NCBI GenBank assembly: GCA_030407315.1
Contig: JALQPE010000104.1
Coordinates: forward strand, 1 to 64,000
Source: Asparagopsis taxiformis
Lineage: Eukaryota > Rhodophyta > Florideophyceae > Bonnemaisoniales > Bonnemaisoniaceae
DNA: 64,000 nt
Direction of reading: 5' to 3'
Shown in pieces: positions 1 through 64,000 of the stretch. The translations under genes and the position numbers were made by a program. Each line of letters begins with the position of its first letter. Position 1 is the stretch's first letter. The notes under the pieces are model-generated. The model worked only from the letters and a program-made list of their open reading frames with translations. It was not told the DNA's origin and did no database searches.

Positions 1-1480
1 GACCCATCCATATCGCAACGTCTACTAAACGTCTGCCTCAGCGCACGACAGACCCTCTCCGCCATATTCCTGCTCGCCACATCCTACTGCAAGGCATACG
101 CGGGTTTCCATGCGACCCAGCGCGAGCCATGCAGCTATGCGCGATGTGCAGACGACACGACGTGTCGTACATTGCGCGGCTGCGACGCGTTGTGGCGCAA
201 CTCGGGCGTCAAAGCGGCGACAAGAAGAGTCTACATCTTGCGATCGCGCTGTGCGAGCTGGCGCTCGCGCGCACGCGGACGACACGCGCGTCATGGTGCT
301 CTGGCCGAGCTGCTGATCCGTCTGGATTACGAATTGCACGGAAGAAGTGTAATTAGAGGTCGAAACGACAAGGCCAAGGGCTTGGAATAGTGCTGTGTTT
401 TATATTGTATCTGATATGTATAATCAGGGTGGAAGGGCGGAGAAACGGCGGTGATTCGTGCTTATCTGCGACGAATGCGACGAAGAAAAAGAATTTCAGA
501 AGAGTTGAAGACAGTTCATTGGTTAATCCAGAGGAGTTTGGAGTCAGTCAAGATGCAATGGGCATGTCGAGATTGGTAGACGCGGCAATGTGCGTGCAGG
601 CGGATCGATTTGTTCATGCACTGCCGTCGAATTTTGGCAGTTGGGTAGCGGGGCAGAGGGCGGGCAAGGGGAAAGCAGAAACAAAGTATTGAATTGCATG
701 GATCAAAGCTTCATAGACCGATGAAGTCGCGGTTGGGTGGATGACAATCAACATTTTTGCAATGGCGGTCGGTTGAATTTTCCATCGACAGCATGGTTGC
801 GAAATATATACTGAGCGGAGATCAGCGACATTATGGTTCCTGCACGCGCACTAGAGTTTGGGATGTGGTCTCATTACATGGACATCCTGACTCCTCACGT
901 TTCCTCTTCGCAGCATGTCTAACATTGCTGCTGCGCGCAACTGCTATCTACACCACTTTTTATTGTTCAATTTCGGGATAAAGCTAGTATACTTAGCGTA
1001 CTGCGGTTACCACACAAGTCACACTGGACATGTGGGCTAATAGTCTAAGCCTAAGTAAAGTTGCGAATACGGTACTTCTGAGGACATGCTACACTACCAT
1101 AATATATTAGGGTGTATGGGTATTAGGAATGGGAATCTACTGGTGGATTGCGAGCTAAGACCTGCTGCTCTGGCAAACAGAATTTCGGTGCATCAGATTC
1201 GCGCGCGCGAAGCGCGCGCCAGCGCGTAAAGGGAAACTTGTACCAAACACATAACTTTCCTATACAAATGTAGCTTTGACCGCACTTAATTAATCCACTC
1301 AAACACGTAGCCTCCATTTCCTCTCTCTCCCTTTATTCTATTCATAGCCGTGACTACATCTGTAATATGCTATTCATGTAGTGAGCTCCGAGGGTAACCA
1401 GAAATCCAATGAACGAAACTTGCACACAGTAGTGGTCGTAACGCATATAGTTCAGTTCTTGCACCCTTTGTATAACCGTA
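1..1480. other. Region with no supported gene
   Basis: The first ~340 bases are GC-rich and the rest is AT-richer. Only short open frames are present, and the longest (about 390-692, plus) begins at a GTG and resembles no family I know. A CG-rich palindromic stretch lies near 1199-1220. I see no RNA gene and no repeat unit shared with the rest of the window. Confidence 0.5.
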
Positions 1481-1491
1481 GCAGTTCTCGA

Positions 1492-3746
1492 TCACATGTA
1501 TTCCATCATTTGTAACAGCCTCTGTTGATAGTTTTGCATACATTGCGGACGTGTCCGGAATTGATCTGCTTCACGCTCAATTTGCAATCTCCAAGTCGAC
1601 TGGTCGGACGATGTCAGAGCATAACAGCGGCATTCTAATATGGTGCTATTATTTTCTCGATGTCTTTCGATCAGGCAAGTCATGCTTCCGACTAGTTGTT
1701 GCAGAGCATTGCCGATTTCGTTGAGAATATCCTCAGGGAAACAAGCCCTAGCTCAGCGAAGAAGCAAATCGAGGCACGCTAATGTCTTAATATCCAATTC
1801 CGTAGCAGCTAGACATGCACGCATTTCTAGCTTCGCAAGATCCCGAGCAAATCGCCATGAAAGTACGGAACGCGTCTGCAGCAAGATCATATCGACCCAG
1901 ATCTCTTAGCTGCACAGCAGATAGCTGGGCAACCTTCTGCGGAAATGATGGAGATGCGAAAGATGCAGTGTTGACGAATAGTGTGCATCGGAATTGCATG
2001 ATGAGCAAGGAGTGGGGTGGGTCGGTAGATTCGGTGTAAGCGGGCATGAGTTTTGAGCTTGTGGTATAATTAGGACGCGAATAGCCCGGATGGCATATCG
2101 TTGGGTTGCACAAGCGCAGTGTGTCTGTGAAGTGCAACGCGGCAGTCTAGATTATCTGTGATGTTGAAGTTGTGAAGCGGGCGGGTGCAAACGTGTGTGA
2201 GGAGTAGTAAGTGATTGCTGCTGATTGTAGACTCTGACGACATTGGAAGGGCATGATCAAGTAGCGCAGAGCTATGGGTCCGAGAAAATTGAACTTGTCC
2301 TTGAGCTGCAGGACTGCGCTTTCTTCAGAACCGTTTTGCGCATACTGTTTTGGAGCCTCAGTTTCCGCAGATATTTGACTCTGATTTCCACTAGTAGTAC
2401 CTTTTTCAAAATACAATGGAGAGTCTGTAGACTCTCCAAACAGAGCGTCTACCGGCAATTTTTAGTTCATAGTCGGTAGCGTTGCTTAGACTCTCACATT
2501 GCAGCTTTTGTGCATAGAGCTGTGGTTGGTACTCAGAATTCGGGTGATGCCCAGCATGTAATTCATTCGCCAGAGATGGTTGATAAGAAAGCGGACCGTG
2601 CTCCCTTCCCAGAGCTGTTCCAAACAGTCCTTGTAAATGCAGCCGTGATATTTTCTTAGGGTCTCTTCCCAGGGATTCAGGTTGCGGACTAGAGCTTAAA
2701 CAGTATGCAATGAGCTGAGACATTTTTTGTCGTGCAGCAGCATGTTACCTTGCCAGTTCTAGTAGATCGGATCGCCTGAGCGACACCACAGAAGCTTGCA
2801 GCGTATGAGTACCAGATTTTCTGGCAGGATAAGGAAGTTCCCAGTCGAGCCGATGTATTCATAGATGCAACCGTGAGTTAGTAGGGCGCGGAGAGTTTGT
2901 CTTGTTTGCATACCACCTCGCAAATTTTGCGAAGCTGAGGACTCTGCAAACTTCCGTTGCTCCAGCACATTGTAGTGAATCGTCTGCGCCTTTCGACAGC
3001 GGTTTGATGGGCTATGCATCGGTAATTGATTTGTCTGAAAATTCTTTTGCACATTGTTTGGTTGAGGAGCCACTTGGTTTTGCTGCATTCGCTTTATCAA
3101 CAAGCTTGCCTGTGGTTCTTTCAGTATCAGCAGGGAGTTTGTCAAATGTTGTTGATGCGCTAGACGGGCTTCTTGTGGCTGTACATTTTGCTGACCGACA
3201 GGACTTGATTGTGGTTGAACCATTCTAGTACCATGCTGCTGCGAGAAGCTTCTATTCTGCGACATCTGTTACACATTTCATGCGTAATGAATGAAGGATT
3301 GACTGACGGTTGATAGCGGCTCCGGATGAGTTCTGGCTGGAGTAGTATTCAAATGAAGCCAGAGGTTCACATGGAGGCGGAAGTCCACATCAGTACGTTT
3401 GGTTGTGGGCGAGCGACGGAGGTCTATTTTGCTTCTACGCTTTTGGCTTTTGGCAGCGACGCGCGAAAGCGATGCTGCGCCCCGTATCGTATGCACGCTT
3501 AGTAAGCGCTTATGGGTAGCAGACTGTGCAATTTTCAAGTGAATTCCAACGAGTCCGCCAGTCGTTACACAGCCTCCCCTTCCACTTCTGTCCGATAGGA
3601 GCCCCCATGTACATCACGTTTTCGCCGAGCAGTTTAGTGTTGGCTTTTAATGTATTCCAGTTGGACAGAGGCAGTTGCTGTAGCAACGCGCTGGATGTAT
3701 TCATGGTACAGACCTTATGCAAGATCAGCATGTGAGTGTCCGTCAA
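1492..3746 (-). pseudogene. Possible degenerate Gln-rich gene
   Basis: Several consecutive minus-strand open frames (3746-3510, 3265-2759, 2723-2406, 2458-2147, 2137-1787, 1683-1492) sit head to tail in different phases. The 3265-2759 segment is Gln-rich, with many QQ and QPQ pairs in its first 90 residues. Short Gln-containing peptides recur in the last segment. This could be a low-complexity regulatory protein broken by frameshifts, or a real gene with several introns. I do not recognise the family, and chance open frames are not excluded. Confidence 0.2.
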
Positions 3747-5050
3747 TTAAAAGATCCAGTTGAGGGAATTGCTCTGCACAACTCGATCACTGAGGTGATT
3801 TACTGCGATGACGGGGCAGATGCAGCCAATGGTTGAGAGCATTAAGTGGTTCAACACGCAAATGAAATCGTCATTAATCAAGCCCGTCGACGGATGAAAC
3901 GCGCGAAAAAATTGTTAGCAGTGCCACAATTTTGATAACGCATAGACTCAGAGCGTGATCGCAACGATGCGCCCAGAATCCGTGAGGGGGAAATGGATGA
4001 GTAGGAATGTGTATCGGGATTCAGAGTCGCAGATCGATATTGTTAGAAGTAGGAAATAACAAACCGTCAATGATAGAGAAGGGAGCGCGCAAACCATACT
4101 TTGATGAATGCGAGCGGAAGGAGGTTGGTACATCATCTCGTGGATATTGTGGAGGGAGGTGTTGAAGAGTGTGCGTCGACGTTCTGACACATTGCGAGAG
4201 ACCCTTAATAGTAATCAAAACTTGTAAATATAAAAATGTGCACCACGTGGCGCCATATGCAATTGTATGGAAAAATGTGCGTTCATCTCTCGCTTCGCTG
4301 CCTCAACTGGCCTTGCGTGCTTACTGAAAGCTCAGACCACTGGTTCCCATCGTCCTCGAGCCCGACTCGTCATCTTTGCTCTCCATATTATCACCCTTTC
4401 TTGATCCTCTCCTCTACATTGCAATTCGTCTGGTGAAACCGCACACAACGGAACATGCCACCAGACCTAGACCTGGACTGCAACCCTGCCCATCCTCTTC
4501 CCTATTTCCCAACTCACGAGCACTACCCTCAATCCTCGATGAACTAGATGCGCCAGCACACCACGATGGTGGCAATGGTCTGTGCGAGTCCTAAACCAGT
4601 CCTCCCGTCCGCCCTGACGTGACTTCCCTTGGAATGCGTCTCATGTTACTCGCATTCAACGCAGAAATTCATCCTCTAACGCTTCTCCGCGACCAAGACG
4701 CACCAAATCGCGACAATGTACTTCGCGTTCGTTGCGCGTGGTGTCGGCACTTTCTCGCCCATCGCGATGCGTCACAATCGCGCTTTCGTCACCACGCACC
4801 ACAAAGCCCCCGCATCCTTCAACGCCCTTTTCTGCGTGCGATGCCTGGGTGTGAACATTCCGCGCATATTCATGAATAGCACCTTATTTACTACGTTCAG
4901 TTTGCCATGAACTGTTCCAATAGCGATGCGTTCGCCAGACAACAATTGCATGCATCAATGCATGTCAAATTTGACACACAATAGAATGGTCTCCGCAATA
5001 TATTAGACTTCGCTCGCAACGGTTCTCAACGTGGCATCATTATGTTTGAT
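3747..5050. other. Intergenic, no supported gene
   Basis: Only short overlapping open frames occur on both strands. None has a recognisable motif or a convincing start context. I see nothing repeated elsewhere in the window. Confidence 0.45.
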
Positions 5051-5061
5051 GTTATGGTCAC

Positions 5062-5647
5062 TTAGCTTCTTGAGATTACATATGACAATTTGAACGGCTC
5101 TTGACATTCAATAATTGTTGATCTTCTGAATCCAACGATAGTCAGTGCCCAGTTGCATCGCCTCATCTGTCCTATCCGTACAAACAAGAGGCCATAAGAC
5201 GTTTTCCTCCACGTAACATTCAGCGATTTCATTGTCGCATCGTGTCTATTGAATATCGTAATCCTGCGTATTCTTAAACTCCTCTCCATTACTCTCCAGC
5301 ATTCGACCATACCACATGAATATCTGCGTCTACTTTCTCGCCAACCTTCGCCTACATCAAGCACCAGGTCATGAACGCCCAATCCGTACCACTTACTACC
5401 CGCACCGCCCACCTCCCTATCAGTGGTCACTAGGCAGTTGTTCTCCAGCATGCCTACAATCGCCTTGATCTCTTCCTTGCACACGCACCATATCCTCCGC
5501 AGTGTGTCCATGGGAATGTCGGTTCGTCTCCTCACGACGTAACAATGAGCGGAACACGTCGGGTGCACTTAGTTGTCTGCAGTGCAGATAGACGCACAGT
5601 GTGACTCTGAGTGTAGCTACCGGAACAGGTGGGAAGGAAATAGACAC
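5062..5647 (-). pseudogene. STAND/NB-ARC-like NTPase fragment (winged-helix part)
   Basis: The minus-strand frame contains DIPMDTLRRIW followed ~20 residues later by a segment ending in GLGVHDLVLD. This is the layout of the winged-helix region that follows the NB-ARC module in APAF-1/plant-type STAND proteins: a short helix after an acidic DxP, then LxxHDLVxD. The upstream part is in another frame (5647-5420), so at least one frameshift is present. No P-loop or sensor motifs remain; the fragment stops where the 404-aa gene locus begins. This is probably a broken fragment of an innate-immunity or scaffold-type NTPase. Family assignment rests on a short motif only. Confidence 0.4.
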
Positions 5648-5728
5648 GTTTTATCGTTTGAATTGTATTCAGTATATAGAAGGGATAGAAGATGAGATAT
5701 TTTCTTTCTTTGTCTCATGCGAAAGTTA

Positions 5729-6943
5729 CTATTTGTCCATAGTGAATCGTAGCAGACCTTCTTTGATACGTGTTATGTCCTCTGCAAGAATTGTTTTGTC
5801 ATCAGACAAGTTTTTGAAAGTCGTTAGTATAGACGATGCGGCAATTTCCGATGTCCAGGGAGAATCTGCTCCACTGTTTGTGAGCCTATTAAGATTTTTG
5901 TACTTGCTTTTGTACGTATCGTCTCCCTCTCTTCCGTACCACGCAACAATCAATCCCGAAAATGATTTGTTTTCAGTATGATGAGAAACAATTCTGGCTA
6001 GCCAGAATGGTTCTTTTGAATCACATTGGTCTCCAACTACGGCCACGAAGTGGTCTCTGATGTATACATGATCCATGAAATTACTTTCAAGAGTTGTCTG
6101 CACAATAGGATGTGCTAATGAGTCACTATTTGGTGGAGTGCAGACTGTTATTGGTCGTATCATTGTCCTCATTGAGCGCTGGTGACGACTTCCAGTTGTC
6201 AAAGATGGAATACCTCTCCTACGACCCTGCATCCATCTCGAAAATCGAAATGCGACACTCAAAAACTCATAACAGACTTCTAGACCCTGATACACCAGAA
6301 CTTTTTCCCCTTTTCTATTCAAAGCTGCCATTTTGTTCAAAGCATTTCCACGCACGTCCTCGCTTCCGCGTAGTAAAACCTTTGCGTCTTCTCTTAGCTT
6401 TTGTAAGTCCATCTTAGCAAAGCAGCTCTGGCCACCGCGAGGAGAACAGCACTTCCAGTTTTTCGGATCATTGGAGAGTAAATCCTGCAGTCTTCTTTTC
6501 CGATTTGTAAGGACATTGGCTGGGGTCTTTCGGTGACGATCAATATTCCGTTTTGTAACGATGTGCGCAGTCACCGGTACGGTTGACCTAACAGCGGGGT
6601 GATTTCGATTTACAAGCGCAATGGGAGATGTGGGATGTACTGGGCTTGGTGAGGGCGGCGCGGAAGGTGCTGGAGAAGGAAATATGTGCTCTGAAATTGT
6701 ACGTGATGAGGATGCCGCCTCAGAATTTGGTGTTCGATGTCCAGGTGATGAATCTCGGATATTTTGGGTCAAATTTTGGATTGATTTTCTTGTCAGAAAT
6801 GACTTCCGTGGAGCTTTTGAGGCAGTTGTTTTCCGAGCTCTGGAAGCAGTATTGCGAGGAGCTTTTGTGGCCCTCTGCTTCCGAACAAGGTTTTCACGTG
6901 CAGATACACTTCTGCGACCTGAGCATCTTGGTTTTGTCGACAT
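5729..6943 (-). CDS. Core-less paralogue of the DDE transposase (404 aa)
   Basis: The frame starts at ATG 6941-6943 and has no introns. Residues 1-160 are Arg/Lys/Ser/Pro-rich and look disordered. Residues 165-245 (a Cys-Cys pair, then SCF, then VCYEFLSVAFRFSR) align with residues 205-285 of the 888-aa transposase encoded at 11920-14586 (CCS..KCF, then VCYRFLELCFKFSR). Residues 298-337 (HFVAV...PFWLARI...LIVAWY) align with its residues 785-826. The ~500 residues in between, which hold the zinc-binding cysteines and all D/D/H catalytic residues, are absent. It therefore keeps a possible DNA-binding or targeting part and the Tudor-like part but cannot cleave DNA. An internally deleted copy is the simplest origin. 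Repressor or accessory function, as for the KP protein of Drosophila P elements, is inference. Confidence 0.7.
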   Translation of the reverse strand: MSTKPRCSGRRSVSARENLVRKQRATKAPRNTASRARKTTASKAPRKSFLTRKSIQNLTQNIRDSSPGHRTPNSEAASSSRTISEHIFPSPAPSAPPSPSPVHPTSPIALVNRNHPAVRSTVPVTAHIVTKRNIDRHRKTPANVLTNRKRRLQDLLSNDPKNWKCCSPRGGQSCFAKMDLQKLREDAKVLLRGSEDVRGNALNKMAALNRKGEKVLVYQGLEVCYEFLSVAFRFSRWMQGRRRGIPSLTTGSRHQRSMRTMIRPITVCTPPNSDSLAHPIVQTTLESNFMDHVYIRDHFVAVVGDQCDSKEPFWLARIVSHHTENKSFSGLIVAWYGREGDDTYKSKYKNLNRLTNSGADSPWTSEIAASSILTTFKNLSDDKTILAEDITRIKEGLLRFTMDK

Positions 6944-7991
6944 GTTGTTCTTTCAACGCAATGGATTAGGATATCGACAAGTTGTTCGATGTTTTCAGCT
7001 ACCACTTCGACTCGAGGTTGTACAGTTGATAGCTAGTATGCGAAAGGGAATGATTATTAATCCACTCATATCGATCTTCCTTTAAATGAAAGTAGTGGTA
7101 GTGAGAACCGCGCTGTATATCTAAATTGAATTGTTCTTTACTCTACTTCTAAGTATAGATTCCACCACTCCTGTGGAAGGATATTTTACACACTTGCTTA
7201 GCTCGGAAACAAATATCATCCGTACAGCCTCATTGACCTATTCACAGATATTGATATTCGGATGAATAGCTGGAAGATGTTCCAAACACGTGTCTCCTTA
7301 GAACGCATGTGTATGGATAGCAACAGATAATATCTATCATACGTACCCTTCTCAGTGAAGCTGACAGGTGAATGTATAAGCTGGTTTTGTACTGGTTTTT
7401 CTGTAGCGAATCAGATTTTTCAAATTTGTGAATCATTTTGACTGTAAATAACTACTGTGTATAGATTCACCGGGCCAGTAATATGATCATACTGATATTG
7501 ATGAAATACAAATATTTTGCTCCTCTCATTGACACATATGTGAAACCCTAAATTCAACTGCATAACACCTGTGGTTCAATTCCTGTGTTACACAGAGGCT
7601 TTAGCCACTCTTGTGATCAGCAACCCCTGATATCCTTTAATCAAATAGTCTTTTGTGTATTTACGTTCTGTTCCGTGCAATTCTGGTGTGTTGTATGATT
7701 AGCTGTGGTTGATGAAATAGTAGCGTTTGGAGAAAGAAGAGCTTATCGTCAGAGTTGAGAAGGGATGACGTTAACATATTTGAATGGGCCAGGAGATATA
7801 GGAATGGATCCAATCAATTATTGGATGAAACTAGTCGTTTCTTAGAACAAAACAAATTACAAAATACTCCACTTCTGGGTAATGTTGATATTTCCTAGCT
7901 AGCCGCCGAGTAAGTATCAGAACTGCCAGATTATCCTCTTGGTTCTTACGGGGATTTGCAAAATTTACTTGGCTACGAAATTCATTTGGCT
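6944..7991. promoter_or_regulatory. Divergent intergenic region between the 404-aa gene and the methyltransferase
   Basis: This ~1-kb AT-rich stretch separates two genes that face away from each other, so it should hold both promoters. I see several TATA-like AT runs but cannot single one out. A tRNA B-box-like string (GGTTCAATTCC, near 7571) has no matching A box or acceptor stem. In-frame codons run upstream of the methyltransferase ATG to 7956, but no ATG is present there. Confidence 0.35.
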
Positions 7992-10883
7992 ATGAAGGGG
8001 AAGAACTTAAGGAACTCTTCGATGAGAACCCCTCATTCTAGTGTCAACCAGAATGCATCAACACCTCTTTTCTCCGACGTTATGGAGGGGTCTGTTAACA
8101 CTCGTGTAGACCCACATGCTTGTATTCCTCTAACCTGCGTAAGAGATCTTGTTCGTTCTGGAGTTGATAGACTCAAATGTGTATTTGGAAACAAAATTTC
8201 GAATCGTTCGGGCGTTGCTTTTGACCTCAATTCTGGTGGTGGATTTGTGGCTGGTTCTGATAATGCCGTTGTTGTTGCCTTGACAGGTGGATTGAAAAGA
8301 CACGTTGTAGACCACTTCAAAACTGGTCCTCATAACAACCGGCATCCAATGTCGGAATCACAAGCGAAAGAGAAGGAAGAGTCTCGAGCTGTCTGGTATG
8401 GGGTAGTAGACGGAATGCACAGGCTTACGGCTATCCTGGAGCTCATGGAAGAAAATCCGGAAACGTGGGAGTCATTTCTCTGGCCGGTTACAGTCCTCAA
8501 AGGTGGCCAAAATCTACAGGTTCTTAGACAACTCGGAAGACACCAGAACAACAAGCACAACTCCGCTTTCTACATTGAAACAACATTCTATGATATGCTT
8601 TCTGGCCTCCGGAAAGAGGCTGATCGTCTCAAAAGTATGAAGAATGGGAAGCAACCAACAGCTAAAGAAATTGCCTCTGCCTTTGACGGCTGCACTCATC
8701 TCAAGGACAATACCACAAAGCAAACAGCAGCGACTTCAGTCCGTCTTCCAGTTTCGGTAATTGAGGAGATTGGTCATATCATGAACTCTGAGCACCCAGA
8801 ACTGACTGCGTCAGAATCAGATCGTTCTGGTAGGACCTCGCACATTTCTGGACTGGTTGACTTTCGGGTCTACCGGAACTTCATCAACATTACTACTATT
8901 AAGTCTGCAACAAACTTCATGAATGCCAGTGGAGCAGACTCTGAACAAAACCAGATAAATACGCTGTATAGACTTCGTGATGTGTGCAGAATGAACAAGT
9001 TCAAACCTGTCTCATATAAAATTGCTGCAGAACAGTATGTCAAGGCCTGTTCTGCAATGAGTGAGGCAAGGAAGTTCGAATTACTCATAGAAAGTGAATC
9101 ATGGCCGGCTGGAATGGAAGTAACCAGAACAAATTTGCTCCAATCATCTAAACTCGATGAGGAAGTTACTGCAAATTCTGGAAATGACCATGACATCTTA
9201 AAAACTCTTCTTCACCAGTACAGAAAGATATGTCCCGAAACTGCTCCACTAAAAGAGCGAAAGTACTCTGAAGCTCACTCAATGGAGGTCAAAGATGGAA
9301 CAGAGACTGATTCAGAAAATTGTGATGGGAAAAATTTAGCCTGTACGGGAACGGAATCGGAAGAACAAATTATAGAAAAGAATCGGAGCATACATACAGA
9401 CACTTCTGTTATACAGTCAGGCAAGGAACCCTTGCCAGAGAAAGTTGTGAACACCAATTCAAATGCAGACCAGTATACTGAGCAAGTTGATTCAAACTCG
9501 CCTAGAAGTGCTCAGAATGATGTCGACCTGGAAAAATACCAGAACAATAAGATTTCAGGAAAACACACAAATCCCCCTGTCTCGAGTGCTAACTCTGAAC
9601 GCCTGAATACAAGAAAGAAAGGATCTGAAAGCTTCGCCCTTGAGGAAGACAAGACTGACTATTTGAAGGAGATGAAGATAAGCTGTCATCAAATGAAATG
9701 GCAACTGTTTGATAAGACTGTATGGACAGATGAATCTGAGCTTTTTGACATGATTCTCACTGATCCGCCATATGGAACACCGAAATCCACCTCGGTTCGG
9801 TCTGCTTCTTATGACAACTTCATAGGAGATGATGAGATCAAAGCGGTTTGTCAGTTTGCTAGAAGAGTGTTGAAACCCGGTGGATGGTTTTTTTCCTTTG
9901 TCTCATTCCGGAACTTCGAGAAATTCTACGATGAGCTCAGAAAAATCGGATTCGTTGGACCAGAATACCCGTATGTGATGATGAAAGATACGAAAACAGT
10001 CCAGCACCACAGGGGTAACGACGTTCCCCAGAACGGGTGTGACTTCGCAGTACTGGCTAGGGCTCCAGGAACAAGAAGAGATGGTTTCAAACCAGATCTT
10101 TCCAGTCCATATAATTTCATTCCCTCAAAAGAGAAAAGGAAGTTCGCTGCTCTCTCTAGCATTCCAGTTTCAAAGGAGAAGCTTCTAAAGCCAGGTTCAA
10201 AATCTCCAGTTCTCACTGAGGAGAAGAACATTGGACTTCTTGCTGAGATAATAACTACTTTCTCACCAGAACGAGGTAACATTCTGGATATGTACGCTGG
10301 TACATTTACGTCAGCCATTGCTTCGCTTCGAACCGCACGGTCTTGCACTGTAGTGGAATCTAGCGCAAATACGTTCCGCCTAGCTCACGAAAGGCTTCGT
10401 CTTGTGGCCCAAATTTTCTATCAGGAAGCGGAGAAAAACCAGTGCTTCACGAAGAAAAGAAAGATTGATCCAAATCTGGTGAAAGATACTACGGCTTCCG
10501 GAAGATCACTGCAAAATCACAGGGAGTCCCAGGCGGAAAAGGGAATGGATGAATCTTCATGTGTGGTCAAAGGTGGAGATAGAGCACTTCTTCTTATAGG
10601 GGATGTAGTTGTCGGTAGCGCAACTATACAGAACCCGACAATTCCGGAGGAGATGTTCTGTTTTTCGATACACAACAGTCCTCTTGCCAATTTCCAAAGA
10701 GTCAATGAACAGTTGGTTTCATGTTACGCTTTCCAAGTGCTACCAGAAGCTAAAAGTATCAAATACCCCTACAAATACGGCGGCATCGAAACACCGCCGG
10801 AAACACTTGGTGGAATAGAGGGATTTTTCGCTTGGGATGCTCGAAGAATGAAATCTATTGATTCTACAGAACGAGCTGCATGA
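7992..10883 (+). CDS. ParB-like domain fused to DNA N6-adenine/N4-cytosine methyltransferase
   Basis: The 963-aa frame starts at ATG 7992, which is preferred over an upstream TTG at 7956. N-terminal part: VVDGMHRLTAIL around residues 138-149 matches the ParB/sulfiredoxin-like box (acidic-G-x-HR-x-x-A). A charged linker (residues ~400-560) follows. The methyltransferase has motif IV DPPYG at 591-595, a downstream VLKPGGWF strand typical of the family, then motif I as ILDMYAGTFTSAIA at 764-777 and an acidic E789 after the next strand. Motif IV before motif I is the beta-class permuted order of N6A/N4C enzymes. The last ~130 residues are an unrecognised extension. In phages and bacterial mobile elements, ParB-like plus methyltransferase fusions modify DNA; here the gene is intron-less and 1.0 kb upstream of a transposase in the same orientation. 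Role inferred: methylation of element or target DNA. The glycine-poor motif I (AGTFT) may weaken cofactor binding. Confidence 0.8.
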   Translation: MKGKNLRNSSMRTPHSSVNQNASTPLFSDVMEGSVNTRVDPHACIPLTCVRDLVRSGVDRLKCVFGNKISNRSGVAFDLNSGGGFVAGSDNAVVVALTGGLKRHVVDHFKTGPHNNRHPMSESQAKEKEESRAVWYGVVDGMHRLTAILELMEENPETWESFLWPVTVLKGGQNLQVLRQLGRHQNNKHNSAFYIETTFYDMLSGLRKEADRLKSMKNGKQPTAKEIASAFDGCTHLKDNTTKQTAATSVRLPVSVIEEIGHIMNSEHPELTASESDRSGRTSHISGLVDFRVYRNFINITTIKSATNFMNASGADSEQNQINTLYRLRDVCRMNKFKPVSYKIAAEQYVKACSAMSEARKFELLIESESWPAGMEVTRTNLLQSSKLDEEVTANSGNDHDILKTLLHQYRKICPETAPLKERKYSEAHSMEVKDGTETDSENCDGKNLACTGTESEEQIIEKNRSIHTDTSVIQSGKEPLPEKVVNTNSNADQYTEQVDSNSPRSAQNDVDLEKYQNNKISGKHTNPPVSSANSERLNTRKKGSESFALEEDKTDYLKEMKISCHQMKWQLFDKTVWTDESELFDMILTDPPYGTPKSTSVRSASYDNFIGDDEIKAVCQFARRVLKPGGWFFSFVSFRNFEKFYDELRKIGFVGPEYPYVMMKDTKTVQHHRGNDVPQNGCDFAVLARAPGTRRDGFKPDLSSPYNFIPSKEKRKFAALSSIPVSKEKLLKPGSKSPVLTEEKNIGLLAEIITTFSPERGNILDMYAGTFTSAIASLRTARSCTVVESSANTFRLAHERLRLVAQIFYQEAEKNQCFTKKRKIDPNLVKDTTASGRSLQNHRESQAEKGMDESSCVVKGGDRALLLIGDVVVGSATIQNPTIPEEMFCFSIHNSPLANFQRVNEQLVSCYAFQVLPEAKSIKYPYKYGGIETPPETLGGIEGFFAWDARRMKSIDSTERAA

Positions 10884-11919
10884 GAAATCGGAAATTTCAT
10901 CTTTAGTTTCTTTGAAATCAGATCTAGAGGGTGCAAAGACATCAAACTTCATTTGATACTTCCCGTTCTAGTACCAAGCCTCGCACACTGAAATGATCAT
11001 TCTTTCAAGATTAGAATCACTGCCACTATCGAATTCACACCAGATTCAGGTGCCAGGTTCTACAATTGACTCCTCATCGATAGTAACAAAGAAGAACGCC
11101 TTTTCACTCCATGGCAGGCAAGTAATAGTCCTGTCTCAACCCGGGATAGAGTGATTTCTTCCCTCTAGATATACATACCTACTCTCCTATGTGTCCAGAG
11201 GCTCCTGGTTTGGGAGAGAAAAACATGACCAGTACTACATGAACATAGGAAGATGGGACCGATCATTCAGAATATGGAAAACTTTTGAGAAACGATTCAC
11301 AAATTATGAATGGTTGAACGCAGTCTCGTACTCAGCAGCTGGTTGATTCTTTAAGAAGGTAGCGCTTTCTGCCGACCAGCTAGATAAAATTTTAAGTGAT
11401 AAATTGATACTAACATGCACACCACAGATTTGCGAACGTATAAGACCGGCTGGTGCACCATCACAGAAACAGTTCAGTGTGCTAAAGGGGCTTTTCGATA
11501 GCATCAGAATTCTTTAAAACGTTCAACAGCAGCAGATACGCACTGTGGCAGAATTCTTGACGTGCCAGAATCATACCGTTTCACTGATTTCCTCCTGAAG
11601 GTAAGATTTCTTCTGCAAGGCTTGCAATTTAATTTAACTCCAACAGATCAACATGTAAGTGATTGAAGGAGTGCTCTGGAAATTTTGGCGGCAGTTGATG
11701 AATATGGTCCCCTTATCTACCAGAATACAAACATGTACATTTCATAGATTTCCTCATTCGTTCTAGGAACCTTTTCTCACACCCAAAGTTTCCTCGTGTC
11801 TTTTTTTCTTGCTGAAAACCGCAGATGCCTGTGAAAGAATCTATCGTTTCTCTTTCCAATTAATCTGCAAGCACGTCATTCCTGTCTCTCCAGCCCTTTC
11901 CCGCAGTGCAAATCGAAAT
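10884..11919. other. Intergenic between methyltransferase and transposase
   Basis: No gene is seen. The interval ends with a TTG-led in-frame extension (from 11809) of the transposase that lacks an ATG, so a 5' leader or an unseen small exon is possible. AGAATTC or CAGAATC-type words recur near 11030, 11508, 11550 and 11568. They might be methylation or binding sites, but they are too short to call. Confidence 0.35.
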
Positions 11920-14586
11920 ATGGGAACAAAAGAACCACTTCCTAAAGACGTACGGGAACAAATGAGAGTCCACGCAGAGATCATTGTCTCTTCCCTTTCA
12001 AGATGTATGAAATGTGATTATGAGGTGAAATCTCATCCTGAGACGCCCCAGAATATCGCTGACGTTTCAGAACCCAACTTCAATTCTGGAAAACATACCG
12101 ATGACAAGCTCAGAAACCACAGGAATAACCGACTTCTTCCAGAGAAACCAAAACAATCTTTAGTGAGCCCAAGCAGATCAGCTACTTTGTTTCCTTCCAA
12201 ATCTGGATTTGTGCAATCAAATTTGCTACGATGGTTTGATTCTGCTTCCAAGAGTTCTGCTAGTTCTTGTGGAAACCACAATCGACAAGAATCAAATTCT
12301 CGCACGACCAATACATCGTACTCGCTGGAGACAGAATGTCCGCAACAAACTAACCTCCCATTCCGACAAGCTAAAACAGTCTCCGAAAACGCATCACCTT
12401 CTATGCTCAAGAAGCGAAAAACATACCAAAGTCAAGAACGGAGCAATAAATCAGGCAGAGAAAGCGAAATGAAAAAACGTAGGAAGAACATCGCTTCCAC
12501 AGTTTCAGTATCCCGCTTAGCAGGGAACAAGTGCTGTTCAAAAAAAAAGTGCTTCCAGAATGTTGACCTCATATTCCTCCAGAATGAAGCATTTCGGGTA
12601 TTGCAATGGGATCAAGAGAAACGACGTACCTATCTCCACAGCCTTCTTGAACCAAACTCGAATGTTTTCCACTTTTCAGGCATACCTGTCTGCTACAGGT
12701 TTCTAGAGCTATGTTTCAAGTTTTCAAGATCACTGCAAAGTTCTGTCAAGAGTAGGCGGGTTCTTTCTCTTCTATCCAATCCCAGGGATTTTAAATCAAA
12801 ACAGAGAGACGCAGTTGTTTGCTTTCTTGATAGGCTTTCGGAGTCTACAGGAGACAGAATGCCCGATAACAACGAGAGGCACTTGCCATTATTCCAAAAG
12901 AAGGCTGTTTACGAAATGTTTCGAAGTCAACACAAGATTCTTTACCCTAGCCAGAATGTACCATCTCTGAGCTATTTTTACTCTACATGGAAAACTTTTT
13001 GCAGTCATGTGAAAGTAAGACGCGTTCAGCGGTTTACCAAGTGCACAGAATGTGAATATATCCGGGATTCGCTGGCCAAGTTCGGGTCAGATCCCTCCAA
13101 AGCTGAACCATTGGTATCGAGAAGGAAAACTCACATCGAAATGGTTGCGAGAGAGAGAAGAGAGTACCAAAGTAAATGCGAGCAGGCTGCATTATTTCCA
13201 TCCCAGTTTACTTCAATGATTATCGATGGAGCGGACCAGTCTGGTTACGGTCTGCCCCATTTCACGGTGAACACCAAGGCAACAAATGGGCACAGTCTGA
13301 AAGTCAAACTGGTTGGTGTTCTAGAACACGGCGTAAGGAAACACCTTTCTCTGTATACGATGACATCAGAGTTTGAGACAGGTGCAAATCACATTATTGA
13401 ATGCTTGCACCGCACACTCCAGAGGAAGTCAACAGGATCGTCATTACAGGGTACACTCTACCTCCAGGTGGATAACTGTACCCGCGAAAACAAGAACCGA
13501 TTCTTATTCTGTTATTTAGAATCACTGGTTGCATGGGGAGTTTTCAAAGAAGTGTACATTTCCTTCCTTCCCGTCGGACATACTCACTCAGATATTGATC
13601 AAGCATTTAGTTGTACATCTCGTCGTTTGCGTTCGAACAATGCAGTAACGATGGAAGATCTCATGCACGAGTTGCGTCAATCATACACACCAGAGCCCTC
13701 AGTTTCTAGACTGCTTCACATCGCTAACTTCTCGGGGCTCTGTAAGGAGCAGAGTTCTATCAGTAACGTGGAAAATTTTTCAAAGTATCGCTACTTCCGG
13801 TTTTTCAGATGCAATCATCGTTCTGGTCGGACTATGACTGATTCTGGTCATGGAAAAATGTATTTCATAACTGCATGCGAGTGCAAAGTGTTTTGCAATG
13901 ACCAATGGGAGGAACTTCAGGCAAAACCAGCAGGTGTTCGAGGATTTACAATCCGTCCTCCTGATCTTTGCATGACCCCTGGAACGAAAACGTTTTCTCC
14001 TCCGAATAGAAAAGAGGTCTTGGAACGTCTGCGGTCTGAGGAGACTAGAATAAACAGTCCATCCAAATTACAGGAACTTTATGAGTTGACGGAACATGTA
14101 TACAATGAGAGAACTGAAACATTTCATTGGAATTTACAGGTTTGCTTCGAGTACAATGGCATATATCGCCCAAATGCCCGAAGTTTACAATGGAATGAAG
14201 ATCATGATGAAAGTGAGCAGCGCTTTGAAGACAATGATGAGCCGTTGAGTAATCTTAGCTATTCAATTAATCATTTTGTAGCTGTCAATGGTGAGGGTTG
14301 TACTGCGAAACAGCCATTCTGGTTGGGACAAATACTTGAATGCAAGAGAAATACAGGGGGTGTCATCAACACATTAATAGTGAGGTGGTATGAAGTTTGT
14401 GGATCAGGGAACGCATGGAACGGGAGATACTCACCAGCAACTCTGGTCAAGGGGAATTCAAGGAAAGAATGGAAGGGTCTCATATCGGTTGATTCTGTTA
14501 TAGCCGAATTTCCTTCACTAACAAACAAAAGACTTAGAGCTGGGGTAGAAAGAGAGATAAGATCCGGGCTTGCTTCGCTTCAGTGA
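11920..14586 (+). CDS. DDE/RNase H-fold transposase, DUF7869-like, with Tudor-like C-terminus (888 aa)
   Basis: Start chosen at the first ATG (11920). Residues 1-200 are Ser/Lys-rich and likely disordered with basic clusters. Residues 205-285 form a Cys-containing domain shared with the 404-aa neighbour. Near residue 375, CTEC is a C-x2-C that could bind zinc. The catalytic core shows D436 in MIIDGADQS, D518 in LQVDN followed by a conserved E-N-K-N, and a third cluster GHTHSDIDQAF (H554, H556, D558, D560). This spacing and the GHTH-x-DID-x-F signature are those of the DUF7869 family, an RNase H-like transposase/integrase domain common in algae, oomycetes and invertebrates. Residues 785-826 (HFVAV..PFWLGQI..LIVRWYE) look like a Tudor/BAH-type chromatin reader. 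The frame is uninterrupted and all acidic residues are present, so it may be active. It follows the methyltransferase in the same direction. Confidence 0.75.
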   Translation: MGTKEPLPKDVREQMRVHAEIIVSSLSRCMKCDYEVKSHPETPQNIADVSEPNFNSGKHTDDKLRNHRNNRLLPEKPKQSLVSPSRSATLFPSKSGFVQSNLLRWFDSASKSSASSCGNHNRQESNSRTTNTSYSLETECPQQTNLPFRQAKTVSENASPSMLKKRKTYQSQERSNKSGRESEMKKRRKNIASTVSVSRLAGNKCCSKKKCFQNVDLIFLQNEAFRVLQWDQEKRRTYLHSLLEPNSNVFHFSGIPVCYRFLELCFKFSRSLQSSVKSRRVLSLLSNPRDFKSKQRDAVVCFLDRLSESTGDRMPDNNERHLPLFQKKAVYEMFRSQHKILYPSQNVPSLSYFYSTWKTFCSHVKVRRVQRFTKCTECEYIRDSLAKFGSDPSKAEPLVSRRKTHIEMVARERREYQSKCEQAALFPSQFTSMIIDGADQSGYGLPHFTVNTKATNGHSLKVKLVGVLEHGVRKHLSLYTMTSEFETGANHIIECLHRTLQRKSTGSSLQGTLYLQVDNCTRENKNRFLFCYLESLVAWGVFKEVYISFLPVGHTHSDIDQAFSCTSRRLRSNNAVTMEDLMHELRQSYTPEPSVSRLLHIANFSGLCKEQSSISNVENFSKYRYFRFFRCNHRSGRTMTDSGHGKMYFITACECKVFCNDQWEELQAKPAGVRGFTIRPPDLCMTPGTKTFSPPNRKEVLERLRSEETRINSPSKLQELYELTEHVYNERTETFHWNLQVCFEYNGIYRPNARSLQWNEDHDESEQRFEDNDEPLSNLSYSINHFVAVNGEGCTAKQPFWLGQILECKRNTGGVINTLIVRWYEVCGSGNAWNGRYSPATLVKGNSRKEWKGLISVDSVIAEFPSLTNKRLRAGVEREIRSGLASLQ

Positions 14587-14613
14587 TATTTTGTTAAAAG
14601 TTTACTACGCCTC

Positions 14614-16776
14614 TTGCCATTCAACCAAAAATTTATCAGAACAGTAGATCAATCAACTTATTCTCATTCAGATATAGTCAGTCAACTTGGAGTAGTAATT
14701 TTGTATTCAATCATTTTTGAAAATTTAAAATTCTGTTCCAAAAAGTACATTCTGTTACCACTCAAATCAGTGTTGAATGTCGAACATGAGCCTGCTTCGC
14801 ATGGCATCCGCCGCCGTTCACAGCGACTTCGCTCGACGGGGAGCACACGCCTCGAGGAAGAAGAGCCGGTTGTGGTACAACAATCCGCCGGGGAAGAAGA
14901 GCAGGCCGTTGTTGATAAACCCACCGATCAACAACAAGCCACTGCTTCCGGTGATGAGGTTGACGAAGACTCCGCCCGTTCCCCCGATTCTGCCGTTGAG
15001 ATTGTCCCCCAAGATAACCAACGTGCTGGTGCGACTCCCTCCAACCAAGAATCTGTCCATACCGCTTCGGACGAGGAAGACAAACAGGGTGCAGACGAGG
15101 GCCAAGTCGAAAGCAAGGGGGTCCGCGAAGTGACAATTACATTCACTGTTCCGGAAGGAGTGGAAGTCGATGAAGACGGTTACATCGTTCGTGACTCTCC
15201 TTCTGAAGACGACCTCCTCTTCGACGACCGTATGCCGTCTCTTCCTGACGATTTCGAAGACCGAGCCGAAGGGCATCATCTGGCGCAGCGTCCCGCGGAT
15301 GTCATCGCATCGGTGAGGGTTGGCTGTCTGCCCCCGATTGAGCTCAGGTTGTTATTGGAGAGTGTGGAAATCGATGAGGAGGGCAGAGAGGTGAGGTATT
15401 TGAAGCAAGTGGCGATGGACCCTGTGTTTGAGGGGCTGCATATTCCGGAAGAACATCGGGCTCGTGTGCTATTCGAAATCGATCACGTCTATCCGATGTT
15501 CTTCGCAGCGTGGAAGATGGCTGCCAAGGCGATGTGTGAGCCTACATCGACGTTTCTACCCTCGAGGCTGGACTTCGCTCAGGTTGCGCGAATGTCTACA
15601 AGCTGGAAGGATTCGTATGAGGCCGGCACTGGTATGGCGTACTTCCACAATTGCCGAACGGAAATCAACGAGCGAGGGTATACGGTGATGCACAATTTCG
15701 CGGATGTAAGCTACCTAGATGCGTCGGACAAGTTCCCATTTGACTTGGGTCTCATGGAAGAAATTCCTAACCAGGAATTGTTTCGGTACTTTTTGGGAAC
15801 GTGGGAGGGGGAGCAGGTGCACAAGGACCCTGGGAACCGGCAGCTGTGGAGTCCCATTGTCAATACGGGGGACGATGAAACAGACGAGAAGAACCGGAAT
15901 GAGGGGAGGGCTCGCTTCACGTCTACGCGCCACTGCCTGGTTGACTATGCCGAGAACGATGAGACGCATATCGACCGGTTCAAGTTTGTGACGCGGCGAG
16001 CCCTGCTGGATGTGTGGTTGGGAATCCTTGTCCGGCTGATAGGGCTGGAGGAGTGCGGTTTACCGGGAGAAAAACTTGTCATGCCGGCATCTGGGGGACG
16101 GTTTTTGATAACGGGAAAGGGGTGTCCTCGGCAGGTCCCACACAATGATTTCCCTGTTCCTCCTCGCGACCGCAAATATCAACTTCCGGGTTACTTTGTT
16201 ATTGCCAACGGAGATGACCCATTCCCTATCTGGGTGTGTCCAGGGTCCCACAAGTACGTCTTTTCCAAAGCGCTGGAATTAGATATGTACGCCAAGACGA
16301 TGAAGCTGAAGAAGGTAATCGTTCCGCCACGTTCAGTCTTCATCGGTCACGGCCATGTACAACATGCCGGGGCAGGGCATGTCGACAGAGTTGTGTCACA
16401 CACGACAACGAGGTATCACACGTATTTCAGGAATGCGTCGTATCCGATTCCCGACAATGTTTCGTTTGGTTTCATCAGGCGGTTGGGATTCGAAGAAGAA
16501 GTCATCGCCAATGCTCCGCGCCGGTCTGCAAGGCAAAGTCAACCGGCACCTGTCAATGTTCGCCACAAGACAGTTGTTCCCATCCCGGTCAAGAAAGATG
16601 GTAGGCCGAAGACAGGGCAGCTCCGAATGATGCGGATGAAGACGACAGAACCTCGCAAGGATGTAATGCACACACCGAGTGTGGCCCCGGTAGTGCCTCT
16701 TCTGCCGGGACAACCTGGATATCTAGTTCACTATCATAGTGAGGACGAAGAGGAAGAACAGTTTTCCGACGGCTAG
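14614..16776 (+). CDS. 2-oxoglutarate/Fe(II) dioxygenase, PhyH-like (up to 720 aa)
   Basis: The open frame runs from 14614, but no ATG lies before residue ~205. The real start is therefore upstream through an intron or lies in a short 5' exon; codons from ~14770 look coding. Order: a basic patch (RRRSQRL), a long acidic/Ser stretch (~80-230), then a globular domain. H510-N-D512 gives the HxD iron triad start, H584 (QHAGAGH) is the distal His, and a downstream R in TTRYHTYF fits the 2OG-binding Arg. This order, H-x-D then H then R within ~90 residues, is the phytanoyl-CoA-hydroxylase/TET-JBP-like jelly roll. The C-terminus is basic and contains GRPK, a weak AT-hook-like core. DNA modification or demethylation would fit its neighbours, but small-molecule hydroxylation is equally possible. 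Its coding GC content is higher than that of the methyltransferase and transposase, so it may be an unrelated gene. Confidence 0.6.
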   Translation: MPFNQKFIRTVDQSTYSHSDIVSQLGVVILYSIIFENLKFCSKKYILLPLKSVLNVEHEPASHGIRRRSQRLRSTGSTRLEEEEPVVVQQSAGEEEQAVVDKPTDQQQATASGDEVDEDSARSPDSAVEIVPQDNQRAGATPSNQESVHTASDEEDKQGADEGQVESKGVREVTITFTVPEGVEVDEDGYIVRDSPSEDDLLFDDRMPSLPDDFEDRAEGHHLAQRPADVIASVRVGCLPPIELRLLLESVEIDEEGREVRYLKQVAMDPVFEGLHIPEEHRARVLFEIDHVYPMFFAAWKMAAKAMCEPTSTFLPSRLDFAQVARMSTSWKDSYEAGTGMAYFHNCRTEINERGYTVMHNFADVSYLDASDKFPFDLGLMEEIPNQELFRYFLGTWEGEQVHKDPGNRQLWSPIVNTGDDETDEKNRNEGRARFTSTRHCLVDYAENDETHIDRFKFVTRRALLDVWLGILVRLIGLEECGLPGEKLVMPASGGRFLITGKGCPRQVPHNDFPVPPRDRKYQLPGYFVIANGDDPFPIWVCPGSHKYVFSKALELDMYAKTMKLKKVIVPPRSVFIGHGHVQHAGAGHVDRVVSHTTTRYHTYFRNASYPIPDNVSFGFIRRLGFEEEVIANAPRRSARQSQPAPVNVRHKTVVPIPVKKDGRPKTGQLRMMRMKTTEPRKDVMHTPSVAPVVPLLPGQPGYLVHYHSEDEEEEQFSDG

Positions 16777-17039
16777 ATATCTTAACAACAACTACTTTAG
16801 CAAACAATTATCGAGAATATAATCATCTCCTTTATCACTTTCAATCTATGAACCTACTATAATGCACTTCCGTTCCATGCTTTCAAACTAGATTGTCCAT
16901 TCCCTAGTGGGTTGGAGCATGATTCCAGGACGATTCCCTCACATCTCTAGACTCGATGGTCTATGCTAGAAATAGCAGAACAATTGGGTTTATACGTGCT
17001 TCATCGCCAACTTGCTTCTGGTAATGGCTGGACGTGCAC

Positions 17040-18966
17040 GATACACGATCACCTGAAATGGACGTCCGGTGGATGTCCAACTCAGATGCATTCCTGGCCG
17101 GCCCAGAAATTCTACAATTTCGGGCACAAAAAAATATTGCAAAAAACATCGATTTGGGCGGTCGATTGTGCCGTACGGCACACCCCCATCTCAAAAACAT
17201 GTTCACATGTGCATGTTTTTGAGAATAGCCCAAATTTTAATTCAAATCAGGGTGTCTAATTTGGCCACAACGGCCCCAGGCACCGGAACCGCCGCCCCGA
17301 GCGGGGTCATCACTGGCTTCTGTAAGCACTAACTGTAAGGCTAAATGGCGCCTAACGATGGGTCGATTCCAGGCTTCAAGCCTAAGTTATGCTAGGGTGA
17401 CATCGTTTCCCCTGTTCCATCATGGTCCTGCCTTACTCCTCCACGACAAACACTACTCACCCATCACGTTACTCGTATTCCGTGCACTTTGTATGAGTAG
17501 TGAACTCGCCTGCTTAGTTGCTGCAATGCGTGGATGTAGGCAGCACACGACCAACCTGAAATGGACGTCCGGTGGATGTCCATCTCAGATGCACTGCTGG
17601 CCAGCCCAGAAATTCTACAATTTCGGGCACAAAAAATCTTGCAAAAATCAACGATTTGGGCGGGTCGATTGTGCCGTACGGCACACCCCCATCTCAAAAA
17701 CATGTTCACATGTGCATGTTTTTGAGAATAGCCCAAATTTTAATTCAAATCAGGGTGTCTAATTTGGCCACAACGGCCCCAGGCACCGGCCACCGGCCCC
17801 GATCGGGGCTATCACTGGCTTCTATTAGCACCAACTGTAAGCCAAAATCGCGTCTCACGAAGGGTCGATTTCAGGCTCAATACGCCAGGGACAGGTCTTG
17901 GTCCTTGTTCCATCATGGTCCCGCCCCGCTCTCTCACGACCAACCTGAAATGGACGTCCGGTGGATGTCCAGCTCGATTGCATTGCTGGCCAGCCCAGAA
18001 ATTCTAAAATTTCGGGCACAGAAAAATATTGCAAAAAACATCGATTTGGGCTGTCGATTGTGCCGTACGGCACACCCCCATCTCAAAAACATGTTCACAT
18101 GTGCATGTTTTTGAGAATAGCCCAAATTTTAATTCAAATCAGGGTGTCTAATTTGGCCACAACGGCCCCAGGAACCGACCGCCGCCCCGAGCGGGGTCAT
18201 CACTGGCTTCTGTAAGCACTAACTGTGAGGCTAAATGGCGCCGAAAGATGGGTCGATTCCAGGCTTCAAGCCTAAGTTATGCTAGGTACGCATCTTCTTC
18301 CGTGTTTCATAATGGTCCCGCCTTACTCCCTCAACACAAACACTACTCACCTATCACGTTACTCATATTCCGTGTACTTTGTATTAGTAGTGAACCCGCT
18401 GGCTTAGTTTCTGCAATGCGTGGATGTAGGCAGCACACGACCAACCTGAAATGGACGTCCGGTGGATGTCCAGCTCAGATGCACTGCTGGCCAGCCCAGA
18501 AATTCTAAAATTTCGGGCACAAAAAATCTTGCAAAAATCAACGATTTGGGCGGTCGATTGTGCCGTACGGCACACCCCCATCTCAAAAACATGTTCACAT
18601 GTGCATGTTTTTGAGAATAGCCCAAATTTTAATTCAAATCAGGGTGTCTAATTTGGCCACAACGGCCCCAGGAACCGACCGCCGGCCCCGATCGGGGGCT
18701 ATCACTGGCGTCTGTAAGCACCAACTGTAAGCCGGAGCCGGCTGCCGCCCCGATCGGGGCTATCACTGGCTTCTATTAGCACCAACTGTAAGCCAAAATC
18801 GCGTCTCACGAAGGGTCGATTTCAGGCTCAACACGTCAGGGAAAGGTCTTGGTCCTTGTTTCATCATGGTCCCGCCCCACCCTCTCGCGACCAACCTGAA
18901 ATGGACGTCCGGTGGATGTCCAGCTCGATTGCATTGCTGGCCAGCCCAGAAATTCTAAAATTTCCG
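17040..18966 (+). repeat. Array of a structured hairpin repeat (4 full copies, 1 truncated)
   Basis: Five same-strand copies begin with a near-palindromic GGACGTCCGGTGGATGTCC. Four continue through a conserved core at 17152-17235, 17654-17738, 18044-18127 and 18544-18627; the fifth (18896-18966) ends inside the first hairpin. In the core, ATTTGGGC pairs with GCCCAAAT about 70 bases later. Between them lie a perfect 16-bp palindrome (TGTGCCGTACGGCACA) and a 12-bp-stem hairpin (CTCAAAAACATG / CATGTTTTTGAG). Copies alternate in spacing (~500 and ~390 bp), giving a ~890-bp higher-order tandem. No coding potential is seen. Confidence 0.85.
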
Positions 18967-20295
18967 AAAAATCAATTTGGTGGCCCAGCATCTCCTGTGC
19001 CGAAAATTCCCGCACTCAGTTCTGATATACGTCTAGACGTGTTTCCCACTTGTACGCATCAGGGAAGGCGTCACGGAAGGTTGACACTACGCTACTTGTG
19101 TACCGCGTCGTCTGAAATAGCGAGTAGTGTTTGTTGTATAGTTGTGGAGTATGCGTCTAGTGGTTTGTAAAGCTTGCAGAACGGGATAGGGATGTGGGTG
19201 GCCCTATTTTATGAATACATGAGTACCAATATTCAGGGTTGACAAAGCGGAAAGGCATAGGCTCATACATGTTTGAGATTGCATAGTAGAGAAAATATTT
19301 TCATCGAAATTTACATGGAGCTGATGGAGGTTTTAAGGATGAGGTATGAGAGGAAGAAAATTCTTCTGTGGTATGAGGATGTGTTCTGTGGGGGGATGGA
19401 ATCTTGGGATGGTACAGGGGGAGGTGGAAATGTACGGAGTGCGGGTTTAGAATGGATTGTGATTCGGAGAGGAGTGCCGACAAGCATATTATGGGGATTG
19501 GGGAGACGCTGCGGGGTGTTGGGGTAGTGAGGGCGGAGGAGGTGTTTAGGTGGGACCGTAGGAGGGTGCGGTTGAAGGCGCCGAGAGGAGGGGTTTTTAG
19601 GAAAGTGAGGAGAAAGAAGGGGAGGGGGTGGCGTCTGTTCTGGCTGTGGTGAGTGGGGATGTGATGGAGAAGAAGGGGGTTATTGTATTTGGGGAGGGAG
19701 GGGAGTGGGAGGAAGGGTGCGAAGTGGGGGGTTGATATGTGTTTCAGAGCGGGGAGGTTTCTGGGGATACGGCGGGGGAGCCACCCCGCAGTGCGGGAGC
19801 GTGGGCCGGTGGTGGTGGTGTATACGGTATCGAAGATGCGGATGGCGTGGGGGCATGGAGCAGCTGAGGGAGGGAGGGGTGGAGCAGGTCGGGTACGGGA
19901 TGGGGAGTGAGAGGTTTTGGAAGAGTAAGCTGCAGGGGAAGTTTGTGTAGAGGGCGAAGGAGAGGGGTTGAGGGTAGAGGAGAGAGGGTACTGAAGAACA
20001 ATACGTTTCAAAGGTGATGGGGGAGAGCATGGTCGAGGAGATAGGTGGTGTTTTGCCCTATTCTGAGGTAGTATGAGGACTGGTTATACGAAATCTGTAC
20101 GGTAGAGCAGAAAATTAGGTATGGAATGGAGGTGTGCACCGTGGAAGCGGGGATAGGTATCTGAAAATGCGTGCTAGAGTGGTATTGGGGGTGTTTGAGG
20201 TACAGTACGGGGGAGGTGAGCACCAACAGGAAGGGGGTGTGAGCGAGAGGATGAAAAAATTAAAGACGAAATTGGAGTCGACCGACAAGGAAAAA
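18967..20295. other. Purine/G-rich stretch, no supported gene
   Basis: From about 19310 to 20000 the plus strand is strongly G- and purine-rich, with runs such as GGGAGG and GTGGGG. The long proline/serine-rich minus-strand frame here (20011-19301) is what such skew produces and is not supported as a gene. I see no repeat unit. Confidence 0.5.
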
Positions 20296-20620
20296 TAGAG
20301 TGGTCGCCGTGATGGATGCGGACATCCATGTCGAGCACGGCGGCAGAAATTTCTGGGGTCGAAATTTTTGAATTTCTGAACCGGCGCCCGTCCTAGGTGG
20401 ACATAGACATGGCGGAAGTCCATCCCGAGGGGGACATCCGTGGTACTAGAAACAATGAATGTCGCCCTAGTAATACTAGACGTACTAGACCGCATGGACG
20501 TCCGGTTCTAGGCGGACATCCAAAAATACTGGAGAACATGGACGTCCGCCTAGTAATACTAGGTGTACTAGAGGTTGTGGACGTCCGCGTCCATTTCCGA
20601 GAACACAGACGCACGGAACG
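20296..20620. mobile_element. Right-hand end of an unidentified element (GGACGTCCGC subterminal repeats)
   Basis: The last ~330 bases before the antisense retroelement ORF contain repeated TGGACGTCCGC and CTAGTA(A/T)TACTAG words. They end in TTCCGAGAACACAGACG. The same end (TTCCGAAAACACAGACG) abuts a different retroelement copy at 31353. Read from the minus strand, both junctions start CGTCTGTGTT. The element body and its other end were not found. The element cuts the antisense ORF of copy C. Confidence 0.5.
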
Positions 20621-21360
20621 CCGCCGTCAAGTAAGAAGCCCGCACTGGGCGCCGCGGCCCACGGATCGACTCGCGCAAATTCGTCGCGACGCATCACGCG
20701 CAACCGGGCCAGGTGGCGTACGAGTCGTTCGTCGGCTTCGTCCTCGAGAAAATACGCGTCGCACGGTAAGTTCGCGGGGACCGCCAAATCGCATGACGCC
20801 GATTCGCGCCGCGCGTCCCACACCGCTTGCGCGTCCTTGTGGCCGGGTAACACGGCATAGCGCGATACGTCAGCGATGCGCGTCCATTGAAAGCGCTGCG
20901 GGAAGAAGTGGCGACGGCCCAACTCCGCCCACGTCGGCATAGGGCGTGGCATAAATCGGAACGCGATCGGGTCGTCGTAGCGCGCGCGCGGAATCGACTC
21001 GGGAGCGTCTTGCGCGGCCGACGGAAGCGAAACGGACGCAGGCGCAGGAACCGAACGAAGCGGGATGCCGCTCCCAGAACGCGCAGCTGACGCAGAAGTT
21101 GGAGTCGCGGTCGCATCTACCGTAGCGACAACGTCAGACGATGCGACGACGCCACTGCCGCCACGGCCGCTCGCGGTTACGGGTACGGTTGACGAGGATG
21201 CCTGCGCCATGGACATGTAATAGGGACTCTCCGGGCTTGAAAGAGAAGGAAACGCGATACGCGCAGGGCGAGGAGACGCGTTCGTGGGCGTCGACGGTTC
21301 GTCGCGAGGCGCAGCGCCGACGCGAAGCCAACTCGGCAGAGCGTTATTATCGCGCGACAT
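20621..21360 (-). CDS. Antisense ORF of retrotransposon copy C, N-terminal part
   Basis: The frame starts at ATG 21358-21360 and runs antisense to the retroelement, whose polypurine tract and plus-strand 3' LTR lie immediately to the right. About 246 residues are retroelement-derived. They begin with a Ser/Thr/Pro/Ala-rich region, then a more globular part rich in Arg, Trp and Phe (for example RPMPTWAELGRRHFFPQ). The frame then reads into a foreign element at ~20620. The codons share the CG-rich bias of gag and pol. I do not recognise the fold. Its C-terminal partner may be the antisense coiled-coil frame seen in copy B (61701-62352 and 48086-48350). Confidence 0.5.
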
Positions 21361-21540
21361 TACGAAGCGCGAGTGCGTGTAGCGTTAACGGAGCGAGCGC
21401 GCGCGGAATGGAGACAGAAGGATGGAAGAGAAGCAGAAGGATGCAGAAGGATGGAAGAGAAGCAGAAGATTGGAAGAGGAGAAGAAAACAGAAGAGAGCT
21501 GAAGGTGTGCACGAGAACGTTACGCGCGAGGACGCGCTGT

Positions 21541-21558
21541 GGAGTTAGTCGGGGGGAG
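21541..21558 (+). other. Polypurine tract next to the 3' LTR
   Basis: A GGGGGGAG run ends exactly one base before the LTR's TG terminus. This is the expected position of the plus-strand primer for LTR retrotransposons. It marks 21559-22314 as a 3' LTR. Confidence 0.55.
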
Positions 21559-22314
21559 TGTGGCGCAATTTAAGTTGGTCGATGGATCCGATGCGAGCGC
21601 GCGCGTTTACGTTAGTCCGCAAGCATCCGTTTGAGTTAGTTTAGTAAGCGAGCGTACGCGTGGCGCCTTGATTACGTGTCACGGAGCGTCAAAGCGAGCG
21701 CGTGCGCGCGTACGTTGCCACGAAACCGCGAGCCGCGCCACGTGTAGCGATTTCCGCGAATTTCCCTTTGTTTCCCCTTTTTGGGTTTTTTATGACGAAA
21801 GTCTTTTTCCCAAAATATTTCCCTTTTTGCGTGCGAGCGTGCGGCCGCCGCCGGCCGGCCACACAGGGACAGCCTGTCCCAAGTAAGTTAGCTATTAGTG
21901 GTCGCATGGCTTCGCACCCTACCAATAAACAGTCAGCACTTTCGCAGCTACGAGTTAAGCGTTGAGCGCGTCGCGAGGACCGATTGCGTTACAACGTTGC
22001 GTGCGGATTGCTCACGATCGCCGACATACGTGCGCGCGCGCCGCGTTTACCGACTGTCGAATTGCGTCGCACCGCGAGACCGCGCGTTGCGTCGCCTACC
22101 GCTAGGCCAGGGATTTACGACCCCTGCGTGGATCGTGTTGAGCTCGAGTTTACTCGGTGATCTCCCCCTGAGATCACGGCTTGCGCCGGCCCGCGAATCC
22201 CGTGTTGCGATCGACCCTGCGCGTTCCGCCGTTGTACCACCCGATCGCCTCCGCGACCGAGCGACGTGCGAAACGCAAGTTCACGAGCGCGTTACGGTTC
22301 AACACGCCCTGACA
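21559..22314 (+). repeat. 756-bp LTR (3' LTR of copy C)
   Basis: It starts TGTGGCGCAATTTAAG and ends CGCCCTGACA, giving TG...CA ends. The same 756 bp recur in reverse complement at 35207-35962 with very few differences (I saw one in the first ~150 bases), so copies moved recently. It contains a GGGACAG/CTGTCCC palindrome near 21867. The open frame inside it (from 21898) is repeated in the other LTR and is not a gene. The LTR is inserted at the left edge of the transportin-3-like pseudogene segment. Confidence 0.9.
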
Positions 22315-22487
22315 AGGCAAGCGATTCTATGGGCGAGCAGAATGTGTGTTGAGACAGGTGTCCGGAAATGGGGTCGAGAGGCACACAGAAAGGCTGAACG
22401 CAAGATTGACCAGACGCCCCACACCACAACACGCTCCCGACTATTTTTCCAACATACACTTTCATGGATCAAGTCGCTAATCGTAAT

Positions 22488-23990
22488 CCATGACAAACAC
22501 ACATCAATTCACCCTCGCCAACGTGCATCTCGCTTTGCCCACACTCGACCGCGGCACAAAAATATCGCAAGCCGATCGTTATCTCACCGCCGTGCGTCAT
22601 TCCCAATCAACATGTTCCATATGCGCACAATTGATCAACACCGATGCGACGCCACACGCGCTTCTGTTCGCCGCCACTACGCTGCATCGTCGATTCCAAA
22701 CCGATTGGTTGATGTTCACCGATGACCCACAACGCATCTACGCCTTATGAATCCCGCCTCGTGCCCTCGCGCTCGCGCTCCACCACCCCTCTGCCCTCTA
22801 TTTCTTCGCGCGCGCATGCGCCTTTGCGATGGCACATTTTCAATCGTCGCTGCGCATCTCCATGTGGCTCGACCCCCGCTGCGTACTCGCCGACGAACAG
22901 GTGCGCATATTTCACGTCATGTCGGCCGTCATGCTCGAGTATCAACACGCCGAGACGCAGCCTTTGCACCGCTTTTGTGCCACAAATGCACACGTTGTTC
23001 AGCAGACGCCTCTCTTCATGATGGCCAATTTGCAGGCCAATCTTCCTGCCCATCTTGACCATGCGGCTTTGCGTAATGCCCGTGCCGCTGTCTCTTGTTT
23101 ACAAGCCTGGCAGGCCTATTCGAGCGACCCGACTATTCTGTCGACAATCATCGCCGCGATTGGTATCCCGCAAATTGCAGAACATGCCGCTGCCGCGCTG
23201 TGCGATGTCATCGGTTATTCGCAAACTTCTCATCAGCTGTTGCACATGATTTGCACCCAACTCAAGTCTTCTTTTCATGCCGCGCAGGACACGCCAGACC
23301 CGGATCCTGTTCATCGTGCGATTGCAGAGGTTATGTGCGACCTTTCGGATGCGAATGCCGGCGAATTGACGCAACACAAATCTGCGGAAAGCAACGTCGT
23401 TGTGGACGCCTGTTCGCAATTATTGGCGACGTGTTTGAGAGTTAGCGATGAAAGGGCTTTTCTCGCTGCGGCTGACGGGTGGGCGTGTTGATTTGTGACT
23501 GCACTGCGAATACGCCTTATGGAAGTCATCACAAACTGTCTGCCTGTCCAGTAGCAGCGGTTATGGTTTTGTTGATGGAGCGTATGAAAATATCGTCGTT
23601 GCCCACCGATGAGGATCGTCTGGATGAATTTTGGCATTGCGAAACTGATCAATGTTGTATTCTGGATCTGCTTCTACAGGCGTTGTTGTTCCTAGGTGCC
23701 GGGACTTATGTGAATATTATTACACCGCACATCATGACGAATGCCGTTGAAGATTCGAAAAAAGCTCTTCATGCGATGTTGGTTTCGATTTCAGTCGCGA
23801 GTGAAGCAGGCGATTTGTAATCGTATTCTGAGCGCTCATGTGCGCTGATCTTTTCGACGCTGTCTACAATTTTAGACATCCTTGACAAACATCAAGACTC
23901 CTACTTTTACACGCATTATACAATCTGTAAGATAGCTCTCTCAGCTCTACGACCATTCTCATACATGCTGGCAACAAGTGTGTTGGATAC
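22488..23990 (+). pseudogene. Transportin-3/MTR10-like importin-beta fragment, copy A
   Basis: Three consecutive frames (22490-22745, 22829-23489, 23479-23818) read as one importin-beta-family N-terminal half. The first includes ALLFAATTLHRRFQTDW, the typical FFAAQTLRxKI-like helix of TNPO3/IPO13. The next carries HEAT-like helices with AALCDVIGYSQTS. The last contains LLFLGAGTYVNIITPH. The family carries SR-protein or other cargo between cytoplasm and nucleus. Frameshifts near 22745 and 23490 and a stop at 23818 make it non-functional. A second copy lies reversed at 56150-60840 and is broken differently, so both derive from an intact gene elsewhere. It is followed on the same strand by a lipase-like pseudogene, as in the other copy. 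Confidence 0.6.
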
Positions 23991-24099
23991 ACTTTTTCAC
24001 AGAGCAATGAAGCGTGCGGTTACGGAATGATTGATCATGTCGGGGAAGAGTCGTCTTAATTACTACTCGAGTTGGGCAATTAGGGGAATAGTGATTAAT

Positions 24100-24940
24100 G
24101 TTACCGTGCGTCTTCCTTTCGCAATAGCACCCCGTCGTCCAGCGTCTCCACCCCTCGTTCTGCCACATGACGCGCTCATACGCGCACCTCCCACAGAACT
24201 ACTCGTCCTCGCTCATGAGCTCCATGGTGCTTTAGAAGACCTTACATATGTCTTGGATGAACTGCAAGCAGCTACAGCTGCTTCGAGCTGCGAATTATTA
24301 GTGCTTGTGACAAAGGTGAATACGGATAACACCCACGATGGTATCCTACTCGGAGGCTAGAGATTGGCCGAAGATATGCAAAGAATTGTTGCAGAGAATG
24401 ACATTTTCAATGCAATCAGTTTAGTAGGGTTCTTGTTGGGTGGTTTGTATGTGCGGTACGCAGCTGCAAAGCTATACAATGAGGAAACGGGTCTGGTTGC
24501 GGACTTGATTGGACGCCGATTTATCGCGGTTGCAAGTCCGCACCTTGGGATGCACAAGTTTTGGGGTTTATCGGCTCATTCCGGACGGCTTAATGGGAAT
24601 GGCGGAAAATGTTTTCGGCGAAACGGCGAGGGAGTTGTTATTAAGAGATGAAGATGGATTGCTGGTCGCCATGTCGAGTGATAATAACATATTGGGATTG
24701 AAATTCTTGTCGGCACTGCGCGCATTTGAGAAGAGATATTTGTATGCAAACGTTCGCAACGACTTTATGGTCAAATATGTAACAGCGGCGTTTGAACCCT
24801 CGGTACAGATTATGAGTGGTGCTGAAGTGGAGGACATTGTACAGCAAGGGTGGTGTGAGAATGAAGTGCAGGCAGTGCACATGGTTGAGGAGGATTATGA
24901 CGAGAAGGGATGCCGTATTTTTATGCGGTTCAGATATTAG
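24100..24940 (+). pseudogene. DUF676 serine esterase/lipase-like pseudogene, copy A
   Basis: The frame before 24358 ends in ELLVLVTKVNTDNTHDGILLGG and meets an in-frame TAG. It resumes as RLAEDMQRIV...SLVGFLLGGLYVRYAA, then RFIAVASPHLGM, and after a frameshift YLYANVRNDFMVKYVTAAFEP. This is the order of the putative serine esterase family (DUF676): LVHGLHG, GHSLGG nucleophile elbow, ATPHLG, YANVxxDxxVxxxTA. Here the first box reads LAHELHG and the elbow reads GFLLGG, so the nucleophile serine is lost. With the stop and the frameshift this is clearly a pseudogene. It follows the transportin-like pseudogene by ~110 bases. Confidence 0.65.
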
Positions 24941-26029
24941 GAAGATGGTGGAGATGGGGAGAGATTGGGGCGTGGAGAAGTTACTGAAGAGGGGCGAGAG
25001 GAAGAGTTAATGAGCAAGAGATTGCACGCAATTGGGTGGACAGTTGTCGCAGTAGATTTCCCTTTGCCACTGCCAATCGCTCATAATTACATAGTAGCCA
25101 TGTCGAGAAACGCCATCCATACATGGATGAATGCGAGCGGATGGATGATGGTACAGTTATATTGACGGGAATTCTAATCTAACATTCAACATCGTACCCG
25201 AAGTACAACCTCAACAATCTCCTCGGTTAATTTATATCGCTATATCACCAACAATAAACGGATATGATGCTGTCCATCAACTGTGATTCTATAGAATCAC
25301 ATTATAATGTGTTTAACCATAAAAATATAGTATGTGAGTGATCAAGTGGTACGAAACTTAGGACTGGGCACGTCAGAAGAGCTCTAGGGTAGGTAGGAGA
25401 CTATAAACTGGTGCGATAAGATGGGTTTTCACCCACCACCGCCCGCGAACGTCACACCCGTCTCCGCACATGGCTTCGTGGCATCGATATGCGGGCAGAG
25501 AGCGTCGTCCAAGGGGAAAACGTATTTTCCGTGATTCACTCGATGTGCCACCCAACCAACACCCACCCGTTTTCCACTGCACGTCCCATCACTTCAATGA
25601 ATGAGACGACAATCGCCACACCAGTCCTTGCGCCAGGTATGCTGCTTCGCTTCGCGTATTATTCGACACACCCACTGATCCATTACTCCTACACATACGA
25701 TCTGTCGCACTGCCCTCTTCCCATTGCGCACGACTCGCAGTCACAGAGTATCATTCCTGCCAGCACTTCATCTCCATCTGATTATATCGTCCCATACTCC
25801 CACCCCGATGCTCACCCTCTTACTTCCACCACATTATGACACACACCGTCACATCGTCCAGAACAAGAGACACGAGAACGTATTTAACTTCTTTACCAGC
25901 GTAACTAAACCAAACTAATTTAGTGCAACTCTCCAAGGCATTCAGCCGCTACGACCAGCCGCTCCTCTACTTTCCAGCCTCTTTTTCCCTCTAATATCGC
26001 CTTCGCTACCCTCTTTACAAACATGCAAG
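24941..26029. other. No supported gene
   Basis: Homology with the reversed copy of this segment continues to about 25395 (for example GATCAAGTGGTACGA near 25340, matched at ~55160). Beyond that the sequence is unremarkable, with short pyrimidine-rich open frames only. Confidence 0.4.
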
Positions 26030-26215
26030 CCCAGAAATTCTAAAATTTCGGGCCCAAGAAAATTGCAAAAAAACATCGATTTGGGAGGTCGAAAGTGCCG
26101 TACGGCACACCCCCATCTCAAAAACATGTTCACATGTGCATGTTTTTGAGAATAGCCCAAATTTTAATTCAATTCAGGTCGTTTAATTTGGCCACAACGG
26201 CCCCAGAAGCCACCC
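26030..26215 (+). repeat. Dispersed copy of the structured hairpin repeat
   Basis: This matches the 17-19 kb array from GCCCAGAAATTC through GGCCACAACGGCCCC. The core spans 26079-26162. The outer stem reads ATTTGGGA/GCCCAAAT, so one base pair is lost. The GTGCCGTACGGCAC palindrome and the CTCAAAAACATG hairpin are intact. The 5' GGACGTCC part is missing. Confidence 0.8.
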
Positions 26216-26894
26216 TGTGCCCCGAGCGGCCCCTCCTTCCTCACTCTCCCACTACACCCATACTGTTAAACCGTTCCTGCCAGCCTCACCAATGCCTTCA
26301 TCTCCACATCATATTCCTCTGCTCAGCTGGTCAACCTGGACGTCTAGTAAATGTACTCGTTGTCTTCGACATCCAGCATTGTAGGACAACACCGCGAAAC
26401 CTACACCTACCGCGGAGCTCATCCATCAGCGGTAGACGTCCAATGAATGTCAGCCACTCAACCATTGCCCTCGAGCCTACCAAAAATTTGGACGTCTAGC
26501 CAGCAGTGATTGCTGCTCTGCTATCTCGGTCGGTTTCCGATGCATGTACATGCGTCGGAGTACGTCTGCGGTGGCAGTCCAAAAAGATGTGGACCAGTGG
26601 TACACCTGGGAAGTACTTCAACATGCAGCAGTAGCACCACCACACAGACACACAGACAAATACACAGCATCGCACGGCTTGCACATCACGCCTCTGACTC
26701 AAGCGTCAATTGCGTGCTGCAGTGTGTGTGCGCCGTGCGGTAGCAGGATGAAAATGGTTGCAACCAGTGCCATCCTGCTGCCGGCCAGGCTGACTAACCA
26801 CTCCGAAACTATATCATCTCGTCGTTACGGCAGCACGGTGCGCTCTCGCCTGATTCATTGCTGCAATGCGTGCAGGTGCGCAATACAAGACTAA
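26216..26894. other. No supported gene; scattered GGACGTC words
   Basis: Several GGACGTCTAG or GACGTCCAATG words occur (26338, 26432, 26489). They resemble the subterminal words at 20.3-20.6 and 31.0-31.35 kb. No open frame is convincing. Confidence 0.35.
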
Positions 26895-27150
26895 GCTGAA
26901 ATGGACGTCCGATGGATGCCCGACTCAATTGAATTGCTGGCAAGCCCAGAAATTCTAAAATTTCGGGACCAAGAAAATTGCAAAAAGCATCGATTTGGGA
27001 GGTCGAAAGTGCCGTACGGCACACCCCCATCTCAAAAACATGTTCACATGTGCATGTTTTTGAGAATAGCCCAAATTTTAATTCAATTCAGGTCGTCTAA
27101 TTTGGTCACAACGGCCCCAGAAACTGGCCAGCGGCCCGACCGGGGCCATC
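26895..27150 (+). repeat. Dispersed copy of the structured hairpin repeat
   Basis: A nearly full copy begins with AAATGGACGTCCGATGGATG and ends in CACAACGGCCCCAG. The core spans 26993-27076 and keeps both internal hairpins. It lies just left of, and may have truncated, the Plavaka-type transposase frame. Confidence 0.8.
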
Positions 27151-27236
27151 ATCGGCTTCTGCAAGTTCCAACTGCAAGCCATTGTGCAGAGGCTCGAAGG
27201 AGAATGTGTTGTGGTGTCTATTGACCCCTACAACTC

Positions 27237-28613
27237 CTATAAGGGACTGTTACTTGGTATAAGAGCGGTCAATTCGAGGACAGAGTGTTGTTCGAGGAGG
27301 GAGAGAGCTTCAAGAGGAGCAGTTGTAAGCTCCTGAGCGCTCTCTTGGCGTGCAGAGAGTGCATCATCAAGGGAGCGGGGCTGGTGTGGCGCGCTGGATT
27401 CAAGTTGAGTGGCGGGGATGTAGCAGCGGTGGTAGGGATGTGTGGTGGTAGTGCTGTTGCGAGTGCACGACAGCTCTTTGGCCTCTGGAAAGTCGCAGCA
27501 ATAATTGGCTAGGATGGGAAAGCATTGGCGGACAGTGGCAGTAGAGTCTGTGCAGGGGAACCCGGAAGAGAACGCGGTGGATAGGGACGAAAACACTTTT
27601 TCGAGTGCTTTATGAAGAATATCAATTTTGCGAGCGCGACTAGCAGAACTAGAGGTTGTCGGCATTTCATCACCGAACAAGGCGTTGGACGAAGGGTTAA
27701 CAATGTACGGAAGATACCCGACGATGGTGAGGCCGGTACGGATGCAGTGGCGACGGAGGGGGGCGGAGAAGTTGAGCAGTGTGACGTGTATGGGGTATGC
27801 GACGATTGCGGAGCTCTTGAGGCTTGTGCTGCTCTTGTCGGAGTACACTTGGAGGAGGCCGGCAAAGGAGGAAGGTGTGGGATCAGTTTCCTCTGCCCAT
27901 ACGACCTGTGGATCTTCCGAGAGCTGCACGCGCTGTCTAGTAACCTGGTGCAGCGTTTTCGCGAATTCTGTGTGTAGGGGATGAGAAAATATTGCGGTGC
28001 CGTCTGGGGCGGTCTGTGGGGAGGGGTGGAAGAGAGTATTTTGGTCGTTAGCCAGTGCTAACTGCCTGCGGAGCATGTCGACTGGGTCGCGGAGGTACAG
28101 CTGTGCCGAGTACTTACCAGTTTTGTCTGGAACGATGTGGCTCTTGTAACCTTCGGTGCGGAAATGTGTTTCGACCATGGAAGCGGTAACGTGGCGACAT
28201 TCTTCTACGGTGCGAACGGTGCTGTTGAACTTTTCTAGGGAGAATGCGGGGTCTTGTAGGATGGTGATGACTTCGCTCACGCGGCCAGCGCCGGCCTTGT
28301 ACTCGAGGGTTGTGAGACTGGCGGCGAGGGATTGCACGAGGAGGTCTGCGCGGGAGGGTGTTGAGGCTGGTGGCAGTGGAGCGTCACAGGGTGAGTCGCT
28401 GGAGGAAGCACGACCAGATTCTGGGTCTGGGGAGCTGGGTTGCGGGGAATCATGGTCGCCGTTTCGAGCAGGCTCATGGGTGACGGCAGGGACACGAGCG
28501 TTGTTGAAATGTTGGGTAGAGGGGTTGAAACGGTAGCGACACGTTCGCTCATGCAGCGCGAGCGCATAAGCATCTACGCAGTAGTAGAAGCACCCTTCAT
28601 ACTTGCATTCCAT
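27237..28613 (-). pseudogene. N-terminal half of a Plavaka-type (CACTA-like) transposase
   Basis: ATG is at 28611-28613; 458 aa. Residues 3-25 (CKYEGC...HERTC) form the C2H2-like finger found at the start of Plavaka proteins. A Ser/Pro linker follows. The block LLQVYSDKSST...PIHVTLLNFSAPLRR...GYLPYI near residues 255-310 is the conserved YSDKT/xVGN/GYLP signature around the first catalytic Asp. The next conserved block (DFPEAKELSCTRN.TTTHPYHRC) is present. The downstream part with the remaining catalytic residues is absent: after ~60 low-complexity residues a stop occurs, next to a hairpin-repeat copy. The protein is therefore probably inactive. A full enzyme elsewhere could mobilise the CACTA-like elements in this window. 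Confidence 0.65.
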
Positions 28614-29196
28614 GTCGAGTTTTGACGCAAAAGGGAGGATTGCGAGCTGAACAGGGGAGACTGTGCCGTCCAGATGCGACCAATTTTATTTTTGTGGTGC
28701 TTTCGAGACTTGGAATGTAACGTGTTCGTTCGTAGTTTTGTGGGTAGTAGTTTTGTGCTCACTCCAGCTGACATCCCAACGGTGGAATTTAACCGAGAGT
28801 TCAATCATTTCCAACTGTTACATCACATTGCGTGCTGGCAACGTGTGCATGGAAGGACGAACGACTGCCCTGGGAGATGAATTTTCAATTAATTCATTTG
28901 TAATAATAAACTTTTTTATTTCTGAACTTCGTGGAATTTGAATGTGCTTTACAGCGGATATGCCACGGATCATGTAAGGAAAGCAAATGGATTCTCATAT
29001 ATATGATTATATGTTTATATTCGTTGTCCTCGATCCGGATCTCATTGTTCGGGGAATCAGAGACCATGGCTTGGGCCATACTCAATCTCACTGCCGGCGA
29101 TGATTTCGAGTATGCACAGCAAGACTTAAGCGGACGCTGAAAGCTGTCCGGTCGACGCCGCAGGCTCCACTCCGCCCTCATCACCGACTGAGATTC
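28614..29196. other. No supported gene
   Basis: Only short frames are present. The stretch could contain the promoter or first exon of the microexon-like array to the right, but I cannot identify it. Confidence 0.3.
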
Positions 29197-29320
29197 TTTG
29201 ACCGCCTTTGCTTTGTTTAGTGTAAAGGATGGAATGAAGTTACGTGCGCGAATCTTGATGAAGATTCGCGCACGTACCTTCGTTCCATCCTTTACACTAA
29301 ACAAAGCAAAGGCGGTCAAA
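29197..29320. repeat. 124-bp inverted repeat with 4-base loop
   Basis: The left arm begins TTTGACCGCCTTTGCTTTG and the right arm ends with its reverse complement. The arms are ~60 bp with a few differences and the loop is GATG. Each arm contains a GATGGAA(T/C)GAAG 12-mer next to a splice-donor-like GTACGTG or its damaged form TTACGTG. This links it to the array that follows. Confidence 0.8.
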
Positions 29321-30320
29321 GGGAAGCGTGGAGTTTGAGTCTGACTATTTCCGTTTATGCGATATTTTTCCTTGGAAGCATGTTGACTCATGGTGTGTAT
29401 TGAGCGGAGGATGGAAGAGAGGTACGTGAAGTTTTGAAAGTATGGTGCGAGGGAAGGTTGGTTTTGAGTCTGACTGTTGTGGTTGATTCCAATGTTGTGT
29501 AGATGATGCAGGAATGTTGATGACGGAAGGTAAGTTTCACTGAGCACCAAGACTTGTTTTGCAAAGATATGGACTGCTGACTTTGATTATTATTCATTGC
29601 AAGGTTTTTGGATCATGGTTTGTATTGTGTGTAGGATGGATGAGAGGTACATTTGCGAGTTCTCAGGGTATGTAGCGAGGGAAACGTTGGTTTTCAATCT
29701 GACTGTTGCGATTGATTCCGATGTTGCGTAGGTGATGGAGGCATAGTGATGACGGAAGGTAAGTCACATTCGGCGCCCAGACCGGTTGTGCGAAGATGCG
29801 GAATGCTGACTACTTTTCTTGGCTACACGATTACGTGATTTATGGTTTTTATTGTGTGCAGGGTGGAACAGGTAAGGTAAGTGTGCGAGTTTTGAAAGTA
29901 AGCAGCGAGGGAAGGTTGGTTTTGAGTCTGACTATTTCCGTTGATGCGATATTTTTCATTGGAAGCCTATTGAGTCATGGTGTGTATTGTGTGGAGCGAA
30001 GGTAAGTGTGCGAGTTTTGAAAGTAAGCAGCGAGGGAAGGTTGGTTTTGGGTCTGACTGTTGTGGTTGATTCCGATGTTGTGTAGATGGTGCAGGAATGT
30101 TGATCACAGAAGGTAAGTTTCACTGAGCACCAAGACTTGTTTTGCAAAGATATGGACTGCTGACTTTGATTATTCATTGCAAGGTTTTTGGATCATGGTT
30201 TGTATTGTGTGTAGGATGGATGAGAGGTAAGTAAGGAAGTTTCTAGGATATCTGTCGTGGTAAGCGTTGCTTTTGAATCTGACTGTTGGGGTTGATGTTT
30301 TGTATGTGATGCAGGAGTGG
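29221..30320 (+). repeat. Tandem array with intron-microexon architecture
   Basis: Eight splice-donor-like sites (GTAAGT, GTACGT or GTACAT after AG) occur at 29422, 29530, 29647, 29759, 29877, 30002, 30113 and 30227, spaced 108-125 bases. Before each lies a short block preceded by an acceptor-like TGTGTAG, TGCAG or similar. Upstream of most acceptors is a CTGAC branch-point-like word. The blocks alternate between ~12 nt (GATGGATGAGAG type) and 27 nt (ATGATGCAGG... type). In one phase the three 27-nt blocks give DAGMLMTE, DGGIVMTE and GAGMLITE, with conservative changes only. This is either a tandemly duplicated piece of a spliced gene or a repeat that mimics one. Confidence 0.5.
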
Positions 30321-30675
30321 TGAAGCAGGAACGGCAGGACTGAAGGAGAGTGAAGAAGGGATGTAGGAAGATGGGGAATGAAGCTGTGAGGTGTTTCTGG
30401 TATGTGTATATTTTGGGGCATACGATAGAAGTGAGAGTGGGTTTCAAGTGGTGTAAGATTTTGCTGACCATGTTCGTGTTTGATGTCTTGATGATTTAAT
30501 GCGCTGGGGTGGTGTCGAGGAAAGCGGGATGGAATTGGGAAGGAGCGGATTTTTTGTAATCAAGGTCGTGAGGGTTCTTGAAGTATGTGCGGATGGTGGT
30601 GCATGGCGTTCGGATGGTAGGGAGAACGCGATAGTGAGGGAATGGGTGATCGACGATATGCTGACAGGTATTTTG

Positions 30676-30843
30676 TATTCCGGCTGGATACGTATTTCAT
30701 ATTCTGGCTGGATACATATTCCGTATTCTGGCTGGATACGTATTTCGTATTCTGGCTGGATACGTATTCCGTATTCTGGCTGGATACGTATTTCCTATTC
30801 TAACCGGGTATTTATTTCCTATTCTGACCAGATATGTATTTCC
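30676..30843 (+). repeat. 24-bp minisatellite, 7 units
   Basis: The unit TATTCTGGCTGGATACGTAT plus TTCG repeats seven times, the last two diverged. Because 24 is a multiple of 3, one frame (30499-30882) encodes an ISYSGWIR octapeptide repeat. There is no other support for that frame being translated. Confidence 0.85.
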
Positions 30844-30972
30844 TATTCTAGAGAGACGTATTGTATACGAGCAGTTTCGTAAATGAGAGAATAAAATACG
30901 GTCCGATATGGGCCCTGAATTTACCATCCGCTGTAATTTCTTCCCTCCCGGTTTTCGCTGATATATTGTATA

Positions 30973-31230
30973 CTGGATGTCGGGTCCTAGTATTCCGCCG
31001 AACGTACTAGAGAAAGTGGATGTCGGGTCCTAGTATTCCGCCAAACGTACTAGAGAAAGTGGATGTCGGGTCCTAGTATTCCGCCATATGTACTAGAGAA
31101 AGTGGATGTCGGGTCCTAGTATTCCGCCATATGTACTAGAGAAAGTGGATGTCGGGTCCTAGTATTCCGCCATATGTACTAGAGAAAGTGGATGTCGGGC
31201 CCTAGTATTCCGCCATATGTACTAGAGAAA
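30973..31230 (+). repeat. 43-bp tandem repeat, 6 units
   Basis: Six perfect-length units begin GTGGATGTCGGGTCCTAGTA and end with CGTACTAGAGAAA or TGTACTAGAGAAA. A seventh starts at 31231 and changes to GTGGACGTCCGC. The units lie just inside the element end at 31353 and are probably its subterminal repeats. Confidence 0.9.
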
Positions 31231-31353
31231 GTGGACGTCCGCATCCAAAAAATTTTTATTTTTTTTCGGACGCGGACGTTCATTTGTTCTAGTAAATCTC
31301 GGGGCCGACTAGGACCCGTACTAGAGAGACTGGACGTCCGCGTCCACTTCCGA
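31231..31353. mobile_element. Right-hand end of the unidentified element interrupting copy A
   Basis: It contains GGACGTCCGC, GGACGCGGACG and ACTAGGACCCGTACTAG words and ends TTCCGAAAACACAGACG. Immediately to the right the retroelement RT frame (minus) resumes. The junction lies after the codons for RTQVEK, where copy B continues with DKMLRAG. The same end cuts copy C at 20620. Confidence 0.55.
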
Positions 31354-32449
31354 AAACACAGACGATCTTCTCCACTTGCGTACGGATAATTTCGCGCGAC
31401 GCGTGTCCGGCGCGATACGGCGGTTGGTTCACGGGGGTCGCCCCCGGAACCAGCTCGATGCGGTGCTCCGTCGCGTGAATGGCTCCCAGCGTGCCGCTCC
31501 ACATGCGCTCATGCTTTCGTAGCATCTCGATAATTTCCGCGTGCAGGTCGTCGTCTACTCGCTCGTCGCGTAGCGTCGCGCGTAAGAGTTCTTCCCAAGA
31601 CGGCGTCGCGCTCGCAATTTCGTCGGTCTCGCGCGGGTCCGGCGGTGTCGTAACGTTGCGTCGCGTCGCGTCGTCGGGTGGTCGGTCTTGCGGGTCCGGC
31701 GCTTCCTGAGCGACTTGTAGACATCCCACGGGGTTGGGCACGGCGGTGCCTACCTTCATGCCTTTGGGCAATACTTGTAGACGAGTGCCAGCGTTGTGTA
31801 CCTGTACTCGGAAGGGTACATTCCTTCGAACCAGCGTCTCCCCGTTGGTTAAACGGAGTAGTTTCTGCGCGTAGAGGTTAGTCGCGGGAACTATAATGTA
31901 GCGCCCTTCAGCGCTCGTGGTAACGTCGATCGCTTGCGTCGCGTTCGGCGGAATCGATGTGCGGCGCGCAGCGCGAATAGGCGCGAAGCTTGCGGGTCGG
32001 GTCGTCTTCGCGGTCGGCGCGCGGCGCGGTTTCGTCGGCGTACGCGGAAGCATCGGGACGTGGTCGCCATAGCGGGTTCGCAACGCGCGCTGCGGTCCGG
32101 TGTAGATAATCTCGACTACGCGGTCGATGAAGTCCGCTCCCAAGATACATGGAACGGATAAGCGTGGCATCACCAAGAAGGTTTGGAGATGCGCTCGGGC
32201 ACCTAGAAAAACGCTAATTCGCAGCGACGCGTTTGGCGCGAGGCGTCGTCCGTTCGCGTCGATAATCGCGCAGCGCAGCGTCGGCGGCGTAGCGTGGTTC
32301 TTCCAGTCGGCGCCTAGTACGTTTTCGCGAATGAGGCTCGGGCCTGCGCCAGTATCAAGCACGGCGGTCACCGCGGTGGCCGTGCGTTGATTATACCCGA
32401 CGCGGGTCTCGAGTTTATAGTTCGCGGTAGGGGTCTGAAACAGGACCAC
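31354..32449 (-). pseudogene. Retrotransposon copy A protease and start of RT (truncated)
   Basis: The minus-strand frame carries the aspartic protease motif AVLDTGAGPSLI, then a linker. It then gives the RT N-terminus (RIELVPGATPVNQPPYRAGHASREIIRTQVEK is shared with copy B) before entering foreign DNA. It lies 93 bases downstream of the gag stop in another phase, so gag-pro-pol expression would need a frameshift or bypass. Loss of the rest of pol makes this copy non-autonomous. Confidence 0.8.
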
Positions 32450-32541
32450 TGTTTCGGGTGGTAACGGAGGCGGTTTTTCGCGCGGTGGTTGCGTCGTCGC
32501 GCGTCGCGTATCCGTTGAGTGAGGAGGAGCCGGCCCACCCG

Positions 32542-34578
32542 CTACGGCTCCTCGTAGGCGTTTCCCGGGTCTTCTGCAAAACGAACCGAGTGGGGCGTGA
32601 GCTGCTCGCCGTCATGCGCGTCGTATTCGCGCGTGCGTTCGCTTTCGCGCTCGCGCTCGCGTGCGCCCTCGTTTTCGCGCGTTCGCTCGTTGCCGTCGAC
32701 GCGCTGTCGCTCGCTCTCGTTCGCGTCGGCGTGCGCAGAGACTTCGAAGACCTGAACGTTGCGCTGCAGGTTCAGTTCTTCGGGCGTTAGGCGCGCGTGG
32801 CTATGCATTTCGCGAATCGCGGCCTGCTGCTCGGACGTGAGCAGTGGGCAATTCACCATCGGGTGCCCGAACTTCCTGCATAACAGGCATCGGAACGCTG
32901 CCGTGCGAGACGTGTCGGCCGGTGCCGTCTGCCTCACGATAGGCGGTGGGTAGGTCGCGCGCGGTATGTGCGCCGTGTACGGCCTCGCGCGTTCGCGTTC
33001 CCGGTCGTCGGTATGCGCAGTGCGTCGCGAGCGGTCGGCGGGCGAGGCGTCGCGCGAGCGTGGCGTGCGGTAATTCGACGAAGGAGTGCCAAGCGAGGTC
33101 GGACTTCGCATGGGGCTCGGAGTCGAGAACTTCCGTTCGCGCGGAGCGTGCGGTGTCGCGGCGGAGGTTGAGACGTTTGGCGATGAGAAGCCTGATGGTG
33201 GGGTGTGCCCCACGGTCAGAGCTTGCATCATCGGTGTCTCTTCCTCGTCTACGTAGAGCGCAGGCGTTCGTCGCAGTAGTGGTCGCGCGCTCGTTGTCGG
33301 CGTCATCGCTCGGTGCGTGTCCCCGTGGCTCTGCGCCATAGAGACTAGCTCTCGAAAGGTGTATCGCCGCGGGTCACGAGACAGCGCGTCCCGCACGAGG
33401 TGTTGCGCGTAGGGGCGTAGACCATCGACGAAAATAGAAACAAGCGTTCGCTCGCTAAACGCGTCGCCGCAGCGCAACGCTCGTCGTCGTAATCGCGTAG
33501 CGAATTGCGTTTCGGTTTCTTTCGGGTCTTGCGTTTGTTGCGCCACGTCGCGGTACGCTTGCGCAACGTCGCCTTCGCGCGCGTAGGTTAGTAAGAGCCA
33601 CTGAACGGCTTCCGCGTAGCACGTAATCGAATCGACGCCCGCGCGCGCTCCTCGGAACGTTCGTCCCACGTACGTTTGGAACGTGTCGCGCGCCTCGTCG
33701 GCCAGGAAATACTTGAGAATCGGAAGCGCTGCGCCTTCGGATACGCTGGTGTCGTCGCATGCGCTCTTGAAGTACTTCAGGAACGATAGTACCGCGATTC
33801 CGTCAGTGCCCGTGAAATTCTCTCCTTGCATCGAATGGCACACCATCTTCGCGGTGTTAGCCAATTCGCTCGCAATCGTTCGGTTAAACGCGCGGTCCGT
33901 ATTACGCAAGCGGTACGTGCGATACGAAAGCGCGCGCGTGAACAGCTCGTTCAACGGCTGGATCTCTACCAGCCCGGGATGTGTGGGTCCATCATCGCTA
34001 TCCGAACGCGGGTGGTCGTCGAATGACAGGTCCTGGCGCGCCAGTTCCAGCCATCCTTCGGGGTCCGCGTCGCGCGCGTAGTTCGTAGGGGTTGCGCGCG
34101 CTGCGGTTCGCGTCCGGTTTTCGCGCGCAGCGACGTTCGCGCGTTCAATATTTTGCTCCTCACGGGAGTCCATCGTAGTGACGATTAGGTTGTGGACTTG
34201 CGCCCTCATCTGAGCGGTTAGTCCACGTGATTGGCCCTTGATAGCGCGGTCCACTGCAGCTCGTACTTCAGCCTGGAGCATGTATTGGAACGTAGGGTCG
34301 TCCACTACTTGTCGAACCAAGCTCGGAAGCGTTGCGGACGGCGTAGCGTGCACGTCAGAAACGCGGAACTCGGCTTCGCGCTTCGTTGCGGCGCCATCGT
34401 CGGACGTTTGCGCGTCGTCGTCGATGCTCGCGAGCGCTTGCGTCGGTAACGGCGGCCACGGAGAAGCGGTAGGGTCAGGGATATGTGAAGCGACCAGCGC
34501 GTCGACTGCGTGCGTTTGCGACGCGACTGGCGGCGGTTCGGTCGGCGCGTTCGATCGCTCGCGCGTAGGGGGATCCAT
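32542..34578 (-). CDS. Gag of chromovirus-type retrotransposon (copy A), 678 aa
   Basis: ATG is at 34576-34578. The central part shows the Ty3/gypsy capsid-like helices (for example FLKYFKSACDDTSVSEGAALPILKYFL then AYRDVAQQTQDPKETETQF). Residues ~585-605 contain one CCHC zinc knuckle, C-x2-C-x4-H-x4-C in CLLCRKFGHPMVNC. The C-terminus is rich in Glu/Arg repeats. It assembles the particle that packages element RNA. The frame is intact. It sits ~630 bases downstream of the 5' LTR at 35207-35962. Confidence 0.85.
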   Translation of the reverse strand: MDPPTRERSNAPTEPPPVASQTHAVDALVASHIPDPTASPWPPLPTQALASIDDDAQTSDDGAATKREAEFRVSDVHATPSATLPSLVRQVVDDPTFQYMLQAEVRAAVDRAIKGQSRGLTAQMRAQVHNLIVTTMDSREEQNIERANVAARENRTRTAARATPTNYARDADPEGWLELARQDLSFDDHPRSDSDDGPTHPGLVEIQPLNELFTRALSYRTYRLRNTDRAFNRTIASELANTAKMVCHSMQGENFTGTDGIAVLSFLKYFKSACDDTSVSEGAALPILKYFLADEARDTFQTYVGRTFRGARAGVDSITCYAEAVQWLLLTYAREGDVAQAYRDVAQQTQDPKETETQFATRLRRRALRCGDAFSERTLVSIFVDGLRPYAQHLVRDALSRDPRRYTFRELVSMAQSHGDTHRAMTPTTSARPLLRRTPALYVDEEETPMMQALTVGHTPPSGFSSPNVSTSAATPHAPRERKFSTPSPMRSPTSLGTPSSNYRTPRSRDASPADRSRRTAHTDDRERERARPYTAHIPRATYPPPIVRQTAPADTSRTAAFRCLLCRKFGHPMVNCPLLTSEQQAAIREMHSHARLTPEELNLQRNVQVFEVSAHADANESERQRVDGNERTRENEGARERERESERTREYDAHDGEQLTPHSVRFAEDPGNAYEEP

Positions 34579-35206
34579 CGGCGCGGTCGCGTTCGATCGT
34601 CGCCTAGGGAAAAGGGAAAAAGGGATGATGGGAAGGGAGAAAGGGGAATTCGGCGCGCGTCAAAATCTCGCGTCGGCGCGTCGAAAAATTGGCAAGTAAA
34701 AAGGGAAGCGCTTCCCGAAAATTGTCTGCGTATCGGGCGCGCGTAGTAAGGGTGAGGGGGACGAGTTCGCTCGCAGGAGGGCTTCTTCCTCGCTCGGAAC
34801 GCGCAAAGACGGGTCTCGGTCGTTCGCGAACCCAATATTTTCGGCACCGCCGAACCCGCGTTAGGGTTGCGAACTAGCGCGCGCACGCGCTGCGTCTTCG
34901 ATCGCGTCGTTCCGCGCTGCGAATCGTCGTAGTAGAGGTAGGGTAGTTATACAAACCAGAGAGGCTATAGCACCGCTTCCGGGATAGCGATACGCGCGCA
35001 CGCGTCAATCGCCCTCGCTGTCGCGCACGACGAACGGATAAAAGAAGAATTAGAGTAAGCGATAGGTTTGGCGTCCCGTGTTTCCCCAAGCGGAGTTTCT
35101 GTTCTTCGCTGAGTTCGCACGTCGGTTCGCGCAATTCTAGGTCGAGAGACCAGTTGTAGGACCAGCCGGGGTGGCGATCGCTAAGGGAGTTCTAGAATTG
35201 CAGCCG
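34579..35206 (-). promoter_or_regulatory. Untranslated leader of copy A, between 5' LTR and gag
   Basis: This ~630-base leader lies between the LTR's CA end and the gag ATG. The first bases after the LTR (minus strand CGGCTGCAATTCTAGA) do not show the TGG start of a usual tRNA primer site, so priming may use another tRNA region. No ORF here is supported. Confidence 0.5.
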
Positions 35207-35962
35207 TGTCAGGGCGAGGTGAACCGTAACGCGCTCGTGAACTTGCGTTTCGCACGTCGCTCGGTCGCGGAGGCGATCGGGTGGTACAACGGCGGAACGC
35301 GCAGGGTCGATCGCAACACGGGATTCGCGGGCCGGCGCAAGCCGTGATCTCAGGGGGAGATCACCGAGTAAACTCGAGCTCAACACGATCCACGCAGGGG
35401 TCGTAAATCCCTGGCCTAGCGGTAGGCGACGCAACGCGCGGTCTCGCGGTGCGACGCAATTCGACAGTCGGTAAACGCGGCGCGCGCGCACGTATGTCGG
35501 CGATCGTGAGCAATCCGCACGCAACGTTGTAACGCAATCGGTCCTCGCGACGCGCTCAACGCTTAACTCGTAGCTGCGAAAGTGCTGACTGTTTATTGGT
35601 AGGGTGCGAAGCCATGCGACCACTAATAGCTAACTTACTTGGGACAGGCTGTCCCTGTGTGGCCGGCCGGCGGCGGCCGCACGCTCGCACGCAAAAAGGG
35701 AAATATTTTGGGAAAAAGACTTTCGTCATAAAAAACCCAAAAAGGGGAAATAAAGGGAAATTCGCGGAAATCGCTACACGTGGCGCGGCTCGCGGTTTCG
35801 TGGCAACGTACGCGCGCACGCGCTCGCATTGACGCTCCGTGACACGTAATCAAGGCGCCACGCGTACGCTCGCTTACTAAACTAACTCAAACGGATGCTT
35901 GCGGACTAACGTAAACGCGCGCGCTCGCATCGGATCCATCGACCAACTTAAATTGCGCCACA
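35207..35962 (-). repeat. 756-bp LTR (5' LTR of copy A)
   Basis: It is the reverse complement of the LTR at 21559-22314, with identical length and TG...CA ends. Open frames inside it are the same non-coding frames as in the other LTR. Confidence 0.9.
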
Positions 35963-38900
35963 CGCAAGACCGACCGCCCGACGATGCGACGCCATGCAAC
36001 GCGACGAACCCGCCGGACCTGCGCGAAGCCGACGGAATTGCGAACGCGACACCGCACTGGGAAGATCTACTACGCGCGACGCTACGCGATGAGCGAGTAG
36101 ACGATGACCTACACGCGCGAATTATCGAGATGCTGCGAAAGCACGAGCGAATGTGGAATGGCACTCTCGGAGCCATCCACGCGACAGAACACCGCATCGA
36201 ACTGGTTCCGGGGGCGACCCCCGTCAACCAGCCGCCGTACCGCGCCGGACACGCGTCGCGCGAAATTATCCGTACGCAAGTGGATAAGATGCTCCGCGCC
36301 GGAGTGATCGAACCTGCTACATCGGAATGGGCGAGCCCGGTCGTAGTCGTGCCTAAGAAGGACGGGACTTCCCGCTTCTGCATCGACTACCGCCGTTTAA
36401 ACGCCGCTACCGTAAAGGACGCGTATCCGATTCCACGCATGGACGATTGCGTCGATTCGCTCGGTAACGCGACGGTTTTCACCACGCTGGACTGCAACTC
36501 GGGATACTGGCAAATACCGGTAGCGCACGCCGACCGCGATAAGACTACGTTTACGTCGCACGTTGGTACGTATCGTTTCCGCCGCATGCCCTTTGGACTT
36601 TCGAACGCGCCCGCGACGTTTCAGCGCGCGCTCGATATCTTGCTCGCGAACGTGAAATGGAAGCACTGCCTAGTCTACCTGGATGACGTAATCATCTTCT
36701 CCGCAGACGTAAACGCGCACGTGCATCACGTCGATGAGATACTGGGAATCCTCGGACGCGCTGGCGTTTCGCTTAAATTCGCGAAGACTGAGTTCTTCAA
36801 GCGCTCGGTAGACTACCTGGGACATACTATTTCGCCGGGGAAGCTATCCGTACCGACGACGAAATGCGACGCGCTGCGCGATGCGACGTATCCGACGACG
36901 AAAACACAGCTGCGCAGCTTCCTGGGGACGTACAATGTATACCGCCGATTCGTCGAGAAATTCGCGTTCATAGCCGCGCCGCTTACGCAGTTGTTGAAGA
37001 AGGACCAAGGAGATAACCTACCCGCGCCGACGCCAGAGCAAACGCGCGCATTCGAATCATTGCGACAAGCGATGCTATCTCCGCCTATCCTCCGTCTGCC
37101 GCGCGAAGGGCACCCGTATGTGCTCGACACCGACGCGTCGCAAGGACAAATCGGGTGCGCGTTACTACAGTTGGACACCGACGACGACGTATTACATCCA
37201 GTCGGATACTGGTCGCGCACACTTAACGACGCGGAGCGTAATTACTCGACGACGGAACACGAATGCCTCGCAGTGGTATGGGCTGTGTTACTATTACGCG
37301 CCTATCTAGAAGGACGGAAGTTCACAGTTCGCACGGACCATAATTCGCTGCGCTGGATTCTAAATATGACCTCCGCGGAAGGGCGACTCGCGCGCTGGCG
37401 ATTGCGACTCGCCGAGTTCGAGTTCGACGTCGAATATAAAAAGGGTAAACGCCATGTTATCGCCGACGCGCTCTCGCGAATGGCCACGCGAAGCGGCGAC
37501 GAGACGGAAATACCGGACGAGATACCCTGCTTCGGCGCCGCGAACATCGTCGAACCGCACGCGGACGCTTACGTTCGAGCCGACGCCGCGCTACTATGCG
37601 ACTACGCCGAATATTATCCTAGCCTGGATTGTCTGCTGACATCTCGAGCATGTATCGAACCACCCGTATCCGCTGACGAGTGGATACGCGAGCAGGCTAC
37701 GGACGAGTTCTGCCAGAACGCAAAACGCGACGTCGAGACCGCGCCGCAATCGCGTTTTCACCTGTCCCCCGATGGGATTCTCATGAGGACCGCTCCGCTC
37801 GATGATGCTACGCAGATAGTCGTGCCCGAAACCATAAAAGGGCGAATTTTGCGAGCTAACCACTACGCGGTGACCGCAGGGCATCCGGGCGCGCGACGCA
37901 TGTACGACGCAATTCGACGCGCGTACTACTGGCCGATGATGAGCGTAGACGTCTATACTACGGAGAGACAGTGCGACGCGTGCGCACGCAACCGCGTCAC
38001 GCAATATCGCCATACGAACGCCCTGAAGCTATTCCCCGCGATGCGCCCGCTCGAGGACGTCGCCATAGACATACTGGGTCCGTTGCCCGAGACGCGACGC
38101 CAACGCCGCTTCGTACTCGTAATAGCAGACCGCTATAGCAAGCTCTGCCGGCTTATCGCGCTCGGACGCGTATCCGCACTCGCCGTCGCGAAAGCATTTT
38201 GCCGAGACTGGGTTTTCGTATATGGACCGCCACGCACGCTGCTTTCTGACAACGGACCGCAGTTTCGCTCGAAGTTGTTCCAAGAAACATGTGTGCTGAT
38301 GGGAACGCGAAACATTTTCACGACGACGTACCATCCGCAATCGAATGGGCAGGTCGAGCGTATGAACCGCACTGTTGTCGCGATGCTACGCCACTACGTC
38401 GATGAAGAGCGAAAGGATTGGGACGAGCATCTGGATGCGCTAGCGTATGCCTACAATCGCGCGATACACCGCTCGACGAATACGTCGCCATTCGAACTGA
38501 CACTGACGCGCTACCCTGTATCGCTGGGCACGGAACAAGTGGACACTATCCGCAGCACGCCGTTCCTTCGCATGGAGTTCCTCGCGCGACTATCGGAAGC
38601 GTACGCGCGCGCGGCGAGTGCGTTGAAGAAGGCGCAAGCAAGATACAAGCGCGACTTCGACCGCAGTGTACGCACGGTGAACAAAGGTGTCAAGGTTGGC
38701 GACCAAGTGTATCTGGACACGCGCGCGGGAGCAACGACGCAGGCGCAGCGAGATGAGGGTACGCGCGCGTCGAAATTGGACTACCCTGTCTCCGGCCCCT
38801 TTCCCGTAATAAGTTGCCGCGACCATACCTACGAAATCGTGATAGACGGTGTGCCCGAACTGGTCAGTTCCGACCGCATCCGCCTCGCCCCTCAACCCGC

Positions 38901-39387
38901 GTCGCACGCACCCGTCGCGCCTGACAGCGCCGAAGGCTATAGCAATACGGAAGAAGCGAACGATGCGCCGCGAGCGGGCGAGCACGAATTCGACGACGCG
39001 CGCAGGGTTAACCCGGAAGCCGGATACGGGACGCGCGAATTTATGATCGACAGGCTGATGGCCGAAGGCATCGACGACGCCGGAGAGGCCGTCTTTCGTG
39101 TGCGATGGAAGGGCTATTCAGCGCGCGACGATACTTGGGAGCCCATGCGTTCACTACCCGCGCCAATCGTCGCACGCTTCCGCAAGGAGTTGAAGCGACT
39201 AGCGTCTAATGTCGCTGGGCAGGTCACCGAAGCCAACCCCGAAGTGCCGCGCAGCCGCCGGAAGCCCCCAGTGAGAAACCTCGCCCCCGAAACGACACGC
39301 GTCGCAGCGCCGCGACGAACGCCGCCCCGCCGAGCGAGCGCGAGGTTAGCGGACAAGAAGACGCAGCGTCACCCGCCACGTAACTAA
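35963..39387 (+). CDS. Pol of chromovirus-type retrotransposon (copy B), 5' truncated
   Basis: The frame is open from 35899, but bases before 35963 are LTR sequence of copy A, so the native start is missing. Order (frame numbering from 35899): RT with YLDDVII at 260-266; RNase H with DTDASQGQ and TDHNSLRW; integrase zinc finger HHCC starting at H655 (AGHPGARR...CDAC); integrase catalytic triad D724, D784, E820 (D,D-35-E); and a C-terminal chromodomain at ~1047-1105 (FRVRWKGYSARDDTWEP). The chromodomain identifies a chromovirus-type element and usually directs integration to histone-marked chromatin. The frame is intact to its TAA. The protease is missing on the left because copy A is inserted there. 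Confidence 0.9.
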
Positions 39388-40752
39388 CTCCCGAAATGCC
39401 GCCGGGCTCGGCGGACGCGCGAACTAAGGCAGCCATCTACGCCGACCGCCGACTAAGTGGGCCACGCCCCGCGGAAAGCCCTAATGCGTAGATAGCTACA
39501 CGCACCGACACGTCACCGATATGCTGCGGTCGACGCCGAGGACGTCCGCAGTTAACCTTATCGCGCAAGAATGCCGCTGCTATCACCGCCACCGATTGCG
39601 CGCGCAAGACGTCAGGGAGCGCAACCGTTAACGTGGCGCCGCGCAATTGCCCGTCACGCAACGCCAAGCGAACACGCCGCGTTCCGCTGGGGCGTCATGC
39701 TAATCATAGCAAGCCTGAGGCCGTCAAATCGCGGAATGAGCTGGCGCCGTTCGTCGAGTGAAAGTGCGGATAGCGCATACGCCACCGCCCACCAGGGGCA
39801 CATGCGACTCCTATGCCACCCGCACCATTTACCCGCCTCTATGGACGCTCCTTCGCGTAAAGCCGCCCGAGCCTAGCGGCCGCGCCGCGCGAAGAAGAAG
39901 GGGAACGCACAAGAGACGTTGATGCACGCCGCGGGAGACACAGCAGTTGGCCCAGCGCGCCGCCCGTTCGCCATGCGAAAGCCGGTACTCGTCGACACGA
40001 GAGCATCAGCAACGGTCACCCTCACTAGAAGGATGGAGAGGGTCTCAGAACCCGCTCAGCCTGCCACGCGCTCGTTCGGAATTCGCAATGCTACGCGCGC
40101 CGTTAACGGCGAAGAATTCTTCGCCGCGCCACGCAAGAGTTCTACGCCTACGTTGTGTAATTTTCGTGACGATCCGCCGCGCGCCTACCGACTCACCGCA
40201 CTCGGGCTCTAGAACGCTTCATGAAACCTGTACGAGTCTGGTTACCAGCGGGCGTTCTTTTGACTCTGGATGGTGGAGCGAGCTGGAATCAGCGATGAGT
40301 TTTCGCGCGAAAACGGGGAACGACGTTGGAATCAAGCGTGGGGGCTGGCCCGGCTGGTCAACAGTGTAGCCGTCCCATGGAAATTGCCCCATTGGGAAAT
40401 TACCAGGAGTAGGGACAGCCGCATTGCGCCGCCGTCCAGCCTACTCCCGCGCCGTGACGAAACGTCCCCTGCTGCCGCCTTTTGATTGGGCGACGACACA
40501 CGCCGACTACCGCGAGGCGCGCGAGCTTGGTGGAAAGACGCAATCCCCTGGAAGGACGCGGGTCTCCACTGGGAATATAGCGGCACCCACGTGCACGCTT
40601 ACCCCTCTCCAGCGGAAGCGAAACGGACGAGAGAGGCTCCTAGAAGATGTAATCCCGCCTACGCCTCCTAATAACACCAGCCGCCCCGTTTTAGACACGA
40701 TAGTTGCGTGCGCCACGACCGACCCGCGTCCATCCGAAGCGAGCAAACGAGC
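39388..40752 (+). other. 3' non-coding part of copy B
   Basis: CG-rich DNA continues the retroelement composition after pol. It then stops at the CACAGCATGAGC end of element 1 and resumes at 47590. Short frames on both strands lack motifs. By position it corresponds to the region between pol and the antisense ORF. Confidence 0.5.
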
Positions 40753-41765
40753 CACAGCATGAGCAATTTTTGAGAAAACCATTGATTTCACTGGTTTGAA
40801 CCAGTAGATTTGGATGGAATAGCCGGCCAGAGCAAAATTTATAAATTTTATTGGAAAAAAACCACGCGACGTGGCTGGATACAGTAGAGAAATGGGATGG
40901 AAAAAAACCAGAGGAAAGCATTGGTCAGGTCAGGCTGAAAGGCTGGTTCTGTACTGTAGTTGGGTATGATTTTTTTGATGGTTTTAGATTTGCGCCCGTC
41001 CATTCGCTGATGGCCAGCGGGGGGTGGGATAAAACCATTGAAATTATTAATTTTGGCTATGGAATGACGGGAATGGCAAACCAGCGACGGATACAGTACG
41101 GAGGGTGGTTGAAACCAGTGCATGGACTAGTTCGGGAGGCTGGTTTCGCTGGTTCTGGTGGTTCCATTACAGTAGGTGTAGTGTGGGACATGGTGTAAAT
41201 GAACTTACGCATGAGCAATGTCTTGGGGTGAGCTGCTTGTAGGCTAGGTGCATCTATGAAATTGTTTCTTGGAATATATTCTGGGGCTGCCATGAAGGAG
41301 GGAAATTTCCTATGTTGAGGTAGGTTAGAAGGTAGAAAGCTAGGAAATAATTGATAGGTAGTATAGTATTGTAGTCCTGGAAGGGAGGTGAATTGGGCGG
41401 TGGGGTCGGAGTGAACACGGGAATTACAATGAAGAGTGGAGCGATTGACGTTGTACAGTAGGTCAGGAAATGGTTTTGTATCGCGGTCACAATCTGCATA
41501 TATGCAGATTGACATTCCACTACTTCCACCGCGTATGCATACGGATCTATACAAACGCAATTCTTCCAGTTACCAAGATAGATTTTGAACGACCAATATG
41601 CCCGCTCGCATGCACCAGATCTCTTATAGGAGGATGTAGAAAGGTGCTAGTAGAAGGAAGGAGGTGAAAGCAGTAAAATGGGCACTTACTAAGTATGAAG
41701 GTGACAACAAACATAAAGTTTTACGGCAGGGTTTGAAGTAGCTAGCTCTAGGTATGGGGCAAGAC

Positions 41766-43457
41766 TCACTTTACGAGGGATATTACAAGCTGTTCATCTT
41801 CGTAGAGAGGTTGCAAATCTTCTGTGGCGTTGCAGGAAGGATTGGGGTCCTCAGACGCCGGAGAGTGAAGGTCAGATTCATCAAATTTGATGGTCTCATA
41901 TTCATGGGCAGATACGTTCCTCTTCTTCCGAATCAAACTGGAGAGTAGCTCGCCACCCGGGATGTAGTCGCGAATGTCGAGGCAGCCATGATGTCCAGCA
42001 CATGGGAAGCCATCTTCTGCATAATCTTCTGCATTGAGCATTGTGCAGAAGAGGGACTTCAAACATAGAGCAACTTTGTAAGCGGCGAGAATACTTTGCG
42101 TGCTGTAACAGAGAATGTGACGTTGATTGCACTGAGTGAGACTGCTGAGAAGAATCATGGCGGTAGTGAGGAAGGAGAATTTTATCACCGCTTTTCTCTG
42201 CTTTGAGGTACTGGGGGATGAGGAGACAGCATCTGTGTCTGTGACGGAAACAGTATAGGTGAGCTGAACCATGAGCTCCTCACAGCCGAGTGTGAAAGCG
42301 TTGAAGATTTTGTCGTTTTCTTCATAAACTATGTGTGCTTTGGCACTGTTTCCGTACGCTCTCGTTGTGGTCGGAATGGAATCGGGAGGACGAATGGGGA
42401 GCTCATTGCTTCCAGTCATGAACGAGCCATGGTTTCTGCTCGCAGGATTTTCGAGGAGAGCGGCGCCGAAGTCTTGGTGGAGAAGAAAGAAGGACGATTT
42501 GAGGAGCTCCAGTTTCACAGTCTTTCTGGCGTTGTTGAAGAACTTTGTGAGTGCACGCAGCGCGGAAGTAGCGATTAGAACTGGTGCAGTGTCGGCGGGA
42601 GCGAGACCGGAATTTCTGAAAGTGGGGGACGAGAGTGAGGGAGCTGGAATGGATTCCATGTCGGAGTCGGTAGATAGTCTTTTCCGCTTTGAAGGGGGCA
42701 CGAAGAGGTTGTCTTCGTCGGCAGGCATCGCGAGAGCAAATGCTTCGCGAAGAGCTTGAGTTGGGAGGCGCACCCAGGCGGGCTTGTTCAGAGGCACAAC
42801 AGTCGCGTTTCGAAGTGGATAGCTGCGGAGTTCTGTCGACATTTTAAGGTCATCTTCTTCTCCAGGGTCTGCTAGTCCTGCCTTGCGCATGGTTGAATCC
42901 TTCCACCTAACGATATGGTCATTGGCCATCGACAAGAAAGCAGAGCCGACGATGGACCGCTGAAGGTAGACGTGTTTCTTCCCGACAGGGCTGGTGATGA
43001 GGGACCGCTTGGACTGTGTGATGTCTGAAGGGGCGGAAGAGAATTGGGAGAAGGACAACGCGGCGAGGAGCAGAGCTGGACATGAATTGGAAGGTTGAGA
43101 AGGGTTTGCAGAGGAGTTTTCGAACGGAGTGCCAGTCCTCGCCAATTCCTTTATGGTGCAGTGAGCTACAAAGCGGGAGACGGTGGCTTTGTTGGTGAAA
43201 ATGCTGTTGACGACCTGGCAAGCAATGTGCATGTCGGGACCGCGGTCCCGGCATGAAACGCCACGCGTGTTGGTACCCTCTAGAATTGAAGCGAGATAGC
43301 GCAAAGCGGCCAATCCATCATGGATAGGAGCGAGAAACCGTTGAAGAAGTGCGGAGTACATCTCTTCTATTCCGCAGAGCAGGTCGTTGTTTTCGTTGGG
43401 AGGAGGCATGAGGGAATTGTATGGTGTGGAGAGGGGCAAAGAGCATAGCCGTCGCAT
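41766..43457 (-). CDS. Unrecognised 563-aa protein of element 1
   Basis: ATG is at 43455-43457 and the frame is intact. The N-terminal half is helical-looking with hydrophobic repeats. A basic cluster (PPSKRKRLS near residue 255) could be a nuclear signal. The C-terminal part has a Cys/His set (CAGHHGC) and ends acidic. I do not recognise the family and see no DDE-like arrangement. It is the only long gene inside element 1, so a role in the element's life cycle is likely but unproven; a captured host gene is the alternative. Confidence 0.45.
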   Translation of the reverse strand: MRRLCSLPLSTPYNSLMPPPNENNDLLCGIEEMYSALLQRFLAPIHDGLAALRYLASILEGTNTRGVSCRDRGPDMHIACQVVNSIFTNKATVSRFVAHCTIKELARTGTPFENSSANPSQPSNSCPALLLAALSFSQFSSAPSDITQSKRSLITSPVGKKHVYLQRSIVGSAFLSMANDHIVRWKDSTMRKAGLADPGEEDDLKMSTELRSYPLRNATVVPLNKPAWVRLPTQALREAFALAMPADEDNLFVPPSKRKRLSTDSDMESIPAPSLSSPTFRNSGLAPADTAPVLIATSALRALTKFFNNARKTVKLELLKSSFFLLHQDFGAALLENPASRNHGSFMTGSNELPIRPPDSIPTTTRAYGNSAKAHIVYEENDKIFNAFTLGCEELMVQLTYTVSVTDTDAVSSSPSTSKQRKAVIKFSFLTTAMILLSSLTQCNQRHILCYSTQSILAAYKVALCLKSLFCTMLNAEDYAEDGFPCAGHHGCLDIRDYIPGGELLSSLIRKKRNVSAHEYETIKFDESDLHSPASEDPNPSCNATEDLQPLYEDEQLVISLVK

Positions 43458-43545
43458 CCAAAGCGGGTGAGGCTGGAGGACTAGTAGACATGTTGTGGGT
43501 GACTATGGATGGACGTTACAGCCCAAAGACTAGTTTGGCAATACT

Positions 43546-44586
43546 CAATCCGGCGTTGCTTGCTTTCCAGATTGAGTTTTGCTCGACTAATTCCAATATG
43601 ACAAATTTTTGACGCCCCTGCAGATTTCACTCTAGTTTACGAATATGCTGGTAATTACAATGTACTTGAAGTAATTGTAATTACATTTTTTGCAGCATAC
43701 TTGATTCTCGAGACCGACTCGCTGGCGAGATAATTACTTTCCGTAATTAGTAGTTGAAATTGACACTCAATTCCAATTACTTCAATTACAATGTAATTAC
43801 CAGCATATTTAGAAACTAGAGTGAATTCCATGGGGGGCTCAAAAAATTTGTCATACCGGATTTGGTCGAGCAAAACTCAATCCGGCCTAGTCCGTTTCCC
43901 GGATTAAGTTTTACTCGACCAATTCCGGTATGACAAATTTTTTGAGCCCCCCATGGAATTCACTCTAGTTTCTAAATATGCTGGTAATTACATTGTAATT
44001 GAAGTAATTGGAATTGAGTGTCAATTTCAACTACCAATTACCGAAAGTAATTATCTCGCCAGCGAGTCAGTCTCGAGAATCTAGTGTGCTCCAAAAAATG
44101 TAATTGCAATTACTTCAATTATATTGTAATTACCACCATATTCGGAAACTAGAGTGAAATCTACAGGGGGGTCAAAAAATTTGTCATACCGGATTTGGTC
44201 GAGTAAAACTCAATCCGGGAAACGGACTAGGCCGGATTGAGTTTTGCTCGACCAATTCCGGTATGACAAATTTTTTGAGCCCCCCATGGAATTCACTCTA
44301 GTTTCTAAATATGCTGGTAATTACATTGTAATTGAAGTAATTGGAATTGAGTGGCAATTTCAACTGCTAATTACGGAAAGTAATTATCTCGCCAGCGAGT
44401 CGGTTTCGAGAATCTAGTATGCTGCAAAAAATGTAATTACAATTACTTCAATTACATTGTAATTACCGGCGTATTCGTAGACTAGAGCGAAATTTGCGGA
44501 GGGACCAAATATTTGACATACTGGAACTGGTCGAGCAAAACTCAATCCGGACTAGTTTGCTACCCAGATTGAGTTTTGCTCGACTA
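43546..44586. repeat. Three tandem palindromic MITE-like units
   Basis: Units of about 330 bp start with CCGGATTGAGTTTTGCTCGAC and end with the complement. They share internal words such as TCTCGCCAGCGAGTC and GTAATTACAATG that are themselves inverted. Consecutive units are separated by ~15-base spacers (CCTAGTCCGTTTCCC and AAACGGACTAGGCC) that are complementary to each other. No coding potential is seen. The family is unknown. Confidence 0.75.
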
Positions 44587-44713
44587 AGTCGAGTATGGAA
44601 AAACGGCGTCAGGAGGTTCCGAACGGTGTATTGCCCCTCTCTTCGTCTTCCTGGACAAGCGTGTGTCTCAAGTAAACCAGTATCTAATATGGTATCTTGG
44701 TTTTCTAGTGAAG

Positions 44714-45947
44714 TGGGTCAACGATAGTGCACCATGGTGCACTATCGTTGACCCATTTCTCAATCATCTTTGCACATCCTTCCACCCGTGCTTCTTCTCC
44801 CTATACAACCACTACTCGTCGGTGACGGTGAAGCTCTCCAGTTCTACAGCTGTTTACGAATGTGCAAGCAAAACTACTAGTAGTAAGTAGCTTCTCATCC
44901 ATATGGATGAGAAGTAGATTTGCCTGAGAATATTCTCGGGTATCTCGCCAAAGGCGTCCGGTGGACCTCTTCTGACCAATTGGTACTGGAGGTACCGGAT
45001 GGTTAAACATCCGGCACCTCCCGTACTTCTGCTTTCCGTGATTGCTCTAAACCTGAGGAGGTGACAAAGGGTTCTGCCCTTCAGGCGTGCTGCCGGTTTC
45101 TGTCTTCGAAGACATGGAAAGAACAGGAGTTGATCGACTCGTGTTCTTTCCATGTCATCTTATCCTACACTCTGGATAGTCCTGGAAGTATTTCTTCGGG
45201 AACAGAGAACCGATCAGACTACTGCTTCCGATACTGTTTCATATCCTCTACATCCATGTGCGCTAGTCTATCCTGTCTCAAAGTATGAATCTGGAGAATG
45301 CGAGGTACAGAAGCTCATGGGAAGCTGGTTTCGGCCTCTTACCGCTGGTGTTTGAAAGGTCTGTCTCATCCACAACTGTACTCCTGAACTATAGTTCAGG
45401 AGTACAGTTGTGGGTGAGAGCATATATCCTCCATCAACTTTTCTACTCGTTCTATTACACATGGTGGTCCATCTTTCCTCGATGGCGGACCTTTTTCTAT
45501 CACCACTAGAGGAAATAGACACCCTCCGAGGGCAGGCTAGCTTTCTATTACTACTCGGTACAATATTGTTCATATAAATTTATAAATTGCTAACAATATA
45601 TGTGCCCTTCTCTACTTTCCCACCTCACACAACATCAAAACATTAAATCTTTACGTGAAAGTCTTTTCTGCTCTGCTCCCTGATAATAACTCGTTCCATC
45701 TATACGTACTTACACTCTAATATCTTTTTGTGCTTTTTAACCACTAGTGCCACAAGTAGCTACTTGTACATCCCTCTTTACACATGTGTAAAGAGGGATG
45801 TACAAGTATGGAATATGCATATTCCATACCGCGTTCTTTCGACTTCATCCTTCTGATTTCGTTCTCATTCTCTGAACATCTTGGACGTCTTCATTTGCTG
45901 TGCGGCCGCACATGGCGGACAATTGTGCCGGCACAATTGTCCGCCAT
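44714..45947. repeat. Cluster of perfect palindromes
   Basis: Perfect palindromes are at 44714-44755 (42 bp), 44891-44914 (24 bp), 45370-45413 (44 bp), 45761-45808 (48 bp), 45806-45829 (24 bp) and 45912-45947 (36 bp). An imperfect one is at 45111-45155, and smaller ones such as GTCTTCGAAGAC lie between. The arms share no sequence with one another, so this is not one repeat family. Confidence 0.85.
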
Positions 45948-46849
45948 TTTTTGAAATAGAAAAAAGTGCGCGCTTTAGTTTCGCCAAGCGTCGTTTCTGA
46001 CCGCCACGGGCACCTTCTGTCGACATTTAAGCGCCTACCGTCACTCTTTTCCACTCTTCTCGTCACTCTCTCTCGTTATCACCCAGGTTTTTCCCCTATT
46101 GAGGATCTCCTTCTGCTTTCTCAATTCCCTCCCCCTTCCCATGTAACCATGTAAGTTCTCCATCTCTACTCTGACCAAGACGCTGCAACAAATACTAACA
46201 GACTTTCTCTCTCCCATAATTCGGTTCTTTCTTCTCATTCTCCCCTCCCGCTCCCCTTTCGGTACGTATTTTCACCTTCTCTTCAACCGCTATGGGTTCA
46301 TTTCAATTTCTAACTTTTTCCTCTATTCATCATATCCATACTTTATTTCGTCTCTACTCCGAAATAGGAAATAGGCTTTAGTTTTCTACAGCTCACAGTA
46401 CATAGATAGCAGTTTTGTAGAGTAGAAATGGTAGTACTATCAATACTTTAATTCAGCGCTCTTCAGAATAAACTTGCAGTCCCCTTCCCTACCAGGAAGA
46501 AGATGTAATTCTGGTCGACATGACCAATCTGTCATATGTTCAGTTCTTATCTGTCGTACACTTCCCATCCTAGATCCTATGATTAGAATAGTGGCGTCTC
46601 CCACCCGCCGAAAGCCAGCGTCCCACCCTATCCATTCCATCCCGTCCGGTGGTAAATTTCCCGTCCTTCCAGCCCTTCAACCACCTTCTTTGATGGTACT
46701 TTACCAGTCAAATCAGTACTACAATCCACCTATACTGCTGGTTTGCAACCATTACACTGCAACAAAAATCCATACAATATGATGGAAAAAAACCTACATT
46801 TACATTGGTAGAATCTACTTCAGACTATGGAATTATTCCAGTCTTTCGA

Positions 46850-47560
46850 CTGCTTCAAACCAGTGTCGGGTCTGGTTGTAAACCAGTGAGTAGGTTGGTT
46901 TCAACCAGCTGATGTGCTGGTTTTCAACCAGCACTCACTGTGCCTGGAACCAGCCTGCCCACTGGTTTACAACCAGCCCCGACACTCTCTGTACTACCGC
47001 ACTCGCTGGAATGACCCATCGCTAGGACTAGACGATACCTCTGGTTTTAAACCATCCCATACTGGCCCAGACACACTGGTTCCAAACCAGCCCTGCTACT
47101 GTACTCTACCACTACAAATTCTAGTTTATTTCTACTCGCTAGCAAACATATATCCACTGGGCCCACTGGTTGCACACCAGCGTCACGCTGCACTGCACCC
47201 TCTGGAACTTATCCATCATCTCTCAGCTGGCACCCTCTGGTAATATTCCATCATCACCACTGGTATATTCCACTCCATTGGCTGGTTTACGTCCATATCA
47301 CCTCCTAAATTTAACCAGCACAGTACGCTGGATCATAACCACTGTCAGACCCACCGCCGTGGCCTGGTGCAAACCAGTACCCCCTGGCCAAACCATCCAA
47401 TCCACTGGTTTTCAACCAGGCCACCCGTACTGTACAAGCACTGGAATTTCACCAGCAAATTTACTAAAATATTAGATGGCGCTTATCCAGAGGTTGGGGA
47501 TCGATTTAACCAGCGACGTGGCCTGGTTTTTCACCACTGTACGAACTAAAATCTGGGCTG
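46850..47560. repeat. CTGGTTT/AACCAG subterminal repeats of element 1
   Basis: More than a dozen CTGGTTT or AACCAG words occur in both orientations, often paired as CTGGTTTxxAACCAG. The same pairing is present just inside the left end (40790-40810). Such arrays usually bind the element's transposase in CACTA-type transposons. Confidence 0.7.
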
Positions 47561-48085
47561 GAAAAATAGCCATTTTTGCTCATGCTGTGGCGACCACGTA
47601 AGCGAGGAACCAATACGCGACGCAAACGAACGCCTGCCATAGCATCAGACGAATGCGCTGCGAACTAACCGCCGACAAAAGACGCTGCGTACGACGAACC
47701 GACGAAGCGCATACGCCCCGACAAAGTCCCCCCCGGACGCGCTGTCCTATCCCTAACCCTTCTTTCGCCACCGTACCCCCATCCGCACTTTGCAGCATAC
47801 GCGCCACACCTTCGCACGCGCCCGTAGGACGTCGTCGTCCGCGTGTCCCCCGAGCGCCGACGTGATCACCCAGCAAACACGGCCTCAAACGTGGACGCGC
47901 ACGCCGCGGCGGCCGAAGCCCATTATGACGCGGCAACCGCCCCATACGTTCGACCGTGCGCCGAGGCAAACGCGGAGCTACAAGGCGTATACCCAGAAGG
48001 AAAGGCGACTTAGAACAGGAAAGGCAAGGATACGTTTATTTGAGGTAGCCTGGAACGTCAGCGAGGGATGTATGGATGATAACGA

Positions 48086-48350
48086 CTACGGATTCGCATG
48101 CGCGTCGTCGTCGCGGCGCGTACGACGACTGGAAGTGCTTCCCACCGCATTGCGCGCGCGAGCACGGCTTGAGGCTGTGTCTGCTTGGTGACCGCGTCGA
48201 CGCTCGGGATTCAACACCCGGACGACGCGCCCGCCTTGCACCCCGAGGCGCAAAGGCGGGATACTAGGAGGCGCCGACGTTGCCCCCGCAGCGCGAGAAC
48301 GAGTCATTGGACGCGCGCCGCCGCGATCTACTCCAACACCCCGCGCCGTC
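48086..48350 (-). pseudogene. C-terminal part of copy B antisense gene (split by element 2)
   Basis: A minus-strand open frame ends at the stop at 48086. When element 2 and one copy of its 2-bp duplication are removed, it continues in phase from the coiled-coil frame at 61701-62352. It encodes ~88 residues rich in Arg, Gly and Ser. Left of it (47590-48085) CG-rich DNA of copy B shows no further supported gene. Confidence 0.55.
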
Positions 48351-48724
48351 CACTACGGTGTTGAAAAGGGGGCCTCAGACAGTACTGCGAGACAGTGATT
48401 TTTACTGTCTGAGACAGTAAAAATCACTATGCGGCAAATGAAAATTAATGCCACACTTGGAGACAGTGATTTGCACTGTCTGGCAGACAGTACGGAACAC
48501 TGTCTGCAGACAGTAAAAAACACTGTCTCACAGTACTGTCTGAGGCAGTGAATGGAGACAGTAAAAATTAATGATTTATTCAATAGTTGGATATGATGTA
48601 ATTTACTGTACTGGGCAGTGTTGGCGGATAGTGTTTTGTATTGGCCAAGGCAACATGGCCGGATAGTGAAATACGCTGCCTGGGACAATAGATGGAACCA
48701 ACACGGTGCACTGTCCTGGGCAGT

Positions 48725-49004
48725 ACCTGGAGACAGTGATTTTCACTGTCCTGGGCAGTACCTGTAGACAGTACTTTGTGCTGTCCTGGGCAGTACCTGT
48801 AGACAGTATTTCGTGCTGCCCTGGGCAGCACCTGTAGACAGTATTTCGTGCTGCCCTGGGCAGTACCTGTAGACAGTATTTCGTGCTGCCCTGGGCAGCA
48901 CCTGTAGACAGTATTTTGTGCTGCCCTGGGCAGCACCTGTAGACAGTATTTCGTGCTGCCCTGGGCAGCACCTGGAGACAGTATTTCGTGCTGCCCTGGG
49001 CAGC
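48725..49004. repeat. 35-bp minisatellite, 8 units
   Basis: The unit ACCTGTAGACAGTATTTCGT plus GCTGCCCTGGGCAGC repeats eight times from 48725. Each contains the GACAGT word of the element end and a GCTGCCCTGGGCAGC near-palindrome. It appears to be an amplified subterminal repeat of element 2. The minus-strand frames through it are by-products. Confidence 0.9.
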
Positions 49005-49721
49005 ACCTGGAGACAGTAAAAGTAGTGTCCTGATATAATAAAATTCGGTGTCTGGGAATGGTGGATGAGATGGAGCGTCACGCTGTCGTGGGCATCTTTC
49101 TGGGGTAGAGGAAGGCAGTTCTAGCGCTATGAGGATGGGGCATGGACGGTATTCATATGGGAATGGACAGAATAGTACGGCTAGGAATTTTTATTTCGTA
49201 GTGACTATGAGCTAGCGAGAGGTATACGCGGTAGGATAGGTAGCAATCTAAGAGGGTGCGATATGGGAAGCTTCACTCTGGATTTGTTTATTTGCGCAGG
49301 CTACATTGAGAATAAACAATCCCTATGTTAAAAATGCTACTACAACTAACACTATTCCGACGAGTAAAACTAAAACTACTAGAAAAGTCTAGAAATCTAT
49401 CAACTGATTGAGCTGCATGAATAAGCTAGGAAATGAAGAGAAGAAGAAAAAATGATGTAGAGAAAGGAAACAAGTTAGTGACGTTGAATTGGAGAGGGAA
49501 ATTGATGGTGATTAGGAGACTAACGTACCTTAACAAATACCATTGCATCCCAAATTGAGATATGTACTCACAGGCAGAAAAGAAAAGTAGTGGAGAAGTG
49601 GTAAGAGAGAAAGATAAATGAAAGTAGAAGTGGAACACTCACCGACTGGAAACCTGAGAAAGAGAAAACGAATAGAAAACTGGGTTAGTGGCGTGAGTTG
49701 TGGAAACGTACCATCATGGTT

Positions 49722-49859
49722 CATATCCGTCGGAGACAAAGCAACAACTTTGGCTTTGGAAGCAGTATTGATGATCTACAACTTACGCTTTGGAAGCAGT
49801 ATAGATGATCTATACTGCTTCCACAGCCAGAGTTGTTGTTTTGTTTCCGACGGATATGA
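49722..49859. repeat. Inverted repeat, 138 bp
   Basis: The outer arms are CATATCCGTCGGAGACAAAG and its near-complement ending in CCGACGGATATG. Inside, TTGGAAGCAGTAT is directly repeated, and its second copy forms a palindrome GCAGTATAGATGATCTATACTGC-like hairpin. No gene is seen around it (49019-50680 holds only short frames). Confidence 0.7.
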
Positions 49860-50830
49860 AGATGGAAACAGGGATTTCCAGAATCTGTTGTTTAAGTAGC
49901 ACTCTGCGGGTGGAAATGACGTGTAGGAGAACAATAGAGGGATGAGTTTGAAACGGAGCGGTGCGATGGGAGGCCCAGAAAAACGATACCTAGGGTGCGA
50001 ATTACGCTTTGAAGCACATGACCTGGCAGAACAGGCGCAAAATTATTGTATCTTCTACCGCCTTCTCTAGTCTATAATGACGTCATCACTACAGAAATAT
50101 AGGAAAAACACTAGCATATGGGGCCTACTGGAAAGGGGGAGGCGAGGAGTAGGAAAAATGGCGCACTTTCCTGGACGAGGAGTCCGCGCTTCCAGTGATG
50201 ATTTGGACGGTATATATCGATGACGTCATTGCATGCTCTGAGCACACTTGGCAGGCAGTCAAAGCGGGCCACGTGGATGTGGGCGGCTAGGAAATAGCAG
50301 TGTGGAAGAAATTTTATAATTTTCATGTTGCAAGCGAGCAGTGAATCTGCATTGCAATATATAAATTTATGCTAATTTAAGATATCACACCGAGTACGAT
50401 TAAACGAGAGATCATGTTTTCACCTCGTGAATAGGGCCTAGAATATGGTAGAGTATACAACTAGGAAGTACGTGTATGAGAAAATCAGATTCGGTATTAG
50501 TGCTTAGAGCATCACCGCGTAATAAACGTAAATGGATACGTCTTTGACAGGTCTGTCTTGAGAGAATGCGATACAAGATAGCAAAACCATTTTGAGTAGG
50601 TCCAGCCCGGATATAATAGCAATAATTCAGCAGAAAGTAATAAGCATAGGACAAATCATTGTGGTAAACCAGTTCATCTGATCGAATGAAACCCTCGAAA
50701 GGTTTCGTAACGGTTGAATGTAGTGGCAGAGAAGTAGCGGAGAAGATTAATTCTCCCTCAGCTAGCGAGACAATCATCACTACTGCCCAGTCCAGTTCGC
50801 CTGAAATGCAAGTTGACCCTCACAAAATGA

Positions 50831-51364
50831 ATGTCAGAGGTTGTTCACAAGTGGTTGAAGAAGTCTGCAACGATGGAGCAATTCTTGCGAACAGATTTGG
50901 TAGCAGAAAACTCGAAAGGGGTCGGGGATATTGATCATCGCATTGAAGAGCGCATTTTATTCGTACTTGTTGACTTTCATGACGACTTGATAGACAGAAG
51001 CAGTCTGAGAACCAAGAATGGGATGTTTACAAACAGTTTTGATGACAAACTGGAATATGCTACGGGGACAAAGGCAATGCATCTTACCAAGGCCGAAGAG
51101 GAAAGAGAACGGAGAGGAATGAAAACAAGTCCAGGTTGGATAAGAAGCGAAGAAGATAACCCAAGATTCTCTGAACCCGGTATGCCTGATAAAAACAATG
51201 AGACTGAGCCTCCCCTGGAAAAGAATAGGAGATTCACTGCAGGGAAACGAACGACTGGAGAAGAAGCACTAGTTTTCACTGATGAGCAAGAAAACTCCCT
51301 TTCAGACGGCACATTTCCTGAAAAACTATTTGAGATGTTGCCTTTATGCATTCCTTCCAGCTAG
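50831..51364 (+). CDS. Doubtful ORF, 177 aa
   Basis: The frame starts at ATG 50831. It is charged, rich in Glu, Lys and Arg, with an early hydrophobic stretch (RILFVLVDFHDDL). No family is recognised, and an overlapping frame in another phase precedes it (50686-50934). It might be a remnant of a captured gene within element 2 or chance. Confidence 0.2.
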   Translation: MSEVVHKWLKKSATMEQFLRTDLVAENSKGVGDIDHRIEERILFVLVDFHDDLIDRSSLRTKNGMFTNSFDDKLEYATGTKAMHLTKAEEERERRGMKTSPGWIRSEEDNPRFSEPGMPDKNNETEPPLEKNRRFTAGKRTTGEEALVFTDEQENSLSDGTFPEKLFEMLPLCIPSS

Positions 51365-51599
51365 AGAGTGAAGTATTGTATCGCAGGAGATATAAAATAC
51401 TGAGCTCCTTATGAGCAAGAGAGGAAACGATGGCGGGTGGCACTGGAATAGAACGAGAAGGCGATGAGCGTAATGACGCAGTCGTCTTCGTCTGCAACAT
51501 TGAGAGGATCAGGAAGGCTTACGGAGGAGACAGTTTCGGCAGAGCGCCGACAGAAAAGTCATGGTAACGATCGTAGCGATGACTTTGTTCTGAGGCAAC

Positions 51600-54430
51600 A
51601 AATTATTACAGCAGCCACGATTTTTACCCGGGAAAAAACTTTTCAGTAACTTTTTACCCGGTAAAAATTCTCCAGTCACTGTAATGGCAACGTTTCCTTA
51701 CAGCAAAGCCATCGTTACAATGACTTTGCTGTAAGGAAACGTTTCATTACAGCAGCCACAATTTTTTACCCGGTAAAAAATTCTCCTTTCACTGTAATGG
51801 AGACCTTTCCTTACAGCAAAGTCATCGTAACGATGACTTTGCTGTAAGCATCCCTTGTAAACGGCTTCTAGTGTAAGCGTCTGGGAGTTTAGTCACTCTC
51901 CCACCTTGGCAAGGATAGGAAGGGAAGTGTGAAGTCGGGAACATCGCGAGCGGTTTGTTTGGACGGGTGTTGATGGCTCTGGGGAGCACTCTGCGCTACG
52001 CTCAACCGGGTCTGGGCTGGATGTAATACATGGTATGGCAGCAAGAGTGCACAAAATTTGTGCCACCATTTTCTCAAGGCAGAGACTCGGACGGGCGAAA
52101 TCCGACCTCGCTGAAAAGAGCTAGAACAGGTCTGGAGTACATCCAAGACCGCTGGAAAGGTACTATCAGAAATTTTCCTGAGCATGCGAGGGGCTTTCCT
52201 CACCGAAATCGAGCATAGCGGTTCTGCGACCAAAGCTTACTCATGAAGGAGGTAGGGTGCTGGGTACCACACCAACCATAGCTACTTACATTTGCAGTGT
52301 ACTCTAGCGATCTAGTTAGTATTCTACTTCCTCACTGTACAATGATTTTCAGGAAGTAGGATATGCTCTGGGCCTAGCACGGGAGAGGAAGAAGGAAGGG
52401 TAGGCATGCAGAAGTATACAGGCAGTAGTATGTGAAGACTATGGAAGTGGTAGAGAAGTATTGCATGCACCACAGGGGCGGGCAGAGTGACACTAGAGAC
52501 GTGGTGCGCAGGGCAAAGGGAGGTGGAGATGATGGAGGACAACAGACATGAGAGCGAGGGTTGAGACCAACGGCTTACAGATGGAGCAGTTTACTAGGGA
52601 TGCTTACAGAAAAGTCATCGTTACGATGACTTTGCTGTAAGGAAAGGTTTCATTACAGTAGCCATGATTTCTTTACCCGGTAAAAAATTCTTGGGCCACT
52701 GTAATGAAAACATTTTCTTACAGCAAAGTCATCGTAACGATGACTTTGCTGTAAGCATCCCTGGTAAACTGCCTCAGCTGTAAGCGGCTGGGAGCTTGGT
52801 CCCTCCCTCACCTTGGGAAGGGTGAGCAAGGAATTCTGAAGCCGGAAAACATGGCAAAGGGATGGTTTCGACGGCTGTTGGCGGCGTTGGGGAGCACTCT
52901 GCGTCGTGCTCACCCGGTCTGGGCTGGGTACCCTATCTGGTACGGCGGCAGGAGTGCACAAAATATGAAACACAATTTTCGCAAGAGTGAAATTCTGACT
53001 GTCGAAACTCAACCTCCCTAAAATGAACTAGAGCTGGCGTGAGCACCTCCACGACGTCTGGAAAGGTACTGACAGCATGTTTTCGGAGCATGGGCGTAGC
53101 TGTCCTCTCTGAGATCAAGCATAGAGTATCCGTGGCCAGATTCTATTCCTAGTGCCATGTGGCACAGTGACCACACCGAATTACCCTTTTTAGCACACCA
53201 TAGATTTGTGCTACTAGGAATCTAGCTGTCTTCTATACTAATATAGTTGGTAAGTAGGCAAGCCTAGGATTGTAGGACTATCAGGAAGGATGTGAGGTTA
53301 GGTATGCAGCAACATGAAGGGGATAGTATGAGTAGACTATGGCGGTGGTAGGCAAGGGTTGCACTCACCGAAGGGTCGGCTGGAGTGACACCGGAGTCGA
53401 CATAGAAGGGAGGTTGGGATAGGCTGGGATGAAGGAAGACAAGAGACATGAGAGAGAGGGTGAAGCCAGACCGCTTACAGCTGAGGCAGTTTACCGAGGG
53501 TGCTGACAGCAAAGTCATCGTTACGATGACTTTGCTGTAAGAAAAGAAAACATTACAGCAGGCATGATTTTTTACCCGGTAAAAAAATTCTTGGTGATTT
53601 TTTACCCGGTAAAAATTCTTCGCCCACTGTAATGTTTTCTTTTCTTACAGAAAAGTCATCGTAACGATGACTTTGCTGTAAGCATCCCTGGTAAACTGCC
53701 TCAGCTGTAAGTGGCAGGGGAGCTTGGTCCCTCTCTTACCTTGGGAAGGGTGAGACAGGAATTGTGAAGTCGAGAACATTGTGGAAGGATGGTTTCGACG
53801 GCTTCGGGCGGCTTTGAAGAGCAATCTGTGTCTTGTCCATCCAGCCTGAACTACCTAAAAATTTCAGTTTTGCGAGAGGAGTACGCAAAATTACAACCAC
53901 CATGGTGATGGGAAAATGCATTTTCTCACGACAGAGATTCTGGCGGTCGAAATTCACACTCGTTAAAATGGACTACAGTTGGTGTGAACACCTCCAGGAC
54001 CTTTAGAAAGGTACTACCTGCACATTTTCCGAGGCTACAAGAAGCTGGTCTCTCCAATATCAAGCATAGATTATCGGTGCGCAAAATCTACTCCTGGTGC
54101 TGTGTAGCACATTGACTATACAAAACCGTCCGTTTCCCGTTATAATAAACTATACTCTCAAGAAGGAATGAATCTAGATATTCACTTTACATCGATGGTT
54201 ATGAAGTAGGTTAGCCTAGGATTGAAGGACAGAAGGTAAAGGATAGGATGGTAGGCGTGGGGTAAAATGAAGGTGGTGGTATGAGTAGAATATGGAAGTG
54301 GTAGACAGGAATGTAATGCACAGGAGGGGCGTGTGAAGTGACACCAGAGGCGCGGTGCGTCACAGGAAGGGAGACTGGAATGATGAAGGAGGATTAGAGA
54401 CATGAGAGATAGGTTGTTGAGGCATGCTTC
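51600..54430. repeat. Tandem ~0.9-kb repeat with nested palindromes (3 copies)
   Basis: Copies start near 51845, 52750 and 53678 (GTAAGCATCCCTGGTAAACTG) and share blocks such as ACCTTGGGAAGG and TTTCGACGGC. Each is preceded by a symmetric structure. It has a palindrome TTACAGCAAAGTCATCG with its complement, an ATTACAG arm, a central TTTTTACCCGGTAAAAA palindrome, the CTGTAATG arm, and the first palindrome again (51692-51849, 52603-52755, 53505-53682). No gene is supported. Confidence 0.8.
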
Positions 54431-54776
54431 CAGCTCTATTATATAATTACATTGCTCCTCTATAGGCTACGCAATCCATTCCAGCAGTTTTAGTAAAAAT
54501 GGACTATATGAATGTTTCATTTCAATATTAGCATTGTACAGTTGAGCCTCTTCAAGGTCCGAAAACTTGTCCAGAGTACGCTTCCAGGCCACTTGAAGGC
54601 ATCCAGAACACTTGCACTTCGTTCTTACAAAGTTCAATTTTGGCTATCACATCTCCAGTTGTGGGAGTCTGGTGACCAAAAATCGATGCATTCTGGAATC
54701 CCTACAACGCAAGTCAGCAGCTTTACGGACGCATAAAACACTTTTCCGTACTCCCTAGAGCCACTCCAGCCGGTTT

Positions 54777-55045
54777 CTTACAGCAAAGTCATCGTTAAGA
54801 TGACTTTGCTGTAATGTTTCGTTTTCTTACAGCAAAGTCATCGTAACGATGACTTTGCTGTAAGCAACCGCGGTAAACTGCCTTTGCTGTAAGGAAACTG
54901 AATAGCAGTTCCGACAGCTTGTCCTGAGAAAGCAAATCCGCCTTAACGATGACTTTGCTGTAAGAAAACAGAGTACTTGCAGTTCTGACAGCTTGTCCTG
55001 AAGAAGAAAATCCGCCTTAACGATGACTTTGCTGTAAGAAAACAG
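54777..55045. repeat. Further CAGCAAAGTCATCG palindrome copies
   Basis: Full palindromes occur at about 54777-54814 and 54826-54863. They are followed by half-copies (CGATGACTTTGCTGTAAG) at ~54950 and ~55020 in direct tandem with GTTCCGACAGCTTGTCC. These continue the family of 51.6-53.7 kb. Confidence 0.75.
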
Positions 55046-55234
55046 AGTAATTACAGTTCCGACAGCTTGTCCCGAAGACCCATTCTCCCGCACAAGTTTA
55101 TGGTCTGTTGCCTTCTTCAGAGTTCTATTGACGTTCCCAGTCTGAAGTGTCGTACCACTTGATCCTCACTCTTGTACTATATTTGTATGGATAAATACAT
55201 TAGAATCATCGTTGCTGGACAGCATCTTTTCTGT

Positions 55235-56005
55235 TTATTGTTGGTGATAAATCGGTACCGAGGGTTCAAATGCTGCTGTTCCATAGTTGACAATAAAGTC
55301 GTTGCGAACAGATGCATACAAGTACCTCTTCCTACATGTGCGCAGCGCGGACATGAAACTCAATCCCAATATGATATTATCACTCAATATGGCGACTAGC
55401 AATACATCCTCATCTCTCGGTAACAACTCCTTCGCCGTTTCGCCGAAAACCTTTTCCCTCATCCCCATTAAGCCGTCCAGAATGGACTGATAAACCCCAA
55501 ACTTGTGCACCCCACGATGCAGACTTGCAAACGCGATAAATCGGCGTCCAATCAAGCCCGAAATGAGACCTGTTCCCTCATTGTAGAGCTTTGCAGCTGA
55601 GTACCACACATGCAAACCACCCAACGAAACCTTACTAGACTGGTTGCCTCCAACCTGTCATTCTCTCCAACAATTCTTTTCACATCTTCGAAGATGTTGG
55701 CCTATCGGCCAATGTGAAGCCTCCGAGTACGATAACATCATGCGTGTTGTCCGTATTCATCATAGTTGCAGGCACTAATAATTCGCCACTCGAAGCTGCT
55801 GCCGTTGCTTGCAGTTCATCTAAAACATATGTAAAGTCTTCTTCTGAACCCTGAAGCCCATGAGCGATCGCTCGAGGATGAGTAGTTCTGTGGGAGGTGG
55901 GCGTAGGAGCGCGTCAGGTGGCGGAACGAAGGGTGGAGACGCTGCAGCATCCATTGATGGTGTAGTGAAATTGCGGGAGGCAGACGCACGGCAACATTCA
56001 TCAGT
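55235..56005 (-). pseudogene. DUF676 serine esterase/lipase-like pseudogene, copy B
   Basis: The minus frame from 55624 reads GGLHVWYSAAKLYNE...RFIAFASLHRG...YLYASVRNDFIVNYGTAAFEP and is clearly homologous to copy A (24100-24940). The N-terminal part lies in another phase (56001-55816). The region of the nucleophile elbow is interrupted, and ATPHLG has become ASLHRG. It is non-functional and downstream of the transportin-like copy, as in copy A. Confidence 0.6.
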
Positions 56006-56929
56006 TTCCTCTGATCGCCCTACCTCAGTAGTAATTGAGACGACTATTCCCCGACATGATCATCAATCATTCCGTTACCGCACGCTTCACTGCTCTGTAA
56101 AAATTGGATATTCAACGCCCGTTGCATTGCAAAATTATTGCCAGCATGTATGAGAATGGTCGTAGAGTGGAGAGAGCTATCCTACAGATTGCATAATGCG
56201 TGTAAATGGGGGAGTCTTGATATTTGTCGAGGGTATCTAAAATTGTAGACGACTTCGAAAAGATCGGCGCACATGAGCGCTCAGAACACGACGAAAAATC
56301 GCCCGCTTCACTCGGGACTGAAAACGAAACCAACGCCGCAAGAAGAGCGTTATGCGAATCTTCAACGGAATTCGTCGTCATATACGGTGCAATAATATTC
56401 ACATAAGTCCCCCCCGGCACCTAGGAACAACAACACCAGTAGAGCCAGATCCAGAATAAAACTTCAATCATTTTCACAATGGCACAAACCATCCAGACGA
56501 TCCTCAATGGCGGGTAGCGAGGATATTTTCTTACGCTCCATCAACAAAAAGGCGTCGTTGTGGTTGTTTATCCGCTGCTACTTGATAGGAAGACTTTTTG
56601 TGATGACTTCCATTAGGCGTATTCGAAGCCGCAATCCAATACGCCCAACTATCAGCCGCCGCGAGGAACGCCCTTTCATCACTAGCTCTCAAATACGCCG
56701 CCAATAACTGAAAACAGGCGTCCAAAAAACAGATGCTTCTTGCATCAATTTGTCGACATTCGCATCTGGAAGGTCACGCACATCTTCTGCAATTGCATGA
56801 CGGCCGACATCGGGATCTGGCGTTTCCTTCGGGGCATGGGAAGCCAAGATGAGTTGGGGTGCAAATCATGTGCAGCAGCTGATGGGAAGTTTTCGAATAA
56901 GCGACAACTTCGTACGGACAGTTTCGACT

Positions 56930-59900
56930 GGACAGAAACATACATTAAAATGGGAGGCAAATTATGTCATGATTCGTTGGTGCTTGCGACACCCCGAGTA
57001 CGAGTCCCGTGAATATTGGTGTGCCCGCTACGAAAATGCTGAAATGAATACGTTGCTTCTCGATGTCATGTTTAAGTGCATGGAAGGGTCGAAAGACTTG
57101 TTGGTCACGTATAAATCTCTTCGGTAGTCTATCCCGATAGCAAATCATGTTCTGCGAGCGAGATGAAATGATCCGCGATGAAGCTAGAAGCGCCACTTGT
57201 CTGTAGACGTACATTTTGCCCTGTCCTTCCCAATATCTTCACAGTTTTGAGTGTAATCGCCGTTCTCGCAGACACTACTCGACGTCTATCCGCCACCCAA
57301 CTGCAACGACTTGATCACCAAAATTCATGTGCACCCGCGGCAGTAATCAAGACTGCGAAGCAATCCGTTCTTTGGATGCGGATTCCGCGTCGTTGCAAGT
57401 TTTAAACTGCCTTCTTACAGATATGGGCGCTCCATTACCCACGCATTGTCTCTCGCGCGCAACGGTGCAGAGATGTCTGCAGAACGCCTCCAGTAACATC
57501 ATTGCATCATATACCATGGTGCGTTAACGATCGTGATCCATCGATGGATGATCATTTGTCACACCACCTCCGCCTATGTGAATCTGGCAGAGTGTCATAC
57601 TGCCCTTGAGAGAATTGACTACTCGATGCGGGTTACGACGAGCATTATCAATGATATGCGTGAATGCTCGCAGGAAACTTGGAAACAAATACTGTACATG
57701 AGCAATGCGATCGGCGGTTTGGATGGTAGATTGTTGAAGAAGTGAAGATTGTGAGAAGATCGTGTCTCTTGCGAGTACCTTCTTCAGTTTATTCATTTGG
57801 TTAAGTGGTTAAGTATAATCTTCTGTCCTGTGACCGGCGGCGGTCTCTGGGACAGGCTGTCTGTTATTAGCATCCTGACAGTTGACTGAGGTGCCGCTTG
57901 GCGACGTTTGTTTAGTATTAGCATCCTGACAAAGATGTTCTCTGTCTTGAGAGGTTTTATTGCGTCGCGGCGGTCCGCGACGGGGATTAAATACTGTGTG
58001 ATTACTCTAAGGAGTTCCTGTAAGTAATAGTTATTCGTCATAGATTGCAAGCATCTACCAAGCTTGCTCTCACAGTCATTCACGACGCTTCCGAGAAGAG
58101 CATACCGCATCTTACGGATTTCATTATCCATAGTCACAGAAATATCATGTCCAAAGCGACTCCGATCGCTTCAACACATGCTAATAATGGCAAAGGTACG
58201 GAGAGGAATGAGATGTTTAGAAGTAATTTAACGCTCGTGAGTGGAAACTGGACGCTGCTTTGGGCAAACGTAATCGCGATGGGCAGATATCAAAAACAGA
58301 GATGTATGTGGAAAGTTGCGTTCATTTCATGCTTGGCTAAAACTTTCTGTCTGTGTGTAGAGATTGTACTCTGCTATTTTCAGATATGGAATTTGCATCG
58401 ATACAAATTATACAATGGACGATTCGCTGCAGTTCTAGTCTTGTCTGTTTCAATTCCACCGTTCGTCATGTATTGCGAAAAGAATTGCATAAAGCAATGC
58501 AGTGATTCATCACCGGTACATTCGAGGGGAAGCAATCGGGCTGTCGGATGAAGAAACTAAATGCAAATTGATCCATTTCCAAGGCCAATTTTCTGCAATC
58601 TCCATGCATTAACGACTAATTCCGCCGCTTCTCCGCCGTCATCCCGTTCATGCCATGCGGGCAATTGTGCTGTCAACACTATGAACAACTTTTCCAACAG
58701 CGTTGTAATGGATGAAATGATCTCAAATCCCATTTGTGTTTCTGCAAACTTCTCAAACTCCAGACTACCCATCGATAAATCATCGTTTCATGTATCTTTG
58801 TAGTGGATCCTTCCGTATCCGTTCAACACCCTCCTACTACACCTCCCAGATTATGAAGTGTTTTATCACCACTGAACCCTACACCCTGTATAGTCATGCA
58901 ACCAGCGAACATTTTTGCGGCACAATCAGCTGGACTAGTTGGCTTCTATCTCCTCCTTCGGTTTCACTTCGCCATTGGTAATGAGTCTCAAAGTCTTCAG
59001 ATACAGGCATGGTTTAATTCAAAAGCTGCGAACGTGGTATCGAAAGCCAATATCTCATCCATGTTCGCGAGACAAGCCTAAATTTTTGACTCTTTCGAAT
59101 CGACGATAGGGCCACAACTCGCTCCATACCACAGCTCTTATTCCTTTAAACAAGGAAGCAACCTCGAAACATCCACTAAATGTGTACTATCGTATTCCAG
59201 ACCTGCTATTCGAAAAATTATGCAGTCGAATGGCATAGCAGATGATGTTGCATACATTAATTTCTGCTCGGGTGATGCTGCACAGTTGTCGAGTCTTCAG
59301 CTTGTACAATTTTCATCTGATGAAGAGGTGCTATCCGTGTCCAGGGGTGATAATCAAGATGCTCTCATCGTCCGTGTGTCCTCCGGATATTCCTGTCTAA
59401 ACCTTACCATTTCATTTTCGTTTGACCGCTTTGTTGCCAATGTCCAGTATACACTCGTGGCGCAAAACGCTGCGAATGAGCAAGTATGCAATGTGTCCAT
59501 ATCGTTTATAGTTGCAGGCTTGAAAATTTATAGAGAGAGCACAGTACAATCCTCTGCGAGGGTCTCGGTGAGAAAAGACGTACCGAGCAATGAGAATCCG
59601 GCCATTACAAAAACTATTGTTTCTGGAACTGAGAATGACATTACCTCAAACTATGAGGCAGTTATTTCGTCACCCGTAGAAATCCTCCTGGTGAAGGTCC
59701 ATTACCCTGATGGCACGGATTCAAATGAAAAACCAGTGGCAGATGTAGTGTCTTCTTTGAGAACCCTGGCTATGGAGACCCAAACGGAAGCCACCCCTCC
59801 GATTTTCTCAGATAATTCTCAATGTCTTATCTTTGGTTTCTCCGCAGAGACTTCTGATGACCATTCGAATTGCGGAGCGTTATTTCTTGTAGAAGAACCC

Positions 59901-60284
59901 TCGGCATGTCGATCCGAAATTTCTCTGGCTCCTCGTTTCAGACCATATAGGGATGGATCTATAGAATTAACATTCACGTGGCCGTCTCTGACAGAAGAGG
60001 ATGAAGATTTTGCCGAAGAAGAGTACACTAATATGTTGCCAGTCAATATTGTGGGCTCATCCTGGAGAGTTCTTCGCGTGGGCAACGACATTTTCCGTGA
60101 AGTGGATGGTTTATACCAACAGCGTGAAGATGGTTTATATTCTACGACGTTTTTATCTCAACTGGGCAGTGGCACAAACTTGAACTGGCATATCAACGTA
60201 GCATTTCCGGATGGAACATCATCGACTGCAAAAATAGTGAGCAATCAAGTCTTCGACCTTCTTTCATACAATGACGAATAGGCC
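56930..60284. other. Insertion of unknown origin inside copy B
   Basis: Breakpoints were found by comparison with copy A: homology stops after CCTGGCAGGCCTATTCG (minus strand, ~60280) and resumes near 56925. No terminal repeat was recognised. It contains the 353-aa ORF next to the right breakpoint and several short frames (57533-57745, 58045-58551, 58561-58803) that I cannot assign. Confidence 0.45.
59220..60281 (+). CDS. Unrecognised 353-aa ORF
   Basis: ATG is at 59220 and the stop is at the edge of the insertion (60281). It is rich in Ser, Val and Asp/Glu, with alternating hydrophobic residues suggesting beta strands (LIVRVSSGYSCLNLTISFSF). It has NLT and NVS sequons and an acidic segment (TEEDEDFAEEEY). 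There is no signal peptide at this start, so upstream exons may be missing. No family is recognised. Its length and clean frame make it better than chance. It may be an exon of a gene transported with the insertion. Confidence 0.4.
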   Translation: MQSNGIADDVAYINFCSGDAAQLSSLQLVQFSSDEEVLSVSRGDNQDALIVRVSSGYSCLNLTISFSFDRFVANVQYTLVAQNAANEQVCNVSISFIVAGLKIYRESTVQSSARVSVRKDVPSNENPAITKTIVSGTENDITSNYEAVISSPVEILLVKVHYPDGTDSNEKPVADVVSSLRTLAMETQTEATPPIFSDNSQCLIFGFSAETSDDHSNCGALFLVEEPSACRSEISLAPRFRPYRDGSIELTFTWPSLTEEDEDFAEEEYTNMLPVNIVGSSWRVLRVGNDIFREVDGLYQQREDGLYSTTFLSQLGSGTNLNWHINVAFPDGTSSTAKIVSNQVFDLLSYNDE

Positions 60285-61299
60285 TGCCAGGCTTGCAGAC
60301 AAGAGACAGAAGCAAGGGAATTAGGCAAGCCCGCCTGGTCTAGATGGGCGAGGAGATTGGCCTGGAAATTGGCTAGCATGGAGAGGGGCGTCTGCAGAGC
60401 AACGCGAGCATTCTAGGCACAAAAGCGGTGCGAAATCTGCGTCTCGGCGCGTTGTAACTCCAGAGAGTGCTGCAACACGAAGACGGACATGACGTGATAT
60501 ATGCGCTCGTGCTCGTCGGCGAGGACGCGGCGAAGTTCGAGCAACATGGAGTTGCGCAGCGACGATTGCACATGGGCCATCGCAATGGCGCCTGCGCGCC
60601 CGAAGAAATAGAAGGCGGAGGGGTGGTGGAGCGAAAGGGCCAGGGTACGAAGCAGGATTCGAAAGGCATCTATGCGTTGTGTGTCATCGGTGAACATCAA
60701 CCAGTCAGTTGGGAAGCGTTACGCTGCATGTGAATACATAATTCGGTAGTGGCGGCGAACAGGAGCGCATTTGGCGTCTCATCGGTGTCGATCAATTGTT
60801 CACCTGAATTGATGTGCGTTTGTCATGGATTGTGATTGGCGACATGATCCATGAAAGTGTTTGTTGCAAAATAGTCAAGAACGTGTTGTGGGCTAGGGAG
60901 TTTGGTTAATTCTTGCATTTGACCTTTCAGTGCACCTGTCGACACAATTTCCGGACACCTGTCTCTACGAACGTTCTGCTCGCCCATTGGCTGTCTCACT
61001 AGCTGGCGATGTTTACAATATCACCCAGCTATAGTTGATCAACGGATTTAGAAGCTCCTTTCCACGCCCGCCACCATGGTTTAGCACGGTATTAACAACT
61101 ATATACTTCTCAGTCTTCGATAGATTGCACCAATCATACTATTCTTTCTTGTCCTTGTCTTTTTCAGTTCCATTTGTACCTGTCGATAACCGGCATGAGT
61201 CAACCAGCCTAGCACTCCAGTGCCACACTTCAATTCTACTTTCAGCCATCTTAGTACTCAGGTCTAGCACCAAATCATTTACCTTCATACTAAAAATAC

Positions 61300-61700
61300 G
61301 CAGCTTATTTCCTCTCCAGTCCACTCCATCAGACAGTGTTGTAAACCAATGCACGGTGCTACCCGCAGACAATACAATTTGCTATCTACACTACTGTCTA
61401 CAGATTTCCCCAGACAGTGCAGGAATCCAATACAATGCATTGCCTCAGACAGTAAAATGTACTGTCTGCACATACTGTCTGGCGGCAACACTTCCGGACA
61501 GTAAAATTTACTGTTCTGGACATTAAATTTTACTGTTTTTGGTACTGTCCAGATTTCGTGCCAGTTTACTGCTGCAGCAGTATTCTGAAATTTCCAGACA
61601 GTAAATTTTACTGTCTCCGCGCACTGTCTTGGCCAGACAGTAATTTTTACTGTCTCATACAGTAAATTTACTATCTTTTTCCATTCCCAACACCGTAGTG
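61300..61700 (-). repeat. Right subterminal arm of element 2
   Basis: Dense GACAGTAAA/TTTACTGTC palindromes run up to the CAACACCGTAGTG terminus. Its reverse complement is almost the same, base for base, as 62353-62745 at the start of element 3. The two elements therefore belong to one family and face away from the retroelement fragment between them. Confidence 0.85.
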
Positions 61701-62352
61701 TCGATGTCGCCCCGGACGCCGTTTCATCCTGCATCGCCTCCTCTTGTAAACCGCTAACCGACTGCGTCTCGCCGTTAGACGCGACCACCCCATCCGACAC
61801 AGCGGGCGACCGCTGAACCGAGTCGATGATATCGCTCAGCGTAGCGCCAAGTCGATTCGTGCGCTCGATAGTGTTTTGAATCTGGTGGACCGTCTCCTTC
61901 TCGCGCGTTTGATATTCGCGACGGACAGCCGCAACGCGCCCCTCGTCCCGCTTACGCTCGTCAGCAAGGCTAGCGTTGGCAGCTGCAAGCGCACGCTCCG
62001 CCGTTTCTTGAGCCGCATTCGCAGCTTCGCACTTAGTTTGCAGCGCCGTAATCATCGCCCGATTGCCGTCGACCTCGCCTTGATGCGCAGCCGTGCGTTC
62101 TTGAAGAACCCGGACTTCGTGACGAAGATGATCCAGCCGCGCCGCGTCTTCGCCGGCCTTCCTCACCAACGCCTCGTCATGTACGCGCGCATCTTGAAGA
62201 GCCCTTTCGGCTTTACGCTGCGACGCTAACGCCTCAGCGCGGATCTTGGTTGCCTCTGCGACGCGCGCTAGAGCGTCATCACGAGCCTGAGCTACTACGG
62301 CCACTCGCGACAGGGCCTCGTCGCGGCTCCTTTCGATCGATTCCAGACGCGA
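61701..62352 (-). pseudogene. Copy B antisense gene, coiled-coil part
   Basis: This minus-strand, CG-rich frame of ~217 residues has heptad-like Ala/Glu/Arg repeats (RLESIERSRDEALSRV, KAERALQDAR, CEAANAAQETAERALAAA), a long coiled coil, then a Ser/Gln-rich tail. It is cut on the right by element 3 and on the left by element 2, and its end lies at 48350-48086. It is antisense to copy B, as is the ORF at 20621-21360 in copy C, and might be the distal part of that same gene. The function is unknown. Confidence 0.5.
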
Positions 62353-64000
62353 CACTACGGTGTTGAGAATGAAAAAAGACAGTAAATTTACTGTCTGAGA
62401 CAGTAAAAATTACTGTCTGGCCAAGACAGTGCGCGGAGACAGTAAAATTTACTGTCTGGAAATTTCAGAATACTGCTGCAGCAGTAAACTGGCACGAAAT
62501 CTGGACAGTACCAAAAACAGTAAAATTTACTGTCCAGAACAGTAAATTTTACTGTCCGGAAGTGTTGCCGCCAGACAGTATGCGCGGACAGTACATTTTA
62601 CTGTCTGAGGCAATGCATTGTATTGGAATACTGCACTGTCTGGGGAAATCTGTAGACAGTAGTGTAGATAGCAAATTGTATTGTCTGCGGGTAGTAATGT
62701 GCATTGGTTGACAACACTGTCTGGTGGAGTGGACTTGAGAGAAAATATGGAGCATAGTGTTGATTTGAAGGTAAATATTGGAATGGTTTGTGGTTCACGA
62801 CTATATTGATTTTGATGGAGCTTTTCAGATATTTGTAGGTAGCAAAGTTAGTAAGAGGGAAGATAAGTTCTACAGGAGAGCGGATCGACCGCCTTCGGAT
62901 GGGTATGATGGTTTATGTCATACATAAGCACAATAGGATCATCTTTGTAAGACATGGAATGAATCACTTCTGAGTCACGTTGGTAGTACTGCCACGTAAC
63001 AGCGACAGTGACAGTTCGAGTTTGAGATTTAGTTAAGTCGATTTAGTAGTTCTGTTAATAGTAAAGTTTTCAATGATAATAAAGACAATAACTGCTATGA
63101 GGAAGTACTACACTGCGCCGCTTTAGCCGCTCAACCCCACACAGATGCGGCATGAACAGCCGGTTCTCCAGATCTAGCAGGATAATCAAGTTCAGCCACT
63201 TGCGGCTTTGTAGACTCTTCGGCTTCAGCGGCAGCCAAGGCCGCTGCTTCCTCATCACGTTTGCGCTGTCTCGAGAGGATGATACCATCGAACAATACCT
63301 TTGCATCTGATGCATCCATTCGTAAATTGGCAGCAGCTGTCATCGGCGCCTCTTGGATTTCATTTTCCTCGATCTGTTGATTCACGTATTCGCGATAGCA
63401 TCGCTCGAGCATGTTGCGCTGCAGATCTCGCACTGTACTCTCGCTGTACGGAAAGAGCGGGACGAGCGACAGGCGCTGCACTTGCTCTGGGGGCAGCACG
63501 CGCTCTGCAAGGAAAGAGTAGTTTTCCGAGCAAACTTGGCGCGTCTTGCATCGTCGGGGCAAGATTTTTGAAAACATTCACAGCCTTATCGTTGCCAATT
63601 TTAAGCAGGGCTTTGATAACAGCCACATCTTGAATTGCCGATGGTACAATTGTCTTCTCAGTGACGAGATTGCTCAAGTAGCTGGAAAACAAGGCACCGC
63701 GCAAGATACCTGGACCAAGTTTGCGTTTGTACTCAGAGGTGACCTCACGCATATAATCAGGCGTGGTACCATAAAGCACAACAAGCTGACCATATTCAGC
63801 CACGAGCTGCTGCTGACGGGCAACAAAGCGTTTCTTGGCTACCTACATCGAAGCCATGACAACTGCTGTGGCTGCCATGTAAGGAATGAGCGCCCAGAAG
63901 CCAACTTGCTTTGGTGCCATTAGATCGGAGCGGCGCTGAGAAGGCAATGGCTGCTCCTCAGAGAAGCGATTTTGCTCGGGAGCAGCACCGCGACGGCGCA
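62353..64000. mobile_element. Element 3: CACTA-like, left end only
   Basis: It begins CACTACGGTGTTGAGAATG at 62353 after GA, followed by ~390 bases nearly identical to the right arm of element 2. The sequence then diverges (62745-63130, no gene seen). No matching CAACACCGTAGTG is found before the window end, so the element either continues beyond 64000 or is truncated. Confidence 0.5.
63131..64000 (-). pseudogene. Tic110-like membrane protein fragment, degenerate
   Basis: Reading from 64000 leftward: a hydrophobic segment (VGFWALIPYMAATAVVMAS), an in-frame TAG near 63845, then KKRFVARQQQLVAEYGQLVVLYGTTPDYM...KLGPGILRGALFSSYLSNLVTEK. A frameshift near 63520 precedes FLAERVLPPEQVQRLSLVPLFPY...ERCYREYV and a C-terminal KVLFDGIILSRQRKRDEEAAA tail. 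A single membrane anchor followed by repeated helical units resembles the plastid inner-envelope protein Tic110, but I rely on weak recognition. The stop and the frameshift indicate a pseudogene, unless the stop lies in an intron starting at GTAGGTAG. It lies within or beside element 3, suggesting gene-fragment capture. Confidence 0.35.

What the first reader, a model, noticed from the sequence alone, without database searches (positions are those of the whole stretch)
5650..16776. A transposase locus that also encodes a DNA methyltransferase and possibly a dioxygenase
Seen: three intact frames in one direction (ParB-methyltransferase, DDE transposase, 2OG-Fe(II) dioxygenase) plus a core-less transposase relative facing the other way. 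Known: some eukaryotic mobile elements carry DNA-modifying genes (TET/JBP-type dioxygenases with KDZ transposons, methyltransferases in DIRS-like and certain retroelements). I know of no described DUF7869-type transposon with a ParB-type adenine/N4-cytosine methyltransferase. Inference: the element may write a base mark on its own DNA and read it through the Tudor-like end of the transposase; the dioxygenase could remove or alter the mark.
Basis: partly seen in the sequence, partly recalled or inferred. Interest (0 to 1): 0.85.

Follow-up and report, generated by a model that had tools for sequence, protein, structure and literature searches.

The report
Algal transposon carrying a DNA methyltransferase
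A 17-kb jumping gene of a red-algal-type genome carries its own bacterial-style DNA methyltransferase and sits inside a second, larger jumping gene that owns the neighbouring oxygenase gene; such methyltransferase-bearing transposons are already reported from algae, but the conserved three-gene unit found here makes self-marking of mobile DNA testable.

Summary
The methyltransferase (MT), the DUF7869 transposase and the core-less transposase relative lie in one repeated unit, element A. It is 17.16 kb, has inverted terminal repeats and a 4-bp target duplication, and 12 other places in the genome end at the same base, window 14774. Its left end lies 2.4 kb beyond the contig start. The dioxygenase frame is NOT part of it: A is inserted into the ParB-like/oxygenase gene of a second high-copy element, a 23.1-kb Plavaka transposon (P), which itself encodes a DNA-methyltransferase–SET fusion. 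MT and transposase belong together: three sister families with MTs 54–58% identical keep the same core-less | MT | transposase order, the same right terminus and TGATTGA repeats, under purifying selection. Still, only 31 of 150 scored DUF7869 hits have a scored MT within 10 kb, both lists being capped. ParB–MT genes in algal DNA transposons are already in print (Sola1-1 of Ectocarpus, with citations for green and red algae: PMC12477816), so this is a new variant of a known kind. What the mark does is inference; I favour self-marking of the element by 6mA.

The parts
1..14774 (+). Element A, part lying in the window (the left 2375 bp are beyond the contig start); whole element 17,161 bp in copy C1919:32183-49343
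   Evidence: 12 of 18 DNA matches end exactly at 14774, none goes beyond; flanks differ right after it; left end in other copies
5729..6952 (-). Core-less transposase relative (407 aa): Cys-rich N-terminal part and C-terminal BAH-like part, no DDE core
   Evidence: BLASTP to transposase, two stretches at 32%; 100% over 407 aa in 10 of 104 matches, the window's own included; C-terminal relatives in the same place in family E
7914..10883 (+). ParB-like + amino-methyltransferase gene (989-aa frame; first in-frame ATG at 7992)
11767..14586 (+). DUF7869 transposase gene (939-aa frame; first in-frame ATG at 11920)
   Evidence: PF25273 E 1.1e-53; D487, D569, D609 and D611 invariant in the 16 sequences aligned; RNase H-like order in the model; positions
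14704..14774 (-). Right inverted terminal repeat of element A (ends CAAATCAGTGTT)
   Evidence: 74.5% over the first 55 bp to the left end AACACTGATTT
14707..14713 (-). Subterminal TGATTGA repeat, right end
14649..14655 (-). Subterminal TGATTGA repeat, right end
14775..14778 (+). GAAT, expected 4-bp target-site copy; uninterrupted element P reads CGGAATGTCG here
   Evidence: the left copy is outside the contig, so the duplication itself was not seen for this copy
14775..20611 (+). Element P, right part: giant Plavaka-type transposon into which A is inserted; whole element 23,137 bp in C1593:41687-64823
   Evidence: 10 places match at 100% from 14775 to 20611-20615; left end, 47-bp TIR and Plavaka transposase PF18759 E 1.7e-24
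14775..16776 (+). 3' half of the 1403-aa ParB-like/2OG-Fe(II)-oxygenase-like gene of element P, cut by element A
   Evidence: 60 of 61 matches are other places at 99%, 53 of them in a 1403-aa open frame
20565..20611 (-). Right inverted terminal repeat of element P
   Evidence: 47 bp, 87% to L052:1688-1734

Best explanation
Element A is a recently active cut-and-paste DNA transposon of about 17.2 kb. SHOWN: inverted repeats starting AACACTGATTT, a 4-bp target duplication, near-identical copies at unrelated sites, and a gene unit of core-less transposase relative (-) | methyltransferase (+) | DUF7869 transposase (+). That unit is kept in sister families that have diverged to about 55% protein identity. 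The oxygenase next door belongs to a giant Plavaka transposon (P) in which A landed. INFERRED: the transposase binds the AACACTGATTT ends and the direct TGATTGA subterminal repeats, and moves the element. The MT, probably N6-adenine-specific, is held on element DNA by its ParB-like part and marks the element's ends and promoters, so that new copies keep an active-chromatin-like state and escape silencing. The core-less protein, keeping the Cys-rich and BAH-like parts without the catalytic core, most likely competes with the transposase as a repressor or reader. Anatomy about 0.9 likely, self-marking about 0.5, core-less protein as competitor about 0.5.
For: Ends and copies. TSD: TTCA/TTCA (C1919) and AGGT/AGGT (C90). 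MT inside the element and unit conserved. Purifying selection. Enzyme type. Independent data: MT P0005 and transposase P0013 are each listed with a single Logan contig, both 7926 long, so probably the same contig. Oxygenase belongs to P.
Confidence: 0.72

Rival explanations
1. The mark times transposition instead of fighting silencing: the MT methylates adenines in or near the ends (AACACTGATTT, TGATTGA), fully methylated ends are poor substrates, and hemimethylated ends after replication are cut, as Dam does for Tn10 (recalled).
For: End motifs with adenines conserved together with the MT in the five ends read; MT fold nearest to 6mA enzymes.
Against: The target of the MT is unknown; subterminal repeats are usual transposase sites and need no methylation.
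Confidence: 0.25
2. The MT is a hitch-hiking cargo gene without a role for the element.
For: Element A also carries a Sel1-repeat frame of no obvious use; giant transposons of Ectocarpus carry many accessory genes; most scored DUF7869 hits have no scored MT nearby (119 of 150).
Against: The same three-gene order in families at about 55% identity, pN/pS 0.30-0.39 with saturated synonymous sites, and a second, divergent MT/DUF7869 arrangement at 3.69 kb on 7 contigs.
Confidence: 0.12
3. MT and dioxygenase are write and erase partners of one transposon.
For: They are adjacent in the window; element P itself pairs an MT-SET protein with the ParB-like oxygenase.
Against: None of the 18 places like element A goes beyond 14774; the oxygenase frame lies in 60 other places as part of another repeat.
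Confidence: 0.04
4. Chance neighbourhood or assembly artefact.
For: Fragmented assembly (3156 contigs); some contigs end within or at these repeats.
Against: The same junctions and spacings in many contigs and several families, and MT and transposase relatives with equal contig length in Logan data.
Confidence: 0.02

Closest known systems
Sola1-1_Ec32 of Ectocarpus (PMC12477816; section 5 read in two parts, and passages)
   Same: Large DNA transposon (21.5 kb there) with a gene for a ParB-like + N4/N6 DNA methyltransferase protein of 1104 aa; the authors propose binding and marking of its own transposon and cite reports for green and red algae.
   Different: There the MT gene is on the strand opposite to the transposase; in element A it is on the same strand, with a core-less transposase relative diverging from it. 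The 1106-aa MT beside a 730-aa DUF7869 transposase (C609 type) is the closer match. Whether DUF7869 is the Sola transposase could not be tested.
Giant EnSpm/Plavaka transposons of red algae (Petroll et al. 2025, cited as ref. 51 in PMC12477816; paper not held, not read)
   Same: Element P: 23-kb Plavaka-type transposon with several accessory genes in a red-algal-type genome. PMC12730594 places Plavaka in the group of CACTA/EnSpm (outline).
   Different: I could not see which accessory genes that paper lists, so the MT-SET fusion and ParB-like oxygenase may or may not be reported there.
TET/JBP dioxygenases in fungal DNA transposons (PMC12730594; outline with abstract, and passages)
   Same: DNA transposons, Plavaka included, carrying a 2OG-Fe(II) dioxygenase that may act on base marks.
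   Different: The oxygenase of P gave no significant Pfam match and is joined to a ParB-like part; no sequence link to TET/JBP was found here.
DNMTs and Dam-like MTs in retrotransposons (PMC5890265; passages)
   Same: Mobile elements that carry a DNA methyltransferase and may mark themselves.
   Different: Those are retroelements (LINE, DIRS) with C5-cytosine or Dam-like enzymes; here a DNA transposon with a beta-class amino-MTase.

Membership tests
Cut-and-paste (DDE) DNA transposon | Inverted terminal repeats | tested here: met
   55 bp at 74.5% between the two ends of element A
Cut-and-paste (DDE) DNA transposon | Target-site duplication of fixed length | tested here: met
   TTCA and AGGT in the two copies with both flanks fully readable; C1780 agrees on the 2 readable bases; C1667 reads AGGA/AGGT at a contig edge
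Cut-and-paste (DDE) DNA transposon | RNase H-like core with an acidic triad | tested here: inconclusive
Sola superfamily | 4-bp target duplication (recalled) | tested here: met
   as above
Sola superfamily | Transposase homologous to Sola transposases | not testable with these tools
   No library of transposon proteins at hand; Bao et al. 2009 not held
KDZ transposons | KDZ transposase domain (Pfam) | tested here: not met
   P0002 matches only DUF7869 at E<=0.1
Beta-class DNA amino-methyltransferase | PF01555 domain, DPPY motif before the SAM-binding motif (order recalled) | tested here: met
N6-adenine specificity | Nearest solved enzymes are 6mA MTases; activity | tested here: inconclusive
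ParB/Srx fold | ParB domain detectable by profile or fold | tested here: inconclusive
   Motif VVDGMHRL only; no profile hit; low-confidence model
Plavaka transposon (element P) | Plavaka transposase PF18759 within matching ends | tested here: met
   E 1.7e-24, 47-bp TIR at 87%; no TSD seen in the one copy read at both ends, C1593
TET/JBP dioxygenase | Profile match to TET/JBP | tested here: inconclusive
   Whole 1403-aa protein: no Pfam family at E<=0.1; its 3' half P0003: only DUF4604 at E 0.098; HND...H motif shared with P0028; not folded

The most novel reading that the evidence does not exclude
The mobile DNA of this alga runs its own epigenome. Several transposon lineages (DUF7869 types and Plavaka types) each encode a bacterial-style DNA amino-methyltransferase, in some families fused to a SET histone-methyltransferase domain and paired with a ParB-like oxygenase. 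The DUF7869 unit adds a catalytically dead transposase paralogue as reader or repressor, so that writer, reader and mover travel as one conserved module that marks and controls the element itself.
Probability: 0.35. Interest if true: 0.82.

Novelty: new variant of a known kind. Interest (0 to 1): 0.52.

Why it matters
Whether mobile elements write DNA marks for their own benefit in eukaryotes is an open question. Here the writer, the transposase and a dead transposase paralogue are one conserved unit with defined ends and near-identical recent copies, in a genome with 150 scored matches to this MT domain (2605 candidates; many are copies of a few families). Self-marking can therefore be tested directly by mapping 6mA/4mC over known copies and by expressing one enzyme.

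Tried and rejected
Dioxygenase as cargo of element A: rejected. Viral origin or viral relatives: one scan of viral contigs with the MT alignment gave 66 pattern matches and no relative by tblastn; phage tblastn with P0007 gave 172 records, the best matches covering about a quarter of the query at about 27%; PHROG 67 was the best phage profile. No ParB profile hit at E<=0.1. dN/dS could not be quoted as a number because synonymous sites are saturated (pS 0.78-0.90). Left ends of C1579 and C1910 were sought twice and not found. TSD of element P not found in C1593. Second-look alignment of the MT model tested mainly residues 581-836; the oxygenase was not folded (two fold jobs in all). Rfam: no hit in the window. 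Literature: ten searches. DUF7869 is in no held paper. In the listings I recognised no held paper on a ParB-MT transposon other than PMC12477816; most listed papers were not opened (PMC5512222 on multidomain proteins of phages and conjugative elements among them).

Exceptions to the spacing: MT-DUF7869 4 of 24 (C1837, C2228, C2198, C2105); core-less-DUF7869 4 of 34 outside 6.3-6.9 kb, though 34 of 34 are on opposite strands; core-less-MT 1 of 24 beyond 2.4 kb (C1837), 24 of 24 on opposite strands.

Full report
What is in the window. The 989-aa frame has an N6_N4_Mtase domain (PF01555, E 9.7e-12) and the 939-aa frame a DUF7869 domain (PF25273, E 1.1e-53). The window is G000:C104:1-64000 of a 141.5-Mb genome in 3156 contigs.

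Boundaries of element A. A DNA search with window 5600-17000 gave 18 places in the genome. Twelve of them end at query base 9175, that is window 14774, and none goes beyond. The six others stop earlier (C29, C1668, C902, C2411 and two pieces in C1837). The flanks just right of the end CAAATCAGTGTT differ between copies: of 11 read, the window's included, C90 and C1667 share one and C1780 shows only 2 bases. To the left the likeness runs past the start of the window. In copy C1919 the element begins at AACACTGATTTCGG, 2375 bases before the base that matches window 1, which makes it 17,161 bp long. The same left end was read in 6 of 8 copies tried (C1919 included); C1579 and C1910 lacked it, also on a second look. 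Both ends form an inverted repeat (55 bp, 74.5%). Target duplications are TTCA in C1919 and AGGT in C90, the two copies with both flanks fully read. The joined C1919 flanks rebuild a repeat of which uninterrupted copies lie at window 17035-18650. Eight copies differ from the window by 0-7 mismatches over 7.8-10 kb, so movement was recent.

The oxygenase belongs elsewhere. Searching the genome with the 729-aa frame gave 61 matches. The 60 besides the window's own cover residues 56-729 at 99%, 53 of them within a 1403-aa open frame. One such copy (L045) shows an N-terminal stretch also seen at the C-terminus of the MT (YPYKYGG.E.PPETLGG; E 2e-7 pairwise), then a ParB-like motif (VIDGLHRL), then an oxygenase-like HND...H part. 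A DNA search with window 14760-34000 put the right end of that repeat at 20611-20615 in 10 places at 100%. In C1593 the whole element P is 23,137 bp, C1593:41687-64823, with a 47-bp inverted repeat at 87%. In it lie a Plavaka transposase (PF18759, E 1.7e-24), a 670-aa frame, a 1154-aa MT fused to a SET domain (PF01555 E 4.1e-15, PF00856 E 1.1e-6) and the 1403-aa gene. The window's element A cut this gene at CGGAATGTCG, and the reading frame happens to stay open into A's last 188 bases, which made the frame look like an independent gene.

The unit is conserved. The MT has 46 scored matches in the genome: 16 of element A, 30 of 54-58% identity; 5 of the 46 hold an in-frame stop. Three sister families read over 9-10 kb each (E: C687, C: C895, B: C589) all show core-less gene (-), MT (+), transposase (+); in C687 the core-less gene falls into two overlapping frames. 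Their transposase stop is followed within 150-210 bp by the same end, AAATCAGTGTT; their left ends were not reached. The five ends read (A left; A, B, C and E right) carry two or three direct TGATTGA repeats within about 125 bp, all in the same orientation, against 2 in the 14.5 kb of A's interior within the window. Over the scored hits, core-less and DUF7869 genes are on opposite strands in 34 of 34 shared contigs and 6.3-6.9 kb apart in 30. Core-less and MT are divergent in 24 of 24. MT and DUF7869 are on the same strand within 4.5 kb in 20 of 24 shared contigs, while 22 of the 46 MT hits had no scored DUF7869 on the contig. A further type has an MT of 1106 aa diverging from a 730-aa DUF7869 frame at 3.69 kb in 7 contigs. 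Seen from the other side, 31 of 150 scored DUF7869 hits have a scored MT within 10 kb and 119 have none; both lists are capped, so the true share is unknown, and DUF7869 transposons without an MT are likely. Between families synonymous sites are saturated (pS 0.78-0.90 over the pairs), while pN is 0.24-0.34 among A, B, C and E, for MT and transposase alike. In metagenome-type protein data, MT relatives (5 proteins, 43-54%) and transposase relatives (18 proteins) exist.

Host. Phycobilisome linker genes lie on 10 contigs (13 matches), and the best has LRC3 of 5y6p as nearest solved chain (recalled as Griffithsia). A red alga is therefore likely; the species is not known.

Prior art. [quoted passage not shown] PMC12730594 (outline and passages) covers TET/JBP genes in fungal DNA transposons, and PMC5890265 (passages) DNMTs in retrotransposons. 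PMC12704722 (passages) says ParB-MTase fusions are frequent in phages. The two primary sources cited for green and red algae are not held. The idea is thus known; the core-less third gene, the shared ends across families and the MT-SET and ParB-like oxygenase pair are what this report adds, with the reservation that the unread papers may hold some of it.

Reading. I take element A as an autonomous transposon whose MT marks its own DNA and whose core-less protein tempers the transposase; only the anatomy, the copy behaviour and the selection are shown. Failing to prove membership in Sola lowers the name, not the way of working.

Noticed in passing
window 22329-31364: Another repeated element of about 9 kb (6 other places at 99-100%, two of them partial) with a Plavaka transposase frame at 27237-28685 (-).
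   Followed up: partly
window 31289-39387: Retroelement pieces: aspartyl protease frame (-) and a 1168-aa frame (+) with reverse transcriptase, RNase H, integrase and chromodomain.
   Followed up: no
L049:3415-6972 (C253) and many other contigs: 1186-aa frame with ParB-like motif, N6_N4_Mtase and SET domain; 1186 aa is the commonest frame length in the list of 150 scored PF01555 matches. A ParB-like/oxygenase-like frame is convergent to it (L049:9070-9900 and L053:3-2939, probably one frame).
   Followed up: partly
L037:2560-4221: Left arm of element A holds a Sel1-repeat frame (554 aa, PF08238 E 1.5e-22), apparently continued in another frame downstream; looks like a captured gene.
   Followed up: partly
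window 2759-3268 and 5062-5568 (-): Further frames of element A without any Pfam match at E<=0.1.
   Followed up: no
L023:1-2302 (C2267): An end of the element P type (AACACAGACG) sits inside element A's left arm at the base matching window 3731: the two kinds of element jump into each other.
   Followed up: partly
P0016 residues 52-155: A DUF7869 transposase from Logan data is fused to the small domain found at the C-terminus of the MT (E 2e-15) and, as a shorter match, at the N-terminus of the ParB-like oxygenase: YPY.Y.G.E.PPE.LGG.
   Followed up: partly
window 41766-43502 (-): 578-aa open frame without Pfam match.
   Followed up: no
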